NCBI GenBank assembly: GCA_024401215.1
Contig: JAKSLL010000017.1
Location: 1-55,821 of the forward strand
Length of the DNA stretch: 55,821 nt
Reading direction: 5' to 3'
Source: Bacteroidaceae bacterium
GTDB lineage: Bacteria; Bacteroidota; Bacteroidia; Bacteroidales; Bacteroidaceae
Shown here: positions 1-55,821 of the stretch, one piece after another
How the letters are laid out: every line of letters starts with the position of its first letter
How positions within the stretch are numbered: the stretch's first letter is position 1
The notes under the pieces: model-generated
The model's database searches: none
Told to the model about the DNA's origin: nothing
The model's input: only the letters and a program-made list of their open reading frames with translations
Position numbers and translations under genes: made by a program

Positions 1-1
1 T

Positions 2-586
2 ACTCCAATGACTATGTCTGACTCTAACGGTTACATCTACGATCCAGACGGTATCACTCGCGAGAAGCTCGACTACATCATGGAGCTCAAGAATGTTTAC
101 CGTGGTCGTATCAAGGAATATGTTGACAAGTACCCAACTGCTAAGTATGTAGAAGGTGCTAAGCCTTGGTTCGAGAAGGGCTGTCAGGTAGCTCTCCCAT
201 GTGCTACTCAGAACGAGCTCAACGAGGAGGCTGCTAAGGCTCTCGTAGCTAACGGTGTAATCGCTGTTGCTGAGGGTGCTAACATGCCTACTACTCCAGA
301 GGCTATCAAGGTATTCCAGGATGCTAAGATCCTCTACTGCCCAGGTAAGGCTTCTAACGCTGGTGGTGTATCAGTTTCAGGTCTTGAGATGGCTCAGAAC
401 TCACAGCGTCTCTCTTGGACTTCTGAGGAAGTTGACGCTAAGCTCCTCTGGATCATGGAGAACATCCACGAGAACTGTGTTAAGTACGGTACAGAGGCTG
501 ATGGCTACGTTAACTACGTTAAGGGTGCTAACGTTGCAGGCTTCATGAAGGTTGCTAACGCTATGATGGCTCAGGGTGTAATCTGA
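2..586 (+). CDS. gdhA: NADP-type glutamate dehydrogenase, C-terminal part
   Basis: This is the last 195 or so codons of a hexameric glutamate dehydrogenase; the start lies before the window. The enzyme interconverts glutamate and 2-oxoglutarate plus ammonia in the cytosol. The visible part is the C-terminal nucleotide-binding domain: CATQNELNEEAAKAL, VAEGANMPTTPEA and the stretch PGKASNAGGVSVSGLEMAQN are typical of the family. Codon use is strongly biased to a few codons (GCT, AAG, AAC), as expected for a highly expressed gene. A strong terminator follows. The family assignment is secure; the cofactor is inferred from the close match to NADP-dependent bacterial forms. Confidence 0.95.
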   Translation, partial: TPMTMSDSNGYIYDPDGITREKLDYIMELKNVYRGRIKEYVDKYPTAKYVEGAKPWFEKGCQVALPCATQNELNEEAAKALVANGVIAVAEGANMPTTPEAIKVFQDAKILYCPGKASNAGGVSVSGLEMAQNSQRLSWTSEEVDAKLLWIMENIHENCVKYGTEADGYVNYVKGANVAGFMKVANAMMAQGVI

Positions 587-651
587 TTATAGACATTCTG
601 GTTAATATAGACCATCAAGATTTTCTTGAAGAATAAAAACTCAATAATATT

Positions 652-681
652 GGGGGTGCTGATTTCAGCATCCCCTTTTTT
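652..681 (+). terminator. Intrinsic terminator of gdhA
   Basis: GGGGTGCTGA and TCAGCATCCCC form a stem of about 10 pairs (one G-U pair) with a tiny loop, followed by six T. It lies about 65 bases after the gdhA stop. Confidence 0.9.
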
Positions 682-825
682 AGTAATACAGAAGTAGTGA
701 CATTTGAAGATTTTGTTTGTAATTCGAATCATGCTTATTTTCGTAATTGCTTGTTATCTGTCAAATTTTGATAGAAACCTTGCTTTTTTATAACTTTCAT
801 AATACAAAGACTCCATATTTTTTAT

Positions 826-833
826 TATCTTTG
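826..833 (+). promoter_or_regulatory. Candidate -7 box for the dockerin protein gene
   Basis: TATCTTTG fits the Bacteroidota -7 consensus TAnnTTTG and lies about 110 bases before the start codon of the gene at 946. I see no good TTTG at the expected -33 distance, so the call is tentative. Confidence 0.45.
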
Positions 834-945
834 TGAATTAAAAATTAGAATCTATAATAACAATCCTTCTCGTACAGAGAGCTTATGCTTTATGTGTTTG
901 TGATTTTCTCTTAATACGAAATAACTATCTAAATGCAATTAAAAT

Positions 946-3927
946 ATGAAGACGAACAAATTACGTTTATTATCTGTATTGACGTTAATCGGCGCGTTCG
1001 CATCTAATGCGGAGGCTCAAATTACTGCTGGTGATTATTTCATTCAGAATGTTGAGTCAGGTCGTTATCTTAATGGTGCTTACAATTGGGGTACAAAAGC
1101 TTCAACGACTGATCATGGTCAGAAGATGACCATAGCAGAATCAGGTACTGGCTACACAATTAATTCGCACTATTCTAATGGCGCTGGCAGGGATTATCTG
1201 GCTGCTGGTGACAATACTTTTGTTGACCAGGCGGCTGCAGCACACACTATTACATCATTAGGTGATGGTGTTTATACTATTAAAGATATTAATGGCAAGT
1301 ATCTTGTAGGTGAAGATGTTGATGGCATGCATTTGGCGAACTTCAAAGCATCAACTGTGACTGATGCTTCAAAGTGGAGGTTCTTGTCTATGGACGATGT
1401 GAGAACTCTTATGTCTTTTGCAACAGATTCTAACCCAGTAGATGCCACTTTCTTTATTGGCGATGCTCATCTCAGCCGTAACAATCAAGACAGAAGTGCT
1501 TGGGTTACTGATGGATTTGGCAATGGAGGTGCCAATTATGCTGGTTCATCTTTTTTTGCAACAGGTTTAAATGCTGAGAAATGGGGTGGCAATAGTCAGA
1601 CTTTTGACTCCTATCAGCAGATATCTGGTCTTCCTAACGGTAAGTATGTCCTGCATGTTCAGGGTTTCTATCGCTACAATAATACTACTGATAATACTAA
1701 CTCTATAGCTGAAACAGCTCACGCTAACGATACTGAGGTGATCAATTCCTATTTATATGCAAATGGTGAGGAAGTCCCTCTGTTGAGTATTGCGGATGAA
1801 TTTGCTGTCAGTCGTTATGGCAAGATGCCTTTCTCACAGACAGAAGCAGCAGAAGCTTTCTCAAGAGGTTTGTATAAGAATTCTGTAACAGTTATCGTAG
1901 AGGATGGCACTTTAAGGATTGGTGTGAAGAAGACAACTCACCTTGGTTGTGACTGGACAGTATGGGACAACTTCGAACTTTACTACTATGGCACAGGAGG
2001 TGACAATCTGGATGCTTACAAAACAAATCTTGCAAATGAGGTTTTGAAGGCAAAGAGTGTAAGTGGCGTGATGAACAAGAACGTAGCTTCTGCTTTGGCG
2101 AATGCCATAACAACTTATGAAGGAAAGACTTATACTTCTGTTGACCAGTATAAGACTGCCATCTCAAATGTTAAAACAGCAGTTGACAACGCTCGTGCTT
2201 CTATTGCCAGCTATCTTGAAGTGAAGAAGTATATTGACCTCAAGGCGACTCTTGATGCTGCAGGACAAGCTAAGTATAATTCACAAACTATTCTTGCCAA
2301 CCTATACACAACTTACAACAATAAGACTTTCACTGAATTGACAAAGAGTCAGTTGGCTGATGTTGAAACTGCTGCAAAGTTGGCTGTTAGTGCGCAAGGT
2401 CCAGGTGCAAACATGACATATCTTATCGCAAATTCAAGCTTCGAAGTTGGTGATGTCACAGGATGGACAGTAAACAAAGAAGGTGATACAGGTGCCAAAT
2501 CAGCATCAAATGCAACTTATGCCATGGAAGGTGCAGTAGGTAACTACCTCTTCAATACATGGAATGCTGGTGGTGTTGGATATGAAATCTCTCAGACGGT
2601 GAAGGGGCTTAATGCAGGTAGATATAAAGTGATTGCTATTATGGCTTCTGACCCAGACAAGAAACTTGTTATTTCTCTTAATGGCGTGAAGGCGTCTGTC
2701 AATGCAGACCCTGCGGGCAAGGGAAAAGGCGTAACAGTTTCTTGCGAGGCAATGGTATCAGACGGATCACTTCAGATCAGCGCAAAGACAGAAGACGGAA
2801 GCTGGTTTAAGGCTGACGAGTTCACTCTGAAGTTCATTGAAGAAGTAAATGAAGATTCATATCGGAATATGATTAAGCAGAAGCGCACAGAAGCAAGCAC
2901 ACTTGCTAAGTCAAAGATGTCTTCTGATGCCCTTGCAGGTCTTAACAATGCTATCAATACAACAAAGAACTATACTGCTATTGAAGATTTCGACAAGCTC
3001 GATGAATACTATATCTCATTGACAAATGCATGCGATGCTGCTGGTGTTTCTATTGAAAGTTATAAATCAGCAAAGTCATGCTTAGATAAGATTAATGACA
3101 TCTTCTCAAAGACAAATGTTTATACAGCAGACAGTTACACAACTTTCAATACTGAGAAAACAGCGTTTGAGAATGCATATAATGCAGGAACTCTCACACC
3201 TGCTGCTATAACAGATTATGCAAAAAGCGTATTCGGTACAGGAGCTAAAACCGAAAATACTATAGATGATGTGCTGCTCTCTGCTTGGGGCAAGAAAACT
3301 TCCGATTACTCATCAAACTTCTATGTCAACACATGGTCAACAGAGGCAGACAATAAGACAAACGGCTCTGGCATGACTACTCCTTTCTTCGAGAGTTGGG
3401 TTGCTAATGCTGAAAGTCTTGGAAAAGCTAGTATGATGGCAAGAATTAATGGCTTGACAGCAGGAGGTGATTACAAGGTTACTGCTCTCGTACGTGTTAG
3501 AATGAAAGATGGTGCAGAGGGCAACCCTCATGGCATTACAATGCGTATAAATTCAGGTGCTACAGTCGATGTTTGCGCAGGTTCAACATGTGATGATGGT
3601 CCTCAGTTCCGTTATGGCACATTTACTGCTTATGGAAAAGCAACATCGACAGGTTTGGTTGCAATTAATATGGTTATTGCTGCAGAAAATAATATCAACT
3701 GGCTGTCATTTAGAGATGTCAAGTGTGAAACTTACGACCCTTCTGCCGTTACTACTCCTGGAGATGTTAATAATGACGGTGTCGTGAATATCGCTGACGT
3801 TGCTGCTCTTGTGAAGGTTATTCTCAATAACACTACTAATGCAGCTGCTGATGTTAATGGTGACAACAGCGTAAACAAGGGTGACATTCAAACTCTTGTT
3901 GACAAGATTATCGGAAGATTGAAATAA
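946..3927 (+). CDS. Large secreted protein with C-terminal dockerin-type repeats
   Basis: A 993-residue protein with a signal peptide at residues 1-24 (hydrophobic core then NAEAQ). Residues about 25-350 are rich in Gly, Asn and aromatic residues and look like beta-rich lectin or carbohydrate-binding modules. Two long helical segments follow, with a further beta-rich module starting NSSFEVGDVTGW between them, resembling a CBM-like fold. Residues about 940-993 hold two dockerin type I calcium-binding repeats (GDVNNDGVVNIADV and ADVNGDNSVNKGDI). In Prevotella such repeats end many secreted proteins without a cellulosome. I see no catalytic domain. A role in adhesion to or binding of glycans at the cell surface is inferred, not shown. 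It stands alone between terminators. Confidence 0.8.
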   Translation: MKTNKLRLLSVLTLIGAFASNAEAQITAGDYFIQNVESGRYLNGAYNWGTKASTTDHGQKMTIAESGTGYTINSHYSNGAGRDYLAAGDNTFVDQAAAAHTITSLGDGVYTIKDINGKYLVGEDVDGMHLANFKASTVTDASKWRFLSMDDVRTLMSFATDSNPVDATFFIGDAHLSRNNQDRSAWVTDGFGNGGANYAGSSFFATGLNAEKWGGNSQTFDSYQQISGLPNGKYVLHVQGFYRYNNTTDNTNSIAETAHANDTEVINSYLYANGEEVPLLSIADEFAVSRYGKMPFSQTEAAEAFSRGLYKNSVTVIVEDGTLRIGVKKTTHLGCDWTVWDNFELYYYGTGGDNLDAYKTNLANEVLKAKSVSGVMNKNVASALANAITTYEGKTYTSVDQYKTAISNVKTAVDNARASIASYLEVKKYIDLKATLDAAGQAKYNSQTILANLYTTYNNKTFTELTKSQLADVETAAKLAVSAQGPGANMTYLIANSSFEVGDVTGWTVNKEGDTGAKSASNATYAMEGAVGNYLFNTWNAGGVGYEISQTVKGLNAGRYKVIAIMASDPDKKLVISLNGVKASVNADPAGKGKGVTVSCEAMVSDGSLQISAKTEDGSWFKADEFTLKFIEEVNEDSYRNMIKQKRTEASTLAKSKMSSDALAGLNNAINTTKNYTAIEDFDKLDEYYISLTNACDAAGVSIESYKSAKSCLDKINDIFSKTNVYTADSYTTFNTEKTAFENAYNAGTLTPAAITDYAKSVFGTGAKTENTIDDVLLSAWGKKTSDYSSNFYVNTWSTEADNKTNGSGMTTPFFESWVANAESLGKASMMARINGLTAGGDYKVTALVRVRMKDGAEGNPHGITMRINSGATVDVCAGSTCDDGPQFRYGTFTAYGKATSTGLVAINMVIAAENNINWLSFRDVKCETYDPSAVTTPGDVNNDGVVNIADVAALVKVILNNTTNAAADVNGDNSVNKGDIQTLVDKIIGRLK

Positions 3928-3930
3928 GAT

Positions 3931-3993
3931 ATACAAGTTTCGCAGGTACACTCTAACTTCTCAAAGTGAGCAAGTTGCAAGCTGCGAAAGTTG
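3931..3993. repeat. Interspersed structured repeat, short copy 1
   Basis: CAAGTTTCGCAG near the left end pairs with CTGCGAAAGTTG at the right end, with one mismatch; inside lies CACT...AGTG and the shared core GAGCAAGTTGCA. Related sequence occurs near 6372-6547, 14901-14943 and 23030-23220. Confidence 0.6.
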
Positions 3994-4105
3994 AATAGGA
4001 TATTAAAAGGTGAGGAGACGTGTTCACGAAAGTGAATGCGTCTCTTTTCTTCTAATCGCTATAGAGCTCCAACTTCAACAATCTTTGCCAAAGCCCCACA
4101 ATATT

Positions 4106-4411
4106 CTACCCTACTACAAGTGAAAAGTTCATACCTAAAGCTCGTGACAACATAATAAAAGTAGAAAGTTGCATGTCTGTCTGTCCTTTTTCTAAAGCTG
4201 TGATATAGGTTCTGCTTTTCCCCACAAGACTTGCAAGCTGGCTTTGGCTAATATGACGTTTCTTGCGTTCCTCACGTAGCAACTCGGCATAATACCAAGC
4301 TTGTGCCTTAGCATCAAATTCGGCACGTGACGCACTACCTTTCTCGCCATATTTCTCGTCGAGCGTGCTGTTTACTGACTGAAGTTTACTTAGTTTCTCT
4401 GCATTTATCAT
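4106..4411 (-). CDS. higA: HigA-like antitoxin (XRE helix-turn-helix)
   Basis: A 101-residue DNA-binding protein. Residues about 47-95 form a Cro/CI-type helix-turn-helix (REERKKRHISQSQLASLVGK then SRTYITALEKGQTD). The acidic and polar N-terminal part is a likely toxin-binding region. It starts two bases after the stop of the toxin gene, and toxin-first order is typical of HigBA-like systems. It should neutralise the toxin and repress the shared promoter. The exact toxin-antitoxin subtype cannot be fixed by eye. Confidence 0.85.
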   Translation of the reverse strand: MINAEKLSKLQSVNSTLDEKYGEKGSASRAEFDAKAQAWYYAELLREERKKRHISQSQLASLVGKSRTYITALEKGQTDMQLSTFIMLSRALGMNFSLVVG

Positions 4412-4413
4412 AA

Positions 4414-4758
4414 TTAATCCTCCAATGATTTAACTATTGTTCTTGCTTTTTCAATTTCTACCTTATATTGTCTCGTGTCTTTCTTCACAAATCCATTCAG
4501 AAGTATAGCTTGTTTACATTCTATGAAACTTTCTGCATCCAATGTCAACAAAATAGAACGATACTCATTATTGCCTAACGACACGCGCATTTCGTAAAAC
4601 TCTGTATTCTCAAGAATCTTAACAAACTTCGAGTTGACAACCTTCTGGGTGATCATGATATCTAACACATAATCTATTTTCTCCTTTACCTTTTCTGGTT
4701 GGGAATCATAGAACTCTTGGAATTGAGGAGATTTTAATATAACTCGAATCTCATTCAT
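4414..4758 (-). CDS. higB: HigB/RelE-like toxin (Gp49 family)
   Basis: A 114-residue protein resembling the phage Gp49-like/HigB branch of the RelE superfamily, which cuts mRNA on the ribosome. Visible support: the N-terminal beta strand and long helix (SPQFQEFYDSQPEKVKEKID), then the YEMRVSLGNNEYRSILLT strand pair with conserved Arg residues, and the closing NGFVKKDTRQYKVEIEKA segment typical of the family. It is the first gene of the two-gene operon and has a good promoter directly upstream. Confidence 0.85.
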   Translation of the reverse strand: MNEIRVILKSPQFQEFYDSQPEKVKEKIDYVLDIMITQKVVNSKFVKILENTEFYEMRVSLGNNEYRSILLTLDAESFIECKQAILLNGFVKKDTRQYKVEIEKARTIVKSLED

Positions 4759-4781
4759 TATTTTATAATTGATAATTGCAA

Positions 4782-4812
4782 CAAAGGTAAGAAATTTATG
4801 ACATTCTTACAA
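4782..4812 (-). promoter_or_regulatory. Promoter of the higBA-like operon
   Basis: On the minus strand, TACCTTTG (4782-4789) is a -7 box and TTG (4810-4812) a -33 element with a 20-base spacer, matching the Bacteroidota housekeeping promoter. It leaves a leader of about 20 bases. Confidence 0.65.
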
Positions 4813-4942
4813 TTGTTTTTTAAGATTATTTGTTGTCTGGTTAATTTCCGTCTGATCAAAAGCGTAAAAATAACAAATGATTCGGATATCAATCTATTTT
4901 CAACAATCTTTGCAAAGATTACAAAAAAGAAACGAAAGTAGG

Positions 4943-4985
4943 CACTTTAATACTGATTGTTTTGCAATTCTCCTGTATTAAAGTG
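4943..4985. repeat. Perfect 11-bp inverted repeat
   Basis: CACTTTAATAC (4943-4953) and GTATTAAAGTG (4975-4985) are exact inverted copies with a 21-base spacer and no T tract after them. The element lies in a gene-free stretch (4759-5057); I see nothing else in that stretch beyond the higBA promoter. Confidence 0.5.
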
Positions 4986-5057
4986 TCCACACATACAAAT
5001 TTGGAGGTCAAATAGAATCCAGAGTCTTTATGTTAGTTTTCAAAAGATTCATACTAC

Positions 5058-5200
5058 TCACGGGTTATGGATGTCTCTATGGCGACGGATCAGGACTTCA
5101 TCGCAGGTGAGGTCGTAGAGGTGATAGACGATGTGGTCGATATAGCAAGCAGATAGGAGGACTTCCCTGCAATCCAGCAACTGGGCTAAAAACGCATTAT
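5058..5200 (-). pseudogene. Remnant of a type IIG restriction-modification enzyme C-terminus (fragment 1)
   Basis: Reading the minus strand in one frame gives about 47 residues ending at a TGA at 5058-5060, including AQLLDCREV and IDHIVYHLYDLTCDEVLI. The pattern ID..VY.LYDLT..E is the usual C-terminal end of Eco57I-type enzymes and related adenine methyltransferases. The frame is closed by a stop just upstream and no start or catalytic motif is present, so it is a decayed fragment. It overlaps the hairpin at 5183-5217. Confidence 0.55.
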
Positions 5201-5217
5201 TTTATCGTTTTTAGCCC
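5183..5217. repeat. Perfect 12-bp inverted repeat hairpin
   Basis: GGGCTAAAAACG (5183-5194) and CGTTTTTAGCCC (5206-5217) are exact inverted copies around an 11-base loop. It could be a terminator-like hairpin or the junction at which the pseudogene was broken. Confidence 0.6.
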
Positions 5218-5307
5218 GGTTGTGGCTGTTGGTTGTTACCTTTTGGAGATAGGCACAGGGGAGATTCATAGTGGGCATCATGCTAAGTCCAATGGATGAA
5301 CGTCACT

Positions 5308-5425
5308 TTATTTTGTTCCTTCCACTATCGCTATTTCATCTTCCGTCAAGCCGTAGAGGTCATAGGTGAAGCTGTTGATTTTGACTTCATTTGAAGCTGG
5401 CGGATAGAAGAACTGTCCCTACTAT
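5308..5425 (-). pseudogene. Remnant of a type IIG restriction-modification enzyme C-terminus (fragment 2)
   Basis: The minus strand encodes about 36 residues from GQFFYPPASNEV to the end YDLYGLTEDEIAIVEGTK, followed by TAA at 5308-5310. YDLYGLT.EEI.IVEG is the classic C-terminal signature of Eco57I-like enzymes. Two stop codons lie in frame directly upstream, so only the tail survives. It is a second, different tail beside fragment 1. Confidence 0.55.
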
Positions 5426-5428
5426 CCT

Positions 5429-5824
5429 TTATTGATGAACATGAGTATACAAATCATCTCCCCTTAAATCTTCCGCTGCCATCATGATACCAGAGTCCTC
5501 TGGAATCTCATATTTCTTGACAACATGGAGGGCTGGCTTTGCGTGACTTTTATAGTTGCTCACCTGTTCAAGAACCTTTTGGAACACCTCGTGATCCCAC
5601 TGAGGAGGATACCCTTCTTTATAAATAAGGTATGTTAATTGTGTTGCGAGCTTACTCTTCAGATTATTGTTGTTTATAAAGTTGGCATATACCGCCACAT
5701 CATCAACAAGAAGCTTTATGCAACGTTCATCAGCGTACAGATTGAATAATTGTGAATGATGCTGTTGTGGAAAAATGGGATAAAGTTTGTCTCTTACACA
5801 AAAATGTGATAATTTTACACTCAA
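5429..5824 (-). pseudogene. Possible HsdR-like C-terminal remnant
   Basis: An open frame of 131 codons whose only early start is a TTG and which has no ATG near its beginning, as expected for a fragment. The segment YKEGYPPQWDHEVFQKVLEQ resembles the helical C-terminal region of type I restriction subunit HsdR, where GYPPDKQ and VLEQA are common. No helicase or nuclease motif is present. Its place next to two type IIG tails supports a decayed restriction locus. It could instead be an unrelated small hypothetical gene. Confidence 0.35.
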
Positions 5825-6010
5825 AATGAAGATTTAAATTGTTTGATATGGAAATAATCGCCTTTACGCCTTGACGAGACAGGTATCCCTCGTTGAGGTC
5901 GTTGAGGGGGGTGGAGATAAAAGAAGCGGAAGGGTTTTAATCAGCAATGTTCATGCAGAAATTGATAATGAGGATTGATAAGTAGGTAATCGACTTTAAA
6001 TGATAAAGAA

Positions 6011-6385
6011 ATGAAAGAGGTTATAATGATATTTGTTGGTGGCGGTATAGGTAGCGTGCTTCGTTATTTATGCTCAATGCTGATTAGCAGCCACAACACC
6101 ACGGCATTCCCATGGGCAACATTCTGTGTGAATGTGGTGGGTTGTCTTCTTATTGGTTTGTTTGGCAGTTTGGCTGCAAAGACAGGTATGAGTGAACACG
6201 TCAAGCTTATGCTTACCGTGGGGGTATGCGGCGGCTTCACCACTTTCTCCACTTTTTCAAACGAGAGTTTGTCGTTGCTCCGCAATGGCAATACGCTGTT
6301 ATTCTGTTTGTATGTGGTGCTCAGTCTTGTATTTGGCATTCTTGCTGTGCTGCTGGGCAATTACTGCATAAGTCATACAAACTAA
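6011..6385 (+). CDS. crcB: CrcB/Fluc fluoride channel
   Basis: A 124-residue protein with four membrane helices, the usual length of the family. It exports fluoride through a dual-topology dimer in the inner membrane. Family motifs are clear: GGGIGSVLRY at residues 10-19, TFCVNVVGCLLIGLFGS with its key Asn around residue 40, and GVCGGFTTFSTFSNE around residues 72-86. I looked for a fluoride riboswitch in the short upstream region and saw none. Its last codons run into the interspersed repeat that separates it from the converging GH35 gene. Confidence 0.95.
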   Translation: MKEVIMIFVGGGIGSVLRYLCSMLISSHNTTAFPWATFCVNVVGCLLIGLFGSLAAKTGMSEHVKLMLTVGVCGGFTTFSTFSNESLSLLRNGNTLLFCLYVVLSLVFGILAVLLGNYCISHTN

Positions 6386-6547
6386 CATTTGTTGTGGAGT
6401 TAAAGGGAAGTTAAAGATGAGTTAAAGAGGAGTTAAAGGGACGAATGTCTGTATATGGTGTCGTCACTTTTACTCCGAGTGAAGGGAAAACTCCTCTTTA
6501 ACTCCGCTTTTACTACCCAATGCGAGCAAGTTGCAAATTTGCTTCAC
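6372..6547. repeat. Interspersed structured repeat, long copy 1
   Basis: The element fills the space between two converging genes. It has four spaced GTTAAAG units on the left, a middle GACGAATGTC, then complementary CTCCTCTTTAACTCC units and the shared tail GAGCAAGTTGCA. The arms can fold into one long hairpin. The copy at 23030-23220 has the same layout. It could serve as a transcription terminator for both neighbours. Confidence 0.65.
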
Positions 6548-8620
6548 TTAATAATTGTCCTTTCTTTGTATCACCTTTATGCTGTCGAGCGAGAGGAGTT
6601 GATTGCCTGCGGCATTGTCGAGAATTGCCTTCTGCTCTTGTTGGAGGTAGATAGGGTAGGACTTGCCTAATGGAAGGATTTTAAGTTCTACCTTCTTGCC
6701 TATGAGGTCGCTGACGCGCACAAGCATTGGCTTGCCATTCCAGAAATTGTCTTCTATGAGCTTGCCGTCAGCATAGATGCGTGCCACGTCGCCTTTGTAG
6801 GAAATCTGCAGATAGAGGTCGAGATTAGCGTTGAGTTCGTCGATGTTTGTGATGCTCCAAGTGGAGGCGTTGTTGAAATCACTCTCTACAGGCATTGCTG
6901 CTACTTTCTGAGAGCCCATAGATACGGAGCGAAGTCCTGATGTCTCGCTGGTAAGTACGGAAGTCACAGGAGTTTGCAATGTCTCCCATACCTCTTCAAC
7001 GATGCGGTTGCCGTCTTTGAAGAGGATGCCGTTGCTTTCTGCATAATGCATCTTGCCATCTATCTTGAATGCCCGTCTTGCTTTGTTGTCAGAGAGCAGG
7101 ATGATACCCTTTCCTGCAATTGTCATTTCCTTGTCGGGTTTGATGCTGTGAGTTTTTCCATTGATGGCTATCTTGTAGCTCTTTGCACCCTTCACCGGGA
7201 TGAGATACAGTTTTCCGTCTGCTTTGGCGAAAGGCTGTACAGTTGTTGAACTGATAGTCATCCCTTCCCACTTCATTCCATCAGGACATACAGAGGCAGA
7301 GCCGTTCTCATTGAGGAGTCTTACATAGTCATTTCTGAACACAAAGCATCCTCTGCGTGCGTAGTGTTCGGAGAGGGAATCGACAGGCATCAAACTGAGT
7401 TCTTCCTCCCAGTCGGCAAGAAATTGGTGGAACCAGCGTGTCTGGTGGAATGCTTCGCTGTTTGGCTGTCCCATCTCGCCCAGAGGGCTTTGGAAGTCGT
7501 ATGTCATGTAAGGCATGTCGTTGTAGTTGGTGACAGATGTTGCCTGTGTTTCTGCCATCGTGTGCGCAGGGTTGTATGGGTTTGTTCCTCCGTGATACAT
7601 GTAATATCCTGGGAGATTGCTGCCGCTTCCAACTTTGCATACAGCGAGAGGGAAAGCCTCATTGCCAGAAATGTTTATTCTTCGGTGGTAGGATGGCATC
7701 ATGCCGCCTCCGAGCTCGCAGGTCAGGTATGGATACTGCAGATCTTTCGCCTCCATTGTTGTGTCTTGGTTTTTGCCAAGTGCTTCTGTGGCGATGACCG
7801 ATGAGAGGCGTGTGTCTTTCATGATGAAAGCTTTCTTGTAATCTCCTGGCATATCATCGAGAGTGCGATCCCAGAATCCGTCAGCATAATCGCCATAGAG
7901 TGGCAGCATCTTGCCGAACTCTTCTGTGCCATTCAGCTTTGGCCATCCAGTACGGGTGTAGAAAGGAGTGTCGAATCCTGCCTCCACAGCTATGTCCTTG
8001 AGAGTCATGTAGTAGTTCCAAGGACCTCGGCATTCGTTCTCTATCTGCACGCCAACGATAGGGCCTCCTTGCTTCCAGAGCAAACCGTTGACCTGCGCAT
8101 AGATGTTGTTGTAGAGAATCTTCGTCTCTTCTATGAATCCAGGCGCCATAGAGCGGAGCTTGTACTGCTTGCTGTCTTTTGCTGCCTTGTTGGTAAGCCA
8201 TTCGGGGAATCCTCCCTGGTACACTTCACCGTGACAGAAAGGGCCGATACGCAGCACAACGGGCATGTTCTCTTCCTTGCATGTCTCTATGAACTTGCGC
8301 AGATTCCTGTTGCCCGACCAGTTCCATACACCTTCTTCTTCCTCATGGTGAATCCAGAACACATAGGTGGACAGGATAGTTATGCCTCCTGCTCTCATTT
8401 TTTGGATTTCTCGTCTCCATTCTTTCTCAGGCACACGGGCGTAGTGTATCTCTCCCATCACAGGAAGTTTGTGTGTGCCGTCGATGATAAAGCCATTTCT
8501 GTCAACTTCAAACTTCACTCCCTCAGGATTTGTGTTAGTTCCGAATGTGAAAGTTTGCGCATTGGCTGTTGTCATTGACATGGCAGAGAGCAGCAATCCT
8601 GCTATAAATGTTTTTTTCAT
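6548..8620 (-). CDS. Secreted GH35 beta-galactosidase-like glycosidase
   Basis: A 690-residue protein with a signal peptide (residues 1-21, ending NAQ). The TIM-barrel domain of glycoside hydrolase family 35 starts at about residue 45: GEIHYARVPEKEWRREI, then TYVFWIHHEEEEGVW and RIGPFCHGEVYQGGFPEWL. The acid/base Glu lies in VGVQIENE and the nucleophile Glu in LTCELGGGM, as in known GH35 enzymes. A beta-sandwich C-terminus with ligand-binding character follows. GH35 enzymes remove beta-galactose from plant or host glycans; the true substrate is not readable. A TATATTTG -7 box (8701-8708) lies about 80 bases upstream. Confidence 0.9.
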   Translation of the reverse strand: MKKTFIAGLLLSAMSMTTANAQTFTFGTNTNPEGVKFEVDRNGFIIDGTHKLPVMGEIHYARVPEKEWRREIQKMRAGGITILSTYVFWIHHEEEEGVWNWSGNRNLRKFIETCKEENMPVVLRIGPFCHGEVYQGGFPEWLTNKAAKDSKQYKLRSMAPGFIEETKILYNNIYAQVNGLLWKQGGPIVGVQIENECRGPWNYYMTLKDIAVEAGFDTPFYTRTGWPKLNGTEEFGKMLPLYGDYADGFWDRTLDDMPGDYKKAFIMKDTRLSSVIATEALGKNQDTTMEAKDLQYPYLTCELGGGMMPSYHRRINISGNEAFPLAVCKVGSGSNLPGYYMYHGGTNPYNPAHTMAETQATSVTNYNDMPYMTYDFQSPLGEMGQPNSEAFHQTRWFHQFLADWEEELSLMPVDSLSEHYARRGCFVFRNDYVRLLNENGSASVCPDGMKWEGMTISSTTVQPFAKADGKLYLIPVKGAKSYKIAINGKTHSIKPDKEMTIAGKGIILLSDNKARRAFKIDGKMHYAESNGILFKDGNRIVEEVWETLQTPVTSVLTSETSGLRSVSMGSQKVAAMPVESDFNNASTWSITNIDELNANLDLYLQISYKGDVARIYADGKLIEDNFWNGKPMLVRVSDLIGKKVELKILPLGKSYPIYLQQEQKAILDNAAGNQLLSLDSIKVIQRKDNY

Positions 8621-8723
8621 AAGAAGCTGTTTGGGTTAATATGGATTGTTTCAGATGCTTCGCAAAACGCTGGCATCTGCTTGAATTATGTAATTCGATA
8701 CAAATATACACACTTTAAAAATA

Positions 8724-8761
8724 AAAAAGTCCATCTTCTGCAAAAAGAAAGATGGACTTTT
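8724..8761 (-). terminator. Intrinsic terminator of trpB2
   Basis: On the minus strand, AAAAGTCCATCTT pairs with AAGATGGACTTTT and is followed by a T-rich run. It lies about 80 bases after the trpB2 stop. Its stem reappears in the hairpin at 16405-16433. Confidence 0.85.
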
Positions 8762-8839
8762 CTATTATGTAGGTGTTCATGAATAATTATGAACATCAAT
8801 CGATGCGGAGTTCCCTCCTTATTGTCTCGTCATTACTTA

Positions 8840-10207
8840 TTAGATAACCTTTTCAAGTTCGGCGATGTTCTTTGCAACATCCTCGTCTGTTACCTCATAG
8901 TCCTGGAGTGAGCCAGCGAGATACTGGTCGTAAGCAGTCATGTCGATGAGACCGTGACCAGAAAGGTTGAAGAGGATTACCTTCTCTTCGCCTGCCTCGT
9001 CGTACTTCTTTGCCTCGTTGATAGCAGCAGCAATGGCATGGCAAGACTCTGGTGCAGGGATGATGCCCTCAGCCTTAGAGAAGAGGAGGCCTGCCTTGAA
9101 TGTCTCGCTCTGCTTGATGTCAACAGCTTCCATAAGTCCGTCCTTGAGGAGCTGTGAGATGATCATGCCTGCGCCATGGTAGCGAAGACCGCCTGCGTGG
9201 ATGTTTGCTGGCATGAAGTTGTGGCCGAGTGTGTACATTGGGAGAAGTGGAGTGAGACCTGAAAGATCTCCGAAGTCGTACTGGAACACACCGCGAGTGA
9301 GTTTAGGGCAGCTTGCTGGCTCTGCTGCGACGAAGCGAGTGTTCTTGCCGTCCTTGATTTTGTGACGCATGAATGGGAAGCTTATACCGCCGAAGTTAGA
9401 ACCACCGCCGAAACATCCAATAACAACATCAGGATATTCGCCCGCCTTCTCCATCTGCTTTTCTGCCTCAAGTCCTATTATTGTCTGGTGGAGAGCCACA
9501 TGGTTGAGCACAGAACCGAGTACATATTTGCAGTTTGGTGTTGTCATAGCAAGTTCGACAGCTTCTGATATGGCTGTACCGAGAGAGCCCTGATTGTTTG
9601 GATCCTTAGTGAGCACGTCCTTTCCTGCGCGTGTTGACATTGAAGGAGAAGGAGTGACCTGTGCGCCGTATGTCTGCATGATAGAACGGCGGTAAGGCTT
9701 CTGCTCGTAAGAAATCTTTACCTGATAGACGGCAGCGTCAAGACCGAACACCTTGGCAGCGTATGAGAGGGCGCATCCCCACTGTCCGGCACCTGTCTCT
9801 GTTGTCACATTTGTGATGCCTTCCTGCTTGCAGTAGTAAGCCTGAGCAAGAGCAGAGTTGAGCTTGTGTGAGCCGACAGGCGATACAGACTCGTTCTTGA
9901 AATAGATGTGGCACTTTGTGCCGATAGCCTCCTCAAGTCCATAAGCGCGTACAAGCGGAGTTGAACGGTAATACTTATACTTTTCAAGCACTTCTTCTGG
10001 GATGTCAATCCATGCGTTCTCTTTGTCGAGCTCCTGATGGCAGAGTTCCTTTGCAAAAATAGGGTAGAGGTCTTCTGCGTTCAGAGGCTGCTTAGTTGCA
10101 GGATGAATAGGAGGCAGTGGCTTGTTGACCATGTCTGCCTGAATGTTGTACCACTGTGTTGGTATCTCATCCTCAGAGAGGAAGTAGCGTTTTTGTTTTG
10201 TGCTCAT
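8840..10207 (-). CDS. trpB: TrpB2-type tryptophan synthase beta chain
   Basis: A 455-residue PLP enzyme that makes tryptophan from indole and serine. The length and the N-terminal extension mark it as the TrpB2 branch rather than the 400-residue TrpB1. The PLP lysine sits in SVSPVGSHKLNSA (about residue 110), the catalytic region in TETGAGQWG, and the phosphate-binding loop in CFGGGSNFGG. No trpA or other trp gene is adjacent, so it probably acts alone, as many TrpB2 enzymes do, perhaps to salvage indole. It has its own promoter and terminator. Confidence 0.93.
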   Translation of the reverse strand: MSTKQKRYFLSEDEIPTQWYNIQADMVNKPLPPIHPATKQPLNAEDLYPIFAKELCHQELDKENAWIDIPEEVLEKYKYYRSTPLVRAYGLEEAIGTKCHIYFKNESVSPVGSHKLNSALAQAYYCKQEGITNVTTETGAGQWGCALSYAAKVFGLDAAVYQVKISYEQKPYRRSIMQTYGAQVTPSPSMSTRAGKDVLTKDPNNQGSLGTAISEAVELAMTTPNCKYVLGSVLNHVALHQTIIGLEAEKQMEKAGEYPDVVIGCFGGGSNFGGISFPFMRHKIKDGKNTRFVAAEPASCPKLTRGVFQYDFGDLSGLTPLLPMYTLGHNFMPANIHAGGLRYHGAGMIISQLLKDGLMEAVDIKQSETFKAGLLFSKAEGIIPAPESCHAIAAAINEAKKYDEAGEEKVILFNLSGHGLIDMTAYDQYLAGSLQDYEVTDEDVAKNIAELEKVI

Positions 10208-10264
10208 TGGTAAATATGATTTGATTTAGTAATTGTTGTTTTACAATTATTGTGAATAATGCCA

Positions 10265-10296
10265 CAAAAATACAGTAAAAATCACAAGAACACAAA
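10265..10296 (-). promoter_or_regulatory. Promoter of trpB2
   Basis: On the minus strand, TTTG (10293-10296) and TATTTTTG (10265-10272) are separated by 20 bases, an excellent Bacteroidota -33/-7 pair. The leader is about 50 bases. Confidence 0.7.
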
Positions 10297-10365
10297 TATC
10301 TGCTAACAAAAATGAATGCGGTTGCTGTATTTTATCTAATTTTGTACTCGTAAAAATGTAAAATA

Positions 10366-10734
10366 ATGAATGGAGTTTATACTATATTGCTTCTTGTAGG
10401 TGGCAATATCTTTATGACACTTGCCTGGTATGGTCATTTGAAACTTCAGCAGATGAATGTTTCAAACAATTGGCCATTGATTGCTGTAATTGCGTTCTCA
10501 TGGGCTATCGCTTTTTTTGAATACATGATGCAGGTGCCTGCAAACAGAATAGGTTATGTGGAGAATGGAGGACCATTCTCGCTTATGCAGCTGAAGGTCA
10601 TTCAGGAAGTCATCTCGCTTGTTGTCTTCACAGTCATAGCAGGAGTTATGTTTCAAGGCGAGCAACTGCATTGGAACCACTTTGTGGCATTCCTTTGTCT
10701 GATAGCCGCTGTGTATTTCGTGTTCTTGAAATAG
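10366..10734 (+). CDS. DUF486 small membrane protein (DMT-like)
   Basis: A 122-residue integral membrane protein with four predicted helices, matching the DUF486 family, distant relatives of drug/metabolite transporters. Recognisable family segments are NIFMTLAWYGHLK at the start, AFFEYMMQVPANRIGY in the middle and FSLMQLKVIQEVISL in the third helix. The function of the family is unknown. A TAATTTTG -7 box (10337-10344) lies close upstream. The AraC gene starts only six bases after its stop, so the two are probably co-transcribed. Confidence 0.88.
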   Translation: MNGVYTILLLVGGNIFMTLAWYGHLKLQQMNVSNNWPLIAVIAFSWAIAFFEYMMQVPANRIGYVENGGPFSLMQLKVIQEVISLVVFTVIAGVMFQGEQLHWNHFVAFLCLIAAVYFVFLK

Positions 10735-10740
10735 TGCTTT

Positions 10741-11646
10741 ATGAAGGAGGGCTTTCAGGGTGAGCGTCAGATAGTGCTGCCGCCAATGGTGGTTCGTATG
10801 ATGGAGAGCGACAGACTTCTTTCTGCCTTGCACATCACCGACATTGGCTATTATCCAGCTGCGAGTCATCATGAAGTGCGCCGTGCCACTGGAATCGCCC
10901 AATACATTTTCATCTACTGCGTTAATGGCAAAGGATGGTATGAGGTGGATGGTGTATGCCACGAGGTGACATCCAACCATTATTTTATCATACCTAATGG
11001 AAGTGCTCACCGCTATGGTGCGGATAAGGATGAGCCATGGACAATCTATTGGATACATTTCAATGGGTCGCTTGCTCCATGCTATGCTGACGACGCAGTA
11101 ACTCCGAAAGCCATAAAGCCAGAGATACACTCTCGCATCTCAAACCGGCAGAATATTTTTGAAGAGATATTCAGCACCTTGAACCGTGGCTTCTCGCAGG
11201 AGCATCTGTGCTATTCCTCTGCTCTTTTCCATTATTATCTCGGTTCGCTGCGTTATGTGAACCAGTACAGAGAGGCAAGGACGGTAGGCGGTGATGATGC
11301 AGCGGGTGCAGAGGGGTTGGTGGATGCCATCATCCATTTTATGGAGGAGAATAAGGAGAAGCATCTTACGATGGAGATGCTTTCACGCTATTCTGGGTAT
11401 AGTGCAAGTTACATCTCTATGGTGTTTCACCGTCAGACGGGTATGGCTCCTCTTGCTTATTTCACAAAGATGAAAGTGGAGGATGCCTGTTATCTGCTGG
11501 ACAATACCAGCATGAAGATAAATCAGATATGCTATAAGCTTGGCGTTGAGGATTCGTATTATTTCTCGCGTCTCTTTGCCAAGCACATGGGGATGTCGCC
11601 GCGCGCCTATCGCAATAGAAATACAAAGGACGAGAATGCTAATTGA
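10741..11646 (+). CDS. AraC-family transcription regulator
   Basis: A 301-residue regulator. The N-terminal half is a cupin-like sensor domain (YIFIYCVNGKGWYEVDG, FIIPNGSAHRY), as in sugar-sensing AraC proteins. Residues about 200-297 hold the two helix-turn-helix motifs: LSRYSGYSASYISMVFHRQT and the conserved INQICYKLGVEDSYYFSRLF followed by MGMSPRAYR. It converges on the DUF5107/sugar-porter operon, so control of that operon by a sugar or derivative is a reasonable inference. Its terminator stem begins inside its last codons. Confidence 0.9.
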   Translation: MKEGFQGERQIVLPPMVVRMMESDRLLSALHITDIGYYPAASHHEVRRATGIAQYIFIYCVNGKGWYEVDGVCHEVTSNHYFIIPNGSAHRYGADKDEPWTIYWIHFNGSLAPCYADDAVTPKAIKPEIHSRISNRQNIFEEIFSTLNRGFSQEHLCYSSALFHYYLGSLRYVNQYREARTVGGDDAAGAEGLVDAIIHFMEENKEKHLTMEMLSRYSGYSASYISMVFHRQTGMAPLAYFTKMKVEDACYLLDNTSMKINQICYKLGVEDSYYFSRLFAKHMGMSPRAYRNRNTKDENAN

Positions 11647-11667
11647 ACATCCTCGTCCTTTTTTTGT
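11625..11667 (+). terminator. Intrinsic terminator of the AraC gene
   Basis: AAAGGACGAG (inside the final codons) pairs with CTCGTCCTTT and is followed by a T run. The stop codon lies in the loop. Confidence 0.88.
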
Positions 11668-11684
11668 GTTTTTACTTAGTAAGA

Positions 11685-14600
11685 TTATTCTTGAACAGCG
11701 ACAGCTTTCAAACCTTTCTCTCCTAATGCAATCATGCTCTCGCAATGTTTGCGGTTGCGGATGTCCAGGTCTTCTTCCCATACGAGAAGGTCAGGAAGTG
11801 AAACTGCGAAATAGTCCATCTTGACCTTATCGAAGTAATGCTGCTTGCCATAATTTACAAGTTTATGGAAAAGAGCTGCTGCCTTCTCCTCGTCGCCTAA
11901 TGCATTGTAGCAGAGAGCGGCATAATAGATTTTCTCTGGCTTTGCATCGTTATAATAGAGGGCAGCTGCAGGTTCAGTAGGCCCTGCTGTACCGAGGCGG
12001 AACATCTTGCTTGCCTTGTTGAAGATACGTTCTGCTTCGTAGTCTTGATTGTTGCGTTTGAAATCTTTGCCTTTCAGTTCGAAAGCCTTTCCGAGATAAT
12101 AGTAGAAATCATTATCTTGTGCTCCGTACAGCTTGCCTTCGCCAAGAGAGTGAGGGAAGATGAGGCATTCCTCAAGAAGCTGTATGGCGCGTGTGATATT
12201 CTCTTTCTTCTCAATCAGAGCCTTGGCAATTTCGAGTCGGCATAATTGATACTGTCCGCTCACCTTGCCTTCGCCTCCCTCCCATGGGTGGAAGACATGG
12301 TTGTCGATGATGTCCTTCGCCTCTTCGTGTCTGCCAAGCTGGTTGAGGATTGTGGCATGCTCAAGTATGAGGTCGTCACGCTGAGAGATGATGTGAGGGA
12401 GCGCGTCATAATTCTGCAGACGCTCCTCAAAAGGCTTCTCTAATTTCTTGTACAGCTGGTCAAGCTCCATGAACACTCTTGCGTCTGTCTGGTCGAGAGT
12501 GAATGCCATCTCCATCTCCATGACAGCCTTGTCGGTGTCATGCTCCTTGTTGTAATACAGCAGAGCGAGGTTTCTGTGTACAGTAGGCAGGGCAGGGTTG
12601 ATTTTCTCTGACTTCTCCCAGCATTCTTTGGCGATGTCGTACTGGCGTTTGTCGTAATACAGATTGCCGAGCATGAACATAGCGTTGCTGTCGTTTGGCA
12701 ATGCCGACAATGCCTGTACGGCTTCGAGACGGTTAGGGAAGCAGAAGCTGATATCTTGTTCGGATGCAGCCTTTATGTCTTGCTCGTTTCCTGTTATCCA
12801 AGCTATGTAATAGTATGTTAAAGCCGTTGCTGCCTTCTCCTCTATAGCAATGTTCCAGATGTCGAGTGCCACATCCTCAAGTCCTGCTGCAACATAGTCG
12901 AGTGCGAGTTCGTCATAGTTGTTGGAGTCATGGCGCATGAGTTCTTTCATCTCGTCTATCCTATCCTGCTCGTAGAGTATGGCGTAGTTGAACGGGTTGA
13001 TTTTCAAAGACTCCTCAGCAAAGACGTCAAACTCCTCGGCGCAAAGCTGTTTGAGGATGTGCGCCTTCAAACCTCTTGCCTTGTGGTTGTGCCATCCGTT
13101 GATGAGCGACTTGTCAACAAGCATAAGAGCATCTTCCCATTCGCCTTTCATTGCAGCTATTTGGGCGCATGCAAAGAATCCAGCCTGCTGCCATGCTGCA
13201 TTCCATGTGCTCTTGTAGAACCAGTCGTATGCCTCGTCGTACTGTCCTAAATATTTCAGGCATAGAGCGAGGTTGTAGAGCGGTTCGCCGTCATAAGGGT
13301 TGAGATTCCTCTTCTGCAGCGTCTTTACTGCTGTTCTGAAGTATGGCTCAGCTTTTGCGAAGCGTCCTCTGCGGAAATACCAAAGTCCGACAGCGTTATT
13401 GCATCGCACATCAAGAGGGTCGCGTCGCAGAGCCTCCTCGTAGTAGTCGAGTGCTGACCATGTGGCGTGGCGGTATTGTTCAAGGTGGAGGCCAGTGAGG
13501 AACAGCTGCTCGTTGGTCTTTATCTCGTCAGGCAGGAGAGCTGCCTCTGCTGCGTCAGGGATTGGCTTAATCTCGTCAGATTCTGGTTTCCAAGAGAGAG
13601 CCACGCGGCCGTTTTTGATGACATACAGCCTTAGCTGCTTCAGTTCATCCTCTGTAGTGTCAATAGGTACCTGGAGAATGCTCTCAGGAGAGATGACGAC
13701 TGTTGAGTCATAGAGTATGCTGCCTGTCACGCTGTTTTTCAGCACGACATTCACTTCTTGCTTGCTTGTGGCGAAAATCTTAAACGACTTCTCGTCAATG
13801 TTGATGAGGAAATCCTTGCTGGCATTCTTTACGATGCCGAGTTCGCGGTAAGGCATGAAATACTGCACGAAGGATTTCTCCTCGTATGGCATGAGCCATG
13901 AGAAATCTGGCTGGTTTTCTGTGAACACGCCAGCCATAAGCTCAATGTAAGGGCCATCTTCGTCGGTGAGGTTTCTGTCCCAGGCACGGCCGAAATCGCC
14001 ATTGCCCCATGTCCATTGTTTCTTTCCCGGAGCCACATGGTGGTCAGCCACATGAAGCATACCTGCTTGTGTGTCATTCTCGTATCCTCCTTCGAAGTTG
14101 TAATTGCTCTTTGCCACCATATAGGAAGTTGGCACAGGTATGTTTCTGTAGTTGGAGATGTCCACGCCGGCAGAGTAATCCATCTTGTAATATGTGCCAG
14201 TAGCGATAGGGAATGAGCTTACTGCTCGCTTGCCATGGTCGAACACAGCGTTCACATCTGGTGGGAACACGCTCTGGTATTCGTCGTTGACTGCAACGGC
14301 AGGATTTGCCCACCATAGGAAAGTCTGTGGTGTCTCTGTCGGATTGTACAGCCTTCCTTGAATCTCAAGGTATGCACAGCCTGGGCGGAGAGTGAAACCT
14401 GCCTGACCCTGCTGATGGAACATCCTCTCACGCTCGTTCACCCACACGGTGATGCTGCCGTCTTTGCCATTCTCTATGGTGCAGTCAACAGGCATGAAAG
14501 TGCTCGGACGGTGATGCTGAGGCCAGTTGAACTCTATGCCGCCGCTTATCCAAGGACCAGCCAAGCCAACAAGAGCAGGCTTTATGACATGGTTGTAGTA

Positions 14601-14876
14601 GATGAAATGACGCTGTTTGATTTTGTCATACGCCATCTGTACTCTTCCTCCTAACTCTGGAAGAATCATCACCTTGATGTACTCATTTTCAATGTAAACG
14701 GCCTCGTATTCCTTGTCCACCTTCTCGTCAGAGATGCTCTCGATGACAGGGTAAGGGTAAACAACACCGCTTGATCCCTGATACACACGCTTTTCAAGGA
14801 ATATAGGATTCTTCTCCGGCTTTCCCGGTTCGTAGGTAGGAATTACTACCTTCTCTTTCCATGCTTTAACCGACAT
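11685..14876 (-). CDS. DUF5107 and tetratricopeptide-repeat protein
   Basis: A protein of about 1063 residues. I place the start at the ATG at 14874-14876 (MSVKAWKEKV); the open frame extends 13 codons further only through a TTG. Residues 1-400 form the DUF5107 domain, which resembles galactose-mutarotase-like beta sandwiches (PELGGRVQMAYDK, WISGGIEFNWPQHH, WANPAVAVNDEYQ). From about residue 470 there are many TPR units (EALRRDPLDVRCNNAVGLWY, EPLYNLALCLKYLGQYDEA and others). No signal peptide is visible, so it is probably cytosolic. It sits just after a sugar transporter and is likely to act on or sense the imported sugar. The molecular function is unknown. Confidence 0.85.
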   Translation of the reverse strand: MSVKAWKEKVVIPTYEPGKPEKNPIFLEKRVYQGSSGVVYPYPVIESISDEKVDKEYEAVYIENEYIKVMILPELGGRVQMAYDKIKQRHFIYYNHVIKPALVGLAGPWISGGIEFNWPQHHRPSTFMPVDCTIENGKDGSITVWVNERERMFHQQGQAGFTLRPGCAYLEIQGRLYNPTETPQTFLWWANPAVAVNDEYQSVFPPDVNAVFDHGKRAVSSFPIATGTYYKMDYSAGVDISNYRNIPVPTSYMVAKSNYNFEGGYENDTQAGMLHVADHHVAPGKKQWTWGNGDFGRAWDRNLTDEDGPYIELMAGVFTENQPDFSWLMPYEEKSFVQYFMPYRELGIVKNASKDFLINIDEKSFKIFATSKQEVNVVLKNSVTGSILYDSTVVISPESILQVPIDTTEDELKQLRLYVIKNGRVALSWKPESDEIKPIPDAAEAALLPDEIKTNEQLFLTGLHLEQYRHATWSALDYYEEALRRDPLDVRCNNAVGLWYFRRGRFAKAEPYFRTAVKTLQKRNLNPYDGEPLYNLALCLKYLGQYDEAYDWFYKSTWNAAWQQAGFFACAQIAAMKGEWEDALMLVDKSLINGWHNHKARGLKAHILKQLCAEEFDVFAEESLKINPFNYAILYEQDRIDEMKELMRHDSNNYDELALDYVAAGLEDVALDIWNIAIEEKAATALTYYYIAWITGNEQDIKAASEQDISFCFPNRLEAVQALSALPNDSNAMFMLGNLYYDKRQYDIAKECWEKSEKINPALPTVHRNLALLYYNKEHDTDKAVMEMEMAFTLDQTDARVFMELDQLYKKLEKPFEERLQNYDALPHIISQRDDLILEHATILNQLGRHEEAKDIIDNHVFHPWEGGEGKVSGQYQLCRLEIAKALIEKKENITRAIQLLEECLIFPHSLGEGKLYGAQDNDFYYYLGKAFELKGKDFKRNNQDYEAERIFNKASKMFRLGTAGPTEPAAALYYNDAKPEKIYYAALCYNALGDEEKAAALFHKLVNYGKQHYFDKVKMDYFAVSLPDLLVWEEDLDIRNRKHCESMIALGEKGLKAVAVQE

Positions 14877-14900
14877 AAGTATTGTTTTTTTAGTGTCTTT

Positions 14901-14943
14901 ATACAAGTTTTGCAAGCAAGTTGCAAACTTGAGAAAGTTGAAT
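14901..14943. repeat. Interspersed structured repeat, short copy 2
   Basis: CAAGTTTTGCAA pairs with TTGCAAACTTG around GCAAG, and the end GAAAGTTGAATA is shared with the copies at 3931-3993 and 23030-23220. It lies between the transporter and the DUF5107 gene. Confidence 0.55.
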
Positions 14944-14947
14944 ATCT

Positions 14948-16222
14948 TTATTCTTCGAGTTTCTTTCCCTTAGTCTCTGGGCATCGCTTGTAGAGATACA
15001 GCAGAGCTGCCATGCAGATGCCGCTGTACACCCAGAATGTGCCGCTGCTTCCAAGAGCAGCGTTCATGCTTGGGAATGAGAATGTGAGAGTGCAGCATCC
15101 TGTCCAGAGTGCGAAGGTGCACACAGCCATAGCCACACCTCTTATCCTGTTTGGGAATATCTCTGCGAGCAAAGTCCATGTGACAGGCCCCAGAGTCATA
15201 GCATAGCAGCTGATGGCGGCAACAACAAGAGCAACCATGAACACACCCTGTACATTCAGGTAGTAGCAGCATCCCAATGTGAGGTAGATAAGTCCTAAAC
15301 CTCCTGCGCCAATGAGCATAAGTGTGCGACGTCCCCATTTCTCTATGGTGTAGAGTGCCACAAAGGTGAAGAGTACATTTGCTATGCCTGTGATGACGAT
15401 GTTGATGAACATGCCGTCAACATCATAACCTGCTCCCTTGAAAATCTCCTCTGCGTAGTTGAATATGACATTTGTTCCGCACCACTGCTGGAACACGGCA
15501 ATCACAATGCCTAAGATGACAACATCGCGCCATCCCTTCCATATTGCAGCCAGACTTCCCACTTGCTTGTCGTCATCATTGGCGGCAGCAGCTTTCTGTC
15601 CATTTGCTCGTCCTTGTTTAAGTGCAAGATACACAGGACTTTCGGGTATGAAGAACGACATGATGAGGAATAGTGCGGCAGGCACAGTCTCTGCCCAAAA
15701 CATCCATCTCCATCCCCATTGCTCGCCCCATTGCTTTTCTGCGTCCTGGCCAATGAGCATGTTCACAATCTGAGCGGCGAGGATGCCAAGCACGATGGTC
15801 ATCTGGTTGAGGCTTACGAGTCTTCCGCGTATGTTTGCTGGCGACACCTCTGCGATATACATAGGTGACAATGCTGAAGCCACGCCGATGCCTATACCGC
15901 CAATGAAGCGGGCAATATTGAATAAAGTGAAGTCGTCAAATATACCTGTTGCCACAGCGCTGATGGTGAATAATACAGCGGCGGCTGTCAGCAGCGGCTT
16001 TCTACCATATTTGTCTGCCATCATGCCTGCCACCATGGCTCCAATGAGACAGCCGATGAGGGCGGTGCTCATAGCCACGCCTTGCATGACGGGGTCGGAA
16101 GCAATACCGAAAAATGATTCGTAGAATGGCTTGGCTCCGCCTATGACCACCCAGTCATAACCGAACAATAGCCCGCCCATGGCAGACACGCTGCAGATGA
16201 AATATAAGAAACTTCTTCTCAT
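14948..16222 (-). CDS. Sugar porter of the major facilitator superfamily
   Basis: A 424-residue membrane protein with about 12 helices. Sugar-porter motifs are plain: GGLLFGYDWVVIGGA in helix 1, DKYGRKPLL after helix 2, RFIGGIGIGVAS, then EVSPANIRGRLVSLNQ, PESPVYLALK, FQQWCGTNVIFNYAEEIF and the closing PETKGKKLEE. It probably imports a monosaccharide with protons. It is the first gene of an operon with the DUF5107 protein. Its leader is about 150 bases and contains a GGATG/CATCC hairpin. The sugar cannot be told from sequence. Confidence 0.92.
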   Translation of the reverse strand: MRRSFLYFICSVSAMGGLLFGYDWVVIGGAKPFYESFFGIASDPVMQGVAMSTALIGCLIGAMVAGMMADKYGRKPLLTAAAVLFTISAVATGIFDDFTLFNIARFIGGIGIGVASALSPMYIAEVSPANIRGRLVSLNQMTIVLGILAAQIVNMLIGQDAEKQWGEQWGWRWMFWAETVPAALFLIMSFFIPESPVYLALKQGRANGQKAAAANDDDKQVGSLAAIWKGWRDVVILGIVIAVFQQWCGTNVIFNYAEEIFKGAGYDVDGMFINIVITGIANVLFTFVALYTIEKWGRRTLMLIGAGGLGLIYLTLGCCYYLNVQGVFMVALVVAAISCYAMTLGPVTWTLLAEIFPNRIRGVAMAVCTFALWTGCCTLTFSFPSMNAALGSSGTFWVYSGICMAALLYLYKRCPETKGKKLEE

Positions 16223-16376
16223 TTTAGATAATTGAATTAGGCTGTAAAATTGTTATTATAGTAGTATGGTCACGGTTGCAGAGGATGCCTGTTTGAAGTG
16301 GCTTTCTCTTGCGGATGGTGAGATTTGTCATCCGGCAGACCTCGCAGCTTGTACCGTAAGTGTCGTATTTCGACTG

Positions 16377-16384
16377 CAAATGTA
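16377..16384 (-). promoter_or_regulatory. Candidate -7 box of the sugar-porter operon
   Basis: TACATTTG on the minus strand fits TAnnTTTG and lies about 155 bases before the transporter start. The -33 region is weak, which would suit activation by the neighbouring AraC regulator. Confidence 0.45.
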
Positions 16385-16404
16385 CGACTATCCTGTAAAT
16401 AAAA

Positions 16405-16433
16405 GTCCATCTTTTTCAGCAAAAAAGATGGAC
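16405..16433. repeat. Hairpin sharing its stem with the trpB2 terminator
   Basis: GTCCATCTTTTT pairs with AAAAAAGATGGAC around CAGC. The stem GTCCATCTT/AAGATGGAC is the same as at 8724-8761. Here it lies between the waaA terminator and the sugar-porter promoter, flanked by A/T runs on both sides. Confidence 0.6.
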
Positions 16434-16478
16434 AAAAATATGATGGGTGTTATGGATTGTATTTGTGAATAAGACAAA

Positions 16479-16507
16479 TAAAAAAAGAGCCAGGGATTTG
16501 GCTCTTT
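16479..16507 (-). terminator. Intrinsic terminator of waaA
   Basis: On the minus strand, AAAGAGCC and GGCTCTTT form an 8-bp stem followed by seven T. It lies about 30 bases after the waaA stop. Confidence 0.9.
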
Positions 16508-16536
16508 ATAATATATAATGTGTATGCTGGTTGGTT

Positions 16537-17760
16537 TTATCCGAAGATAGCCTTGAAACACTTATCTGCTGCGCCAGCATTGCCATTGATGTAATTGCCT
16601 GCTGCTTTGCCCGCTTTTGCAAGTGCTTCTGGGTTTTGTATGAAATTGTCCATGATGGAAGCGAAAGACGCTTCGTCTTGATACTCTATAGAACCTCCGC
16701 ATGCTTTGAGCTCCTGCGCCTCTTTGAATTTCTCGTTGTTAGGGCCAAAGATGACAGGGATGCCATAGACTGCTGCCTCTGGGACATTGTGGATGCCCAC
16801 GCCGAAGCCACCGCCAACAAGAGCTACTTTTCCGTAACGGTAGATAGATGAAAGCTTGCCAAAGCAATTGACAATCAGGACCTCAGCCCCTTCTGTGCTT
16901 GCCTTGCCGCTTTCCACATCCGTATATCTTACATACTTTCGTCCTTCGAGGAGCTTCTCTATCTCCTTGAGGTGTGTCTCGCTTATGACATGTGGAGCGA
17001 TGATAATCTTCCAGTTCTTGTGGTTTGCGAAGTAAGGAATGTAAATCTCCTCGTCAGGTCCCCATGAAGAGCCAGCAACGAAGCATGGTGAGTTGCCAAC
17101 AAACTGCTCTACAAGTGGAAGGTCGGCAGCTGCATTTTTTATGTCGATGACACGGTCGAGGCGAGTGTCACCCACTACAGTTGTGTTTGTTATGCCGTGC
17201 TTTGCAAGTATGCTCTTTGAAAAATCATTCTGCACGAAGAGATGGTCAAACTGGCGAATAGGCTTTAATGAGCCGTACCATTTGAAGAAATGCTGATCTG
17301 CTCTGAAGATAGAACTTACGCTGTAAATCTTTATGCCTTTACGGCGCATGGTGGTCAGATAGTTTGTCCAGAATTCGTACTTTATGAATACTGCTATCTC
17401 TGGATGCGCAAGGCGGAGGAACGAATGTGCGTTGCCTGGCGTGTCGAAAGGTAGGTAGCATACAAGGTCGGCCCCCTCATAATCCTTTCTTACTTCATAC
17501 CCTGAAGGCGAGAAGAAGGTGAGGAGAATCTTGTATTCGGGGTGTTCTACACGCAGGCGCTCCATGAGAGGGCGTCCCTGCTCGAACTCACCGAGTGAAG
17601 CGGCATGAAACCATACCACACGATCCTCAGGCTTTATGTGCCTGCGGAGCAGTCGGTATGTCTGTCCGATGCCATACACCATCTTGCGAATCTTCTTGCT
17701 GAAAGGTGATGCTATGACAGCGCAGAATGAGTAAATATATAATCCTAAAGAGTAGAACAT
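16537..17760 (-). CDS. waaA: 3-deoxy-D-manno-octulosonic acid (Kdo) transferase
   Basis: A 407-residue glycosyltransferase of family GT30 that adds Kdo to lipid A precursor at the inner face of the inner membrane. It has an N-terminal membrane anchor (residues 1-20). Typical motifs are VVWFHAASLGEFEQGRPL with the catalytic Glu, LLTFFSPSGYEV, FIKYEFWTNYL and, in the second domain, GSSWGPDEE, APHVISETH and ALVGGGFGVGIHNVPEAA. Its ATG overlaps the stop of gltX by one base (TAATG), which suggests translational coupling within one operon. Confidence 0.93.
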   Translation of the reverse strand: MFYSLGLYIYSFCAVIASPFSKKIRKMVYGIGQTYRLLRRHIKPEDRVVWFHAASLGEFEQGRPLMERLRVEHPEYKILLTFFSPSGYEVRKDYEGADLVCYLPFDTPGNAHSFLRLAHPEIAVFIKYEFWTNYLTTMRRKGIKIYSVSSIFRADQHFFKWYGSLKPIRQFDHLFVQNDFSKSILAKHGITNTTVVGDTRLDRVIDIKNAAADLPLVEQFVGNSPCFVAGSSWGPDEEIYIPYFANHKNWKIIIAPHVISETHLKEIEKLLEGRKYVRYTDVESGKASTEGAEVLIVNCFGKLSSIYRYGKVALVGGGFGVGIHNVPEAAVYGIPVIFGPNNEKFKEAQELKACGGSIEYQDEASFASIMDNFIQNPEALAKAGKAAGNYINGNAGAADKCFKAIFG

Positions 17761-19319
17761 TATCCGAGAGTTTCTATTGCAAATGTCATTCGCTTAATAA
17801 CCTCGTCTTTGCCGAGGAATGCAGCAAGCTCATACATGTCTGGTCCCTGTCCTGCACCGACGAGCGCCACACGCCAAGCGTTCCATGGCTTGATGCCAGT
17901 CTGTTCGGCCCAAGGGTCGATGACAGCCTTCTGTCCTTCGACGGTAAAGTCGGCTATGCCTTCGATGACGGAGAGCATCTGTCTCATCTCGTCGGCAGTT
18001 GTCTCTTTCCAGTTTTTCTTGATGAACTTATCTTCGCGGTCGAACTCCGTAGGGGCAACGAAGAAGAACTTAGTGAGTGGCCAGAGGTCGGAAGCGAAAG
18101 AGATGTTGCGCTTCTTCTTGTTGCCGAGTCCGTCAACATATTCTATCACCTTAAGCTTCATCATGCGAACAACCTCAGCCTCTTGCTCTGCAGTAGCTTC
18201 AATGCCCTCTGCCTTGAGCACCTTGTCGAAAGCTGGAGCCCACTCAGCGTCTTCCTGCTTGAGGAGATACTGGTGATTGAACCATGCTGCCTTGACATAG
18301 TCGAACTTTGCTCCATTCTTTGAGCATTTAGAGAGGTCGAAGAGCTGTACCATTTCGTCAAGCGACATAAGCTCCTGGTCATTGCCTGGGTTCCATCCAA
18401 GGAGAGCGAGGAAGTTGATGACAGCTTCTGGGAGGTATCCCTTTTCGCGATATCCTGATGAGATAGCGCCAGACTTTGGATCGTGCCATTCGAGAGGGAA
18501 CACAGGGAAGCCGAGCTTGTCGCCATCACGCTTTGAAAGTTTGCCGTTGCCGATAGGCTTGAGCAGAAGGGCGAGGTGGGCGAAGCGAGGCATAGTGTCT
18601 GCCCATCCGAAAGCTTCGTAGAGCAACACGTGGAGCGGTGCTGATGGGAGCCACTCCTCACCGCGTATCACATGAGTGACCTCCATGAGGTGGTCGTCAA
18701 CGATATTTGCGAGGTGGTATGTTGGAAGGTCGTCGGCAGACTTATACAGCACCTTGTCGTCAAGGATTGATGAGTTGATGGTCACCTCGCCGCGGATGAT
18801 GTCGTTGACAACAACATCACGTCCAGGCTCAATCTTGAAACGAACAACATAAGGAGTGCCGGCTGCGATGAGCGCGTCAACATCTTCCTTTGACATGGTG
18901 AGTGAGTTGCGCATCATGCCGCGAGTTTGTGCGTCATACTGGAAGTTCTCAATCTCAGCACGTTTTGCGTCAAGCTCTTCTGGTGTGTCGAAGGCGATGT
19001 ATGCCTTGTCTGCATCAAGGAGGACCTTAACATATTTGCGATAGATGTCACGGCGCTCCGACTGACGGTATGGTCCGTGGTTGCCTCCGAAAGACACTCC
19101 TTCATCGAACTTTATGCCGAGCCACTTGAAAGATTCTATGATGTAATCCTCAGCTCCAGGGACGAAGCGGGTAGAGTCGGTGTCCTCGATGCGGAAGATG
19201 AAGTCACCGCCATGTTGCTTAGCGAAGAGGTAATTGTAGAGAGCGGTGCGAACGCCGCCAATATGAAGTGGTCCTGTAGGACTAGGTGCGAAACGCACAC
19301 GAACTTTTCTTTCTGCCAT
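17760..19319 (-). CDS. gltX: Glutamyl-tRNA synthetase
   Basis: A 519-residue class I aminoacyl-tRNA synthetase that charges tRNA-Glu. The HIGH-type signature is in [20 protein letters not shown] (residues 9-28), followed by [10 protein letters not shown]; the KMSKS-type signature is [11 protein letters not shown]. The length is normal for Bacteroidota. It is the first gene of an operon with waaA and has a strong promoter with a leader of about 230 bases. I see no T-box element in that leader. Confidence 0.97.
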
Positions 19320-19555
19320 TGGAATGTGATTAAATACTAAATTGTTAAGGTGGTATTTTGATAACTCACCATTTAATAAAAACAGCGATAATATGCTTTT
19401 TGTTGGCTTTTGGACTTCTTGCTGCTTTTTGTTTGCTTACAGCAGGAATAATAGCTTGTTATCCTGTCATTCCCGTTGTGGAACAGTCCCGAAGTAGTTA
19501 TTTAGCCATTTCTTATAAGTAGTTATTATTCTGTTTAATTAGTTCAATTGGGTTG

Positions 19556-19587
19556 CAAAGATAGAAAAAAACAAACATAATTGCAAA
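19556..19587 (-). promoter_or_regulatory. Promoter of the gltX-waaA operon
   Basis: On the minus strand, TTTG (19584-19587) and TATCTTTG (19556-19563) are separated by 20 bases, a textbook Bacteroidota promoter. The leader from about 19549 to 19320 holds a weak hairpin near 19440-19465 and nothing else I recognise. Confidence 0.75.
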
Positions 19588-19699
19588 AAAACCTTAAAAT
19601 CATTGATAGATGTGGAGTCATTAGGACAAAATATCGTAAAAATACGAGCCAAACCTTACGAAGTTATTGTTCTACCAACACTAAAAAAGCAGTCGTTTG

Positions 19700-19731
19700 T
19701 TTGCTTGTTTGAAATGTTTGTATTACTTTTG
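19700..19731 (+). promoter_or_regulatory. Promoter of the YfhO-like gene
   Basis: TTTG (19700-19703) and TACTTTTG (19724-19731) are separated by 20 bases. The start codon is 45 bases further on. With the gltX promoter it explains the 455-base divergent spacer. Confidence 0.72.
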
Positions 19732-19775
19732 TACCTTATTTTAAAAGTGAAAAATATAATAACGATAAAAAAGAA

Positions 19776-22367
19776 ATGAAATTTGATTTGAAGAAAATCC
19801 TGCCCGATGTGCTTTGCGTGGCACTTTTTGCCGTGATAGCATTTGCTTATTTTGGTTCGCCTGTGAGCAATGGCTACCGCCTTGAACAGCATGATAGCGG
19901 TGCGAATGATGGTATTAACGTAGAGATAAATCAGTATAGAGATAGTCATGGCGGTGAGACGCCAAGATGGGTGACAAGTCTTTTCGGAGGTATGCCTACC
20001 TACCAGATTGCTCCTTCGTACGACTCTACGAAGACAATGACATTTGTGGAGAAAGCCTACCACCTATGGTTTCCTGATTATGTATGGTATATCTTTGCTT
20101 CCATGCTTGGTTTTTACATCCTGCTCAGAGCTTTCGACTTCCGTCACTGGATGGCGGCTCTTGGTGCGGTCGTGTGGGCTTTTAGCAGTTATTTCTTCAT
20201 CATCATTGCTGCGGGGCATATATGGAAAGTGATGACACTTGCATACATACCGCCTACGATAGCAGGTATGGTGCTGTGTTATAAGAAGAAATATCTGTTA
20301 GGAACGGTAGTGACTGCGCTTTTTGCTGCGCTTCAGATACAGGCAAACCATGTACAGATGTCGTACTACTTCCTTGTGCCTGAAATACTGATGGTTGTGG
20401 CTTTCCTCATCCAGGCAATCAAGGATAAGCAGATTCCTGCATTTTTGAAGGCAACGGGTGGGGTGGCTTTGGCTGCTGTGCTTGCTATCTGTCTTAATGC
20501 TTCAAATTTGTATCATACATACGAATATGCCAAGGACACCATGCGTGGCAAGAGCGAGTTGGTTAAGCCAGGCGTGAAAGCAGAAGACCAGACAGACAGC
20601 GGTCTTGAACGCAGCTACATAACAGCATGGAGCTACGGAATAGACGAGACAATGACATTCCTCATACCGAATGTGAAGGGTGGTGCGAGTATGCCTCTAT
20701 CACGCAGCAACACCGCAATGTCGAAAGCCGATGTGCAGATGGAGCAGATGGGTATTTATGGTGCGTTCACTCAGTACTGGGGAGAGCAGCCAGGAACAAG
20801 CGGGCCAGTCTATCTCGGTGCTCTTGTTTGTATGCTTTTTGTGCTTGGTTTGATAGTGATTCCAAACAAGGATCCGATGAAGTGGGCTTTGCTTGCTGCC
20901 GGATTGCTGACGCTGATGCTTGGATGGGGTAAGAATTTCATGCCATTCACAGACTTCTTTATAGATAATGTGCCGATGTATGCTAAGTTCCGCACCGTGG
21001 CAAGTATTTTGGTGGTTGTGGAGTTTGTTGTGCCTTTCATCGCTCTTTGGGGATTGAAACTGTGGGTCGAGAAGCCTGATAGCAAGTCGCTCTATGCGGC
21101 TGCGGCCTTCACCATTGTGATTTGCCTTGTTTATGTGTTCTCGCCTGGCCTCGGCGGTGACTGCGTGAGTACATCCGATAGAAACGCTGTGAGCGGATAT
21201 GTTGCTCAAGGATATTTTGATGAAGCATTCGGAATGAACATCCTCAGAAGCATTTCTGACATGCGTGCAGCGATGGTAAGTGCTGATGCATGGAGAAGCA
21301 TCGGCTTCATCGTGATCGGTGCTGTTGCGATGTGGATGTATTCATTTTTCATGAAAAAGGATGACAACACGCTGAAGCCAAAGCGAGTTACTATACTCTC
21401 TGTTGCGCTTCTTGCTGTATGTCTTATAGATATGTGGGTGGTCAACAAACGTTATCTCAATGACGATATGTTTGTGGAGCCTCAGGGTGTGGCGCGTATT
21501 CAGAAGTCTGATGCCGACAAATGGATAATGGAAAAGAGTGGCGCTGGTCGTGACTACCGTGTGATGAACTTTACTGTATCCACTTTCAACGACAATAATA
21601 CAAGTGCGTTTTATAGTTCTGTGGGAGGTTATCATGCAGCAAAACTTCGTAGATACCAGGAACTTATCGAAGCAAATATCAGCCCAGAAATGAGCAAGGT
21701 GTTTGAGGCTATCCGACAGGCTCCTATGGATACCGTGGCGATGGCAACATCAACATCGCCTTATCCAATATATGACTTGACTACAGTTAACACCGATTCT
21801 CTTTATCCTGTTATCAATATGCTCAATACTCGCTGGTTTATACTGGCAGCTGGCGAAAACGGAGATTTGAAATTGCCAATAGAGAACAAGGCGGCATTTG
21901 GCAATGCATGGTTTGCTACAAATATAGAATGGGCAAATAATGCTAATGAGGAACTTGATGCGTTGAAGAAAGTCAACTTGCGCAATACTGCTGTTGTGGC
22001 TAAGTCTGACTTTGGATTCCTCAAGCCAGGTGGTGAGGGAACTGTTAAGCTTGTCTCTTATGGGGCAAACGAAGCGAAATATGAAGTGGATTCAAAGCAA
22101 GGAGGACTTGTTGTGTTCTCTGAGGTTTATTATCCAGGATGGACTGCTACTGTCGACGGGCAGGAGTCAGAACTTGGACGCGCAAACTATGTGCTTCGTG
22201 CAATGAATGTCCCTGCTGGCAAGCATGAGGTGACACTCTCGTTCGATCCGAAGAGTGTGCACACCACAGAGACGGTTGCGTATGCAGCACTTGCTGTGCT
22301 TGTGTTGCTTATTGCTGTGTCGGTGTTCTTGTCTGTAAGAAAGAAAACGGTAAAAAATGAAAATTAA
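19776..22367 (+). CDS. YfhO-family integral membrane protein
   Basis: An 863-residue protein with about a dozen membrane helices, a periplasmic C-terminal domain (residues about 590-820) and one last helix before a basic tail. It matches the long Bacteroidota version of YfhO, related to GT-C glycosyltransferases. Visible features are the first helix FAVIAFAYFGSPVSNGYRL with an acidic site EQHDSGANDG after it, and the C-terminal beta domain ending YYPGWTATVDGQES, a typical YfhO end. In Bacillus YfhO is tied to lipoteichoic acid glycosylation; here the substrate is unknown. It has its own promoter and terminator. Confidence 0.85.
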   Translation: MKFDLKKILPDVLCVALFAVIAFAYFGSPVSNGYRLEQHDSGANDGINVEINQYRDSHGGETPRWVTSLFGGMPTYQIAPSYDSTKTMTFVEKAYHLWFPDYVWYIFASMLGFYILLRAFDFRHWMAALGAVVWAFSSYFFIIIAAGHIWKVMTLAYIPPTIAGMVLCYKKKYLLGTVVTALFAALQIQANHVQMSYYFLVPEILMVVAFLIQAIKDKQIPAFLKATGGVALAAVLAICLNASNLYHTYEYAKDTMRGKSELVKPGVKAEDQTDSGLERSYITAWSYGIDETMTFLIPNVKGGASMPLSRSNTAMSKADVQMEQMGIYGAFTQYWGEQPGTSGPVYLGALVCMLFVLGLIVIPNKDPMKWALLAAGLLTLMLGWGKNFMPFTDFFIDNVPMYAKFRTVASILVVVEFVVPFIALWGLKLWVEKPDSKSLYAAAAFTIVICLVYVFSPGLGGDCVSTSDRNAVSGYVAQGYFDEAFGMNILRSISDMRAAMVSADAWRSIGFIVIGAVAMWMYSFFMKKDDNTLKPKRVTILSVALLAVCLIDMWVVNKRYLNDDMFVEPQGVARIQKSDADKWIMEKSGAGRDYRVMNFTVSTFNDNNTSAFYSSVGGYHAAKLRRYQELIEANISPEMSKVFEAIRQAPMDTVAMATSTSPYPIYDLTTVNTDSLYPVINMLNTRWFILAAGENGDLKLPIENKAAFGNAWFATNIEWANNANEELDALKKVNLRNTAVVAKSDFGFLKPGGEGTVKLVSYGANEAKYEVDSKQGGLVVFSEVYYPGWTATVDGQESELGRANYVLRAMNVPAGKHEVTLSFDPKSVHTTETVAYAALAVLVLLIAVSVFLSVRKKTVKNEN

Positions 22368-22424
22368 CATTTGACATTTGACATTTTGGCGTAACTTGCT
22401 AAAATACATGTGTGTAATGGGTAT

Positions 22425-22465
22425 AAAGGTGTTAAAAGTGTGGCTTTTAACACCTTTGTTTTTTT
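22425..22465 (+). terminator. Intrinsic terminator of the YfhO-like gene
   Basis: AAAGGTGTTAAAAG and CTTTTAACACCTTT form a perfect 14-bp stem with a five-base loop, followed by G and seven T. Confidence 0.95.
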
Positions 22466-22575
22466 GACAAAATGACTTAGCTTCACTTCTTTTGCCTCGC
22501 AGATAGGGGTAGGCGTATAGGTGTCTTAGTAAATATATATTTTATGTCACATTGTGTTTTTAGGTGACCTACCAC

Positions 22576-22736
22576 CGCAACGCCACCTTGCTTTACCTCG
22601 CAACGCAACTTTGCTTTACCTCGTAACGCCACCTTGCTTTACCCCGCAACGCAACTTTGCTTTACCCCGCAACGCAACCTTGCTTTACCCCGCAACGCAA
22701 CCTTGCTTTAGCCTGCAATGCAATTTGCAAAAAAAG
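22576..22736. repeat. 23-bp tandem repeat, seven copies
   Basis: The unit is close to CGCAACGCAACTTTGCTTTA plus CCC, starting at 22576, 22599, 22622, 22645, 22668, 22691 and 22714, with the last copy more diverged. A period of 23 is not a multiple of three, so it is not coding. The 870-base spacer 22368-23237 otherwise holds a terminator, a TAACTTTG box near 22986 and the long interspersed repeat. Confidence 0.85.
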
Positions 22737-23029
22737 TAAAATTAGCATTTGACTTTTAACACTTTTGCAAAGTCGAGATTTCAAATTGTGATTTTGGACG
22801 TTTTTTTGAGTCTTGACTTTGAAGCGCAACTATCACTCCGAATAGCAGATGAACCACTAAAGGATGAAAAATACAGCACAAAATCTTCAGGAGTTATTAT
22901 TTCACCATTATTTACAGCCTTGATTTTCGTAAAAAAACGTAAGAATTTCGTAAAGATGATTTGCAATACGGAATTATTTGTAACTTTGTGGAGTAATAGT
23001 GAACAAGGCAACTTGAATTACTTTATATA

Positions 23030-23220
23030 AATGATACAAGTTTCGCTCCACTTGTTGTGTAGTTAAAGGGTAGTTAAAGAGAAGTTAAAGGGTAGTTAAA
23101 GTGACAAATGTCTGACATGGCAAACGTCTCTTTAACTCCGAGCGAAGCGATAACTCCTCTTTAACTCCTCTTTAACTCCTAAAAACGAGCAAGTTGCATG
23201 CTTGCTAAAGTTGAATAAAT
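23030..23220. repeat. Interspersed structured repeat, long copy 2
   Basis: It begins ATACAAGTTTCGC, has four AGTTAAAG units, GACAAATGTCTG, then CTTTAACTCC units around GAGCGAAG, and ends GAGCAAGTTGCATGCTTGC then AAAGTTGAATAA. The layout matches the copy at 6372-6547, and its two ends match the short copies at 3931 and 14901. Confidence 0.65.
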
Positions 23221-23237
23221 GATAACAGCAGTTAAGA

Positions 23238-23999
23238 ATGAAGATTTCTATTGTTCAGAATGACATAAAATGGGGAGAGCCGGAAACCAACCGCCAATCT
23301 TTTGAGAGCCTTATCCGTAAGGCAGAGAAGAGCGATGTGTATGTTCTCCCAGAGATGTTCTCCACTGGCTTTGCGACAAATCCAGCAGGATTGGCAGAGA
23401 CAGACGGTGGCTCGCTTAAGTGGATGCAGGCATTGGCTTGTGAACTTGATGCTGCCATCTGCGGAAGTGTCGCTGTGGGGGAATGTGCGGAGAATGGCAT
23501 GGTGTATTACAACCGTTTTTATTTTGTGAAGCCAGATGGAAGTTACGCGTACTACGACAAGCATCATCTCTTCACCTATGGGGGAGAGCATAAAGCCTTT
23601 GTCAAAGGTGGCGAGAGAGTTGTGGTGGAATTTCGTGGAGTGAAATTCCTTCTGCAAATATGCTATGACTTGCGCTTCCCTGTGTTTGTCCGCAATAATG
23701 AAGAGGAGAAGTACGATGTGCTGATTTATGTCGCTTCTTGGCCTGTGACAAGGATAAATGTGTGGAACACGCTTGTTCACGCTCGCGCAATAGAGAACCA
23801 GTGTTATGTGGTTGCAGTAAATAGAGTAGGTGAGGACGCAAACTGCACCTATAACGGCAGTTCTGTCATAGTGGATGCGTATGGACGAAATGTTGCAGAG
23901 TGTCCTCTCTCCGAAGCGGCAGTGGCGGCGGCAGATGTGGATATGGAAAGGCTGATGTCGTTTAGACGGAAATTCCCTGTGCTGGAAGACGCAGATTGA
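23238..23999 (+). CDS. Carbon-nitrogen hydrolase, omega-amidase-like (YafV type)
   Basis: A 253-residue nitrilase-superfamily amidase. The Glu-Lys-Cys triad is visible: Glu in VLPEMFSTGF (about residue 39), Lys in YYDKHHLF (about residue 97) and Cys in LLQICYDLRFPVF (about residue 139). PEMFSTGF and CYDLRFPVF are characteristic of YafV/Nit2 enzymes, which hydrolyse alpha-ketoglutaramate and related omega-amides, repairing by-products of transamination. No signal peptide is seen, so it is cytosolic. It stands alone. Confidence 0.9.
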   Translation: MKISIVQNDIKWGEPETNRQSFESLIRKAEKSDVYVLPEMFSTGFATNPAGLAETDGGSLKWMQALACELDAAICGSVAVGECAENGMVYYNRFYFVKPDGSYAYYDKHHLFTYGGEHKAFVKGGERVVVEFRGVKFLLQICYDLRFPVFVRNNEEEKYDVLIYVASWPVTRINVWNTLVHARAIENQCYVVAVNRVGEDANCTYNGSSVIVDAYGRNVAECPLSEAAVAAADVDMERLMSFRRKFPVLEDAD

Positions 24000-24083
24000 A
24001 TGCCGTACTATACAAAGGAACCATTTTTTCTGCCCGTAAAATGAAAAAAGTTGCAGGCTCACTAAAAATATATTGTTCTTTTG

Positions 24084-24114
24084 TTGTGTAATAAAAAATA
24101 AAAGGATAATTTTG
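24084..24114 (+). promoter_or_regulatory. Promoter of mdh
   Basis: TTG (24084-24086) and TAATTTTG (24107-24114) are separated by 20 bases; the start codon follows 31 bases later. Confidence 0.68.
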
Positions 24115-24145
24115 CATATATACATTAAATCAAAAAAATATAATT

Positions 24146-25138
24146 ATGGCTTTTTTAACTGACGAAAAACTTGTGATTGTAGGAGCTGGTGGTATGATTG
24201 GCTCTAACATGGTACAGTCTGCTCTTATGCTTGGTCTTACTCCAAACATTTGTCTTTATGATATCTATGAGCCAGGTGTGCATGGTGTTTATGATGAAAT
24301 GTGTCATTGCGCATTCCCTGGTGCAAACCTCTCTTATACTGTAGATCCAGAGGTTGCTTTTACAGGCGCTAAGTATATCATTTCTTCAGGTGGTGCTCCT
24401 CGTAAGGAGGGCATGACTCGTGAGGACCTTCTCAAGGGCAACTGCCAGATTGCAGCACAGTTTGGTGACTATATCAAGAAGTATTGTCCAGATGTTAAGC
24501 ATGTTGTTGTTATCTTCAACCCTGCAGATGTTACAGCTCTCACAGCTCTCATCCATTCTGGTCTTAAGCCAAATCAGATGACTTCACTCGCAGCTCTTGA
24601 CTCTACTCGTCTCCAGCAGCAGCTCGCTCAGGAGTTCGGTGTTCAGCAGGACAAGGTGACAGGTGCGCACACTTATGGTGGTCACGGAGAGCAGATGGCA
24701 GTATTTGCATCAAAGGTTATGGTTGACGGCAAGCCACTCTCTGAACTTCCACTTTCAGCAGAGCGCTGGGCAGAGATTAAGCACGCTACAATCCAGGGTG
24801 GTTCAAATATCATTAAGCTTCGTGGACGCTCTTCATTCCAGAGCCCTTCTTATCAGGCTGTAAAGATGATTGAGGCTGCTATGGGCGGTGAGAAGTTCAC
24901 TCTTCCAGCAGGATGCTATGTTAACTGCGACAAGTGTGGATACAAGAATGTTATGATGGCTATGCCTTCTGTTATTGATGCTGATGGTGTTCATTTCACA
25001 GCACCTGAAGGAACAGAGGAAGAGATGGCTGCTCTCGCATCTTCTTACGCACATCTCCAGAAGATGCGTGATGAGATTATCGCTCTCGGCATCATCCCTG
25101 CAGTAGAGGACTGGAAAACAGAGAATCCAAATCTTTAA
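24146..25138 (+). CDS. mdh: Malate dehydrogenase
   Basis: A 330-residue NAD-dependent dehydrogenase of the LDH/MDH fold, in the form seen in Bacteroidales, linking malate and oxaloacetate in the fumarate-reducing branch. The nucleotide-binding loop is VIVGAGGMIGSNMV at the start; SSGGAPRKEGMTREDLLKGN carries the substrate-binding Arg residues; the catalytic His lies in TGAHTYGGHGEQMAVF. Codon use is highly biased, like gdhA and fabG, so the gene is strongly expressed. A short conserved CNCDKCGY-like region (NCDKCGYKN) near the C-terminus is typical of this subgroup as far as I recall. Confidence 0.9.
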   Translation: MAFLTDEKLVIVGAGGMIGSNMVQSALMLGLTPNICLYDIYEPGVHGVYDEMCHCAFPGANLSYTVDPEVAFTGAKYIISSGGAPRKEGMTREDLLKGNCQIAAQFGDYIKKYCPDVKHVVVIFNPADVTALTALIHSGLKPNQMTSLAALDSTRLQQQLAQEFGVQQDKVTGAHTYGGHGEQMAVFASKVMVDGKPLSELPLSAERWAEIKHATIQGGSNIIKLRGRSSFQSPSYQAVKMIEAAMGGEKFTLPAGCYVNCDKCGYKNVMMAMPSVIDADGVHFTAPEGTEEEMAALASSYAHLQKMRDEIIALGIIPAVEDWKTENPNL

Positions 25139-25222
25139 TCTTGCTTAATAACTAGAGGTTTCTCCTGCTAATGACACTTGTTCGGCAGAGAACAGGTGTA
25201 GATTGGCGCGAGAGGAAATCTT

Positions 25223-28200
25223 ATGAAGAAATTCGGTAAATATACCATACTCGGTTGGAGTTGGCGCATCCTTTTATGGGTTGCGCTAACTCCAATCTTG
25301 TTATTGCTGTTGCTCTCCATAGTCATTTATCTTCCTCCAGTACAGAAATTTGCTGTTGATAAAGCATGCGAAGTGCTAAGCGAAGAGATGGAAATGCAGG
25401 TTACAGTTGATAATGTTTATTTGAAATTCCCGCTTGATTTATCTATGGGCGGGATGCTTGCTGTAAAAGAGGGTGACACGATTCTTGACGCCAGGGAGCT
25501 TGACATCAGCATTAAAGCTAAGCCGCTTTTTAAGATGAAAGCGGAGGTGGATGATGTGCATCTGTACGATTTGAAGCTTAATACCAAGGATTTGATCGAG
25601 GCTTGCGTGATTAAAGGGCGATTAGCGGAGTTAGGTCTTGATTCCCACAGCACGGATTTGAGTAAAGAGCATGCTGTGGTAAACAAGGCTCTCATGAGAG
25701 ATGCCGATTTGCTTGTACTGTTAGCCGATTCTGTTCCGGAAGACACGACGACGAGCGAACCTGTGACATGGAAGATACAGCTTGATGATATTGAACTTCA
25801 AAATGTGAAGGCGAGAGTGCTTCTTGCTCCACAAGCAGACAGCACTTTTGTGATGGCGAACATAGGTAATGCTCATGCTTCTGCATTCTTAGATCTCGGA
25901 GCAGAGACATATCGTGTCAACACATTGGACATAGCAAAGTCATCTGTGGCGTTTGATGTTCTCAAACAACCTTATGTTGCTGATGCTTTAGATCCGAATC
26001 ATTTGCTTTTCAATGATTTGACATTTGCAATGGATTCGTTTGTCTATCAAGGTACAACAGCGGAGATGTCGCTGAACATATTGAAGTTGGAGGCGAAGGA
26101 GAAGAGCGGTTTGGTTGTGAAAGAAGGTGTGGGAAGAGTTGAGATGGATTCGCTCTCCTTGAATATACCTAAGATGACTGTTGCCACAGAAGATAGCAAG
26201 GTGAAGTTTGGATACCGCATGGATATGAATGCTTTTGACGAAACGAATCCAGGAGTGTTCAACGTCGTTGCGGATGCACAGATAGGCAAGAGTGACATAG
26301 ACTATTTCGTGAAGATGGGCGGCGCAGAGGTGAAGGACACACGCGTCATGCTTAACAAATATCTGCCTGCACGACCTCTCGAATTGAGGGCGAAGGTTGA
26401 TGGCAATTTGGAGACGCTGAATGTTGACAGCCTTCATCTTAATGCTCCAGGGCTTGCTGTCGTGGATGCTAATGCTACATTGTGGGATGTGGTGAAAGAT
26501 GACCTCTCTCTTCAGGCTCAGGCTGACATCCGTCTTGGCAATAATTCTGTTGTCAGCATAGATGGCGGTTATGCCATGGCAACAGAATCATATAATGCTG
26601 ATGTGGTCTTTAAGAATATCTTGCTGAATAAGTTTGTCGAAATGAGTGACCGCACAATACTGTCAGGCAAGGCGTCGGCAGATGGACATGGCTTTGACTT
26701 CTTTTCGCCAGCAACGGTTCTTAATGCAAATGCGTCACTTCATAACTCCTCAATGGGCAAGCTGAATCTCGACAATATAGATGCAGACATAACCCTTAAA
26801 GGAGGCAAGGCCAGTGTTGGCTTGATTTGCGACAATAATCAGCTGAAGACAGATCTCCTTCTTGATGCTCAGCTGAAGAAAAACCTTGTCGCAGGTAATC
26901 TCAATCTCAACCTCCCGTTTGCTGATATTCAAGCTATGGGCTATAGTGAGGAGAAGCTGCAGGCGAGCACGAGCGGTGTGGTGGATTTTTCTTATAATCT
27001 GGATAAACTCTTCAAGGTTGACTCTCACATCAATGAACTGTCACTCTTCATTGCAAACGACAGCGTTGTTACTGAGGCGTTCGATTTCATGGCGGAGGCT
27101 TTGCAAGACACGACAGCAGCAAAAATACAGGCTGGCGACTTGTTTTTTGATTTTATGACTCCTAACAATGTTTTTAACCTGCAGCCAAAACTTGAAGCGC
27201 TCGGAAAAGTTGCAGCAAAGCAATTTGAAAATCGCGAAGTGGACTTGAACGTCATAAAGGGATATTTCCCAAAGGCTTCTCTGCATGCCTTCGCAGGCGA
27301 GAGAAACCCTGTGTCTGCTGTGTTGAAAACTATGGGATTCTCGTTCAAAGAGTTTCAAGCCGATGTCGAGGCGTCGCCTGTTGACGGATTGAAGGGCGAT
27401 GGACATGTTTATGCTTTCAGAAGTGATAGCATAATGGTTGATACTGCATATTTTGCTGTAGCTCAAGACAGCACGCTTCTTACTTACAAGGCAGGACTCC
27501 GTTGCAGCGACCAGCCTATGCTGCCTGCATTCAGGGCGTATGTTGATGGCTATCTCAAAGCAGATGAGGCGGATGCGCATCTGCTGTTTTACGACAAGAA
27601 TAACAAGCCTGGTCTTGACCTTGGAGCGCATGCTAAAGCAAATGCAACAGACAGTTGTGTGAACATCAGTCTTTATCCAGAAAAGCCTATAGTGGCATTC
27701 AGGCGATTCGAACTCAACAAAGACAATTATGTCAAGATGAGGCGAGAAAAGCCTGTGCTTGCCGACATTCGTCTGAAGAGTATGACCGACAACTGTCTTG
27801 TGGAAGTCCAAGCCTTAGAAGATGATGACATGAGACAGGTGGTAAAAGCCCTTATCAAAGATTTGAATATCAAAGAGGTGCTGGCTATGTTGCCAATACC
27901 AGGACTTCCTGATATGGGTGGATTGCTTAATGTTGACGCAACATACTTGGATAAAGGACGCAACTTCTATGTTACAGGCAATGTGGAAGCAAATAAGTTT
28001 GTTTACGAACAGACACCTGTCGGCAATGTGGGCACAGCCTTCTCATACACTCCGATGGGGACGGATGTTCATGCTGTAGGTGCTCAGCTGTCATATAATG
28101 GCACAGATGTTGCGGATGTGTTTGGACTCTATAACTCAGAGGGAGAGGGCTCGCTGGATGCAGATGTGTCATTGATGGATATACCTATGTCTTTGGTATC

Positions 28201-29812
28201 TCCATTTATTCCTGACCAGATAGTGTCGCTGAGCGGTAATCTTGCAGGAAATGTCCGTGCAGAAGGACCTTTGGATAATCTGATTTTTAATGGTTTGATA
28301 TTGCCAAAAGACATACATGTCCTCTCTAATTCATACAGCGTAGATCTTGGATTGGCAAATGATTCAATATTGATACAGAATAGTAGGATAGATTTCAACA
28401 GTTTTAACTTCTATGGAGCAGATAAGAATCCTCTCACGCTGAACGGATATGTTGACTTCTCTGATTTCGAAGAGATATTCATGTCATTGTCGCTCAGTGG
28501 AAAGGAATTCAAGCTTATAGAAGCTAAGCGCTCTGCAAAGAAGGTGCTGTTTGGAGATATGTATGCTGACTTCTTCGCTCGTGCCATCGGTTCGACAAAA
28601 GACCTCACGGTGCGTGGAATCATCAATGTGCTGCCATCAACGAATATTACATACATCATGTCGGAAACTCCTCTCTATCAAGGTGACCGTCTTGAAGATA
28701 TCGTGACTTTTGTGGATTTCAATATGCCGCCTCCTACTGAGGAGGAGCGTGTGAAAAAGACGTTCATGGGTATAGATATGAGAGTGTCGTTGAGCATAGC
28801 TGATGGTGCAAAGCTGAATGGCGAATTCTCGTCTGACGGACAGAGCTATGTGAATGTGCAGGGTGGCGGTTCTGTGTCTGTGGGTTACACGCCTGAAGGT
28901 GTGTTGAATATGCAGGGACGCTATACTATCAATGAGGGAGAAATGAAATATACTCTTCCTGTTATACCTCTGCGCACATTCACCATCCACAATGGCTCGT
29001 ACATAGAGTTTACTGGTTCGCCAACTAACCCAATTCTCAACATCAAAGCGACAGAACGTGTGAAAACCTCTGTTGGCTCAAGCAATGCAACAAGCAGAAG
29101 CGTGGCGTTTGATGTGGGACTTAAGATTTCAAATACTCTTGAAAATATGGGTATAGAGTTTATTATTGACGCTCCTGAGGATGTGAATGTGCAGAATGAA
29201 CTTGCTGCGTCATCTCGCGAGGAGAAGAATAAACTCGCTGTCGCTATGCTCGCCACAGGTCTTTATGTGGCAAGTTCAAATACCCGTGGTGTGACAGCAG
29301 GTAATGCGCTTAACAGCTTCTTGCAGAATGAAATCAACAATATAGCAGGTCAGGCTTTGTCAACAATGGTTGACGTTAATGTCGGCATGGAGCAGACAAC
29401 ACGCGATGACGGCACAAAGCGCACAGACTATTCTTTCCAGTTCTCTCGTAAGTTCTTCTCCGACAGACTGAATGTGGTGATAGGCGGCAAGGTTAGTGCT
29501 GACGGCAACAAGACCGACAGCGAATCAGGTGCTTATATCGACGATGTGTCGCTTGAGTGGCGACTCGACAACGGAGGAACGCAGTATGTCCGCCTCTTCC
29601 ATGAGAAAGATTATAGCAATCTCGTTGAAGGTGAGATGGATAAGAATGGAGCTGGCGTATTGTTGAAGAAGAAGGTTGACAAGATGTCTGACCTCTTCAT
29701 CTGGCGCAGAAAGAAGGAAGACGAGAAACAGCCTGCTTCACGGAGTGACGGTCAGAAGTCACAAAGGCAAGGAGTGAAAGAGGAAGAAAATAACACAGTA
29801 AAAGAAAAGTAG
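25223..29812 (+). CDS. tamB: TamB-like translocation and assembly module protein
   Basis: A 1529-residue protein with one N-terminal membrane helix (about residues 12-35) and a long repetitive beta-rich body, followed by the conserved DUF490/TamB domain (about residues 1080-1480; see LQGRYTINEGEMKYTLP-like MQGRYTINEGEMKYTLPV and EFTGSPTNPILNIKATERV). The tail is Lys/Glu rich. TamB proteins bridge the periplasm and are linked to lipid transport and outer-membrane protein assembly. It is followed after 11 bases by its outer-membrane partner. The spacer before it has a 9-bp CACTTGTTC/GAACAGGTG hairpin. Confidence 0.92.
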   Translation: MKKFGKYTILGWSWRILLWVALTPILLLLLLSIVIYLPPVQKFAVDKACEVLSEEMEMQVTVDNVYLKFPLDLSMGGMLAVKEGDTILDARELDISIKAKPLFKMKAEVDDVHLYDLKLNTKDLIEACVIKGRLAELGLDSHSTDLSKEHAVVNKALMRDADLLVLLADSVPEDTTTSEPVTWKIQLDDIELQNVKARVLLAPQADSTFVMANIGNAHASAFLDLGAETYRVNTLDIAKSSVAFDVLKQPYVADALDPNHLLFNDLTFAMDSFVYQGTTAEMSLNILKLEAKEKSGLVVKEGVGRVEMDSLSLNIPKMTVATEDSKVKFGYRMDMNAFDETNPGVFNVVADAQIGKSDIDYFVKMGGAEVKDTRVMLNKYLPARPLELRAKVDGNLETLNVDSLHLNAPGLAVVDANATLWDVVKDDLSLQAQADIRLGNNSVVSIDGGYAMATESYNADVVFKNILLNKFVEMSDRTILSGKASADGHGFDFFSPATVLNANASLHNSSMGKLNLDNIDADITLKGGKASVGLICDNNQLKTDLLLDAQLKKNLVAGNLNLNLPFADIQAMGYSEEKLQASTSGVVDFSYNLDKLFKVDSHINELSLFIANDSVVTEAFDFMAEALQDTTAAKIQAGDLFFDFMTPNNVFNLQPKLEALGKVAAKQFENREVDLNVIKGYFPKASLHAFAGERNPVSAVLKTMGFSFKEFQADVEASPVDGLKGDGHVYAFRSDSIMVDTAYFAVAQDSTLLTYKAGLRCSDQPMLPAFRAYVDGYLKADEADAHLLFYDKNNKPGLDLGAHAKANATDSCVNISLYPEKPIVAFRRFELNKDNYVKMRREKPVLADIRLKSMTDNCLVEVQALEDDDMRQVVKALIKDLNIKEVLAMLPIPGLPDMGGLLNVDATYLDKGRNFYVTGNVEANKFVYEQTPVGNVGTAFSYTPMGTDVHAVGAQLSYNGTDVADVFGLYNSEGEGSLDADVSLMDIPMSLVSPFIPDQIVSLSGNLAGNVRAEGPLDNLIFNGLILPKDIHVLSNSYSVDLGLANDSILIQNSRIDFNSFNFYGADKNPLTLNGYVDFSDFEEIFMSLSLSGKEFKLIEAKRSAKKVLFGDMYADFFARAIGSTKDLTVRGIINVLPSTNITYIMSETPLYQGDRLEDIVTFVDFNMPPPTEEERVKKTFMGIDMRVSLSIADGAKLNGEFSSDGQSYVNVQGGGSVSVGYTPEGVLNMQGRYTINEGEMKYTLPVIPLRTFTIHNGSYIEFTGSPTNPILNIKATERVKTSVGSSNATSRSVAFDVGLKISNTLENMGIEFIIDAPEDVNVQNELAASSREEKNKLAVAMLATGLYVASSNTRGVTAGNALNSFLQNEINNIAGQALSTMVDVNVGMEQTTRDDGTKRTDYSFQFSRKFFSDRLNVVIGGKVSADGNKTDSESGAYIDDVSLEWRLDNGGTQYVRLFHEKDYSNLVEGEMDKNGAGVLLKKKVDKMSDLFIWRRKKEDEKQPASRSDGQKSQRQGVKEEENNTVKEK

Positions 29813-29823
29813 CTGTACACCAA

Positions 29824-32247
29824 ATGAACGGCAGAAGAAAAATGCATAAGATGAATTCACATAATCATATAGCAGATGGAATGTTGACGCTTTGTGGCAA
29901 AGTTCTATCAATAGTGCTGCTCGCTGCTTCGCTGTTGATTGTCGTGTCATGCTCGACAACAAGCGCCCTTGAGGAAGATGAGATGCTCTATACGGGCATT
30001 AAAAAGATAAATGTGAATGGTACAAAAGGCACGGATGCCGAGGAATTGGCCATGGCAGAAGTCTATGCTGCGCTCGATTATGCTCCTAATGGGGCACTCA
30101 TGGGAAGTTCGACGCTTCGCAGCCCTTTACAGTTTGGACTTTGGACATACAACGCAATGGTCAACAAGCCGCAGACAGGTCTTAACAGATGGTTGTTCAA
30201 CTCTTTCGCAACAACTCCGATAACTATATCACATGTGGCTCCTGACACTCGCGCTAAAGTGGCTTCAAACCTTTTGCAGAACTACGGATATTTCCGTGGC
30301 AAGGTGGATTACACTCTTGTTGACCAGAAAAATCCAAAGAAGCAGAAGATTCAGTATGATGTGAATCTTGGTGATCCTTATCTCTACGACTCCATCGTCT
30401 ATGCATTCAAAGATAAGGTTCAGGACAGTCTCATTGTGGCGACAAGTAATGAGGCTAATTTGAGAAAAGGCGGACAATTCTCCACTCTTGACTTGGCTAA
30501 CGAGAAAAGCCGTATTGCGAACCTTTTCCACAATAATGGCTACTATTACTACCGCCCAGACTATATCTCTTATTTTGCTGATTCTACAAATGTGCCTTAT
30601 CGGGTGCGTTTGCTTGTCACTCCTGACCTTGACACGCCAGAGAAAGCGAACAAGCAGTTTTATTTTGGCAATATAAATGTCTATATGCGACAGAGCCGTA
30701 CAAGCACTTATGGCACTCAACGCAGAAGGTCGGGCAGAGAGAATCTTTATGACGACTCCATTTCTTTCCCTGCATACGGATTGAAGATTGCATATCAGGG
30801 GGCACGAGTGCCAATAAAGCCGAGAGTCATGCTTAAAAACTTCAACTTCTGGAAAAAGCGACTTTTCTCGCAAGAAAGGGTGGACCGCACAATCACAAAC
30901 ATATATAATATGGATATGTTCTCGGGTGTGAGATTCTCATTTACGCCGAGAGACACATTGGACTTGTGTGATACCCTGGATGTGCGTCTTGACCTTCAGA
31001 TGGATAAACTTGTCTCTGCTGAGGTGGACTTCAGCGTTACACAGAAGTCGAACTCACAGGTGGGTCCAAACCTCGGCCTTATTTTCTCTAAGCGTAATGC
31101 ATTCCATCATGGCGAGACTTTGTCAGTAGGGCTTGTGGGGAGTTATGAGTGGGAGACCCAAAAGCGTGATGGCAATGACAAGTATATCGACTCATACGAA
31201 ATTGGACTAAATGCTTCGCTGTCATATCCTTGGGTGGCATTCCCTTGGCTGAATAAGAAGATTTATCGATACCCTACGTCAACGGAGTTTAAGGTTGGAG
31301 TTGACCAGCTTAACAGAGCTAACTACTACCGACTTATGTCTTTTGCTGTTGACGCTAAATACTCGTTCCAGACCAGCAAATCGTGGTCTCACGAACTCAG
31401 CCCGCTTGCTGTGTCGTATAACAAGATGCAGGAAAGGACTGCTCGATTTGACTCTATAGTGGCAAGCAATTCCGCACTTTTCGTGTCTCTTCGTGACCAG
31501 TTCATACCTGCCATGCAGTATTCTATTTTCTATAATAACTCATGGAACAGCCATGTCAAGCATACGATGTTTTTTGAAGGCACGGTAAAGGAGTCTGGCA
31601 ATTTGCTTAATTCCGTTAATTCATTGCTCGGTTTTGGCTTTTATACGAAGGACAAGAAACTTTTATACACGCACTATTCGCAGTTCTTGAAGTTCAACTT
31701 CCAGCTGAAGAACACCTTCAAGCTGTCAGAGTCGTCAGAGCTTGCCACTCGTGTGCTTGTGGGAGGAGTGTGGAGCTATGGCAATTCCACTTATGCCCCT
31801 TACAGCGAATTGTTCTATGTGGGTGGTGCGAATAGTGTGCGTGCCTTTGCTGTGAGAAGTATAGGCCCAGGAAGTTACCGTGATGTGACGGGCCGCGGCA
31901 CTTATCTTGACCAAGCAGGTGACATGCGCTTTGAAATGAATGCCGAATACAGATTCCCTATATTGAAAGAGTTTAAGGGGGCTCTTTTTGTTGATGCGGG
32001 CAATGTGTGGCTTATGCGTGAAGACACAGAACACCCTGGAGGCGCTCTCACAATGCGCAGCTTCTTCAAGGATCTTGCCGTAGGCACAGGATTGGGACTC
32101 CGATACGACCTTGATTTCCTTATCTTGCGATTTGACTTAGGAGTGGGTATTCATGCTCCTTACGACACCGGAAAGAAAGGGTATTATAATATACGCAAGT
32201 TCTATGACGGTCTCGGATTCCACTTTGCAGTAGGATATCCATTCTAA
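29824..32247 (+). CDS. tamL: TamA/BamA-family outer-membrane protein, lipidated (TamL)
   Basis: An 807-residue Omp85 protein. The N-terminus is a lipoprotein signal with lipobox IVVSC at about residue 43; the first 19 residues are unusually long and polar, so the true start may be the ATG at 29881. POTRA domains follow (residues about 60-360) and then the 16-strand barrel, with the Omp85 hallmark GGANSVRAFAVRSIGPGS and the final strand ending in Phe (HFAVGYPF). Bacteroidota have such lipidated TamA proteins paired with TamB. It works at the outer membrane with the upstream gene. Confidence 0.9.
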   Translation: MNGRRKMHKMNSHNHIADGMLTLCGKVLSIVLLAASLLIVVSCSTTSALEEDEMLYTGIKKINVNGTKGTDAEELAMAEVYAALDYAPNGALMGSSTLRSPLQFGLWTYNAMVNKPQTGLNRWLFNSFATTPITISHVAPDTRAKVASNLLQNYGYFRGKVDYTLVDQKNPKKQKIQYDVNLGDPYLYDSIVYAFKDKVQDSLIVATSNEANLRKGGQFSTLDLANEKSRIANLFHNNGYYYYRPDYISYFADSTNVPYRVRLLVTPDLDTPEKANKQFYFGNINVYMRQSRTSTYGTQRRRSGRENLYDDSISFPAYGLKIAYQGARVPIKPRVMLKNFNFWKKRLFSQERVDRTITNIYNMDMFSGVRFSFTPRDTLDLCDTLDVRLDLQMDKLVSAEVDFSVTQKSNSQVGPNLGLIFSKRNAFHHGETLSVGLVGSYEWETQKRDGNDKYIDSYEIGLNASLSYPWVAFPWLNKKIYRYPTSTEFKVGVDQLNRANYYRLMSFAVDAKYSFQTSKSWSHELSPLAVSYNKMQERTARFDSIVASNSALFVSLRDQFIPAMQYSIFYNNSWNSHVKHTMFFEGTVKESGNLLNSVNSLLGFGFYTKDKKLLYTHYSQFLKFNFQLKNTFKLSESSELATRVLVGGVWSYGNSTYAPYSELFYVGGANSVRAFAVRSIGPGSYRDVTGRGTYLDQAGDMRFEMNAEYRFPILKEFKGALFVDAGNVWLMREDTEHPGGALTMRSFFKDLAVGTGLGLRYDLDFLILRFDLGVGIHAPYDTGKKGYYNIRKFYDGLGFHFAVGYPF

Positions 32248-32323
32248 AGGGATGCTCTGTGACACAGTTATGCAGCAGCTAAACTTGTATTGAATAATAA
32301 ATGTTGAACAAACACCATCTAAT

Positions 32324-33727
32324 ATGGCAAAACAGAAGATAGCTTATGTCTGCACCTCCTGCGGATATGACACACCAAAATGGATAGGCAAGTGTCCTGC
32401 ATGTGGCGAGTGGAACACCTTTGTCGAGCAGAAGCTTGGCAAATCTACTCCTGCGCAGAAATTTGAAAGCGAGTTCAGCCTTCAGACCAAGTCAAGTCCT
32501 ATATCAATGTCAAAGATACAGACAGAGGATGAACCTCGCATCAATATGCTTGATGGAGAGCTCAACAGGGTGCTTGGCGGTGGACTTGTTCCTGGTTCAA
32601 TGACATTGCTGGGTGGCGAGCCGGGCATTGGCAAGAGCACTCTCATCTTGCAGACTGTGCTGAGATTGAAAGGAATGCATGTGCTGTATGTTAGTGGTGA
32701 GGAAAGCGCGCGTCAGCTGAAACTGCGTGCTGACAGACTTGTTGAGAAGTATGACGACGGTGCGTCGAGTGAGGCGTTGGCGGATGTGCAGGTGGTGTGT
32801 GAGGCGATGATAGAGACGGTGTTCGAACATGTCAAGGCTGTGCAGCCAGACATCGTTGTCATAGATTCCATACAGACGATGGCGACAGAGAGCGTGGAGT
32901 CATCGCCAGGAAGTGTGAGTCAGATTCGTGAATGCTCGGCGTTGATATTGAAGTTCGCAAAAGAGAGCAATACTCCGGTAATCCTTATTGGACATATCAA
33001 TAAGGAGGGTTCGATTGCTGGGCCAAAGATTCTTGAACACATGGTGGATACTGTGTTGCAGTTTGAAGGCGACCAGCATTATATGTATCGCATTGTTCGC
33101 GCCATAAAAAACCGTTTTGGAAGTACGGCTGAACTTGGCATTTATGAGATGGTGCATAATGGTTTGCGTCCTGTTGAGAATCCTTCTGAACTTCTCTTGT
33201 CGGATGTGCAGGAAGGCGAAGAGCTTAGTGGTGTGGCTGTGGCGTGTTCGATTGAGGGCGTGCGTCCTTTGCTCATTGAGACACAGGCTCTTGTCAGTAC
33301 GGCAGCATACGGCACTCCTCAGCGCTCTGCAACGGGCTTTGACCTGCGACGCTTGAATATGCTGCTTGCCGTGCTTGAAAAGCGTGTGGGCTTTAAGCTG
33401 CCTCAGAGAGATGTGTTCATAAATATTGCTGGAGGAATCAGGGTCACCGATCCTGCCATCGACCTGAGTGTCATCGCAGCTGTGCTGTCGAGCAATGTGG
33501 ACACAGGGATACCTCGTGACATCTGTTTTGCGGGTGAGGTGGGATTGAGCGGAGAGGTTCGTCCTGTGAGCCGTATTCTTCAGCGCATTGCAGAGGCGGA
33601 TAAGCTCGGCTTCCGCAAGATAGTGATACCAAAGTCTAATTTGAATGGTGTTGACAAAAGCAAATTCAACATTGAGATTGTTGGTGTGAGAAAGGTCGAG
33701 GAGGCTCTTCGGGAATTGTTTGGATGA
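32324..33727 (+). CDS. radA: DNA repair protein RadA
   Basis: A 467-residue RecA-like helicase that helps branch migration in recombination. It has the N-terminal zinc finger CTSCGYDTPKWIGKCPACGEW, shown here only in part (CTSCGYD and CPACGEW, residues 10-32), the Walker A motif GGEPGIGKSTL (about residue 104), the RadA-specific KNRFGSTAE loop and a C-terminal Lon-protease-like domain (FINIAGGIRVTDPAIDLSV). All parts are at the usual positions. It is separated from tamL by 76 bases and may be cotranscribed. Confidence 0.96.
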   Translation: MAKQKIAYVCTSCGYDTPKWIGKCPACGEWNTFVEQKLGKSTPAQKFESEFSLQTKSSPISMSKIQTEDEPRINMLDGELNRVLGGGLVPGSMTLLGGEPGIGKSTLILQTVLRLKGMHVLYVSGEESARQLKLRADRLVEKYDDGASSEALADVQVVCEAMIETVFEHVKAVQPDIVVIDSIQTMATESVESSPGSVSQIRECSALILKFAKESNTPVILIGHINKEGSIAGPKILEHMVDTVLQFEGDQHYMYRIVRAIKNRFGSTAELGIYEMVHNGLRPVENPSELLLSDVQEGEELSGVAVACSIEGVRPLLIETQALVSTAAYGTPQRSATGFDLRRLNMLLAVLEKRVGFKLPQRDVFINIAGGIRVTDPAIDLSVIAAVLSSNVDTGIPRDICFAGEVGLSGEVRPVSRILQRIAEADKLGFRKIVIPKSNLNGVDKSKFNIEIVGVRKVEEALRELFG

Positions 33728-33867
33728 TGCCGATAAACATGTTTTTAAAGAAGGCGCTGAAAAGTGTGCATGCCGTGTTGACTCGTTTTTTTACTTTTTG
33801 TGCATTTTGCAAATGACTGATTTATTGTTGATTGTTAAAACGCGTTAAAATATTGTGCAAAAAAAAT

Positions 33868-33898
33868 TTTGTACTTTAATTTTAATTGTGTAATTTTG
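33868..33898 (+). promoter_or_regulatory. Promoter of the tetR-fabG unit
   Basis: TTTG (33868-33871) and TAATTTTG (33891-33898) are separated by 19 bases; the TetR start is 27 bases further on. The spacer 33728-33925 holds nothing else of note. Confidence 0.7.
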
Positions 33899-33925
33899 CA
33901 CTTGAAATAAATAAACTGATATAAT

Positions 33926-34525
33926 ATGGCAGTTTCGAAAACACGCGAACTACTTGTGGATGTTGCCCGACAATTATTTGCCAAGAATGGTTTTGAGAAT
34001 ACCTCTATGAATGACATCGCAGTCATTGCAAATAAAGGTAGGCGCACATTATACACATACTTTAATAGTAAAGATGAGATATATCTGGCTGTTATCCAGT
34101 CGGAGCTTGAACGTCTTTATGGAAGGATGGAGGAGGTTGCGCGAAAAAATATATCTCCTGAAGAGAAGATGGTGCAGCTTATCTTTTCACACCTTGAAAT
34201 ATGTAAAGAGGCGGTATATAGAAATGGAAATCTTCGTGCAGAGTTTTTCCGAGACATCTGGAAGGTTGAGGCTGTGCGAAAGACTTTCGACAAGAATGAG
34301 ATAAACCTCTTCCGCCGTGTGATGAATGAGGGTGTTGACAAGGGAATCTTTGACATCCGTAATGTGCGTCTTATGGCGGAGATAGCTCATTACTGCTTGA
34401 AAGGGTGTGAGGTGCCGTATATTTATGGAAGATATGCTGTGCAGAATCCAGAAGAGCTCTGCCCTTATGTGCGCAGGATGGTTATGAGGCAGCTGGGCAA
34501 GAACTCAAGCTACAATTCAATTTGA
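33926..34525 (+). CDS. TetR/AcrR-family transcription regulator
   Basis: A 199-residue regulator. Residues 5-55 form the TetR helix-turn-helix (TRELLVDVARQLFAKNGFEN, MNDIAVIANKGRRTLYTYFN). The C-terminal ligand domain is generic. It lies 42 bases upstream of fabG on the same strand, which suggests control of fatty acid synthesis or simple co-transcription; the ligand is unknown. Confidence 0.9.
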   Translation: MAVSKTRELLVDVARQLFAKNGFENTSMNDIAVIANKGRRTLYTYFNSKDEIYLAVIQSELERLYGRMEEVARKNISPEEKMVQLIFSHLEICKEAVYRNGNLRAEFFRDIWKVEAVRKTFDKNEINLFRRVMNEGVDKGIFDIRNVRLMAEIAHYCLKGCEVPYIYGRYAVQNPEELCPYVRRMVMRQLGKNSSYNSI

Positions 34526-34567
34526 TTTCAGAATTAAAATTTATAAAACATTAATAATAAAAAAACT

Positions 34568-35326
34568 ATGGGACTTTTATCAGGAAAGACAGCAATCGTA
34601 ACAGGTGCTGCTCGTGGCATCGGTAAGGCTGTTGCTATGAAATTTGCTCAGGAAGGCGCTAACATCGCATTTACTGACCTCGTTCTTAATGATGATATGG
34701 CTGCAGGCCTTGAGGAAACTCGCAAGGAGATTGAGGCTCTTGGTGTTACTTGCCGTGCTTATGCTGGCAATGCTGCTGATTTCGCAGAGACAGAGGCTGT
34801 TGTTAAGAAGATTCATGAGGATTTCGGCTCTATTGATGTTCTTGTCAACAATGCCGGCATCACTAAGGACGGACTTATGCTTCGTATGTCAGAGGCACAG
34901 TGGGATGCTGTTCTCAATGTAAACCTCAAGTCTGCTTTCAACTTCATTCACGCTTGCGCTCCAATCATGCTTCGTCAGCGTGGTGGCTCAATCATCAATA
35001 TGTCATCTGTTGTTGGCGTTCACGGAAATGCCGGCCAGTGTAACTATTCTGCTTCAAAGGCAGGTATGATTGGTCTTGCAAAGTCAATCGCTCAGGAGCT
35101 CGGTCCTAAGGGTGTACGTGCAAATGCTGTAGCACCAGGATTTATCGAGACAGCAATGACAGCTCAGCTTCCAGAAGAGGTTCGTGCTGACTGGATGAAG
35201 AAGATTCCACTCCGTCGTGGCGGTCAGGTTGAGGATATTGCAAATGTTTGTCTCTTCCTCGCTTCAGACATGTCAAGCTATGTATCTGGACAGGTTATCC
35301 AGATTGACGGTGGTATGAACATGTAA
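34568..35326 (+). CDS. fabG: 3-oxoacyl-[acyl-carrier-protein] reductase
   Basis: A 252-residue short-chain dehydrogenase that reduces 3-oxoacyl-ACP with NADPH in fatty acid elongation. The cofactor loop is TGAARGIGKAVA, NNAG occurs in VLVNNAGITKDGLM, and the catalytic Ser, Tyr and Lys lie in INMSSVVG and YSASKAGMIG. Length and motifs fit FabG well. Codon use is biased to high expression, unlike the tetR gene before it. A strong terminator follows. Confidence 0.93.
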   Translation: MGLLSGKTAIVTGAARGIGKAVAMKFAQEGANIAFTDLVLNDDMAAGLEETRKEIEALGVTCRAYAGNAADFAETEAVVKKIHEDFGSIDVLVNNAGITKDGLMLRMSEAQWDAVLNVNLKSAFNFIHACAPIMLRQRGGSIINMSSVVGVHGNAGQCNYSASKAGMIGLAKSIAQELGPKGVRANAVAPGFIETAMTAQLPEEVRADWMKKIPLRRGGQVEDIANVCLFLASDMSSYVSGQVIQIDGGMNM

Positions 35327-35343
35327 TTTTTGTGATAGTAAAG

Positions 35344-35413
35344 AGTGAAGAATGAAAATTGCTTGGCTATTCTTTTTGTGATAGCGGAAGTGATTTTCAT
35401 TCTTCACTTTTAT
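35344..35413 (+). terminator. Intrinsic terminator of fabG
   Basis: AGTGAAGAATGAAAAT (35344-35359) and ATTTTCATTCTTCACT (35393-35408) form a perfect 16-bp stem around a 33-base loop, followed by a T-rich run. Confidence 0.85.
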
Positions 35414-35447
35414 TTTTGCTCTCCTGCTTAATTTTGAACACCGACTT

Positions 35448-36125
35448 ATGAATGTAGTTTACGAAGATAATCACATAATAATTGTCTCTAAGAATTCTTC
35501 GGAGATAGTGCAGGGCGACAAGACTGGCGACAAGCCATTAAGCGAAACCGTCAAGGAATACATCAAGGAGGCGTATGCCAAGCCTGGCAATGTGTTTCTT
35601 GGTGTTGTGCATCGCCTTGACCGCCCTGTAAGTGGTCTCGTGTTATTTGCGCGCACATCAAAAGCCCTGCCTCGTCTGAATGCGATGTTTGCAAACGGCG
35701 AGGTGCATAAGACATACTGGGCGATTGTGAAAGAGCAGCCTCCGCAGATGGAAGGCACGCTTGTGCATTGGCTCGTGCGCAATGAGAAACAGAATAAGTC
35801 GTATGCTTACGACAAGGAGGTGCCACATTCAAAGAAAGCGGTGCTCAATTATCGCGTCATTGCAAAGTCTGACAATTATTATCTTGTGGAAGTTGACTTG
35901 AAGACAGGCCGACATCATCAGATACGCTGCCAGCTTGCCAAGATAGGATGCCCGATAAAGGGTGACTTGAAGTATGGGGCAAAGCGCAGCAATCCAGATG
36001 GCAGCATTTCGCTCTTGAGCCGCAGCATGCAGTTTGTGCATCCTGTGTCAAAAAAGGAAATTGCCGTCAAGGCTCCTCTGCCTGACGACAATTTATGGAA
36101 ATCTTTAGGAGAGCAGGCGGAATAA
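35448..36125 (+). CDS. RluA-family pseudouridine synthase
   Basis: A 225-residue enzyme that converts uridine to pseudouridine in RNA. The catalytic Asp lies in VVHRLDRPVSGLVLFART (about residue 58), and GRHHQIRCQLAKIGCPI is the second family signature. It has no S4 domain, so it resembles the short RluA/TruC-like group; whether it acts on rRNA or tRNA is not readable. Its terminator overlaps its stop codon. Confidence 0.9.
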   Translation: MNVVYEDNHIIIVSKNSSEIVQGDKTGDKPLSETVKEYIKEAYAKPGNVFLGVVHRLDRPVSGLVLFARTSKALPRLNAMFANGEVHKTYWAIVKEQPPQMEGTLVHWLVRNEKQNKSYAYDKEVPHSKKAVLNYRVIAKSDNYYLVEVDLKTGRHHQIRCQLAKIGCPIKGDLKYGAKRSNPDGSISLLSRSMQFVHPVSKKEIAVKAPLPDDNLWKSLGEQAE

Positions 36126-36138
36126 GCCTGCTTTTTTT
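36112..36138 (+). terminator. Intrinsic terminator overlapping the pseudouridine synthase stop
   Basis: AGCAGGC (36112-36118) pairs with GCCTGCT (36126-36132), followed by T to 36138. The TAA stop lies in the loop. Confidence 0.9.
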
Positions 36139-36215
36139 CTCCCTATGTGATGGCTAAATGTATTGCTCAAGAAGCTTTAGGAAGTTATTTTTTTGCCATT
36201 ACTTATTCACCATTA

Positions 36216-37454
36216 CTAACCCTTTATTGCTTTGTAGTACAAGACAGAAGCCTTTTCTCTCTTTAGCACATTGTGGCATACCTCCATGAAATGCTCTCTT
36301 GTCTCGCTTCTGTAACTCTCCACCTCTTTTTCTGCGCGGGCTGCGTCCCCGAGCATCTCGTGGAAAGCAAGCGACGATGCAAGTTTCTGCCTTTGCGCCC
36401 ATTCTCGCATGAGGTTCGTCTCGAATTTGTTGCGAGCCATTTCCATCTCCTCCTCTTCAGGGCCATTGTTGAGCAGTTCGTCAATCTCCTCCCAGATGGC
36501 ATCTTCGGCTTCTTCAAGTGTCACTCCGTCAGTAGGCATGGCGAATATGAAAAGCTGTCCATTGTCAACCTTTGGCGATATGTATGCATCGACAGTAGTG
36601 AAGAGATGCTTCTCCTCTACGAGGTGAGCGTACAGGCGACAGGAATCTCCTGCCGACAGTATGTCGCTTATCATGTCTGCGCAATGGAAATCCTTGCTGC
36701 TTACGCATGGTATGGGAAACGACATAAACAGCACGTCGTTTGGCACTTTTCTTTCTACTACGGCTCTGCGCTGCTCTGTCTGTTCGGGCTCTTGAGGTAT
36801 GGGCGTAGTGTCGATGTCTCTCATAGGCACCTTCCCGAACCATTTCTCTGAGAGTTCTTTCACTCGGTCAAAAGTGATGTTGCCTACCACCGTGAGTATT
36901 GCGTTGTTAGGGGCGTAGAAGCGGAAAAAGAAATCTTTCACATCGTCCATCTGCACATTTGCCACATGGTCAAGCGACAGCCCAATTGTTGGCCATCTGT
37001 AGGGGTGCACCTTGTAGGCGAGGTCTTGGATGATGTGGTGTATGTCTGCGTATGGAGGTGTGATGTGGTTCTGCTTGAACTCTTCCATCACCACCTTCCT
37101 CTGCACCTCGAGGCTCTCTGGTGTGAAGGCGAGTGTGGTCATTCTGTCGCTTTCGAGCCAGAAGGCTGTCTCTGCGTTTGCTGATGGCAGAGTGATGTAG
37201 TAGTTTGTGTAGTCTGTGGTGGTGAATGCGTTGTTGTTGCCGCATGCCATCTCTATCTGCCTGTCATAATCAGGCACATTAGGTGTGCCGCCAAACATTA
37301 GATGTTCAAATAGATGGGCGAAACCTGTCTGATTCTCCCTCTCGTTTCTGCTGCCCACCTTATACAGCACATTGACAGTCACCATCTGTGTCTGCCTGTC
37401 TTCTAAATGGACAATCTTCAGTCCGTTGTCAAGTGTGTGCTTATTCAACAACAT
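36216..37454 (-). CDS. M16-family zinc peptidase
   Basis: A 412-residue peptidase of the pitrilysin/insulinase family, M16B length. The inverted zinc motif HLFEHLMFGG is at about residues 47-56, and the third ligand Glu follows in VQRKVVMEEFKQN about 75 residues later. The C-terminal half carries the usual inactive-like second fold. No signal peptide is visible, so it is probably cytosolic, like many mitochondrial-processing-peptidase relatives in bacteria. Its start overlaps the end of the cyclophilin gene by 14 bases, which suggests coupled translation. Confidence 0.92.
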   Translation of the reverse strand: MLLNKHTLDNGLKIVHLEDRQTQMVTVNVLYKVGSRNERENQTGFAHLFEHLMFGGTPNVPDYDRQIEMACGNNNAFTTTDYTNYYITLPSANAETAFWLESDRMTTLAFTPESLEVQRKVVMEEFKQNHITPPYADIHHIIQDLAYKVHPYRWPTIGLSLDHVANVQMDDVKDFFFRFYAPNNAILTVVGNITFDRVKELSEKWFGKVPMRDIDTTPIPQEPEQTEQRRAVVERKVPNDVLFMSFPIPCVSSKDFHCADMISDILSAGDSCRLYAHLVEEKHLFTTVDAYISPKVDNGQLFIFAMPTDGVTLEEAEDAIWEEIDELLNNGPEEEEMEMARNKFETNLMREWAQRQKLASSLAFHEMLGDAARAEKEVESYRSETREHFMEVCHNVLKREKASVLYYKAIKG

Positions 37455-38274
37455 ATACGTTCTTTATCCTTATCTCCCTGAGAGGGATGTCATTAGCATT
37501 TGTTTTTGTCTTCTGTATCTGCTCTACAATCTTCATGCCTTCAATCACCTCGCCAAACACGGTGTATTCGCCGTCGAGCCAAGGTGCGCCGCCATGAATC
37601 TTGTATGCTCTTTCTTGCTCCTTGTTGAAGGTGAGAGGCGGATTCTCCGACACTTCGTAGCGTGCCTCGTCCTGCAGTTTCTCAAGCACGTCGCTGAGCT
37701 TGTTTTTGTCGCGTGCAGCTCTTAAAGCATCAATCTGCTCTTTGTTCTCAATCTGCTTCTTTGCGAAGAGTGCTTCAGCATCGCGTTGTTCGCGAGCTGT
37801 TTCATAACTGCGCAGGTCTTCGGGTGTGCAGATTTTTCCCGTTACGATATAAAACTGGAATTTGTCGCTCATGCGTTGTGGATTCTCGTCATCTCCGTCA
37901 CGGGCAGCAGCAAGCACGCCTCGTTTGTTGAAATGCGTTGGGTAAACCACTTCGGCAGGTATGCGTTCGACTATGGTGTCGCCGTTTTCGTCCGTTTTGA
38001 CAGGATAGCCTTCGTGGCGTGTTTTAGGGTCGCCAGTTTGAATCATGAAATTGCGTATCACACGATGGAATGTCACATCGGTGTACATGCCGTCGTTCAC
38101 ATTCTTTATGAAATTGTCTCGATGTCCAGGAGTGTCGTTGTAAAGTTTCACGCGGATGTCGCCCAGAGTAGTCTCAAACACGACTTCTTTCTCGCCGTTG
38201 ACATTCTTGTTGTCAGTACATCCTATGCACATCAGGCAGAAAGTCCAAAGTATGATGGAGAGTGCTTTCTTCAT
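37441..38274 (-). CDS. Lipoprotein cyclophilin-type peptidyl-prolyl isomerase
   Basis: A 277-residue protein with lipobox LMCIGC (Cys at about residue 19), so it is a lipoprotein facing the periplasm. The cyclophilin domain starts at about residue 30: FETTLGDIRVKLYNDTPGHR, TFHRVIRNFMIQTGDP, and the end FGEVIEGMKIVEQIQKTKT. A charged helical insertion of about 70 residues (from about 145 to 215) splits the fold, common in the Bacteroidota lipoprotein versions. It helps fold exported proteins. A TATCTTTG -7 box (minus strand, 38311-38318) lies about 35 bases upstream. Confidence 0.92.
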   Translation of the reverse strand: MKKALSIILWTFCLMCIGCTDNKNVNGEKEVVFETTLGDIRVKLYNDTPGHRDNFIKNVNDGMYTDVTFHRVIRNFMIQTGDPKTRHEGYPVKTDENGDTIVERIPAEVVYPTHFNKRGVLAAARDGDDENPQRMSDKFQFYIVTGKICTPEDLRSYETAREQRDAEALFAKKQIENKEQIDALRAARDKNKLSDVLEKLQDEARYEVSENPPLTFNKEQERAYKIHGGAPWLDGEYTVFGEVIEGMKIVEQIQKTKTNANDIPLREIRIKNVYVVE

Positions 38275-38373
38275 TTTCTTTCTTGTTTGTAATGTTTGTC
38301 AATGATGATGCAAAGATAATGAAAAAGATTTGTTTTGCGGTAAGTAGTAGCTCTAAATCTTTCACGCTATACC

Positions 38374-38688
38374 ATTAAAATAAAAACAAAAAGTGAAATC
38401 CATCCCGGACTCCACTTCCATCTTTAGTTGTTACCTAAAACTAAAATCTAACCTAATTTACCAAATCTACTAAAACCTATTTACTATTATGTTGCTTATT
38501 TTATGCTTATATATCGTTTATGTTAAATCCTAATCTAATATCCTATTTTTATCCTAATGAAAAACAATCTTGATTACCTTTACGAAAACTAATACTTGTT
38601 GATTTTCCCTAATACAAATCTAAAACCTTTTCTAATACCTCTTATCTTTATGTCTTAATTCTTTGTGTCTGTGCCTTTATTTCTTTTG
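38374..38688 (-). ncRNA. Candidate small RNA of about 310 nt
   Basis: A good promoter on the minus strand predicts a start near 38688. A clear intrinsic terminator closes the unit: AAGTGGAGTCC and GGATTTCACTT pair over 11 bases (two G-U pairs) around GGGAT, followed by a T-rich run (38374-38417). No convincing open frame lies between. The transcript would be rich in A and G with many UUAG and UUAGG motifs. It is separate from the cyclophilin gene, which has its own -7 box. I do not recognise a known RNA family. Confidence 0.45.
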
Positions 38689-38694
38689 ACGATG

Positions 38695-38725
38695 CAAAGT
38701 TACGCTGTTTTTGATATTTTGTCAA
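38695..38725 (-). promoter_or_regulatory. Promoter of the candidate small RNA
   Basis: On the minus strand, TTG (38723-38725, in TTGACA) and TAACTTTG (38695-38702) are separated by 20 bases. Confidence 0.68.
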
Positions 38726-38781
38726 TAAGTATTTGCGAGAATTTTCAAAAAATGCGTATTTATTTGATGTGTGTCAATAAT

Positions 38782-38826
38782 TGTGTACGCACACAGCGTA
38801 AAAATGCATTATTGTGTGCGTACACA
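38782..38826. repeat. Perfect 14-bp inverted repeat with direct GCGTAAAAA tails
   Basis: TGTGTACGCACACA (38782-38795) and TGTGTGCGTACACA (38813-38826) are exact inverted copies, and each is followed by GCGTAAAAA. It looks like a regulator or replication-protein binding site. Confidence 0.65.
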
Positions 38827-38953
38827 GCGTAAAAACGGGCTAAAATGCACATTGTTCAAAATGTACTCGATATTGATAGGATAATAATGTTATTGTGGAG
38901 TCACAAACTCTTTTTTTTATAGGTGAATATGAGTGATAAGGGGGCGACGGCAA

Positions 38954-39010
38954 AACGGACAATGTCTCATTAGTTAAGAGCTGATGCTCTTTTCAAGACA
39001 ATCGTCCGTT
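38954..39010. repeat. Nested hairpin
   Basis: AACGGAC (38954-38960) pairs with GTCCGTT (39004-39010); within it GTCT pairs with AGAC and AAGAGC with GCTCTT around TGAT. No T run follows. Confidence 0.5.
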
Positions 39011-39112
39011 CGCTCATGAGCGGTAGCTGTGACTGCCGATTTATGGGAAGCATTTTGTGTGTGTTCAGACGTGTGTCGCTCTTATTATAATCATTCTCTT
39101 TGTGTGACTTTT

Positions 39113-39203
39113 GTAACATGCGTTGTGTAACGCATGCAACATACTGCATGTTACGCGTGTAACATACGGCATGTAACATGCGTAACATGCAAAGCGTGTA
39201 ACG
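39113..39203. repeat. Cluster of GTAACATGC / GCATGTTAC palindromic units
   Basis: About seven copies of GTAACAT(G/A)CG or its inverse are packed into 90 bases, many separated by about 10-15 bases. An 87-codon open frame on the minus strand crosses it, but its composition (Cys/Met/Arg repeats) reflects the repeats, so I do not call a gene. Confidence 0.5.
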
Positions 39204-39469
39204 TTTTCGCCAATCAGCAGCCGAATCAAACAAACTTTCTCAGTTTGCTTACTTTTGAACTAATTCATGAATAGTTGCTACAAATAAGTTTTAGCTATGA
39301 GTGTTGATGATAAAATAAAATTCTCAATCAGATCAAATATAGTTTGTACTTTTTGTTGAGAATGCCACCATTTTGTTATTTACCGACTGTTATTTTGTGA
39401 AATTGTACAAATATTGCTGTTCATACAAACTTTTTCGTTGTTTTGTTCTCTCTTAATTGTTTTTTTATT

Positions 39470-39477
39470 ACTTTTGT
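39470..39477 (+). promoter_or_regulatory. Candidate -7 box for the structured RNA
   Basis: TACTTTTG fits TAnnTTTG; the nearest TTTG upstream is 23 bases away, slightly long. It would start transcription near 39484. Confidence 0.45.
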
Positions 39478-39484
39478 TTTCGAT

Positions 39485-39929
39485 TTCCTTTGTTGTATCT
39501 TATTGTTAGGAATGCCACCCCAGTGAGACAGCCAAACAGTAAAGGTTCAATAGAAGTCCACGCCAAGCTGAAGCATACGATACTGATATGTCAAATGTTG
39601 AAGCGGGTCTTGGGTGGGAGATTATGACATTATGATAAGGCGTTCAATTGGCGCTTTGTTCTTGACGGATTGAAACTTCGCAACCTTCAAATACTAGTCG
39701 GAACATTGCAACGATGGATGTCCTCGGGATGTGTTTATATGCGCATCCCTTATGTACTTATGTGGTACAATTTCTGTTTCAAGGGATTATTGTACCATAA
39801 AAAGGCGGTTCATAAGGGACATTATATTCATATCAGGCGTGGACTTTCGCGTTGCTCCGTTCAACTAGTATGGGCAATGCGAAGGCCTCAATCCGTGGAA
39901 CGAGCAACATTGAAAGTTCCACGTTTTTT
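39485..39929 (+). ncRNA. Candidate structured RNA or attenuator leader before the Hsp70/dynamin operon
   Basis: Successive pairings are seen: AAGTCCACGCC (39554-39564) with GGCGTGGACTT (39836-39846), an exact 11-bp long-range match; GGGATG with CATCCC (39726-39749); CCCTTATG with CATAAGGG (39747-39818), enclosing TGGTACAAT with ATTGTACCA; TTCGCGTTGC with GCAATGCGAA (39846-39883); then a terminator hairpin. The strand GTGGACTTTCGCGTTGCTC can also pair with GAGCAACATTGAAAGTTCCAC, which would break the terminator stem. An open frame from 39670 to 39987 has no recognisable domain and is probably chance, though a decayed gene cannot be excluded. Confidence 0.45.
39894..39929 (+). terminator. Intrinsic terminator upstream of the dynamin-like gene
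   Basis: CGTGGAAC (39894-39901) and GTTCCACG (39916-39923) form a perfect 8-bp stem followed by six T. No protein gene precedes it on this strand within 3.7 kb, so it must end an RNA or act as an attenuator. Confidence 0.8.
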
Positions 39930-40013
39930 CTTATGTACATCTATAATAAATATAATAAATATTAATGAATTTCGTCTTTGGGACTAGGATGGAAAACACA
40001 ACGGAGAAAACCT

Positions 40014-42536
40014 ATGAATAACTATGACGAGGAGAAGAAAGAGTATTCTGATAAACTACAACGACAAATAAGTACTTTAGATAATATACTTGATATAGAG
40101 AGTTGCGGTTTGATAGATTCAACTCTTAGAGACAGATTGTCCGAACTTAAAGATAAGGCAAAATTCTTAAAGAACAAACTTGATAAGAACGAATTTGAGA
40201 TTGCAATAGTCGGATTGGAGAAGGCGGGCAAGAGTACATTCGCTAACGCTTTGATGGGAAATGATATTCTTCCATCAGACGAGGCTCGCTGTACATATAC
40301 TTCTACAAGAATTTGTTCTGGAGACGATACTGCAACTGTGAAATTCTTCACAACTAACGAGTTCAATTCAAGATTCAAACAGCAGTTGAAGTCTATGAAA
40401 ATTCCAAATGCAGATTCTTACAATTATGAATCGTTGTCTCTTTTTTCGTATGGTAGTTTGTTTGACAAGTTAGATCCAGAAACAAAGCAGTTACACCAAT
40501 CATCAACCAATGAAGATGTTAGGATGTGCCTTGAATACAAGGATAATTTGAAGCAGTTTATTGGCTCTGCAGATAAACCCTTTTCCGGAGACCAGTTGGC
40601 AAGTGAGGAGTTGAAGAAATTTATTGCAAAGCCTCAGTATGCATTGGCTGTCAAAGGTATTTCCATTTATTCATCTCGTTTGGAGAATATGCCCAATGCG
40701 GTCATTTTTGATGTGCCAGGTTTTGATTCTCCAACTCAGATCCATAAAGAGCAGACTGTAGAGCAGATGCGAAATGCTGATGCAATTATTTTGATTGCTT
40801 CTGCATACAAGCCAAGTTTCACAGCCCCAATCGTAGATTTGTTCCAGAAGAATACTGATTATGATGGTATTAAGTTCGGAGCAAAGATGTTTGTTTTTGC
40901 AAACAAGGCAGATATTGCCCAGAAACTCGAAGAGAATATGGGGCATATCAAAAACGATTTGCAAAGATTCAATATTATGTCTCCTGCCAATTTTGATAGA
41001 ATTGTGTATGGTTCTGCCCAGGCATTTCTCGAGAAAGAGGGAAAGTTAGATTCTGATATTGCAAAGGATGCTTTGGTAAAGAAAGGTATAACTGATGGTA
41101 TTGATGATATCAAAAAACTCCTTGCAAACTACAATGAGACTGAGCGTTTCGAGATTCTAAAACAGCGTATCAACAAGATTCAGAATGATATCGCAGAGGA
41201 GTTCAAGAAACTTTCTGAGCAGTATTCTGATGATTCTCCAGCCTCTAATATATTTAAGGAAGGTGGTGCTCTTTTCCTTGAATTGCAGGCTAGGAATGCC
41301 AAGATTATTGAGTCGTTGGAAGAGTATCGCGGACAGATTAATGTTGACTATACTGAATCTACACCTATTTCTCAGAAGATTAAGGAGGATGTTATTGAGT
41401 CTATCAGCAAGGATAATTTCAATGTTTCTGATGACGATTACAATAAGGCAAAGTTGAAAAATCCAACTGTAGGAACAAATCTTGCCCCTGAGATGATAGA
41501 CCGTTACATTCGTGAGGCTAAAAGACAAGAGGTGTATATGAAATTCACCAAAGGCATTGTCGATTTGGCGTCTCAGAATCACAAGGAATGTGACGAAGAG
41601 ATTGTTAAAAGATTTTTGGATGCACTCGAGATTTCTCAGTCCAATTCCAATTACAACAAGATAAAGGAAAATGTAACCAAGTTTATAAACGACTCTAAAG
41701 ACGCATACGATGGCGTTGGTTATTACAGAAGCCTTATTGAGAGATTCTCAATAGACTTGTTTGATATATTGCTTCTTTATCGCTTGGGTAGTGATGACAG
41801 ATGGAACAAGTATGAGAACGACAAGAGAAACTTCCAGTCTTTGGCAATGTTCGACAACAATAGAAAGCAGGATGAGTCAATCGCAAATCAGCCTTTATAC
41901 TTTAAGTTGTTGTTCCAGGCTGAACAGATGCTTGGCAATTATAATAACAAAAACAAGATAACAAGTTTGCTTGCAGACTTGGCTCCTATTGTCCCCGATT
42001 TTATACCCGGTGGTACAGTGACAAAAATGATTGGAAAGGCCGTTCTTAACCCCAATGCCTTGAAGTCTGTGGAGAACTTTATCTCAAATAATAAGAACAG
42101 AAAGGTTAGGTACTCTGATGTTGAGAGAACTTTCAAAACCTATACAGACAAGTTACCTGATGATGGAGGCTTGAATTATGAGTCATACACTCACTATTTC
42201 GCCGATTTGCCAAAGGCAGATGAGACTATTGTCAGGGAGCAGATCGAGACGGATTTCGAGATTCTTCATTCTGTGCTTGATTCTGTATTGATAAATGCAA
42301 TCAATATAGAGAAGGCTTTCCTTGCATTGGAAGTTGGTAATATAAACAATATAATAAAAGGTATTCAGGGCAGTCGTTATAGCGAGTTTGTTCGGCAAAA
42401 CGCCTCGTTGATAAAGTCGGCAGAGTTCTCAAATCTTGAAGCAGAACAGCAGATGCGCTTGACAAGAAAGAGCATTCTCAACGAAATAAAGACGATGCTG
42501 GATGAGATGAACGATGGAAACTATGACAATAATTGA
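40014..42536 (+). CDS. Dynamin-like large GTPase
   Basis: A protein of about 840 residues. I take the ATG at 40014 (MNNYDEEKKEY); the frame runs 12 codons further to 39978 with a less likely start. A coiled-coil leads into a GTPase domain: P-loop GLEKAGKSTFANAL (about residue 67), switch motif FDVPGFDSP (about 231) and ANKAD (about 297). GLEKAGKS and DVPGF are typical of bacterial dynamin-related proteins. The rest is helical, with a short hydrophobic stretch LADLAPIVPDFIPGGTVTKM (about residue 655) that could touch membrane. It starts the first operon of the island. Membrane remodelling or sensing during stress or infection is inferred from the family. Confidence 0.8.
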   Translation: MNNYDEEKKEYSDKLQRQISTLDNILDIESCGLIDSTLRDRLSELKDKAKFLKNKLDKNEFEIAIVGLEKAGKSTFANALMGNDILPSDEARCTYTSTRICSGDDTATVKFFTTNEFNSRFKQQLKSMKIPNADSYNYESLSLFSYGSLFDKLDPETKQLHQSSTNEDVRMCLEYKDNLKQFIGSADKPFSGDQLASEELKKFIAKPQYALAVKGISIYSSRLENMPNAVIFDVPGFDSPTQIHKEQTVEQMRNADAIILIASAYKPSFTAPIVDLFQKNTDYDGIKFGAKMFVFANKADIAQKLEENMGHIKNDLQRFNIMSPANFDRIVYGSAQAFLEKEGKLDSDIAKDALVKKGITDGIDDIKKLLANYNETERFEILKQRINKIQNDIAEEFKKLSEQYSDDSPASNIFKEGGALFLELQARNAKIIESLEEYRGQINVDYTESTPISQKIKEDVIESISKDNFNVSDDDYNKAKLKNPTVGTNLAPEMIDRYIREAKRQEVYMKFTKGIVDLASQNHKECDEEIVKRFLDALEISQSNSNYNKIKENVTKFINDSKDAYDGVGYYRSLIERFSIDLFDILLLYRLGSDDRWNKYENDKRNFQSLAMFDNNRKQDESIANQPLYFKLLFQAEQMLGNYNNKNKITSLLADLAPIVPDFIPGGTVTKMIGKAVLNPNALKSVENFISNNKNRKVRYSDVERTFKTYTDKLPDDGGLNYESYTHYFADLPKADETIVREQIETDFEILHSVLDSVLINAINIEKAFLALEVGNINNIIKGIQGSRYSEFVRQNASLIKSAEFSNLEAEQQMRLTRKSILNEIKTMLDEMNDGNYDNN

Positions 42537-42587
42537 TACTTTGTTTGGCGCTTTTAATGTACTAATAGTTAATAAATTGTAATATAG

Positions 42588-45092
42588 ATGGACAGAAACA
42601 TTATAAAGGAAAAATACATATCATTGAAAGGTTTAATCGAAGGTCTTATTAAAAGAAAAAGAATTTCATTTAATGATTATTTTGTATTAGAACGAAAAAA
42701 AAACGAATTTCGTATCTCTAAGGGAGGAGACAGCAATTCAGACAAATCATTTGCAGATGAATTGAGGGGGTTCGGGGGCAGTTACAAAAATGCAGGTACT
42801 TCTTACTGGGAGAATTGGGTGTATGATTTTTATGTAGAACCCAGCTGTATTTTCAGATTGTGTTTGCTTAATAGATTGTACCCTTCTGATTTTGAAGAAA
42901 ATAACGTTAAGTGGTATAGATTTTTTGTTGATGCAGTAGATCAAAACCTCATTCTCAATGACGGTAGTGTTAATGATGCCATAAATGGTGCTATGCATAA
43001 ATTGGACGATTTACTCATTAAACACGGATTAATTAATGAAGACGTAATCAGCGCAAATAGGATAAAAGTTTTACTTAATTGTGATCATGAAAGGATAGGT
43101 ATTCCTCCATACGAAGAGAAGATGGTTACTAATCCAAATCAGGGGCATTGGGATATTACCGAGCAAATTAAGGCTAATGGTAAAACATATTACCCTCGTG
43201 ATCCTAAACTGGATATTAGGGATGGCGTTGTAGTCGGTATAGACTTTGGTACTAAAAGTACTATTGTCTATTATCAAGACGAAAACGGCATTTCGTTGCC
43301 AATGCCTGTTGGTGATGATGGAAGTTTGAATCAGAGTAGTCAGAGATATGAGAACCCTACGGTAATGTGTTTCTCTTCCTGGAAAGATTTCAAGCAGGCT
43401 TATTATGCCTCTAAAGGACGTCCAGAGACTCATTGGAATGATTTGAATGTATCACATATTGCAAAGAAAAACTACAAGGAGGCGAATAGTGATCAGTTTA
43501 ATGCTTACTTGAACGATATAAAGCAATGGGCAGGTGGTCGAGAAAGAGAGATTACAATTCAGCCTTTGCATCAAGAGGAAGATGAAGTACTGAAACCATT
43601 TCTGGAAATTGAGGAAGAAGATCTTAATCCAATCGAGTATTATGCATATCTTATTGGGGTAAATATCAATAATATGATTCATGGAATCCATTTGAATTAT
43701 TATCTTTCTTTCCCAGTTTCGTATGAGAATAAAATTAAGAATAAAGTTAGAGAGAGTTTCGAGAAGGGGCTAAAAAAATCATTGCCAACAGCTATTCTCA
43801 ATGACAAACAATTGATGAATGATTTTTATGTTAATGGTGATATTTCGGAACCATTAGCATACGCTACTTGTGTGTTGCAGAAATACAATTTCAGCAATGA
43901 AGAAGAAGGTTCAATCAATTATGCAATTTTTGATTTTGGTGGTGGAACGACTGATTTTGATTTTGGTGTTTGGAGTGTTTCTGCAAAGAGAAAGTATAAC
44001 TTCGAAATTCAGACATTTGGAGGTACTGGTCTTGCCCAAATGGGAGGTGAGAATCTATTAGAGGATTTAGCATTCGAGATTTTCCGTAATAACAAGGAGG
44101 TGCTCATAAAAACAGAGAATAATAAGACATATAAGTATCAGTTTAGAAAGGGGCCAAACTCAAAATCATTTCTTGGTGATGATATTTATGTTTCTAATCA
44201 ATCACCAGAAGCCGATAAGAATATGCATATTATGATTGAGGCTTTGAGAGATTATTGGGAAAAGTCTGAAGAGATGTTAGAGAATAGCAATGACGAAGAA
44301 GATGTTGTGTCATTCAAAGATTTACAATTTGTTGATACAAACGGAAGTTTAAAAGAAGGACTTGATATTAAAATAAAAAAGAGTGAAATTAAACAATTTT
44401 TTATAGATAATATTAGGGATGCCATTCTCAATTTCTTTTCAGCTCTTGACAAGGTTAAAGACAAATACTCTGGTAGTGACGTGAAGATTTTCCTTGCAGG
44501 TAATTCTTGTAAGTCTCCTTATGTCTCTCAATTGTTTGATGAAATAATTGATACTCGCGATGATGGAAATGAATATGAAATATTCCCTCCATTGGGCACA
44601 GAAGAGTCAATTGCGATTATTAAGAAGAGGGGAGGTGATTTGGAAGATCTTCCTACAGGAAAGACTGGTGTTGCGTATGGTTTGATAGAATGTCGTAAAG
44701 GTGGAAAAATTGATATAGGTAGAGCTGCAATACCAGAGACTCCTGTCAATGAAAACTTTGCTTATTATTTGGGTTATGAAAAAATGGGTAAGTTTATCTT
44801 GATTCCTGAAGATGGCGGATTTGGCAAACTTGAGGTAGGTACTTGGTGCGAATTTATGGAGGTAGAATCAGAGGATGATGTGGTTGAAATATATTATACA
44901 GACAAGCCTGAAGCAACATCCAATGAATTGCCTATTAAGGGCATCCGTCAAAAAACATTGAAGTTTGAAAAGGCTACAGAGGATGGTTATGTTTATATTC
45001 GTGCAATAGACCCTCATACATTAGAGTATGTTGTTTCAGATGTAATGCCAGATGAAAACTATAAGGGTAAATTATATACTCAAAAGTTTTAG
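42588..45092 (+). CDS. Divergent Hsp70 with a large N-terminal extension
   Basis: An 834-residue protein. The Hsp70/actin ATPase core starts at about residue 213: phosphate-1 motif VVGIDFGTKSTIVYY, phosphate-2 motif IFDFGGGTTDFDFGVW (about 448) and adenosine motif FLAGNSCKSPYVSQLFDEI (about 634). Before it lies a charged domain of about 210 residues that I do not recognise; it contains aromatic-rich segments such as SYWENWVYDFYVEPS. A C-terminal beta-rich region of about 120 residues replaces the normal substrate domain, and no helical lid or EEVD-like end is present. It lies 51 bases after the dynamin gene and three bases before the next, so it is within one operon. Confidence 0.82.
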   Translation: MDRNIIKEKYISLKGLIEGLIKRKRISFNDYFVLERKKNEFRISKGGDSNSDKSFADELRGFGGSYKNAGTSYWENWVYDFYVEPSCIFRLCLLNRLYPSDFEENNVKWYRFFVDAVDQNLILNDGSVNDAINGAMHKLDDLLIKHGLINEDVISANRIKVLLNCDHERIGIPPYEEKMVTNPNQGHWDITEQIKANGKTYYPRDPKLDIRDGVVVGIDFGTKSTIVYYQDENGISLPMPVGDDGSLNQSSQRYENPTVMCFSSWKDFKQAYYASKGRPETHWNDLNVSHIAKKNYKEANSDQFNAYLNDIKQWAGGREREITIQPLHQEEDEVLKPFLEIEEEDLNPIEYYAYLIGVNINNMIHGIHLNYYLSFPVSYENKIKNKVRESFEKGLKKSLPTAILNDKQLMNDFYVNGDISEPLAYATCVLQKYNFSNEEEGSINYAIFDFGGGTTDFDFGVWSVSAKRKYNFEIQTFGGTGLAQMGGENLLEDLAFEIFRNNKEVLIKTENNKTYKYQFRKGPNSKSFLGDDIYVSNQSPEADKNMHIMIEALRDYWEKSEEMLENSNDEEDVVSFKDLQFVDTNGSLKEGLDIKIKKSEIKQFFIDNIRDAILNFFSALDKVKDKYSGSDVKIFLAGNSCKSPYVSQLFDEIIDTRDDGNEYEIFPPLGTEESIAIIKKRGGDLEDLPTGKTGVAYGLIECRKGGKIDIGRAAIPETPVNENFAYYLGYEKMGKFILIPEDGGFGKLEVGTWCEFMEVESEDDVVEIYYTDKPEATSNELPIKGIRQKTLKFEKATEDGYVYIRAIDPHTLEYVVSDVMPDENYKGKLYTQKF

Positions 45093-45095
45093 TTT

Positions 45096-46079
45096 ATGAA
45101 TGACTTAATAAATATAAATTTACTTAGACAAATTCTTGGGATTGACAATTTAGTAACAAAGGATGACTTGACAAAGGCATTAGCCAATGTCAAGTCCTCT
45201 TCTGAGTGTGTTGACGAAAAATCTTCATCTGTTGAGATGCTTCAGCAACAGATAAATGACTTAAAAGCAAATATTGCTGAAGAACAAAAGAAGAATGAAG
45301 GTTTACAATCACAAGTTAACCAAAAGGAAAAAGAATGCTCGGTACTCAATTCTCAACTTTCAGAAAAGAGTGTGGATTTGGATGAAGCTAACGCTAAAAT
45401 CAATGGTTTGGAAAGGAAAGTGTCAGAATTAGAAACACAATTAGAAAACAAATCTGAAGAACTTGTTCGTGTCAATTTTGATTTTCAGCAAAAGCAATCA
45501 GAATGTTCGGTACTCAATTCTCAACTTTCAGATAAGAGTAGGGGTTTGAACGAGGCAAATGCTAAAATAAACGGTTTGAAAGGAAAGGTATCCGAATTGG
45601 AAACACAATTGGAAAACAAATCAGAAGAACTTGTTTGTGTCAATTCTGATTTACAGCAAAAGATTGAAGAGTTAAAATCTTTCGATTTTCAAGCTTTGTA
45701 TAATCAAATCTCTGATGATGAAGTTAGATATGGAGTAAGCACATATTTCAGCAAGAATGACAATAAAGCAATGGTGTATGGAGCTCTTCAGCAAACACAT
45801 TGCGAAAACTTTTACAGATTTGTAAGGAACCAAATTAAGGAAGGGAAAAAAGCTGATTTGCCTGTTTTAATGGAATTGTTGAACAAGGTATTTGACTTTT
45901 TTGTTTCATATACAGGCTATGAATTAATTGAACCGGAAATTGGAATGGAGTCCAATTCTGAACATTCGATTATCCTTTCTCGAAAGATGATAGGAGGAGT
46001 TGTAGAAGAAGTTCTTCTTTTTGGTTACAAGGACAATAATGGTAAAGTCATTCAAACAGCACTTGTTAAGGTAACATAA
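45096..46079 (+). CDS. Coiled-coil protein with a GrpE-like C-terminal end
   Basis: A 327-residue protein. Residues 45-195 are a coiled coil containing two near-identical 56-residue blocks. Residues about 195-327 form a helical then beta region. Its end, with EHSIILSRKMIGGVVEEVL then LFGYKDNNG and QTALVKV, follows the pattern of the GrpE beta domain (His-Ala/Ile, GxVxxVLxxGY, A.V.V). GrpE releases ADP from Hsp70, and this gene starts three bases after an Hsp70 gene. I therefore call it a derived GrpE-like nucleotide exchange factor; the similarity is in pattern only and needs structure comparison. Confidence 0.6.
   Translation: MNDLININLLRQILGIDNLVTKDDLTKALANVKSSSECVDEKSSSVEMLQQQINDLKANIAEEQKKNEGLQSQVNQKEKECSVLNSQLSEKSVDLDEANAKINGLERKVSELETQLENKSEELVRVNFDFQQKQSECSVLNSQLSDKSRGLNEANAKINGLKGKVSELETQLENKSEELVCVNSDLQQKIEELKSFDFQALYNQISDDEVRYGVSTYFSKNDNKAMVYGALQQTHCENFYRFVRNQIKEGKKADLPVLMELLNKVFDFFVSYTGYELIEPEIGMESNSEHSIILSRKMIGGVVEEVLLFGYKDNNGKVIQTALVKVT
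45333..45668 (+). repeat. 168-bp direct duplication inside the coiled-coil gene
   Basis: Codons 80-135 (45333-45500) and 136-191 (45501-45668) encode nearly the same 56 residues (ECSVLNSQLS..., KVSELETQLENKSEELV). The DNA copies are also very similar, so the duplication is recent. Confidence 0.85.
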
Positions 46080-46527
46080 AACCTCTCTATGCCGAGTCTA
46101 AAAAACATTTGGATTTGCAGTTATTGATACTATGAATGCTGAAAACCTGAAATAGATGTTCATTTGACAAATGAGTGAAGTGCTATATACAATATGATAG
46201 TGTCAAGTTTGTCAAAGGGCTTTATATACTCTGTAATTATTGCTTTGAAAAAACTGTTCAGCATTTCATTATGGCAATAAAGGTCGGCGTATTAAACACA
46301 GAGAACAATGTTTAGCAAATGCTAATGCTTCCGTCTTGTATAACAATACATATTGTTTGCGTTTTCCGACAAACGGGACGAAGTTTTATAATTTATGCTT
46401 CTTGTTAATTTATAATACTGTTATTTTTGTATAACAACGGGTGAGTTGTAAGACGAGATTTTCTCACCCATAGTATAAGCACATGGTTGGCGTCTGAAAA
46501 TCTAACCAATCGAAATCAACAAGTAAA
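46080..46527 (+). promoter_or_regulatory. Intergenic region with a candidate promoter for the second gene group
   Basis: No gene is seen here. TATTTTTG (46422-46429) is a -7 box with TTG 17 bases upstream. A hairpin GGGTGAG/CTCACCC (about 46440-46470) follows, without a T run, in what would be the leader. The leader would be about 90 bases. The region is AT-rich. Confidence 0.45.
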
Positions 46528-47217
46528 ATGGAAATGCCTATGTATTATAGTCCTGATATAGAATGGAGAGTTCGTAGTATTATAGTTGAAAAACTTAATG
46601 TTGACGAGGATGAAATTGAAATGAATGCGTCATTTGTAAATGATTTAGGTGCGGATTCTTTAGATGCAGTTGAGTTGATAATGGAGTTTGAAAAAGAATT
46701 TGGAATAAATATCCCTGATGAAGTTGCAGAACGTATAGTAACAGTTGGAGACGCTATCTGTTATATTGAAGATGCTGGTGGCAGTATTGTTTTTGATGAA
46801 TGCAATGAAGAAGAAACCTTCACTTATGAAAATGAAACGGAATACCTAAATGAACTCAAAGACGTCTTATCAGAAGGTGAGATTTCTCCTCGTGAACGAC
46901 GCCTTCTTGACAAAATCCGCATCCAACTCGGAATATCAGAGGAACGTGCCGCTGAATTGGAAGCCTCATTATCTACATCAGGTGTTTCTGCCGAAGAGCA
47001 GGAATATATGGATGAGCTGCAAGATATACTCAAAGGGGGAGGAATCACGCCACGTGATCAAAAATTTCTTGACAAGCTGAAGAAAGTTAATAATATCAGT
47101 GATCAGCGTGCATGTCAACTTGAACAGATGGTTGAGAACAATCTAAATCAATGCAAGGCAATGCAAGACACTCCCAACGCCTCGTATTTAAAGGGAATAA
47201 GCAGGTCTCATTCTTAA
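46528..47217 (+). CDS. Acyl-carrier-protein domain fused to two helical repeats
   Basis: A 229-residue protein. Residues about 10-82 are an acyl carrier protein: [20 protein letters not shown] with the phosphopantetheine Ser at residue 44, then [19 protein letters not shown]. Residues about 105-147 and 159-201 are two copies of a helical unit with the pattern EY..EL.D.L..G.I.PR...LDK...... ..IS..RA..LE. Such units recur in bacterial multi-domain conflict proteins, to my recollection. It is not next to fatty acid genes; it leads the second group of the island. The Ser suggests it is loaded with an acyl or other thioester group, for example to attach to a partner or to membrane. The role is unknown. 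Confidence 0.8.
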
Positions 47218-47238
47218 ATTTCGAAATTATCCAACGCT

Positions 47239-48393
47239 ATGAAAGAGAAAAAAACTTTTTGGGGACGTATTTTAGAGCACTTTGTATATACCGATGCGTA
47301 TGATAATATTTCGAAGAAACTTGACAGCATAGAAGACAGACTACATAGCATCAAAGTTTCAAATAACGAACCTCCTGTAACTATTGACCTGTCTGAAATA
47401 TGTAGAACGTCAGATGTCCGAGGACTAAAGACTGAGGTTGTTAAGAAACTGGCAGAATTACAAGTTTCGTTAGAACAGAAAATAGATGATGCCACAATAA
47501 AGATGTCACCTAATGATTCCGGTGAACCTCAGGGAGAGGGTTCACCACAGATATCATCTGACTATGTAAATAAGCTGCATCATCAGTTAGAGAGTCTTCA
47601 GGGTGATGCTTGTCTATTTCTAATGCGCAAATACGTTATAGATTCACAAATTGAGTTATACAAACGCATAGCCTATAGGCTTTGTGACTTAAAGTCTGAC
47701 CGAGAACTACAAGGGCTCATCAGTTTCTTAAAAACACAACTCTCAACAATAGGAGTACAGTACATTGAAACTCCTACGGGCAGTGAGTTTTCTGGAAAAA
47801 CGATGCAGGTGGCTTCGGGAGAGAAAAGAACTCAATTGACTAATGACAAATCTCTTGATGGGAAAGTTGCGACTACAGTTGTGCCTCGATTTATATGGAC
47901 ACTACCTACATCTCAAGGCAAATCTTCCGTTTTGCTGAGTAAGGAGGAAGTCATATTATGGGAATACACTTCTATGCAAATAGTAAGTCATCATGAAGAA
48001 AGTGTTAATATCCAACCTTCATATACAATGGGAATGTCACCACAACAGACGGCATGTCCCGTAGGAGTGACAGATATAGTAGGATATTTAACCCTTCAAA
48101 TTGATAATGAAATTGATGGTGTTTTTCCTGTTTTTAAGGGGCACAATATCTTCGGCACCCAACCTCAATCAGGAGAGCAGAACGTAAAAGTTCATCAGAT
48201 AAACATTATCAATTCAGAATTAAAGTCAATGCATTTTGAGATTAATGCAGATGGAGATTCTGTTATTACTAACGTTTGTGATGGGGCTACATGGGATGTT
48301 AACTATAGGGGCAACCATCCTCGTGAGGCAGAACTGTGCCCTGCAGATGTTATAATGATTGGTAATTTGAAATTTACATACATTGAAAAATGA
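47239..48393 (+). CDS. GrpE-like protein fused to an FHA-like domain
   Basis: A 384-residue protein. Residues about 105-245 match the GrpE plan: helices DYVNKLHHQLESLQGDACLF and LMRKYVIDSQIELYK, then LSTIGVQYIETPTGSEFSGK (compare L..GV..I...G..FDP in GrpE) and a closing beta region. Residues about 285-384 look like an FHA phosphopeptide-binding domain: VFKGHNIFGTQP, NSELKSMHFEI (S..H pattern), and PADVIMIGNLKFTYIE. The Arg usually found after the first Gly is Thr here, so phosphothreonine binding may be altered. Its stop overlaps the next start by four bases (ATGA). Confidence 0.62.
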   Translation: MKEKKTFWGRILEHFVYTDAYDNISKKLDSIEDRLHSIKVSNNEPPVTIDLSEICRTSDVRGLKTEVVKKLAELQVSLEQKIDDATIKMSPNDSGEPQGEGSPQISSDYVNKLHHQLESLQGDACLFLMRKYVIDSQIELYKRIAYRLCDLKSDRELQGLISFLKTQLSTIGVQYIETPTGSEFSGKTMQVASGEKRTQLTNDKSLDGKVATTVVPRFIWTLPTSQGKSSVLLSKEEVILWEYTSMQIVSHHEESVNIQPSYTMGMSPQQTACPVGVTDIVGYLTLQIDNEIDGVFPVFKGHNIFGTQPQSGEQNVKVHQINIINSELKSMHFEINADGDSVITNVCDGATWDVNYRGNHPREAELCPADVIMIGNLKFTYIEK

Positions 48394-49325
48394 ACAACAA
48401 TAATAAATCATCGAATATATCCGTATTACCGGCAGAGACAATTCAGAAGGTAAACGAAGATTCTTTTCCCAACAGCGTGGAGAGTACAGAATACATAGAA
48501 AGGATGCTGACACACTTTCTTGGAGATCTGTCATCTCGTATAATCACCAGCCAGCAATTGTCTACTGCTCGTCTTGATGCATTTGAAAAAAATTTCTATG
48601 ATGTATTTGATACTCTCAAACATCAAATAAATGAACAAAACAAATGTATAGATGAGTTAAGAAATAGTGTTAACGCTGTTACTGCTAATCAAAAAATACT
48701 AAATGATTGTCAGCGTGAAATATTAGAGGCTGTTAATGCTATTATCTCTTCAAACGGTAAGGAATCTAAATTGGTACCATATATTCAAAAGTTATCAGAA
48801 CATCAAGAGGCAATGGAAAAGTTGCTTCACGGAATGGAAGAGAAAACAAATGACATTCATTACAATGTGATTAATGGCTCGTCTGGTACTGATTCGCAGA
48901 ACAATAGTGATTATGTTCGTTATTTACAGGAACAGGTAGAGCGACTTCATAATGACACTTATTTGAAGTTTATGCGCAAGTATATTATTGACACATATAT
49001 TAGCCTTTATTCAAATCTGTCATATCGTAGATTTGATACTACAGTTGAGGTTTGTAAAGAAATAGAGATTACTCTTGGCAGGATGAGAACAGAGTTGGAG
49101 TCTATAGGAATACGTCTTTATAGTTCTCCCAATGGTGCCAGTTTTAATGCAAAAACCATGATAAACAAACGAGAGTGTTCTGTACATACTCCAGATGACA
49201 AACAAGATGTTAAGAACAGCATATGCAAATCTCTTCTCCCTGCTTTTTACTGGACTATACCAGTTGAAAATTCCAGTAGTAATCTCCACCTCTTGCAGAA
49301 GGAAGAGGTTGCACTATATATTTAA
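48390..49325 (+). CDS. GrpE-like protein with coiled-coil N-terminus
   Basis: A 311-residue paralogue of the preceding protein without the FHA-like domain. Residues 30-165 are helical and coiled coil. Residues 172-311 align with the upstream gene: DYVRYLQEQVERLHNDTYLK, FMRKYIIDTYISLY, then LESIGIRLYSSPNGASFNAK and the final LLPAFYWTIPVE and LLQKEEVALYI. The last part resembles the GrpE beta domain. It lies 23 bases before a dnaK-like gene, which supports a role as its exchange factor. Two paralogues in tandem suggest heterodimers, as GrpE normally acts as a dimer. Confidence 0.62.
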   Translation: MNNNNKSSNISVLPAETIQKVNEDSFPNSVESTEYIERMLTHFLGDLSSRIITSQQLSTARLDAFEKNFYDVFDTLKHQINEQNKCIDELRNSVNAVTANQKILNDCQREILEAVNAIISSNGKESKLVPYIQKLSEHQEAMEKLLHGMEEKTNDIHYNVINGSSGTDSQNNSDYVRYLQEQVERLHNDTYLKFMRKYIIDTYISLYSNLSYRRFDTTVEVCKEIEITLGRMRTELESIGIRLYSSPNGASFNAKTMINKRECSVHTPDDKQDVKNSICKSLLPAFYWTIPVENSSSNLHLLQKEEVALYI

Positions 49326-49348
49326 AAACTAATCATTTAAAACAATTT

Positions 49349-51016
49349 ATGGCTACATTTATAGGAATAGATTTGGGAACTACATATTCATGCATAGCCC
49401 AATGTGATGAAGTCGGTATTCCAACGGTAATACCTTGTCAGGCGTATTCTGTAGGAATGGCTACACCTTCTGTTATTACATTTATGGAGGACGGAAAACC
49501 TATAATAGGTGATGAAGCGAAGTCTTATATGACTACTCCAGAGTATGCAAGTCGTACATTGTCGTTTATAAAACGCTACATGGGACAAGACTATTGTCCT
49601 GAAAAGATTGTCATTGGTGGAAAAGGTTCTACCCAAAAGAGAAAAGTTTCACCCGTTGAGGGATCTGCTTGTATCTTGCATGGTTTGTTCAATGAGGCAC
49701 AAAAAAGCGTCTTTGGAAGTCAGAGCTTACAAGGTGCTGTGATTACCATACCTGCAGGATATACAGAAAAACAACGTGCCTGTGTAAAGAAAGCTGCTCA
49801 ATTAGCTGGTATAAATGTTTTAGGATTAATCCATGAGCCTACAGCTGCAGCAATCTGTCACGAAATAAAGTCAGGCGAAACAATTTTGGTGTTTGATCTT
49901 GGTGGGGGCACACTTGATGTTAGTATAGTGACAAAAAAACAGGACAACTATAAGGTTCTTGCTGTTTCGAGTGACTCTGAAATCCTTGAACATAATTTGG
50001 GTGGAAAGGATTGGGATGAAGCTTTGATGAAAATTGCTTGTCAGAAAATAGGTGGTTATAATCCTGATACAGAATACGAAAAGGGCGAATTAAAAATTGA
50101 GGCGGAGAAGTGTAAAAAGAGATTGACAAGAGCAAATGAGACTCAATTTTTCTTACCAAAGAACAAAGGCAATGTGCTAATAACACGTTCTGATTTTCAA
50201 AAAGCAACGAAGGAGCTTGTTAATCAGTGCCTAAAGGTTGTTGACGAGTGCATTGCTAGAGCTGATAGAGAAGCCTCAAATGGACAAGTGATTATAAATC
50301 GTTTCATCATGGTTGGTGGATCTTCTAATATGCCCATGATACAAAAAGCCTTAGAGCGCAAATATGGAGAAAGATTCAGTAACGGAAGAGAAACAGAAAG
50401 ATGGCTTAGCGTTTCCAACGATGCAGAAACCTCAATTTCTAAAGGAGCAGCATTATATGCACGCCATTTGATTAATAATCCAGATACGGAATCAGAAGGA
50501 GTATTGATAGAAGAACGCTCAATTCATTCCTATGGAACTTCTGTTGGAGTAGATCGTATTTGCAACTTGATAAAATCTACAGACAGTATGGTTTTTGAGA
50601 AGACTTTTTCATTTAAAACAATGGAAGACGGGCAAAAGGGCGTTCTTGTCGATTTGTTTGAGAATGAAAGCATAGAAGATGAAATCAATCGAGACGGTAA
50701 GGCCCCGATATATGATGAAAAATACATTTTTGACTGGCACGCTCCTAAAGATGCAGAGGTTGAGTTTAAGGTCAATCGTGATAGAGACGGATTGATACGT
50801 ATTACAGTATCCTCTAAATATGGACACACACAAACATTTTCACATGCTACAAGCGTTATGTCTTCATCATCATCTTCTGTTCCTTCAAACGGCAAGCAGG
50901 TTTCTCATGCAGTTAAGAATGTAATATCTGCAGAAGTAGAAAAACAAATAAGAAGATCAATAGAATTGATGCAGGAAGAAGACAAAACTGTTGATGATGA
51001 TGATGAACTTTTTTAA
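49349..51016 (+). CDS. DnaK-like Hsp70 lacking the lid
   Basis: A 555-residue Hsp70, shorter than DnaK (about 600-640). The ATPase domain is intact: GIDLGTTYSCIAQ (residue 5), LIHEPTAAAI, VFDLGGGTLDVSI (about 180) and FIMVGGSSNMPMIQKAL (about 320). A recognisable beta substrate-binding domain follows (about 395-505, SYGTSVGVDRI, FKVNRDRDGLIRITVSS). Then there is only a Ser-rich linker, one helix and an acidic DDDDELF tail, so the helical lid is missing. No DnaJ gene is present in the window. It is probably partnered by the two GrpE-like proteins before it, and the next gene begins 13 bases later. Confidence 0.9.
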   Translation: MATFIGIDLGTTYSCIAQCDEVGIPTVIPCQAYSVGMATPSVITFMEDGKPIIGDEAKSYMTTPEYASRTLSFIKRYMGQDYCPEKIVIGGKGSTQKRKVSPVEGSACILHGLFNEAQKSVFGSQSLQGAVITIPAGYTEKQRACVKKAAQLAGINVLGLIHEPTAAAICHEIKSGETILVFDLGGGTLDVSIVTKKQDNYKVLAVSSDSEILEHNLGGKDWDEALMKIACQKIGGYNPDTEYEKGELKIEAEKCKKRLTRANETQFFLPKNKGNVLITRSDFQKATKELVNQCLKVVDECIARADREASNGQVIINRFIMVGGSSNMPMIQKALERKYGERFSNGRETERWLSVSNDAETSISKGAALYARHLINNPDTESEGVLIEERSIHSYGTSVGVDRICNLIKSTDSMVFEKTFSFKTMEDGQKGVLVDLFENESIEDEINRDGKAPIYDEKYIFDWHAPKDAEVEFKVNRDRDGLIRITVSSKYGHTQTFSHATSVMSSSSSSVPSNGKQVSHAVKNVISAEVEKQIRRSIELMQEEDKTVDDDDELF

Positions 51017-51029
51017 TTAATGTATTACA

Positions 51030-53981
51030 ATGGAATATTATGAAATAACCCCATTGGACCCACGCATTCTTTCTGAATTACTTCGGAGAAAGATGCAGAA
51101 TGACTGTGAGCCGTCTATGTACGTAAGGCCACAGTCTGTAGAACTATCTATCGATGATTTCTATTTTGTAAAGATAAGGAGTATTTCATTCACTGACAAA
51201 GCTCCTCGAAAAGAGGCTGTGGAGAATATTCTGAGTACCATGCGTATTCCTAACGTAAACTTTGTGTACCTTATAAAGGGTGATGAACAGAAAGTGACAT
51301 TCTACTATGGTGTCTCACATAATTTATATACAAAAGTGAATGAAAGCCGGAATATCTCTGAGTCTGTTCTAAAGAAAGCTATAACTGGCAATTTTAGAGG
51401 AAGTGTGATTGAGGATGTCAATCGCGAAGAGAAAGAAGGCATTCTTCGTAAATTGGAAAACTATAAGTTTGTAAACACACTCGAAGGTGTACCAGGATTG
51501 AATGACGACGAATCAGAGCAATTTCAGCGTGTAGATAGATTGGTTGATACTATGCTGGGAGACGATTTTGTGTTTCTTGTTACTGCAAAGAGTATTTCAA
51601 TAGAAGGGGTTGAACAAATTGAGAAAGGGCTTTTCAGTTTTTATGATCAGTTATTACCTCACTCTAAGCGTTCTGAGCAAGTAGGTCACACTGTAGGAAC
51701 ATCTGAAAGTGAGCAATTAGGAAAAACTAAAGGAAGTTCTAAAGCCGTAGGGAATACAATACAACAATCAGAAGCTAAAACAATAAGTGAATCAGGCGAA
51801 ACGACTTCTGGACAAACTACACATACAAAAACAGAAATCCTTCCAGTAAAACAGCTGTCTGATTCTGAAAGCAAATCGACCTCTAAAAGTACAAGTTCTT
51901 CGCATTCTGATTCCATTACGAGAGAGCACTCCAATCGTGAGGTTCAAGATTGGATTAAGTATGTTGATGAAACTTTGATTAAACGACTTGATTATGGAAA
52001 GGGTAAAGGTATTTTTGTTACTGCAATAACTCTATTTGCAGATAGTCGTGTTGTCTTGCAAAAGCTTGCAAATACAGCGACATCTCTTTTTTCAGGTGAG
52101 GAAGGTAATAAAGTTCCATTGGTTAGTCGTGAGATTACAGAAAATGTACATAGGAATTTACTGCATAAACTACAAATTCCTATTATTAAGTACGAAACGG
52201 ATTTGAAAAAAGTGGACAAGGACAACAAACTTGCACATTCTCAATATACAACAACCCAAAGAGCTTATGTGGGAAGTTGGTACTCCGTCAACGAATTGGG
52301 AGTAATCACCGGCTTACCTTGCAAGGAAGTCGTAGGCTTGTCGCTAAAAGAAGAGGTGGATTTTGGCCTTAACTTCGAGATGCCTTCAGAAGACAATATG
52401 TTGTCTATCGGTTGCTTGGTTCAAAGTGGAATCAAGCATGAAAATATTCCTGTTGCCATTGATAAAAATGATTTGAACAAGCATATTTTTGTCTGTGGTG
52501 TTACAGGAAGTGGTAAGACTACGACTTGCATGAATCTGCTGGAGAATAGTCAAATGCCATTTATGGTGATCGAACCTGCAAAGACAGAATACAGAATACT
52601 CTCGAAGTATTATCCAGACTTACTTGTATTCACATTGGGCAATGATAACGTAGCTCCATTCAGACTCAATCCGTTGGAGTTTCTGCCAACAGAAAGCATA
52701 TCTTCTCACGTTGATATGCTGATGGCTAGTATAGAGGCGGCTTTTGATATGGAGGCTGCTATACCTCAGATTATAGAGAAAGGATTGTACCTGTCTTACG
52801 AGAAGTTTGGTTGGAATACTTCGACAAACTCTAATAGTAAGTTTAAAGATCCTTTTGCTGACGGTGTATTCTCTTTTCCTACATTGTCTGATCTCATAAC
52901 AAATATTGAGACTGTAGTAAAAGAACAAGGATTTGACGACAGACTAAAGAATGACTATCTTGGTAGCATCCGTGCTCGCTTGATGGGTTTGACTGTTGGT
53001 TCAAAGGGTGCCATGCTTAACACCAAACGTTCCATAAGTGTCAATGATTTGATACATCGTAGGGTTGTATTGGAATTGGAAGAAGTTAAGAGCGGAAGGG
53101 AGAAGTCATTGGTCATGGGTTTCGTCCTTTCAAACTTATGTGAATCAATCAAGGCTGAATACAAAAAGAATCGCAGCTTTAAGCATATCACGTTAGTAGA
53201 GGAAGCGCATCGACTGTTGTCAAAATACACTCCTGGCGACTCGTTGTCTAAGAAAAACGGAGTTGAGACATTTGCAGATATGCTGGCAGAGGTTCGCAAA
53301 TATGGTGAAAGTTTGATTATTGCTGATCAGATACCAAACAAGATGACTCCTGATGTCTTGAAGAATACAAACACTAAGATTGTTCATAAAATCTTTGCTC
53401 AGGACGATAAAGAAGCCATCGGAGATTGTATGTCATTGACAAAGGAGCAAAAGAGTTTCCTTTCAAATCTTGAAGTTGGTCGTGCAGTCGTATTTAATCA
53501 GAACTGGGATCGTAGCATACTCGTCCAAATAAAACAAGGCAGGAATACTTCTGATGAATACATAGAGGAAGAAGAACTGACACAGAAAGTGTTGGGATAC
53601 TATGCTCAGAATTATCGTTTAGGGGTAATTCCTGGATTAACGTATATAAGTGGGATACCCACTATTGATGTTGTAAAGTTGGTAATTCGGGAAGAGATCT
53701 CTCCAAATGATATTTATAAATTGTTGAATTCAAAGTCTGGTGATATTCCTGATAGAATTAAAGCGTTAAAAGTAGAAATAGAGACTCTTAAACAGAGGGA
53801 AAAAAGCGTGAACTTAGAGATTTTGGCTTCATACTATAACATCAGGTGTTATAGAGAACCAAATGACAAGTCGGCAAGAATGTTGAAAGAATTGTTAAGT
53901 GAGATTTATAATGATAATGTCGCTTCAAATTTCAGAGTAAAATACAATGTTCTATTTGAAAAAAACAAAAATAAGTTTTAA
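51030..53981 (+). CDS. HerA/FtsK-class ATPase (DUF87-like)
   Basis: A 983-residue protein. The N-terminal 200 residues are mixed alpha/beta and unrecognised. Residues about 215-305 are a Ser/Thr/Gln-rich low-complexity linker. The ATPase follows: Walker A FVCGVTGSGKTTTCMNLL (about residue 490), IEPAKTEYRIL, Walker B ITLVEEAHRLLSK (about 720), and IIADQIPNKMTPDVLKNTN typical of HerA/VirB4-like hexameric pumps. Residues after 900 are helical. Such enzymes move DNA or protein; HerA-type ATPases are frequent in defence loci. It may be the motor of the system. Confidence 0.82.
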   Translation: MEYYEITPLDPRILSELLRRKMQNDCEPSMYVRPQSVELSIDDFYFVKIRSISFTDKAPRKEAVENILSTMRIPNVNFVYLIKGDEQKVTFYYGVSHNLYTKVNESRNISESVLKKAITGNFRGSVIEDVNREEKEGILRKLENYKFVNTLEGVPGLNDDESEQFQRVDRLVDTMLGDDFVFLVTAKSISIEGVEQIEKGLFSFYDQLLPHSKRSEQVGHTVGTSESEQLGKTKGSSKAVGNTIQQSEAKTISESGETTSGQTTHTKTEILPVKQLSDSESKSTSKSTSSSHSDSITREHSNREVQDWIKYVDETLIKRLDYGKGKGIFVTAITLFADSRVVLQKLANTATSLFSGEEGNKVPLVSREITENVHRNLLHKLQIPIIKYETDLKKVDKDNKLAHSQYTTTQRAYVGSWYSVNELGVITGLPCKEVVGLSLKEEVDFGLNFEMPSEDNMLSIGCLVQSGIKHENIPVAIDKNDLNKHIFVCGVTGSGKTTTCMNLLENSQMPFMVIEPAKTEYRILSKYYPDLLVFTLGNDNVAPFRLNPLEFLPTESISSHVDMLMASIEAAFDMEAAIPQIIEKGLYLSYEKFGWNTSTNSNSKFKDPFADGVFSFPTLSDLITNIETVVKEQGFDDRLKNDYLGSIRARLMGLTVGSKGAMLNTKRSISVNDLIHRRVVLELEEVKSGREKSLVMGFVLSNLCESIKAEYKKNRSFKHITLVEEAHRLLSKYTPGDSLSKKNGVETFADMLAEVRKYGESLIIADQIPNKMTPDVLKNTNTKIVHKIFAQDDKEAIGDCMSLTKEQKSFLSNLEVGRAVVFNQNWDRSILVQIKQGRNTSDEYIEEEELTQKVLGYYAQNYRLGVIPGLTYISGIPTIDVVKLVIREEISPNDIYKLLNSKSGDIPDRIKALKVEIETLKQREKSVNLEILASYYNIRCYREPNDKSARMLKELLSEIYNDNVASNFRVKYNVLFEKNKNKF

Positions 53982-54016
53982 TTTATATATTTATTAATCT
54001 TTTAATTTGTGTGTTT

Positions 54017-54925
54017 ATGGGATTTTTTAGTGCTATTGGTGGTTTTCTGTCTGGTGTAGGCAGTGCTATTTCATCTGCAGTAAGTGCTGTAGGACGTTGC
54101 TTGACAGAAGGTTGTGCTCGATTAGCTAACGGATTGGGAAGCCTGTTGAAAATAGGATTGGAGAGAGCTGTTCAAGTAGTTGCTACTATTGCAGAAGTGA
54201 TCAAATCTGTTGCAGTTTTAATTTTGAATCGTCCAGTTGACGATCCTGAACAATTGGGAGCGAAGATGATGCAACAAGATGTTCGTGAACGAAGGAGCGA
54301 TGAGTCAATGGCTGAATATCTCGATTATCTTCGTGAACAAGTAAAACTTGACAAAGATAAATTCGAGAAAATGTCTGATCAGGAAAAATTGGCTTGCAAG
54401 GTAGTAGGTACTTCTGCTATTGCAACAGCTGTCTCTGAAGAATCTGGTGTTTCATTCTCGCCAGAGTTCCTCCTTGCTATCGAAAAATGCAAATTGACAG
54501 ATAAACAAGTGGCTGGTTATATCAATCATTTCAAGGAGAATAATCTTGATTCTATGAACAAGGTGGTTGAGTACTTAGAAGATGCCCCAACATTATCAGA
54601 CGATGAGAGATTGACAGTTCAAGGTGCATTGAGAGAGGCGGAATTGGAGATAAATCCTGATATGACAGAAGACCAATTCTATGATATGACAGATAATATG
54701 AAGGAGCTAATTAAAGCACCAATCGAAGAGAACGCAGTCGAAGATAGTTTCAATGAAAGTGAAACAGTGGAGGGCGATTCATTTGAGTTTAAAGACAACA
54801 TAGAAGACAATTCAATAGAATTGGAAACAAACGAGATGTCATTAGAAGAATCAGTTGGTTCGGCTGATTCTAATCTCGAAAATGAAGTTTCAGAACTGAA
54901 TGAAGAAGATAAGACGGAAAAATAA
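54017..54925 (+). CDS. Protein with glycine/alanine-rich amphipathic N-terminus and acidic tail
   Basis: I choose the ATG at 54017 over the in-frame GTG at 54011. The 302-residue protein begins GFFSAIGGFLSGVGSAISS, then more small-residue and hydrophobic sequence to about residue 70 (VQVVATIAEVIKSVAVLIL). This resembles pore-forming peptides or membrane-inserting hairpins, and there is no normal signal peptide. The middle (about 85-210) is helical, with a repetitive pattern; the last 85 residues are very acidic and look disordered. I do not recognise a family. As last gene of the operon after an ATPase, it could be a membrane effector or an anchor; a strong terminator follows. Confidence 0.6.
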   Translation: MGFFSAIGGFLSGVGSAISSAVSAVGRCLTEGCARLANGLGSLLKIGLERAVQVVATIAEVIKSVAVLILNRPVDDPEQLGAKMMQQDVRERRSDESMAEYLDYLREQVKLDKDKFEKMSDQEKLACKVVGTSAIATAVSEESGVSFSPEFLLAIEKCKLTDKQVAGYINHFKENNLDSMNKVVEYLEDAPTLSDDERLTVQGALREAELEINPDMTEDQFYDMTDNMKELIKAPIEENAVEDSFNESETVEGDSFEFKDNIEDNSIELETNEMSLEESVGSADSNLENEVSELNEEDKTEK

Positions 54926-54934
54926 ATAATCGTT

Positions 54935-54976
54935 ATAGGCGTTTAGTAAACACTAAGCGCCTATTCTTGCTTTTTT
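54935..54976 (+). terminator. Intrinsic terminator of the island
   Basis: ATAGGCGTTTAGT (54935-54947) and ACTAAGCGCCTAT (54952-54964) form a 13-bp stem with one G-U pair, followed by a T run at 54971-54976. Confidence 0.88.
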
Positions 54977-55015
54977 ATGTTGTACTAGTACTGATGCGAT
55001 AAAATCGCACTGTTA

Positions 55016-55821
55016 TTAAAATTCATCAAATAAAGTGAGTTCTTTGACATTTTGGTTTTGAATGATTGAGTCCTTTGGCTTAGTGATGAGGTCTCTCAAA
55101 TCCACTCTTTCGAGTGCTGAGATTCTTATCAACGTAGCCACTTCGGTGATTGAATACGGACTTTTATAGTCAGCTTTGATTTTGGCGATTATCAGATATG
55201 CAATGATGGCAACCCATAGGTGAGTACGTACTGCATTCTCTGAGTATCCCCACAAGGTCTTCACTACGATGTTCTGTTTTATCCACTTGAAGAAAACCTC
55301 AATATCCCACCTGTGGCGGTAGAGGTTTGCAACCTCAAGGGCACTAATCTCAAAGTTGTTGGTGATGAATTCAACGTCATTGCCTGTTTCCGAGTCATGG
55401 TAAGTAACCATTCGGATAGGCTCAGGGTAGAGTTTCTTCGACTTGTGGGTAGTCAGCTTTATGGTAAAGTCACCGCAGATTCCCGTATTAGGATCAAAGT
55501 CATGTCGATGGTCTATGACCTCGTATCTCATGTTGTCCTTAGGGCGACTTATCCAATAAGCACCTGCTTTGTGGAAGCGATACAAGGCAATCAGATCAAC
55601 GTATGCCTTATCCATTACATGGAACGCAAGTAGCTCAGGTTCAATCTCATCCAGTTCGTTGCTGTCGTGCCATTTACCATCTGTAATGTGGATATTGGCA
55701 GGAATGCTTCCACGAAGATCCAACAGAGTATGCATCTTGACCGCACCTTTGCTGTACTTGCCCAACGCCCATGCTGCCAGGACAATGCTTGTTGAGATAG
55801 TCGTAGAGTCAAGAGCATAGA
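55016..55821 (-). mobile_element. IS4-type transposase, C-terminal part
   Basis: At least 268 codons of a DDE transposase; the frame continues off the right edge, so the gene starts outside. ALDSTTI at the edge carries the first catalytic Asp, HTLLDLRGSIPANIHITDG and HVMDKAYVDL the second, and NLYRHRWDIEVFFKWIKQN (the Y-R-E-K-like signature) the catalytic Glu. The hairpin TGCGAT/ATCGCA near 54993-55008 could be at or near the end of the element. The terminal repeats are not fully visible. Confidence 0.88.

Follow-up and report, generated by a model that had tools for sequence, protein, structure and literature searches.

HerA-family motors are known from several defence settings, usually with nucleases, and Eleos is the system built on the LeoA/LeoBC dynamin pair. 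In Bacillus subtilis, a dynamin confers phage resistance (PMC8844932). Motors of the EccE3-HerA kind are known from CoCoNuT operons, whose Type III-A form combines a HerA/FtsK-type motor, with an insert that varies in length, and a small helical protein next to it (PMC11090510). GTPase-centred conflict systems bring together a DO-GTPase, HSP70 and GrpE, a theme reported mainly from actinobacteria and firmicutes; some of these systems have a further protein with an Hsp70 domain (PMC7159879). Type VII secretion, with its FtsK-type ATPase and WXG100 proteins, and polymorphic toxin systems use an FtsK/HerA-class motor and a small helical partner, and the toxin systems carry nucleases with SUKH immunity (PMC3482391).

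We examined nine long, intact, co-directional ORFs (P0001 to P0009), each with a single terminal stop, on the + strand at 40014-54925 of a window of 55,821 nucleotides (the whole stretch of DNA analysed, a contig of a Bacteroidaceae bacterium). The intergenic gaps measure -4 to 51 bp, with the single exception of 448 bp between P0003 and P0004 (46080-46527), and the GC content of the block is 0.367 versus 0.452 for positions 1-38280. ORFs, gaps and composition agree with the first-pass annotation, which had described nine tightly packed genes on one strand, more AT-rich than the neighbouring core genes; the structured non-coding block on the left and the transposase at the right end are also present. 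The restriction remnants that it had placed far to the left did not appear among the 10 of 30 ORFs (at least 150 aa, overlapping 1-37000) scanned with Pfam; these matched a dehydrogenase, a dockerin protein, GH35, PALP, a TPR protein, a sugar transporter, YfhO and an Ldh-type enzyme, and two had no match. No description of the nine-gene set was found in the literature searched, in keeping with the annotation, which knew of no described system with exactly these genes.

The structured stretch at 39505-40013 (+), immediately 5′ of P0001, is probably the 5′ leader of the block. Its fold z-score is -5.55, with 0 of 100 shuffles equally stable, and the element is multi-copy in the genus, with matches in 25 of 45 genomes (own genome counted). 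Among 10 copies, 18 of 60 predicted pairs had changed on both sides, an uncontrolled raw count. Because of the 448-bp gap, the block may consist of two transcription units: this non-coding stretch (46080-46527, fold z -0.91) holds a sigma70-like site (11/12) at 46164-46193 as a possible second promoter, sigma70-like sites as a class not being enriched in the region. A terminator-like hairpin (54935-54964, +; 13 pairs and a T-rich tail) follows the last gene. Neither promoter-like (60 versus 57.4) nor terminator-like sites (7 versus 7.7) are commoner in the region than in shuffles. Genes may be missing, since the contig ends after the transposase.

P0001 (40014-42536, +; 840 aa) is a dynamin-like GTPase, as annotated, by its match to Pfam Dynamin_N (4.9e-16), and its residues 9-84 match the PADLOC LeoBC model (1.5e-4). 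Eleos also has a dynamin, though as a pair, whereas here one dynamin stands with many further genes. P0002 (42588-45092, +; 834 aa) has no Pfam match; its assignment as an Hsp70/actin-fold ATPase comes from relatives in four loci (L002, L003, L024 and L025; 28-40% identity) and from the family profile, which finds DnaK structures (9.5e-5, one stretch), the best matches being confined to the nucleotide-binding part. The family carries the phosphate motifs of an Hsp70/actin ATPase core: DFGGGTTDFD is invariant in 6 rows, and DFGT is present in all 5 rows covering the site. P0007 (49349-51016, +) is a DnaK-type Hsp70 by Pfam HSP70 (4.2e-64), which upholds that label of the earlier reading.

P0003 (45096-46079, +) consists of a coiled coil followed by a GrpE-like C-terminal head, visible in comparison by hhalign with 13 of 14 fetched GrpE sequences (prob 91.8, E 7.3e-7). 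With the coiled coil removed, the score was 32.9 (prob 64) and 60 column shuffles reached at most 16.8. A weak NCBIfam GrpE match (18.4 bits, cut-off 184) lies inside the coiled coil, and the Pfam GrpE model finds nothing on the contig of the window with E values up to 10. Of the three GrpE-like factors proposed earlier, P0003 held up, but P0005 and P0006, which are paralogues (34% identity), give only a weak signal: the profile of their family scored 21.1 against the GrpE core, with 60 shuffles at or below 17.0, yet at prob 3.8, and found no GrpE among solved structures. We label P0005 (47239-48393, +), which has an extra C-terminal domain, and P0006 (48390-49325, +) as putative GrpE-like factors. 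The C-terminal part of P0005 shares 30% identity with a protein of locus L039 across 123 residues; an FHA domain read in P0005 by eye had no Pfam support. The structure model of P0006 (pLDDT 41.5) was too poor for use. P0004 (46528-47217, +) joins an acyl carrier protein to a pair of short repeats; the annotated acyl carrier label is borne out by NCBIfam NF002151 (115 bits, cut-off 92). It also matches PADLOC PDC-S48 (3.3e-8), and its repeats are TerB-like by a weak match below cut-off (Pfam TerB, E 0.028). GTPase-centred conflict systems (PMC7159879) share with this block a GTPase, HSP70 and GrpE, but they have a DO-GTPase where the block has a dynamin, and the block has a HerA core.

P0008 (51030-53981, +), with a Ser/Thr-rich insert, matches Pfam DUF87 above cut-off (6.2e-6) and the PADLOC models mad8 (3.9e-21) and HerA (2.1e-18), which upholds the HerA label. 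It has relatives in L002, L003, L025 and L026 (41-56% identity over 573-677 residues); its structure model (mean pLDDT 42.3) was too poor for use. The last gene, P0009 (54017-54925, +), encodes a glycine-rich helical protein with relatives in the same four loci (E 1e-16 to 6e-5), which suit the ATG at 54017 better than the GTG at 54011 as its start. The N-terminus is a Gly/Ala/Ser-rich amphipathic stretch, and it alone is common to P0009 and a 78-aa protein of L025 (0/500 shuffles; 467/500 for the rest). P0009 matches no Pfam family of note and no solved structure (best E 0.5).

At L026, a Photobacterium locus, the P0008 relative (48% over 573 residues) adjoins the P0009 relative (E 5.7e-5), so that a HerA ATPase of the same family again stands beside a small helical protein, as in Type III-A CoCoNuT. 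The operon also holds VWA, PP2C, kinase, AAA_11/12 and DUF2357 genes, and we infer that it is the EccE3-HerA variant of the CoCoNuT authors; P0008 is probably a motor of that kind. The Photobacterium plasmid has no P0002-family match at E 1e-5. Among P0001-P0009, Pfam finds neither the McrB-like GTPase and DUF2357 protein of Type III-A CoCoNuT nor a VWA or kinase gene; the block has P0002/P0003, the dynamin, DnaK and the ACP protein instead.

We then consider whether the block is an anti-phage system, in which HerA would move or capture invading DNA, the dynamin and Hsp70 would detect damage to the membrane or to proteins, and P0009 would kill the infected cell. WYL-domain regulators are a class linked to defence loci, and they lie 5′ of related operons on plasmids of Acinetobacter, Lactococcus and Treponema. 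The content of the Photobacterium operon resembles CoCoNuT restriction systems (PMC11090510), and the phage resistance conferred by the B. subtilis dynamin (PMC8844932) fits the same idea, as do the mad8 and HerA matches of P0008. Nevertheless, what the block matches in PADLOC, a defence resource of the sort advised by the first-pass annotation, are individual protein models (mad8, HerA, PDC-S48, LeoBC); no nuclease was recognised in the window, and the immunity genes next to the nucleases of relatives (below) suit toxins better. We regard anti-phage defence as a possible but rather doubtful explanation.

Four of the nine genes, P0008, P0002, P0003 and P0009, make up a core that is found again, complete or partial, in two Clostridia assemblies and on plasmids of Acinetobacter and Helicobacter. 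The conserved-neighbourhood search that had been advised for the HerA and the 834-residue Hsp70 thus found this core, but all nine genes together were present at none of the loci examined elsewhere; the earlier idea of genes that belong together is supported for the core and its HerA-partner pattern, not for the full set. Near its P0002/P0003 pair, the Helicobacter plasmid encodes a WXG100-like protein (24.0 bits, below the cut-off of 27.3), a WHH nuclease, SUKH and an FtsK-type ATPase, a likeness to Type VII secretion. In the window, Pfam recognised no toxin domain or immunity gene, no WXG100 protein was found and P0008 is HerA-class, in which it differs from Type VII and polymorphic toxin systems; toxin domains with immunity genes do occur in the relatives. 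Some core relatives lie on mobile DNA. P0002-family members were found in 2 plasmid records (again 2 with another family member as query) and in no phages or viral contigs; P0009 occurs on plasmids in the Acinetobacter record only, and P0005 on none. The P0002 family is rare: it was confined to the own genome among 301 genomes of the bacterial family and among 345 of the phylum (E 1e-10), and to the centre genome among 391 of the class of one Clostridia assembly (E 1e-20).

HerA/FtsK/VirB4 motors serve DNA transfer, so a module for conjugation, DNA transfer or stress that plays no part in conflict has to be weighed; mobilisation is an option named by the CoCoNuT authors for their own HerA (PMC11090510). 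We consider such a module quite improbable, given that the P0002 family was found in the own genome only among the 301 and 345 genomes, that Pfam detects no relaxase and no transfer-channel protein in the block, and given the nuclease and HExxH products that occupy the slot behind HerA in relatives.

The second set of genes also occurs separately. DnaK and P0005/P0006-type genes are present without a HerA match in 18-19 kb of L038 and L039, and the HerA/P0002 core is present without DnaK or P0005/P0006 matches in L003 and L025 (L002 and L042 are too short to judge). The block looks, from its genes and those of its relatives, like two joined modules. Two neighbours without a joint function, a HerA/P0002/P0003/P0009 unit and a DnaK/GrpE-like/ACP unit, would account for this distribution and for the 448-bp gap. 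Yet P0004-P0007 run on into HerA with gaps of -4 to 23 bp and sit within the core, which would then be split, and a protein 42% identical to P0004 is encoded fourth downstream of HerA in an Hsp70-HerA operon (L091). Independent neighbours are thus an unlikely explanation.

To a wider set of 22 HerA loci of the same family (27-32% identical to P0008; 12 weaker genomes left out) a partner rule applied. Within two genes upstream of HerA we found an Hsp70-like gene in 15 of 22, a dynamin-like gene in 5 and both in none; the resulting 20 of 22 is an uncontrolled raw count, and L099 and L102 have neither partner upstream. The calls are motif-based: Pfam confirms two of the dynamins (L082 and L088) and the HSP70 of L090, and gives no HSP70 match for the partners in L069, L084 and L091. 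The Hsp70-like group resembles the P0002 family by hhalign (score 42.3, prob 28; 25 shuffles at most 21.1). The window has both partner types, with P0009 in the downstream slot. The recurrence of the core in unrelated bacteria and plasmids, together with this adjacency, supports the view that these genes did not come together by chance. A C-terminal domain common to both partner types, prompted by the match of the L069 partner to PADLOC LeoBC (1.4e-8), was dropped, since the profile comparison scored 16.7 where shuffles reached 22.0 and the reversed control 18.0. A gene of about 320 aa 5′ of the Hsp70-like gene gained no support as GrpE-like, its score against GrpE lying within shuffles; its faint match to the P0005/P0006 family (19.5 versus 16.4, prob 1) was set aside.

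Within two genes downstream of HerA, a HExxH protein is encoded in 12 of the 22 loci and a nuclease-like protein without HExxH in 3 (a WHH/colicin DNase in L082, AHH at 9.9e-12 in L096, and L088 by motif only). HExxH is a short pattern, and L086 and L093, which are near-identical loci, were the only ones above a peptidase-like family cut-off among 7 WHH-free HExxH products given to Pfam. In the remaining seven loci no such product was found: L094; L095, L098 and L100, with other products (one group radical SAM-like by eye); L097, where the contig ends; and L099 and L102, without the motifs. Pfam-confirmed SUKH immunity genes lie 3′ of WHH nucleases in L082, L024, L003, L030 and L031. The products of the dynamin-type loci L082, L088 and L096 have a common N-terminus (0/500 shuffles for each of three pairs) and, in two of the three pairs, unlike C-terminal parts, the pattern of polymorphic toxins; in L083 and L087, the others of five dynamin-type products, it is not clearly shared. 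Against the P0009 profile, the HExxH group showed little support for kinship (score 25.2, prob 3.7, shuffles up to 19.5) and the non-HExxH group scored within shuffles. A match between the HExxH and nuclease groups (prob 77) mixed unlike sequences and was set aside.

The explanation that we favour, at a little short of even confidence, is a horizontally acquired machine in which a chaperone- and dynamin-coupled HerA motor would deploy P0009 as its effector. P0002, served by P0003 as a dedicated GrpE-like exchange factor, would either prime or gate the motor or the cargo; the P0001 dynamin would act at the membrane; and the P0008 ring motor would translocate P0009, a cargo or putative membrane effector, so regarded because it is encoded just behind HerA, in the slot that in relatives often holds nucleases or HExxH proteins, and has an amphipathic N-terminus. 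P0004-P0007 would form a second chaperone layer, occurring separately and joined here to the core, and the two layers may function jointly, the chaperones perhaps keeping the effector inactive. Effector deployment in conflict is likely, and delivery to other cells somewhat more so than action inside the own cell; the SUKH genes beside the nucleases of relatives point to toxin deployment at least as much as to an anti-phage function.

More speculatively, and with a good deal of doubt, these loci could belong to an unrecognised class of conflict machine spanning several phyla, in which a HerA motor is gated by either an Hsp70-type chaperone or a dynamin and deploys effectors that can be exchanged, the window being a composite with both gates and two chaperone layers. 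The effectors would be nucleases, HExxH proteins and membrane-active proteins, and the Hsp70 here has its own GrpE-like factor. The repeated pairing of HerA with Hsp70-like or dynamin-like ATPases, and a downstream slot whose product is often toxin-like, suggest a shared principle whereby a chaperone or membrane NTPase times the release of a harmful protein by a ring motor; if true, this would tie phage defence to toxin deployment and to protein quality control.

The nine genes lie intact on the plus strand (40014..54925), where the first-pass annotation had placed them, spaced at -4 to 51 bp with a single exception of 448 bp at 46080-46527. Its statement that the block is more AT-rich than the neighbouring core genes was borne out (GC 0.367 versus 0.452), as were the structured non-coding stretch immediately 5′ and the transposase on the right, at the contig end, with a terminator-like hairpin 3′ of the block. 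The assembly comprises 234 contigs, with an estimated contamination of 7.04%. The contig's assigned origin is likely rather than certain, because a peptidase gene in the flank shares 64% identity with one from a same-genus genome and has weak matches alone in the remaining 11 compared.

Pfam, PADLOC and NCBIfam models identified P0001 as a dynamin, P0007 as DnaK-like and P0008 as HerA-class; the N-terminal part of P0004 is an acyl carrier protein that retains the DSL motif. P0002 gave no match in a Pfam scan; its family profile matched DnaK structures (9.5e-5). GrpE aligned to the C-terminal part of P0003, with a probability of 91.8 for the full-length comparison; with the coiled coil removed the score was 32.9 (probability 64), and 60 column shuffles scored at most 16.8. 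The coiled-coil part holds a 168-bp tandem duplication, 83% identical (45316-45651). P0005 and P0006 are mutually related, with a weak GrpE signal (probability 3.8). For P0009 we found no described family; Gly, Ala or Ser make up 0.49 of its residues 1-45. Extended type III-A CoCoNuT operons are described as encoding an EccE3-HerA motor together with a small helical protein (PMC11090510); P0008 and P0009 probably belong to this family. Also described are GTPase systems with HSP70 and GrpE (PMC7159879), HerA-centred capture systems (PMC12839542) and polymorphic toxins with FtsK/HerA secretion (PMC3482391). In the open-access journal literature searched, we found no description of Hsp70, dynamin and HerA as one system; a search on MADS yielded nothing there.

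The core gene types (P0002, P0003, P0008 and P0009) recur in other bacteria. They are consecutive in a Clostridia assembly (L003), in the order P0003, P0008, P0009 and P0002, the last interrupted by a transposase. In a second Clostridia assembly, one short contig (L002) bears the P0008, P0009 and P0002 types, and a further contig (L042) the types P0003 and P0002. All four are found on an Acinetobacter plasmid (L025), flanked by a WYL regulator and an integrase; the P0002 type is present there in two genes, and a HEPN-like protein and a short dynamin are encoded alongside. Kinship of P0003 with its counterparts in L003, L042 and L025 was assigned by position and alignment (18-19% identity), with no BLAST match. 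Phage defence as such, to which WYL regulators, a Photobacterium locus and the dynamin point, seems to us less likely than not. On a Helicobacter plasmid the P0003/P0002 pair is accompanied by an FtsK ATPase, a WXG100-like protein and a WHH nuclease with a SUKH gene, and no P0008 match was seen there; the pair thus seems able to partner with one or the other of two motor/cargo sets. P0002-family genes are rare: among 301 family genomes and 345 phylum genomes (E 1e-10) they occur in the window's genome alone, and among 391 genomes of the class of a Clostridia assembly (E 1e-20) in the assembly at the centre of that search alone. In L003, positions 1595-8839 hold a second HerA-type gene together with a dynamin, a SUKH gene and a WHH/colicin-type nuclease, divergent from the core operon, which makes this locus two HerA systems back to back.

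P0008 had matches in 35 of 301 family genomes (E 1e-3), and we surveyed the neighbourhood in each of the 22 further genomes whose best E was below 1e-28. Among the two nearest genes upstream of HerA, an Hsp70-like gene was present in 15 loci (14 by motif, L090 by Pfam), a dynamin-like gene in 5, neither in 2 and both in none, unlike the window, which carries both. Among the two nearest downstream genes, 12 loci encode an HExxH product (L069, L083-L087, L089-L093 and L101), that of L087 having a WHH nuclease domain as well; three encode nuclease-like products, namely WHH/colicin DNase (L082), AHH (L096) and one with an HH motif only, without Pfam match (L088). Neither kind of product was found at this distance in the remaining 7. 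As in polymorphic toxins, the L082, L088 and L096 products have a common N-terminus followed by C-terminal parts that are unlike in two of the three pairs. A SUKH immunity gene follows the WHH nuclease in L082, L003, L024, L030 and L031, and in a Lactococcus locus a DUF6985 gene takes its place. Hsp70-HerA operons with an HExxH product also occur on two contigs filed as viral (L103, L104).

The structured stretch at 39505-40013 (~430 nt) occurs in 25 of the 45 genus genomes, including its own, which has three further copies. Of 15 regions taken up, 13 were examined and 12 matched locally. Among the genes 3′ of the copies are tubulin-like, AAA, dynamin, HerA-Hsp70, NusG-like and carboxypeptidase-regulatory-type ones. 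An alignment of ten copies has 60 pairs, 18 of them changed on both sides (a raw count, without shuffle control), and comparison with Rfam gave no match worth naming. The element may be a regulatory RNA of accessory operons that has so far escaped recognition. In the same genome, three consecutive dynamin-like genes (L076, G000:C152:13640-20672; the first by Pfam, the others by eye) begin ~790 bp behind another copy.

P0005-P0007-like genes were found in 3 of 201 family genomes, the window's own being one of the three; elsewhere (L038, L039) they occur alongside AAA+ and radical SAM genes and variable ones. In L091 a P0004-like protein is encoded fourth downstream of HerA. We read the window as two chaperone modules merged around one motor. 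The DnaK/GrpE-like modules of L038 and L039 lie among AAA+ proteins, zinc-ribbon or coiled-coil proteins and radical SAM genes, with FGE-sulfatase and glycine-rich membrane-like proteins as variable neighbours, and are a possible further conflict system. Judging by the anatomy of the locus, P0002 and P0003, perhaps also P0001, would most likely time the action of P0008, which would move or assemble P0009. We give such effector deployment slightly less than an even chance; export or injection is the mode for which the relatives' immunity genes and the WXG100-like module speak.
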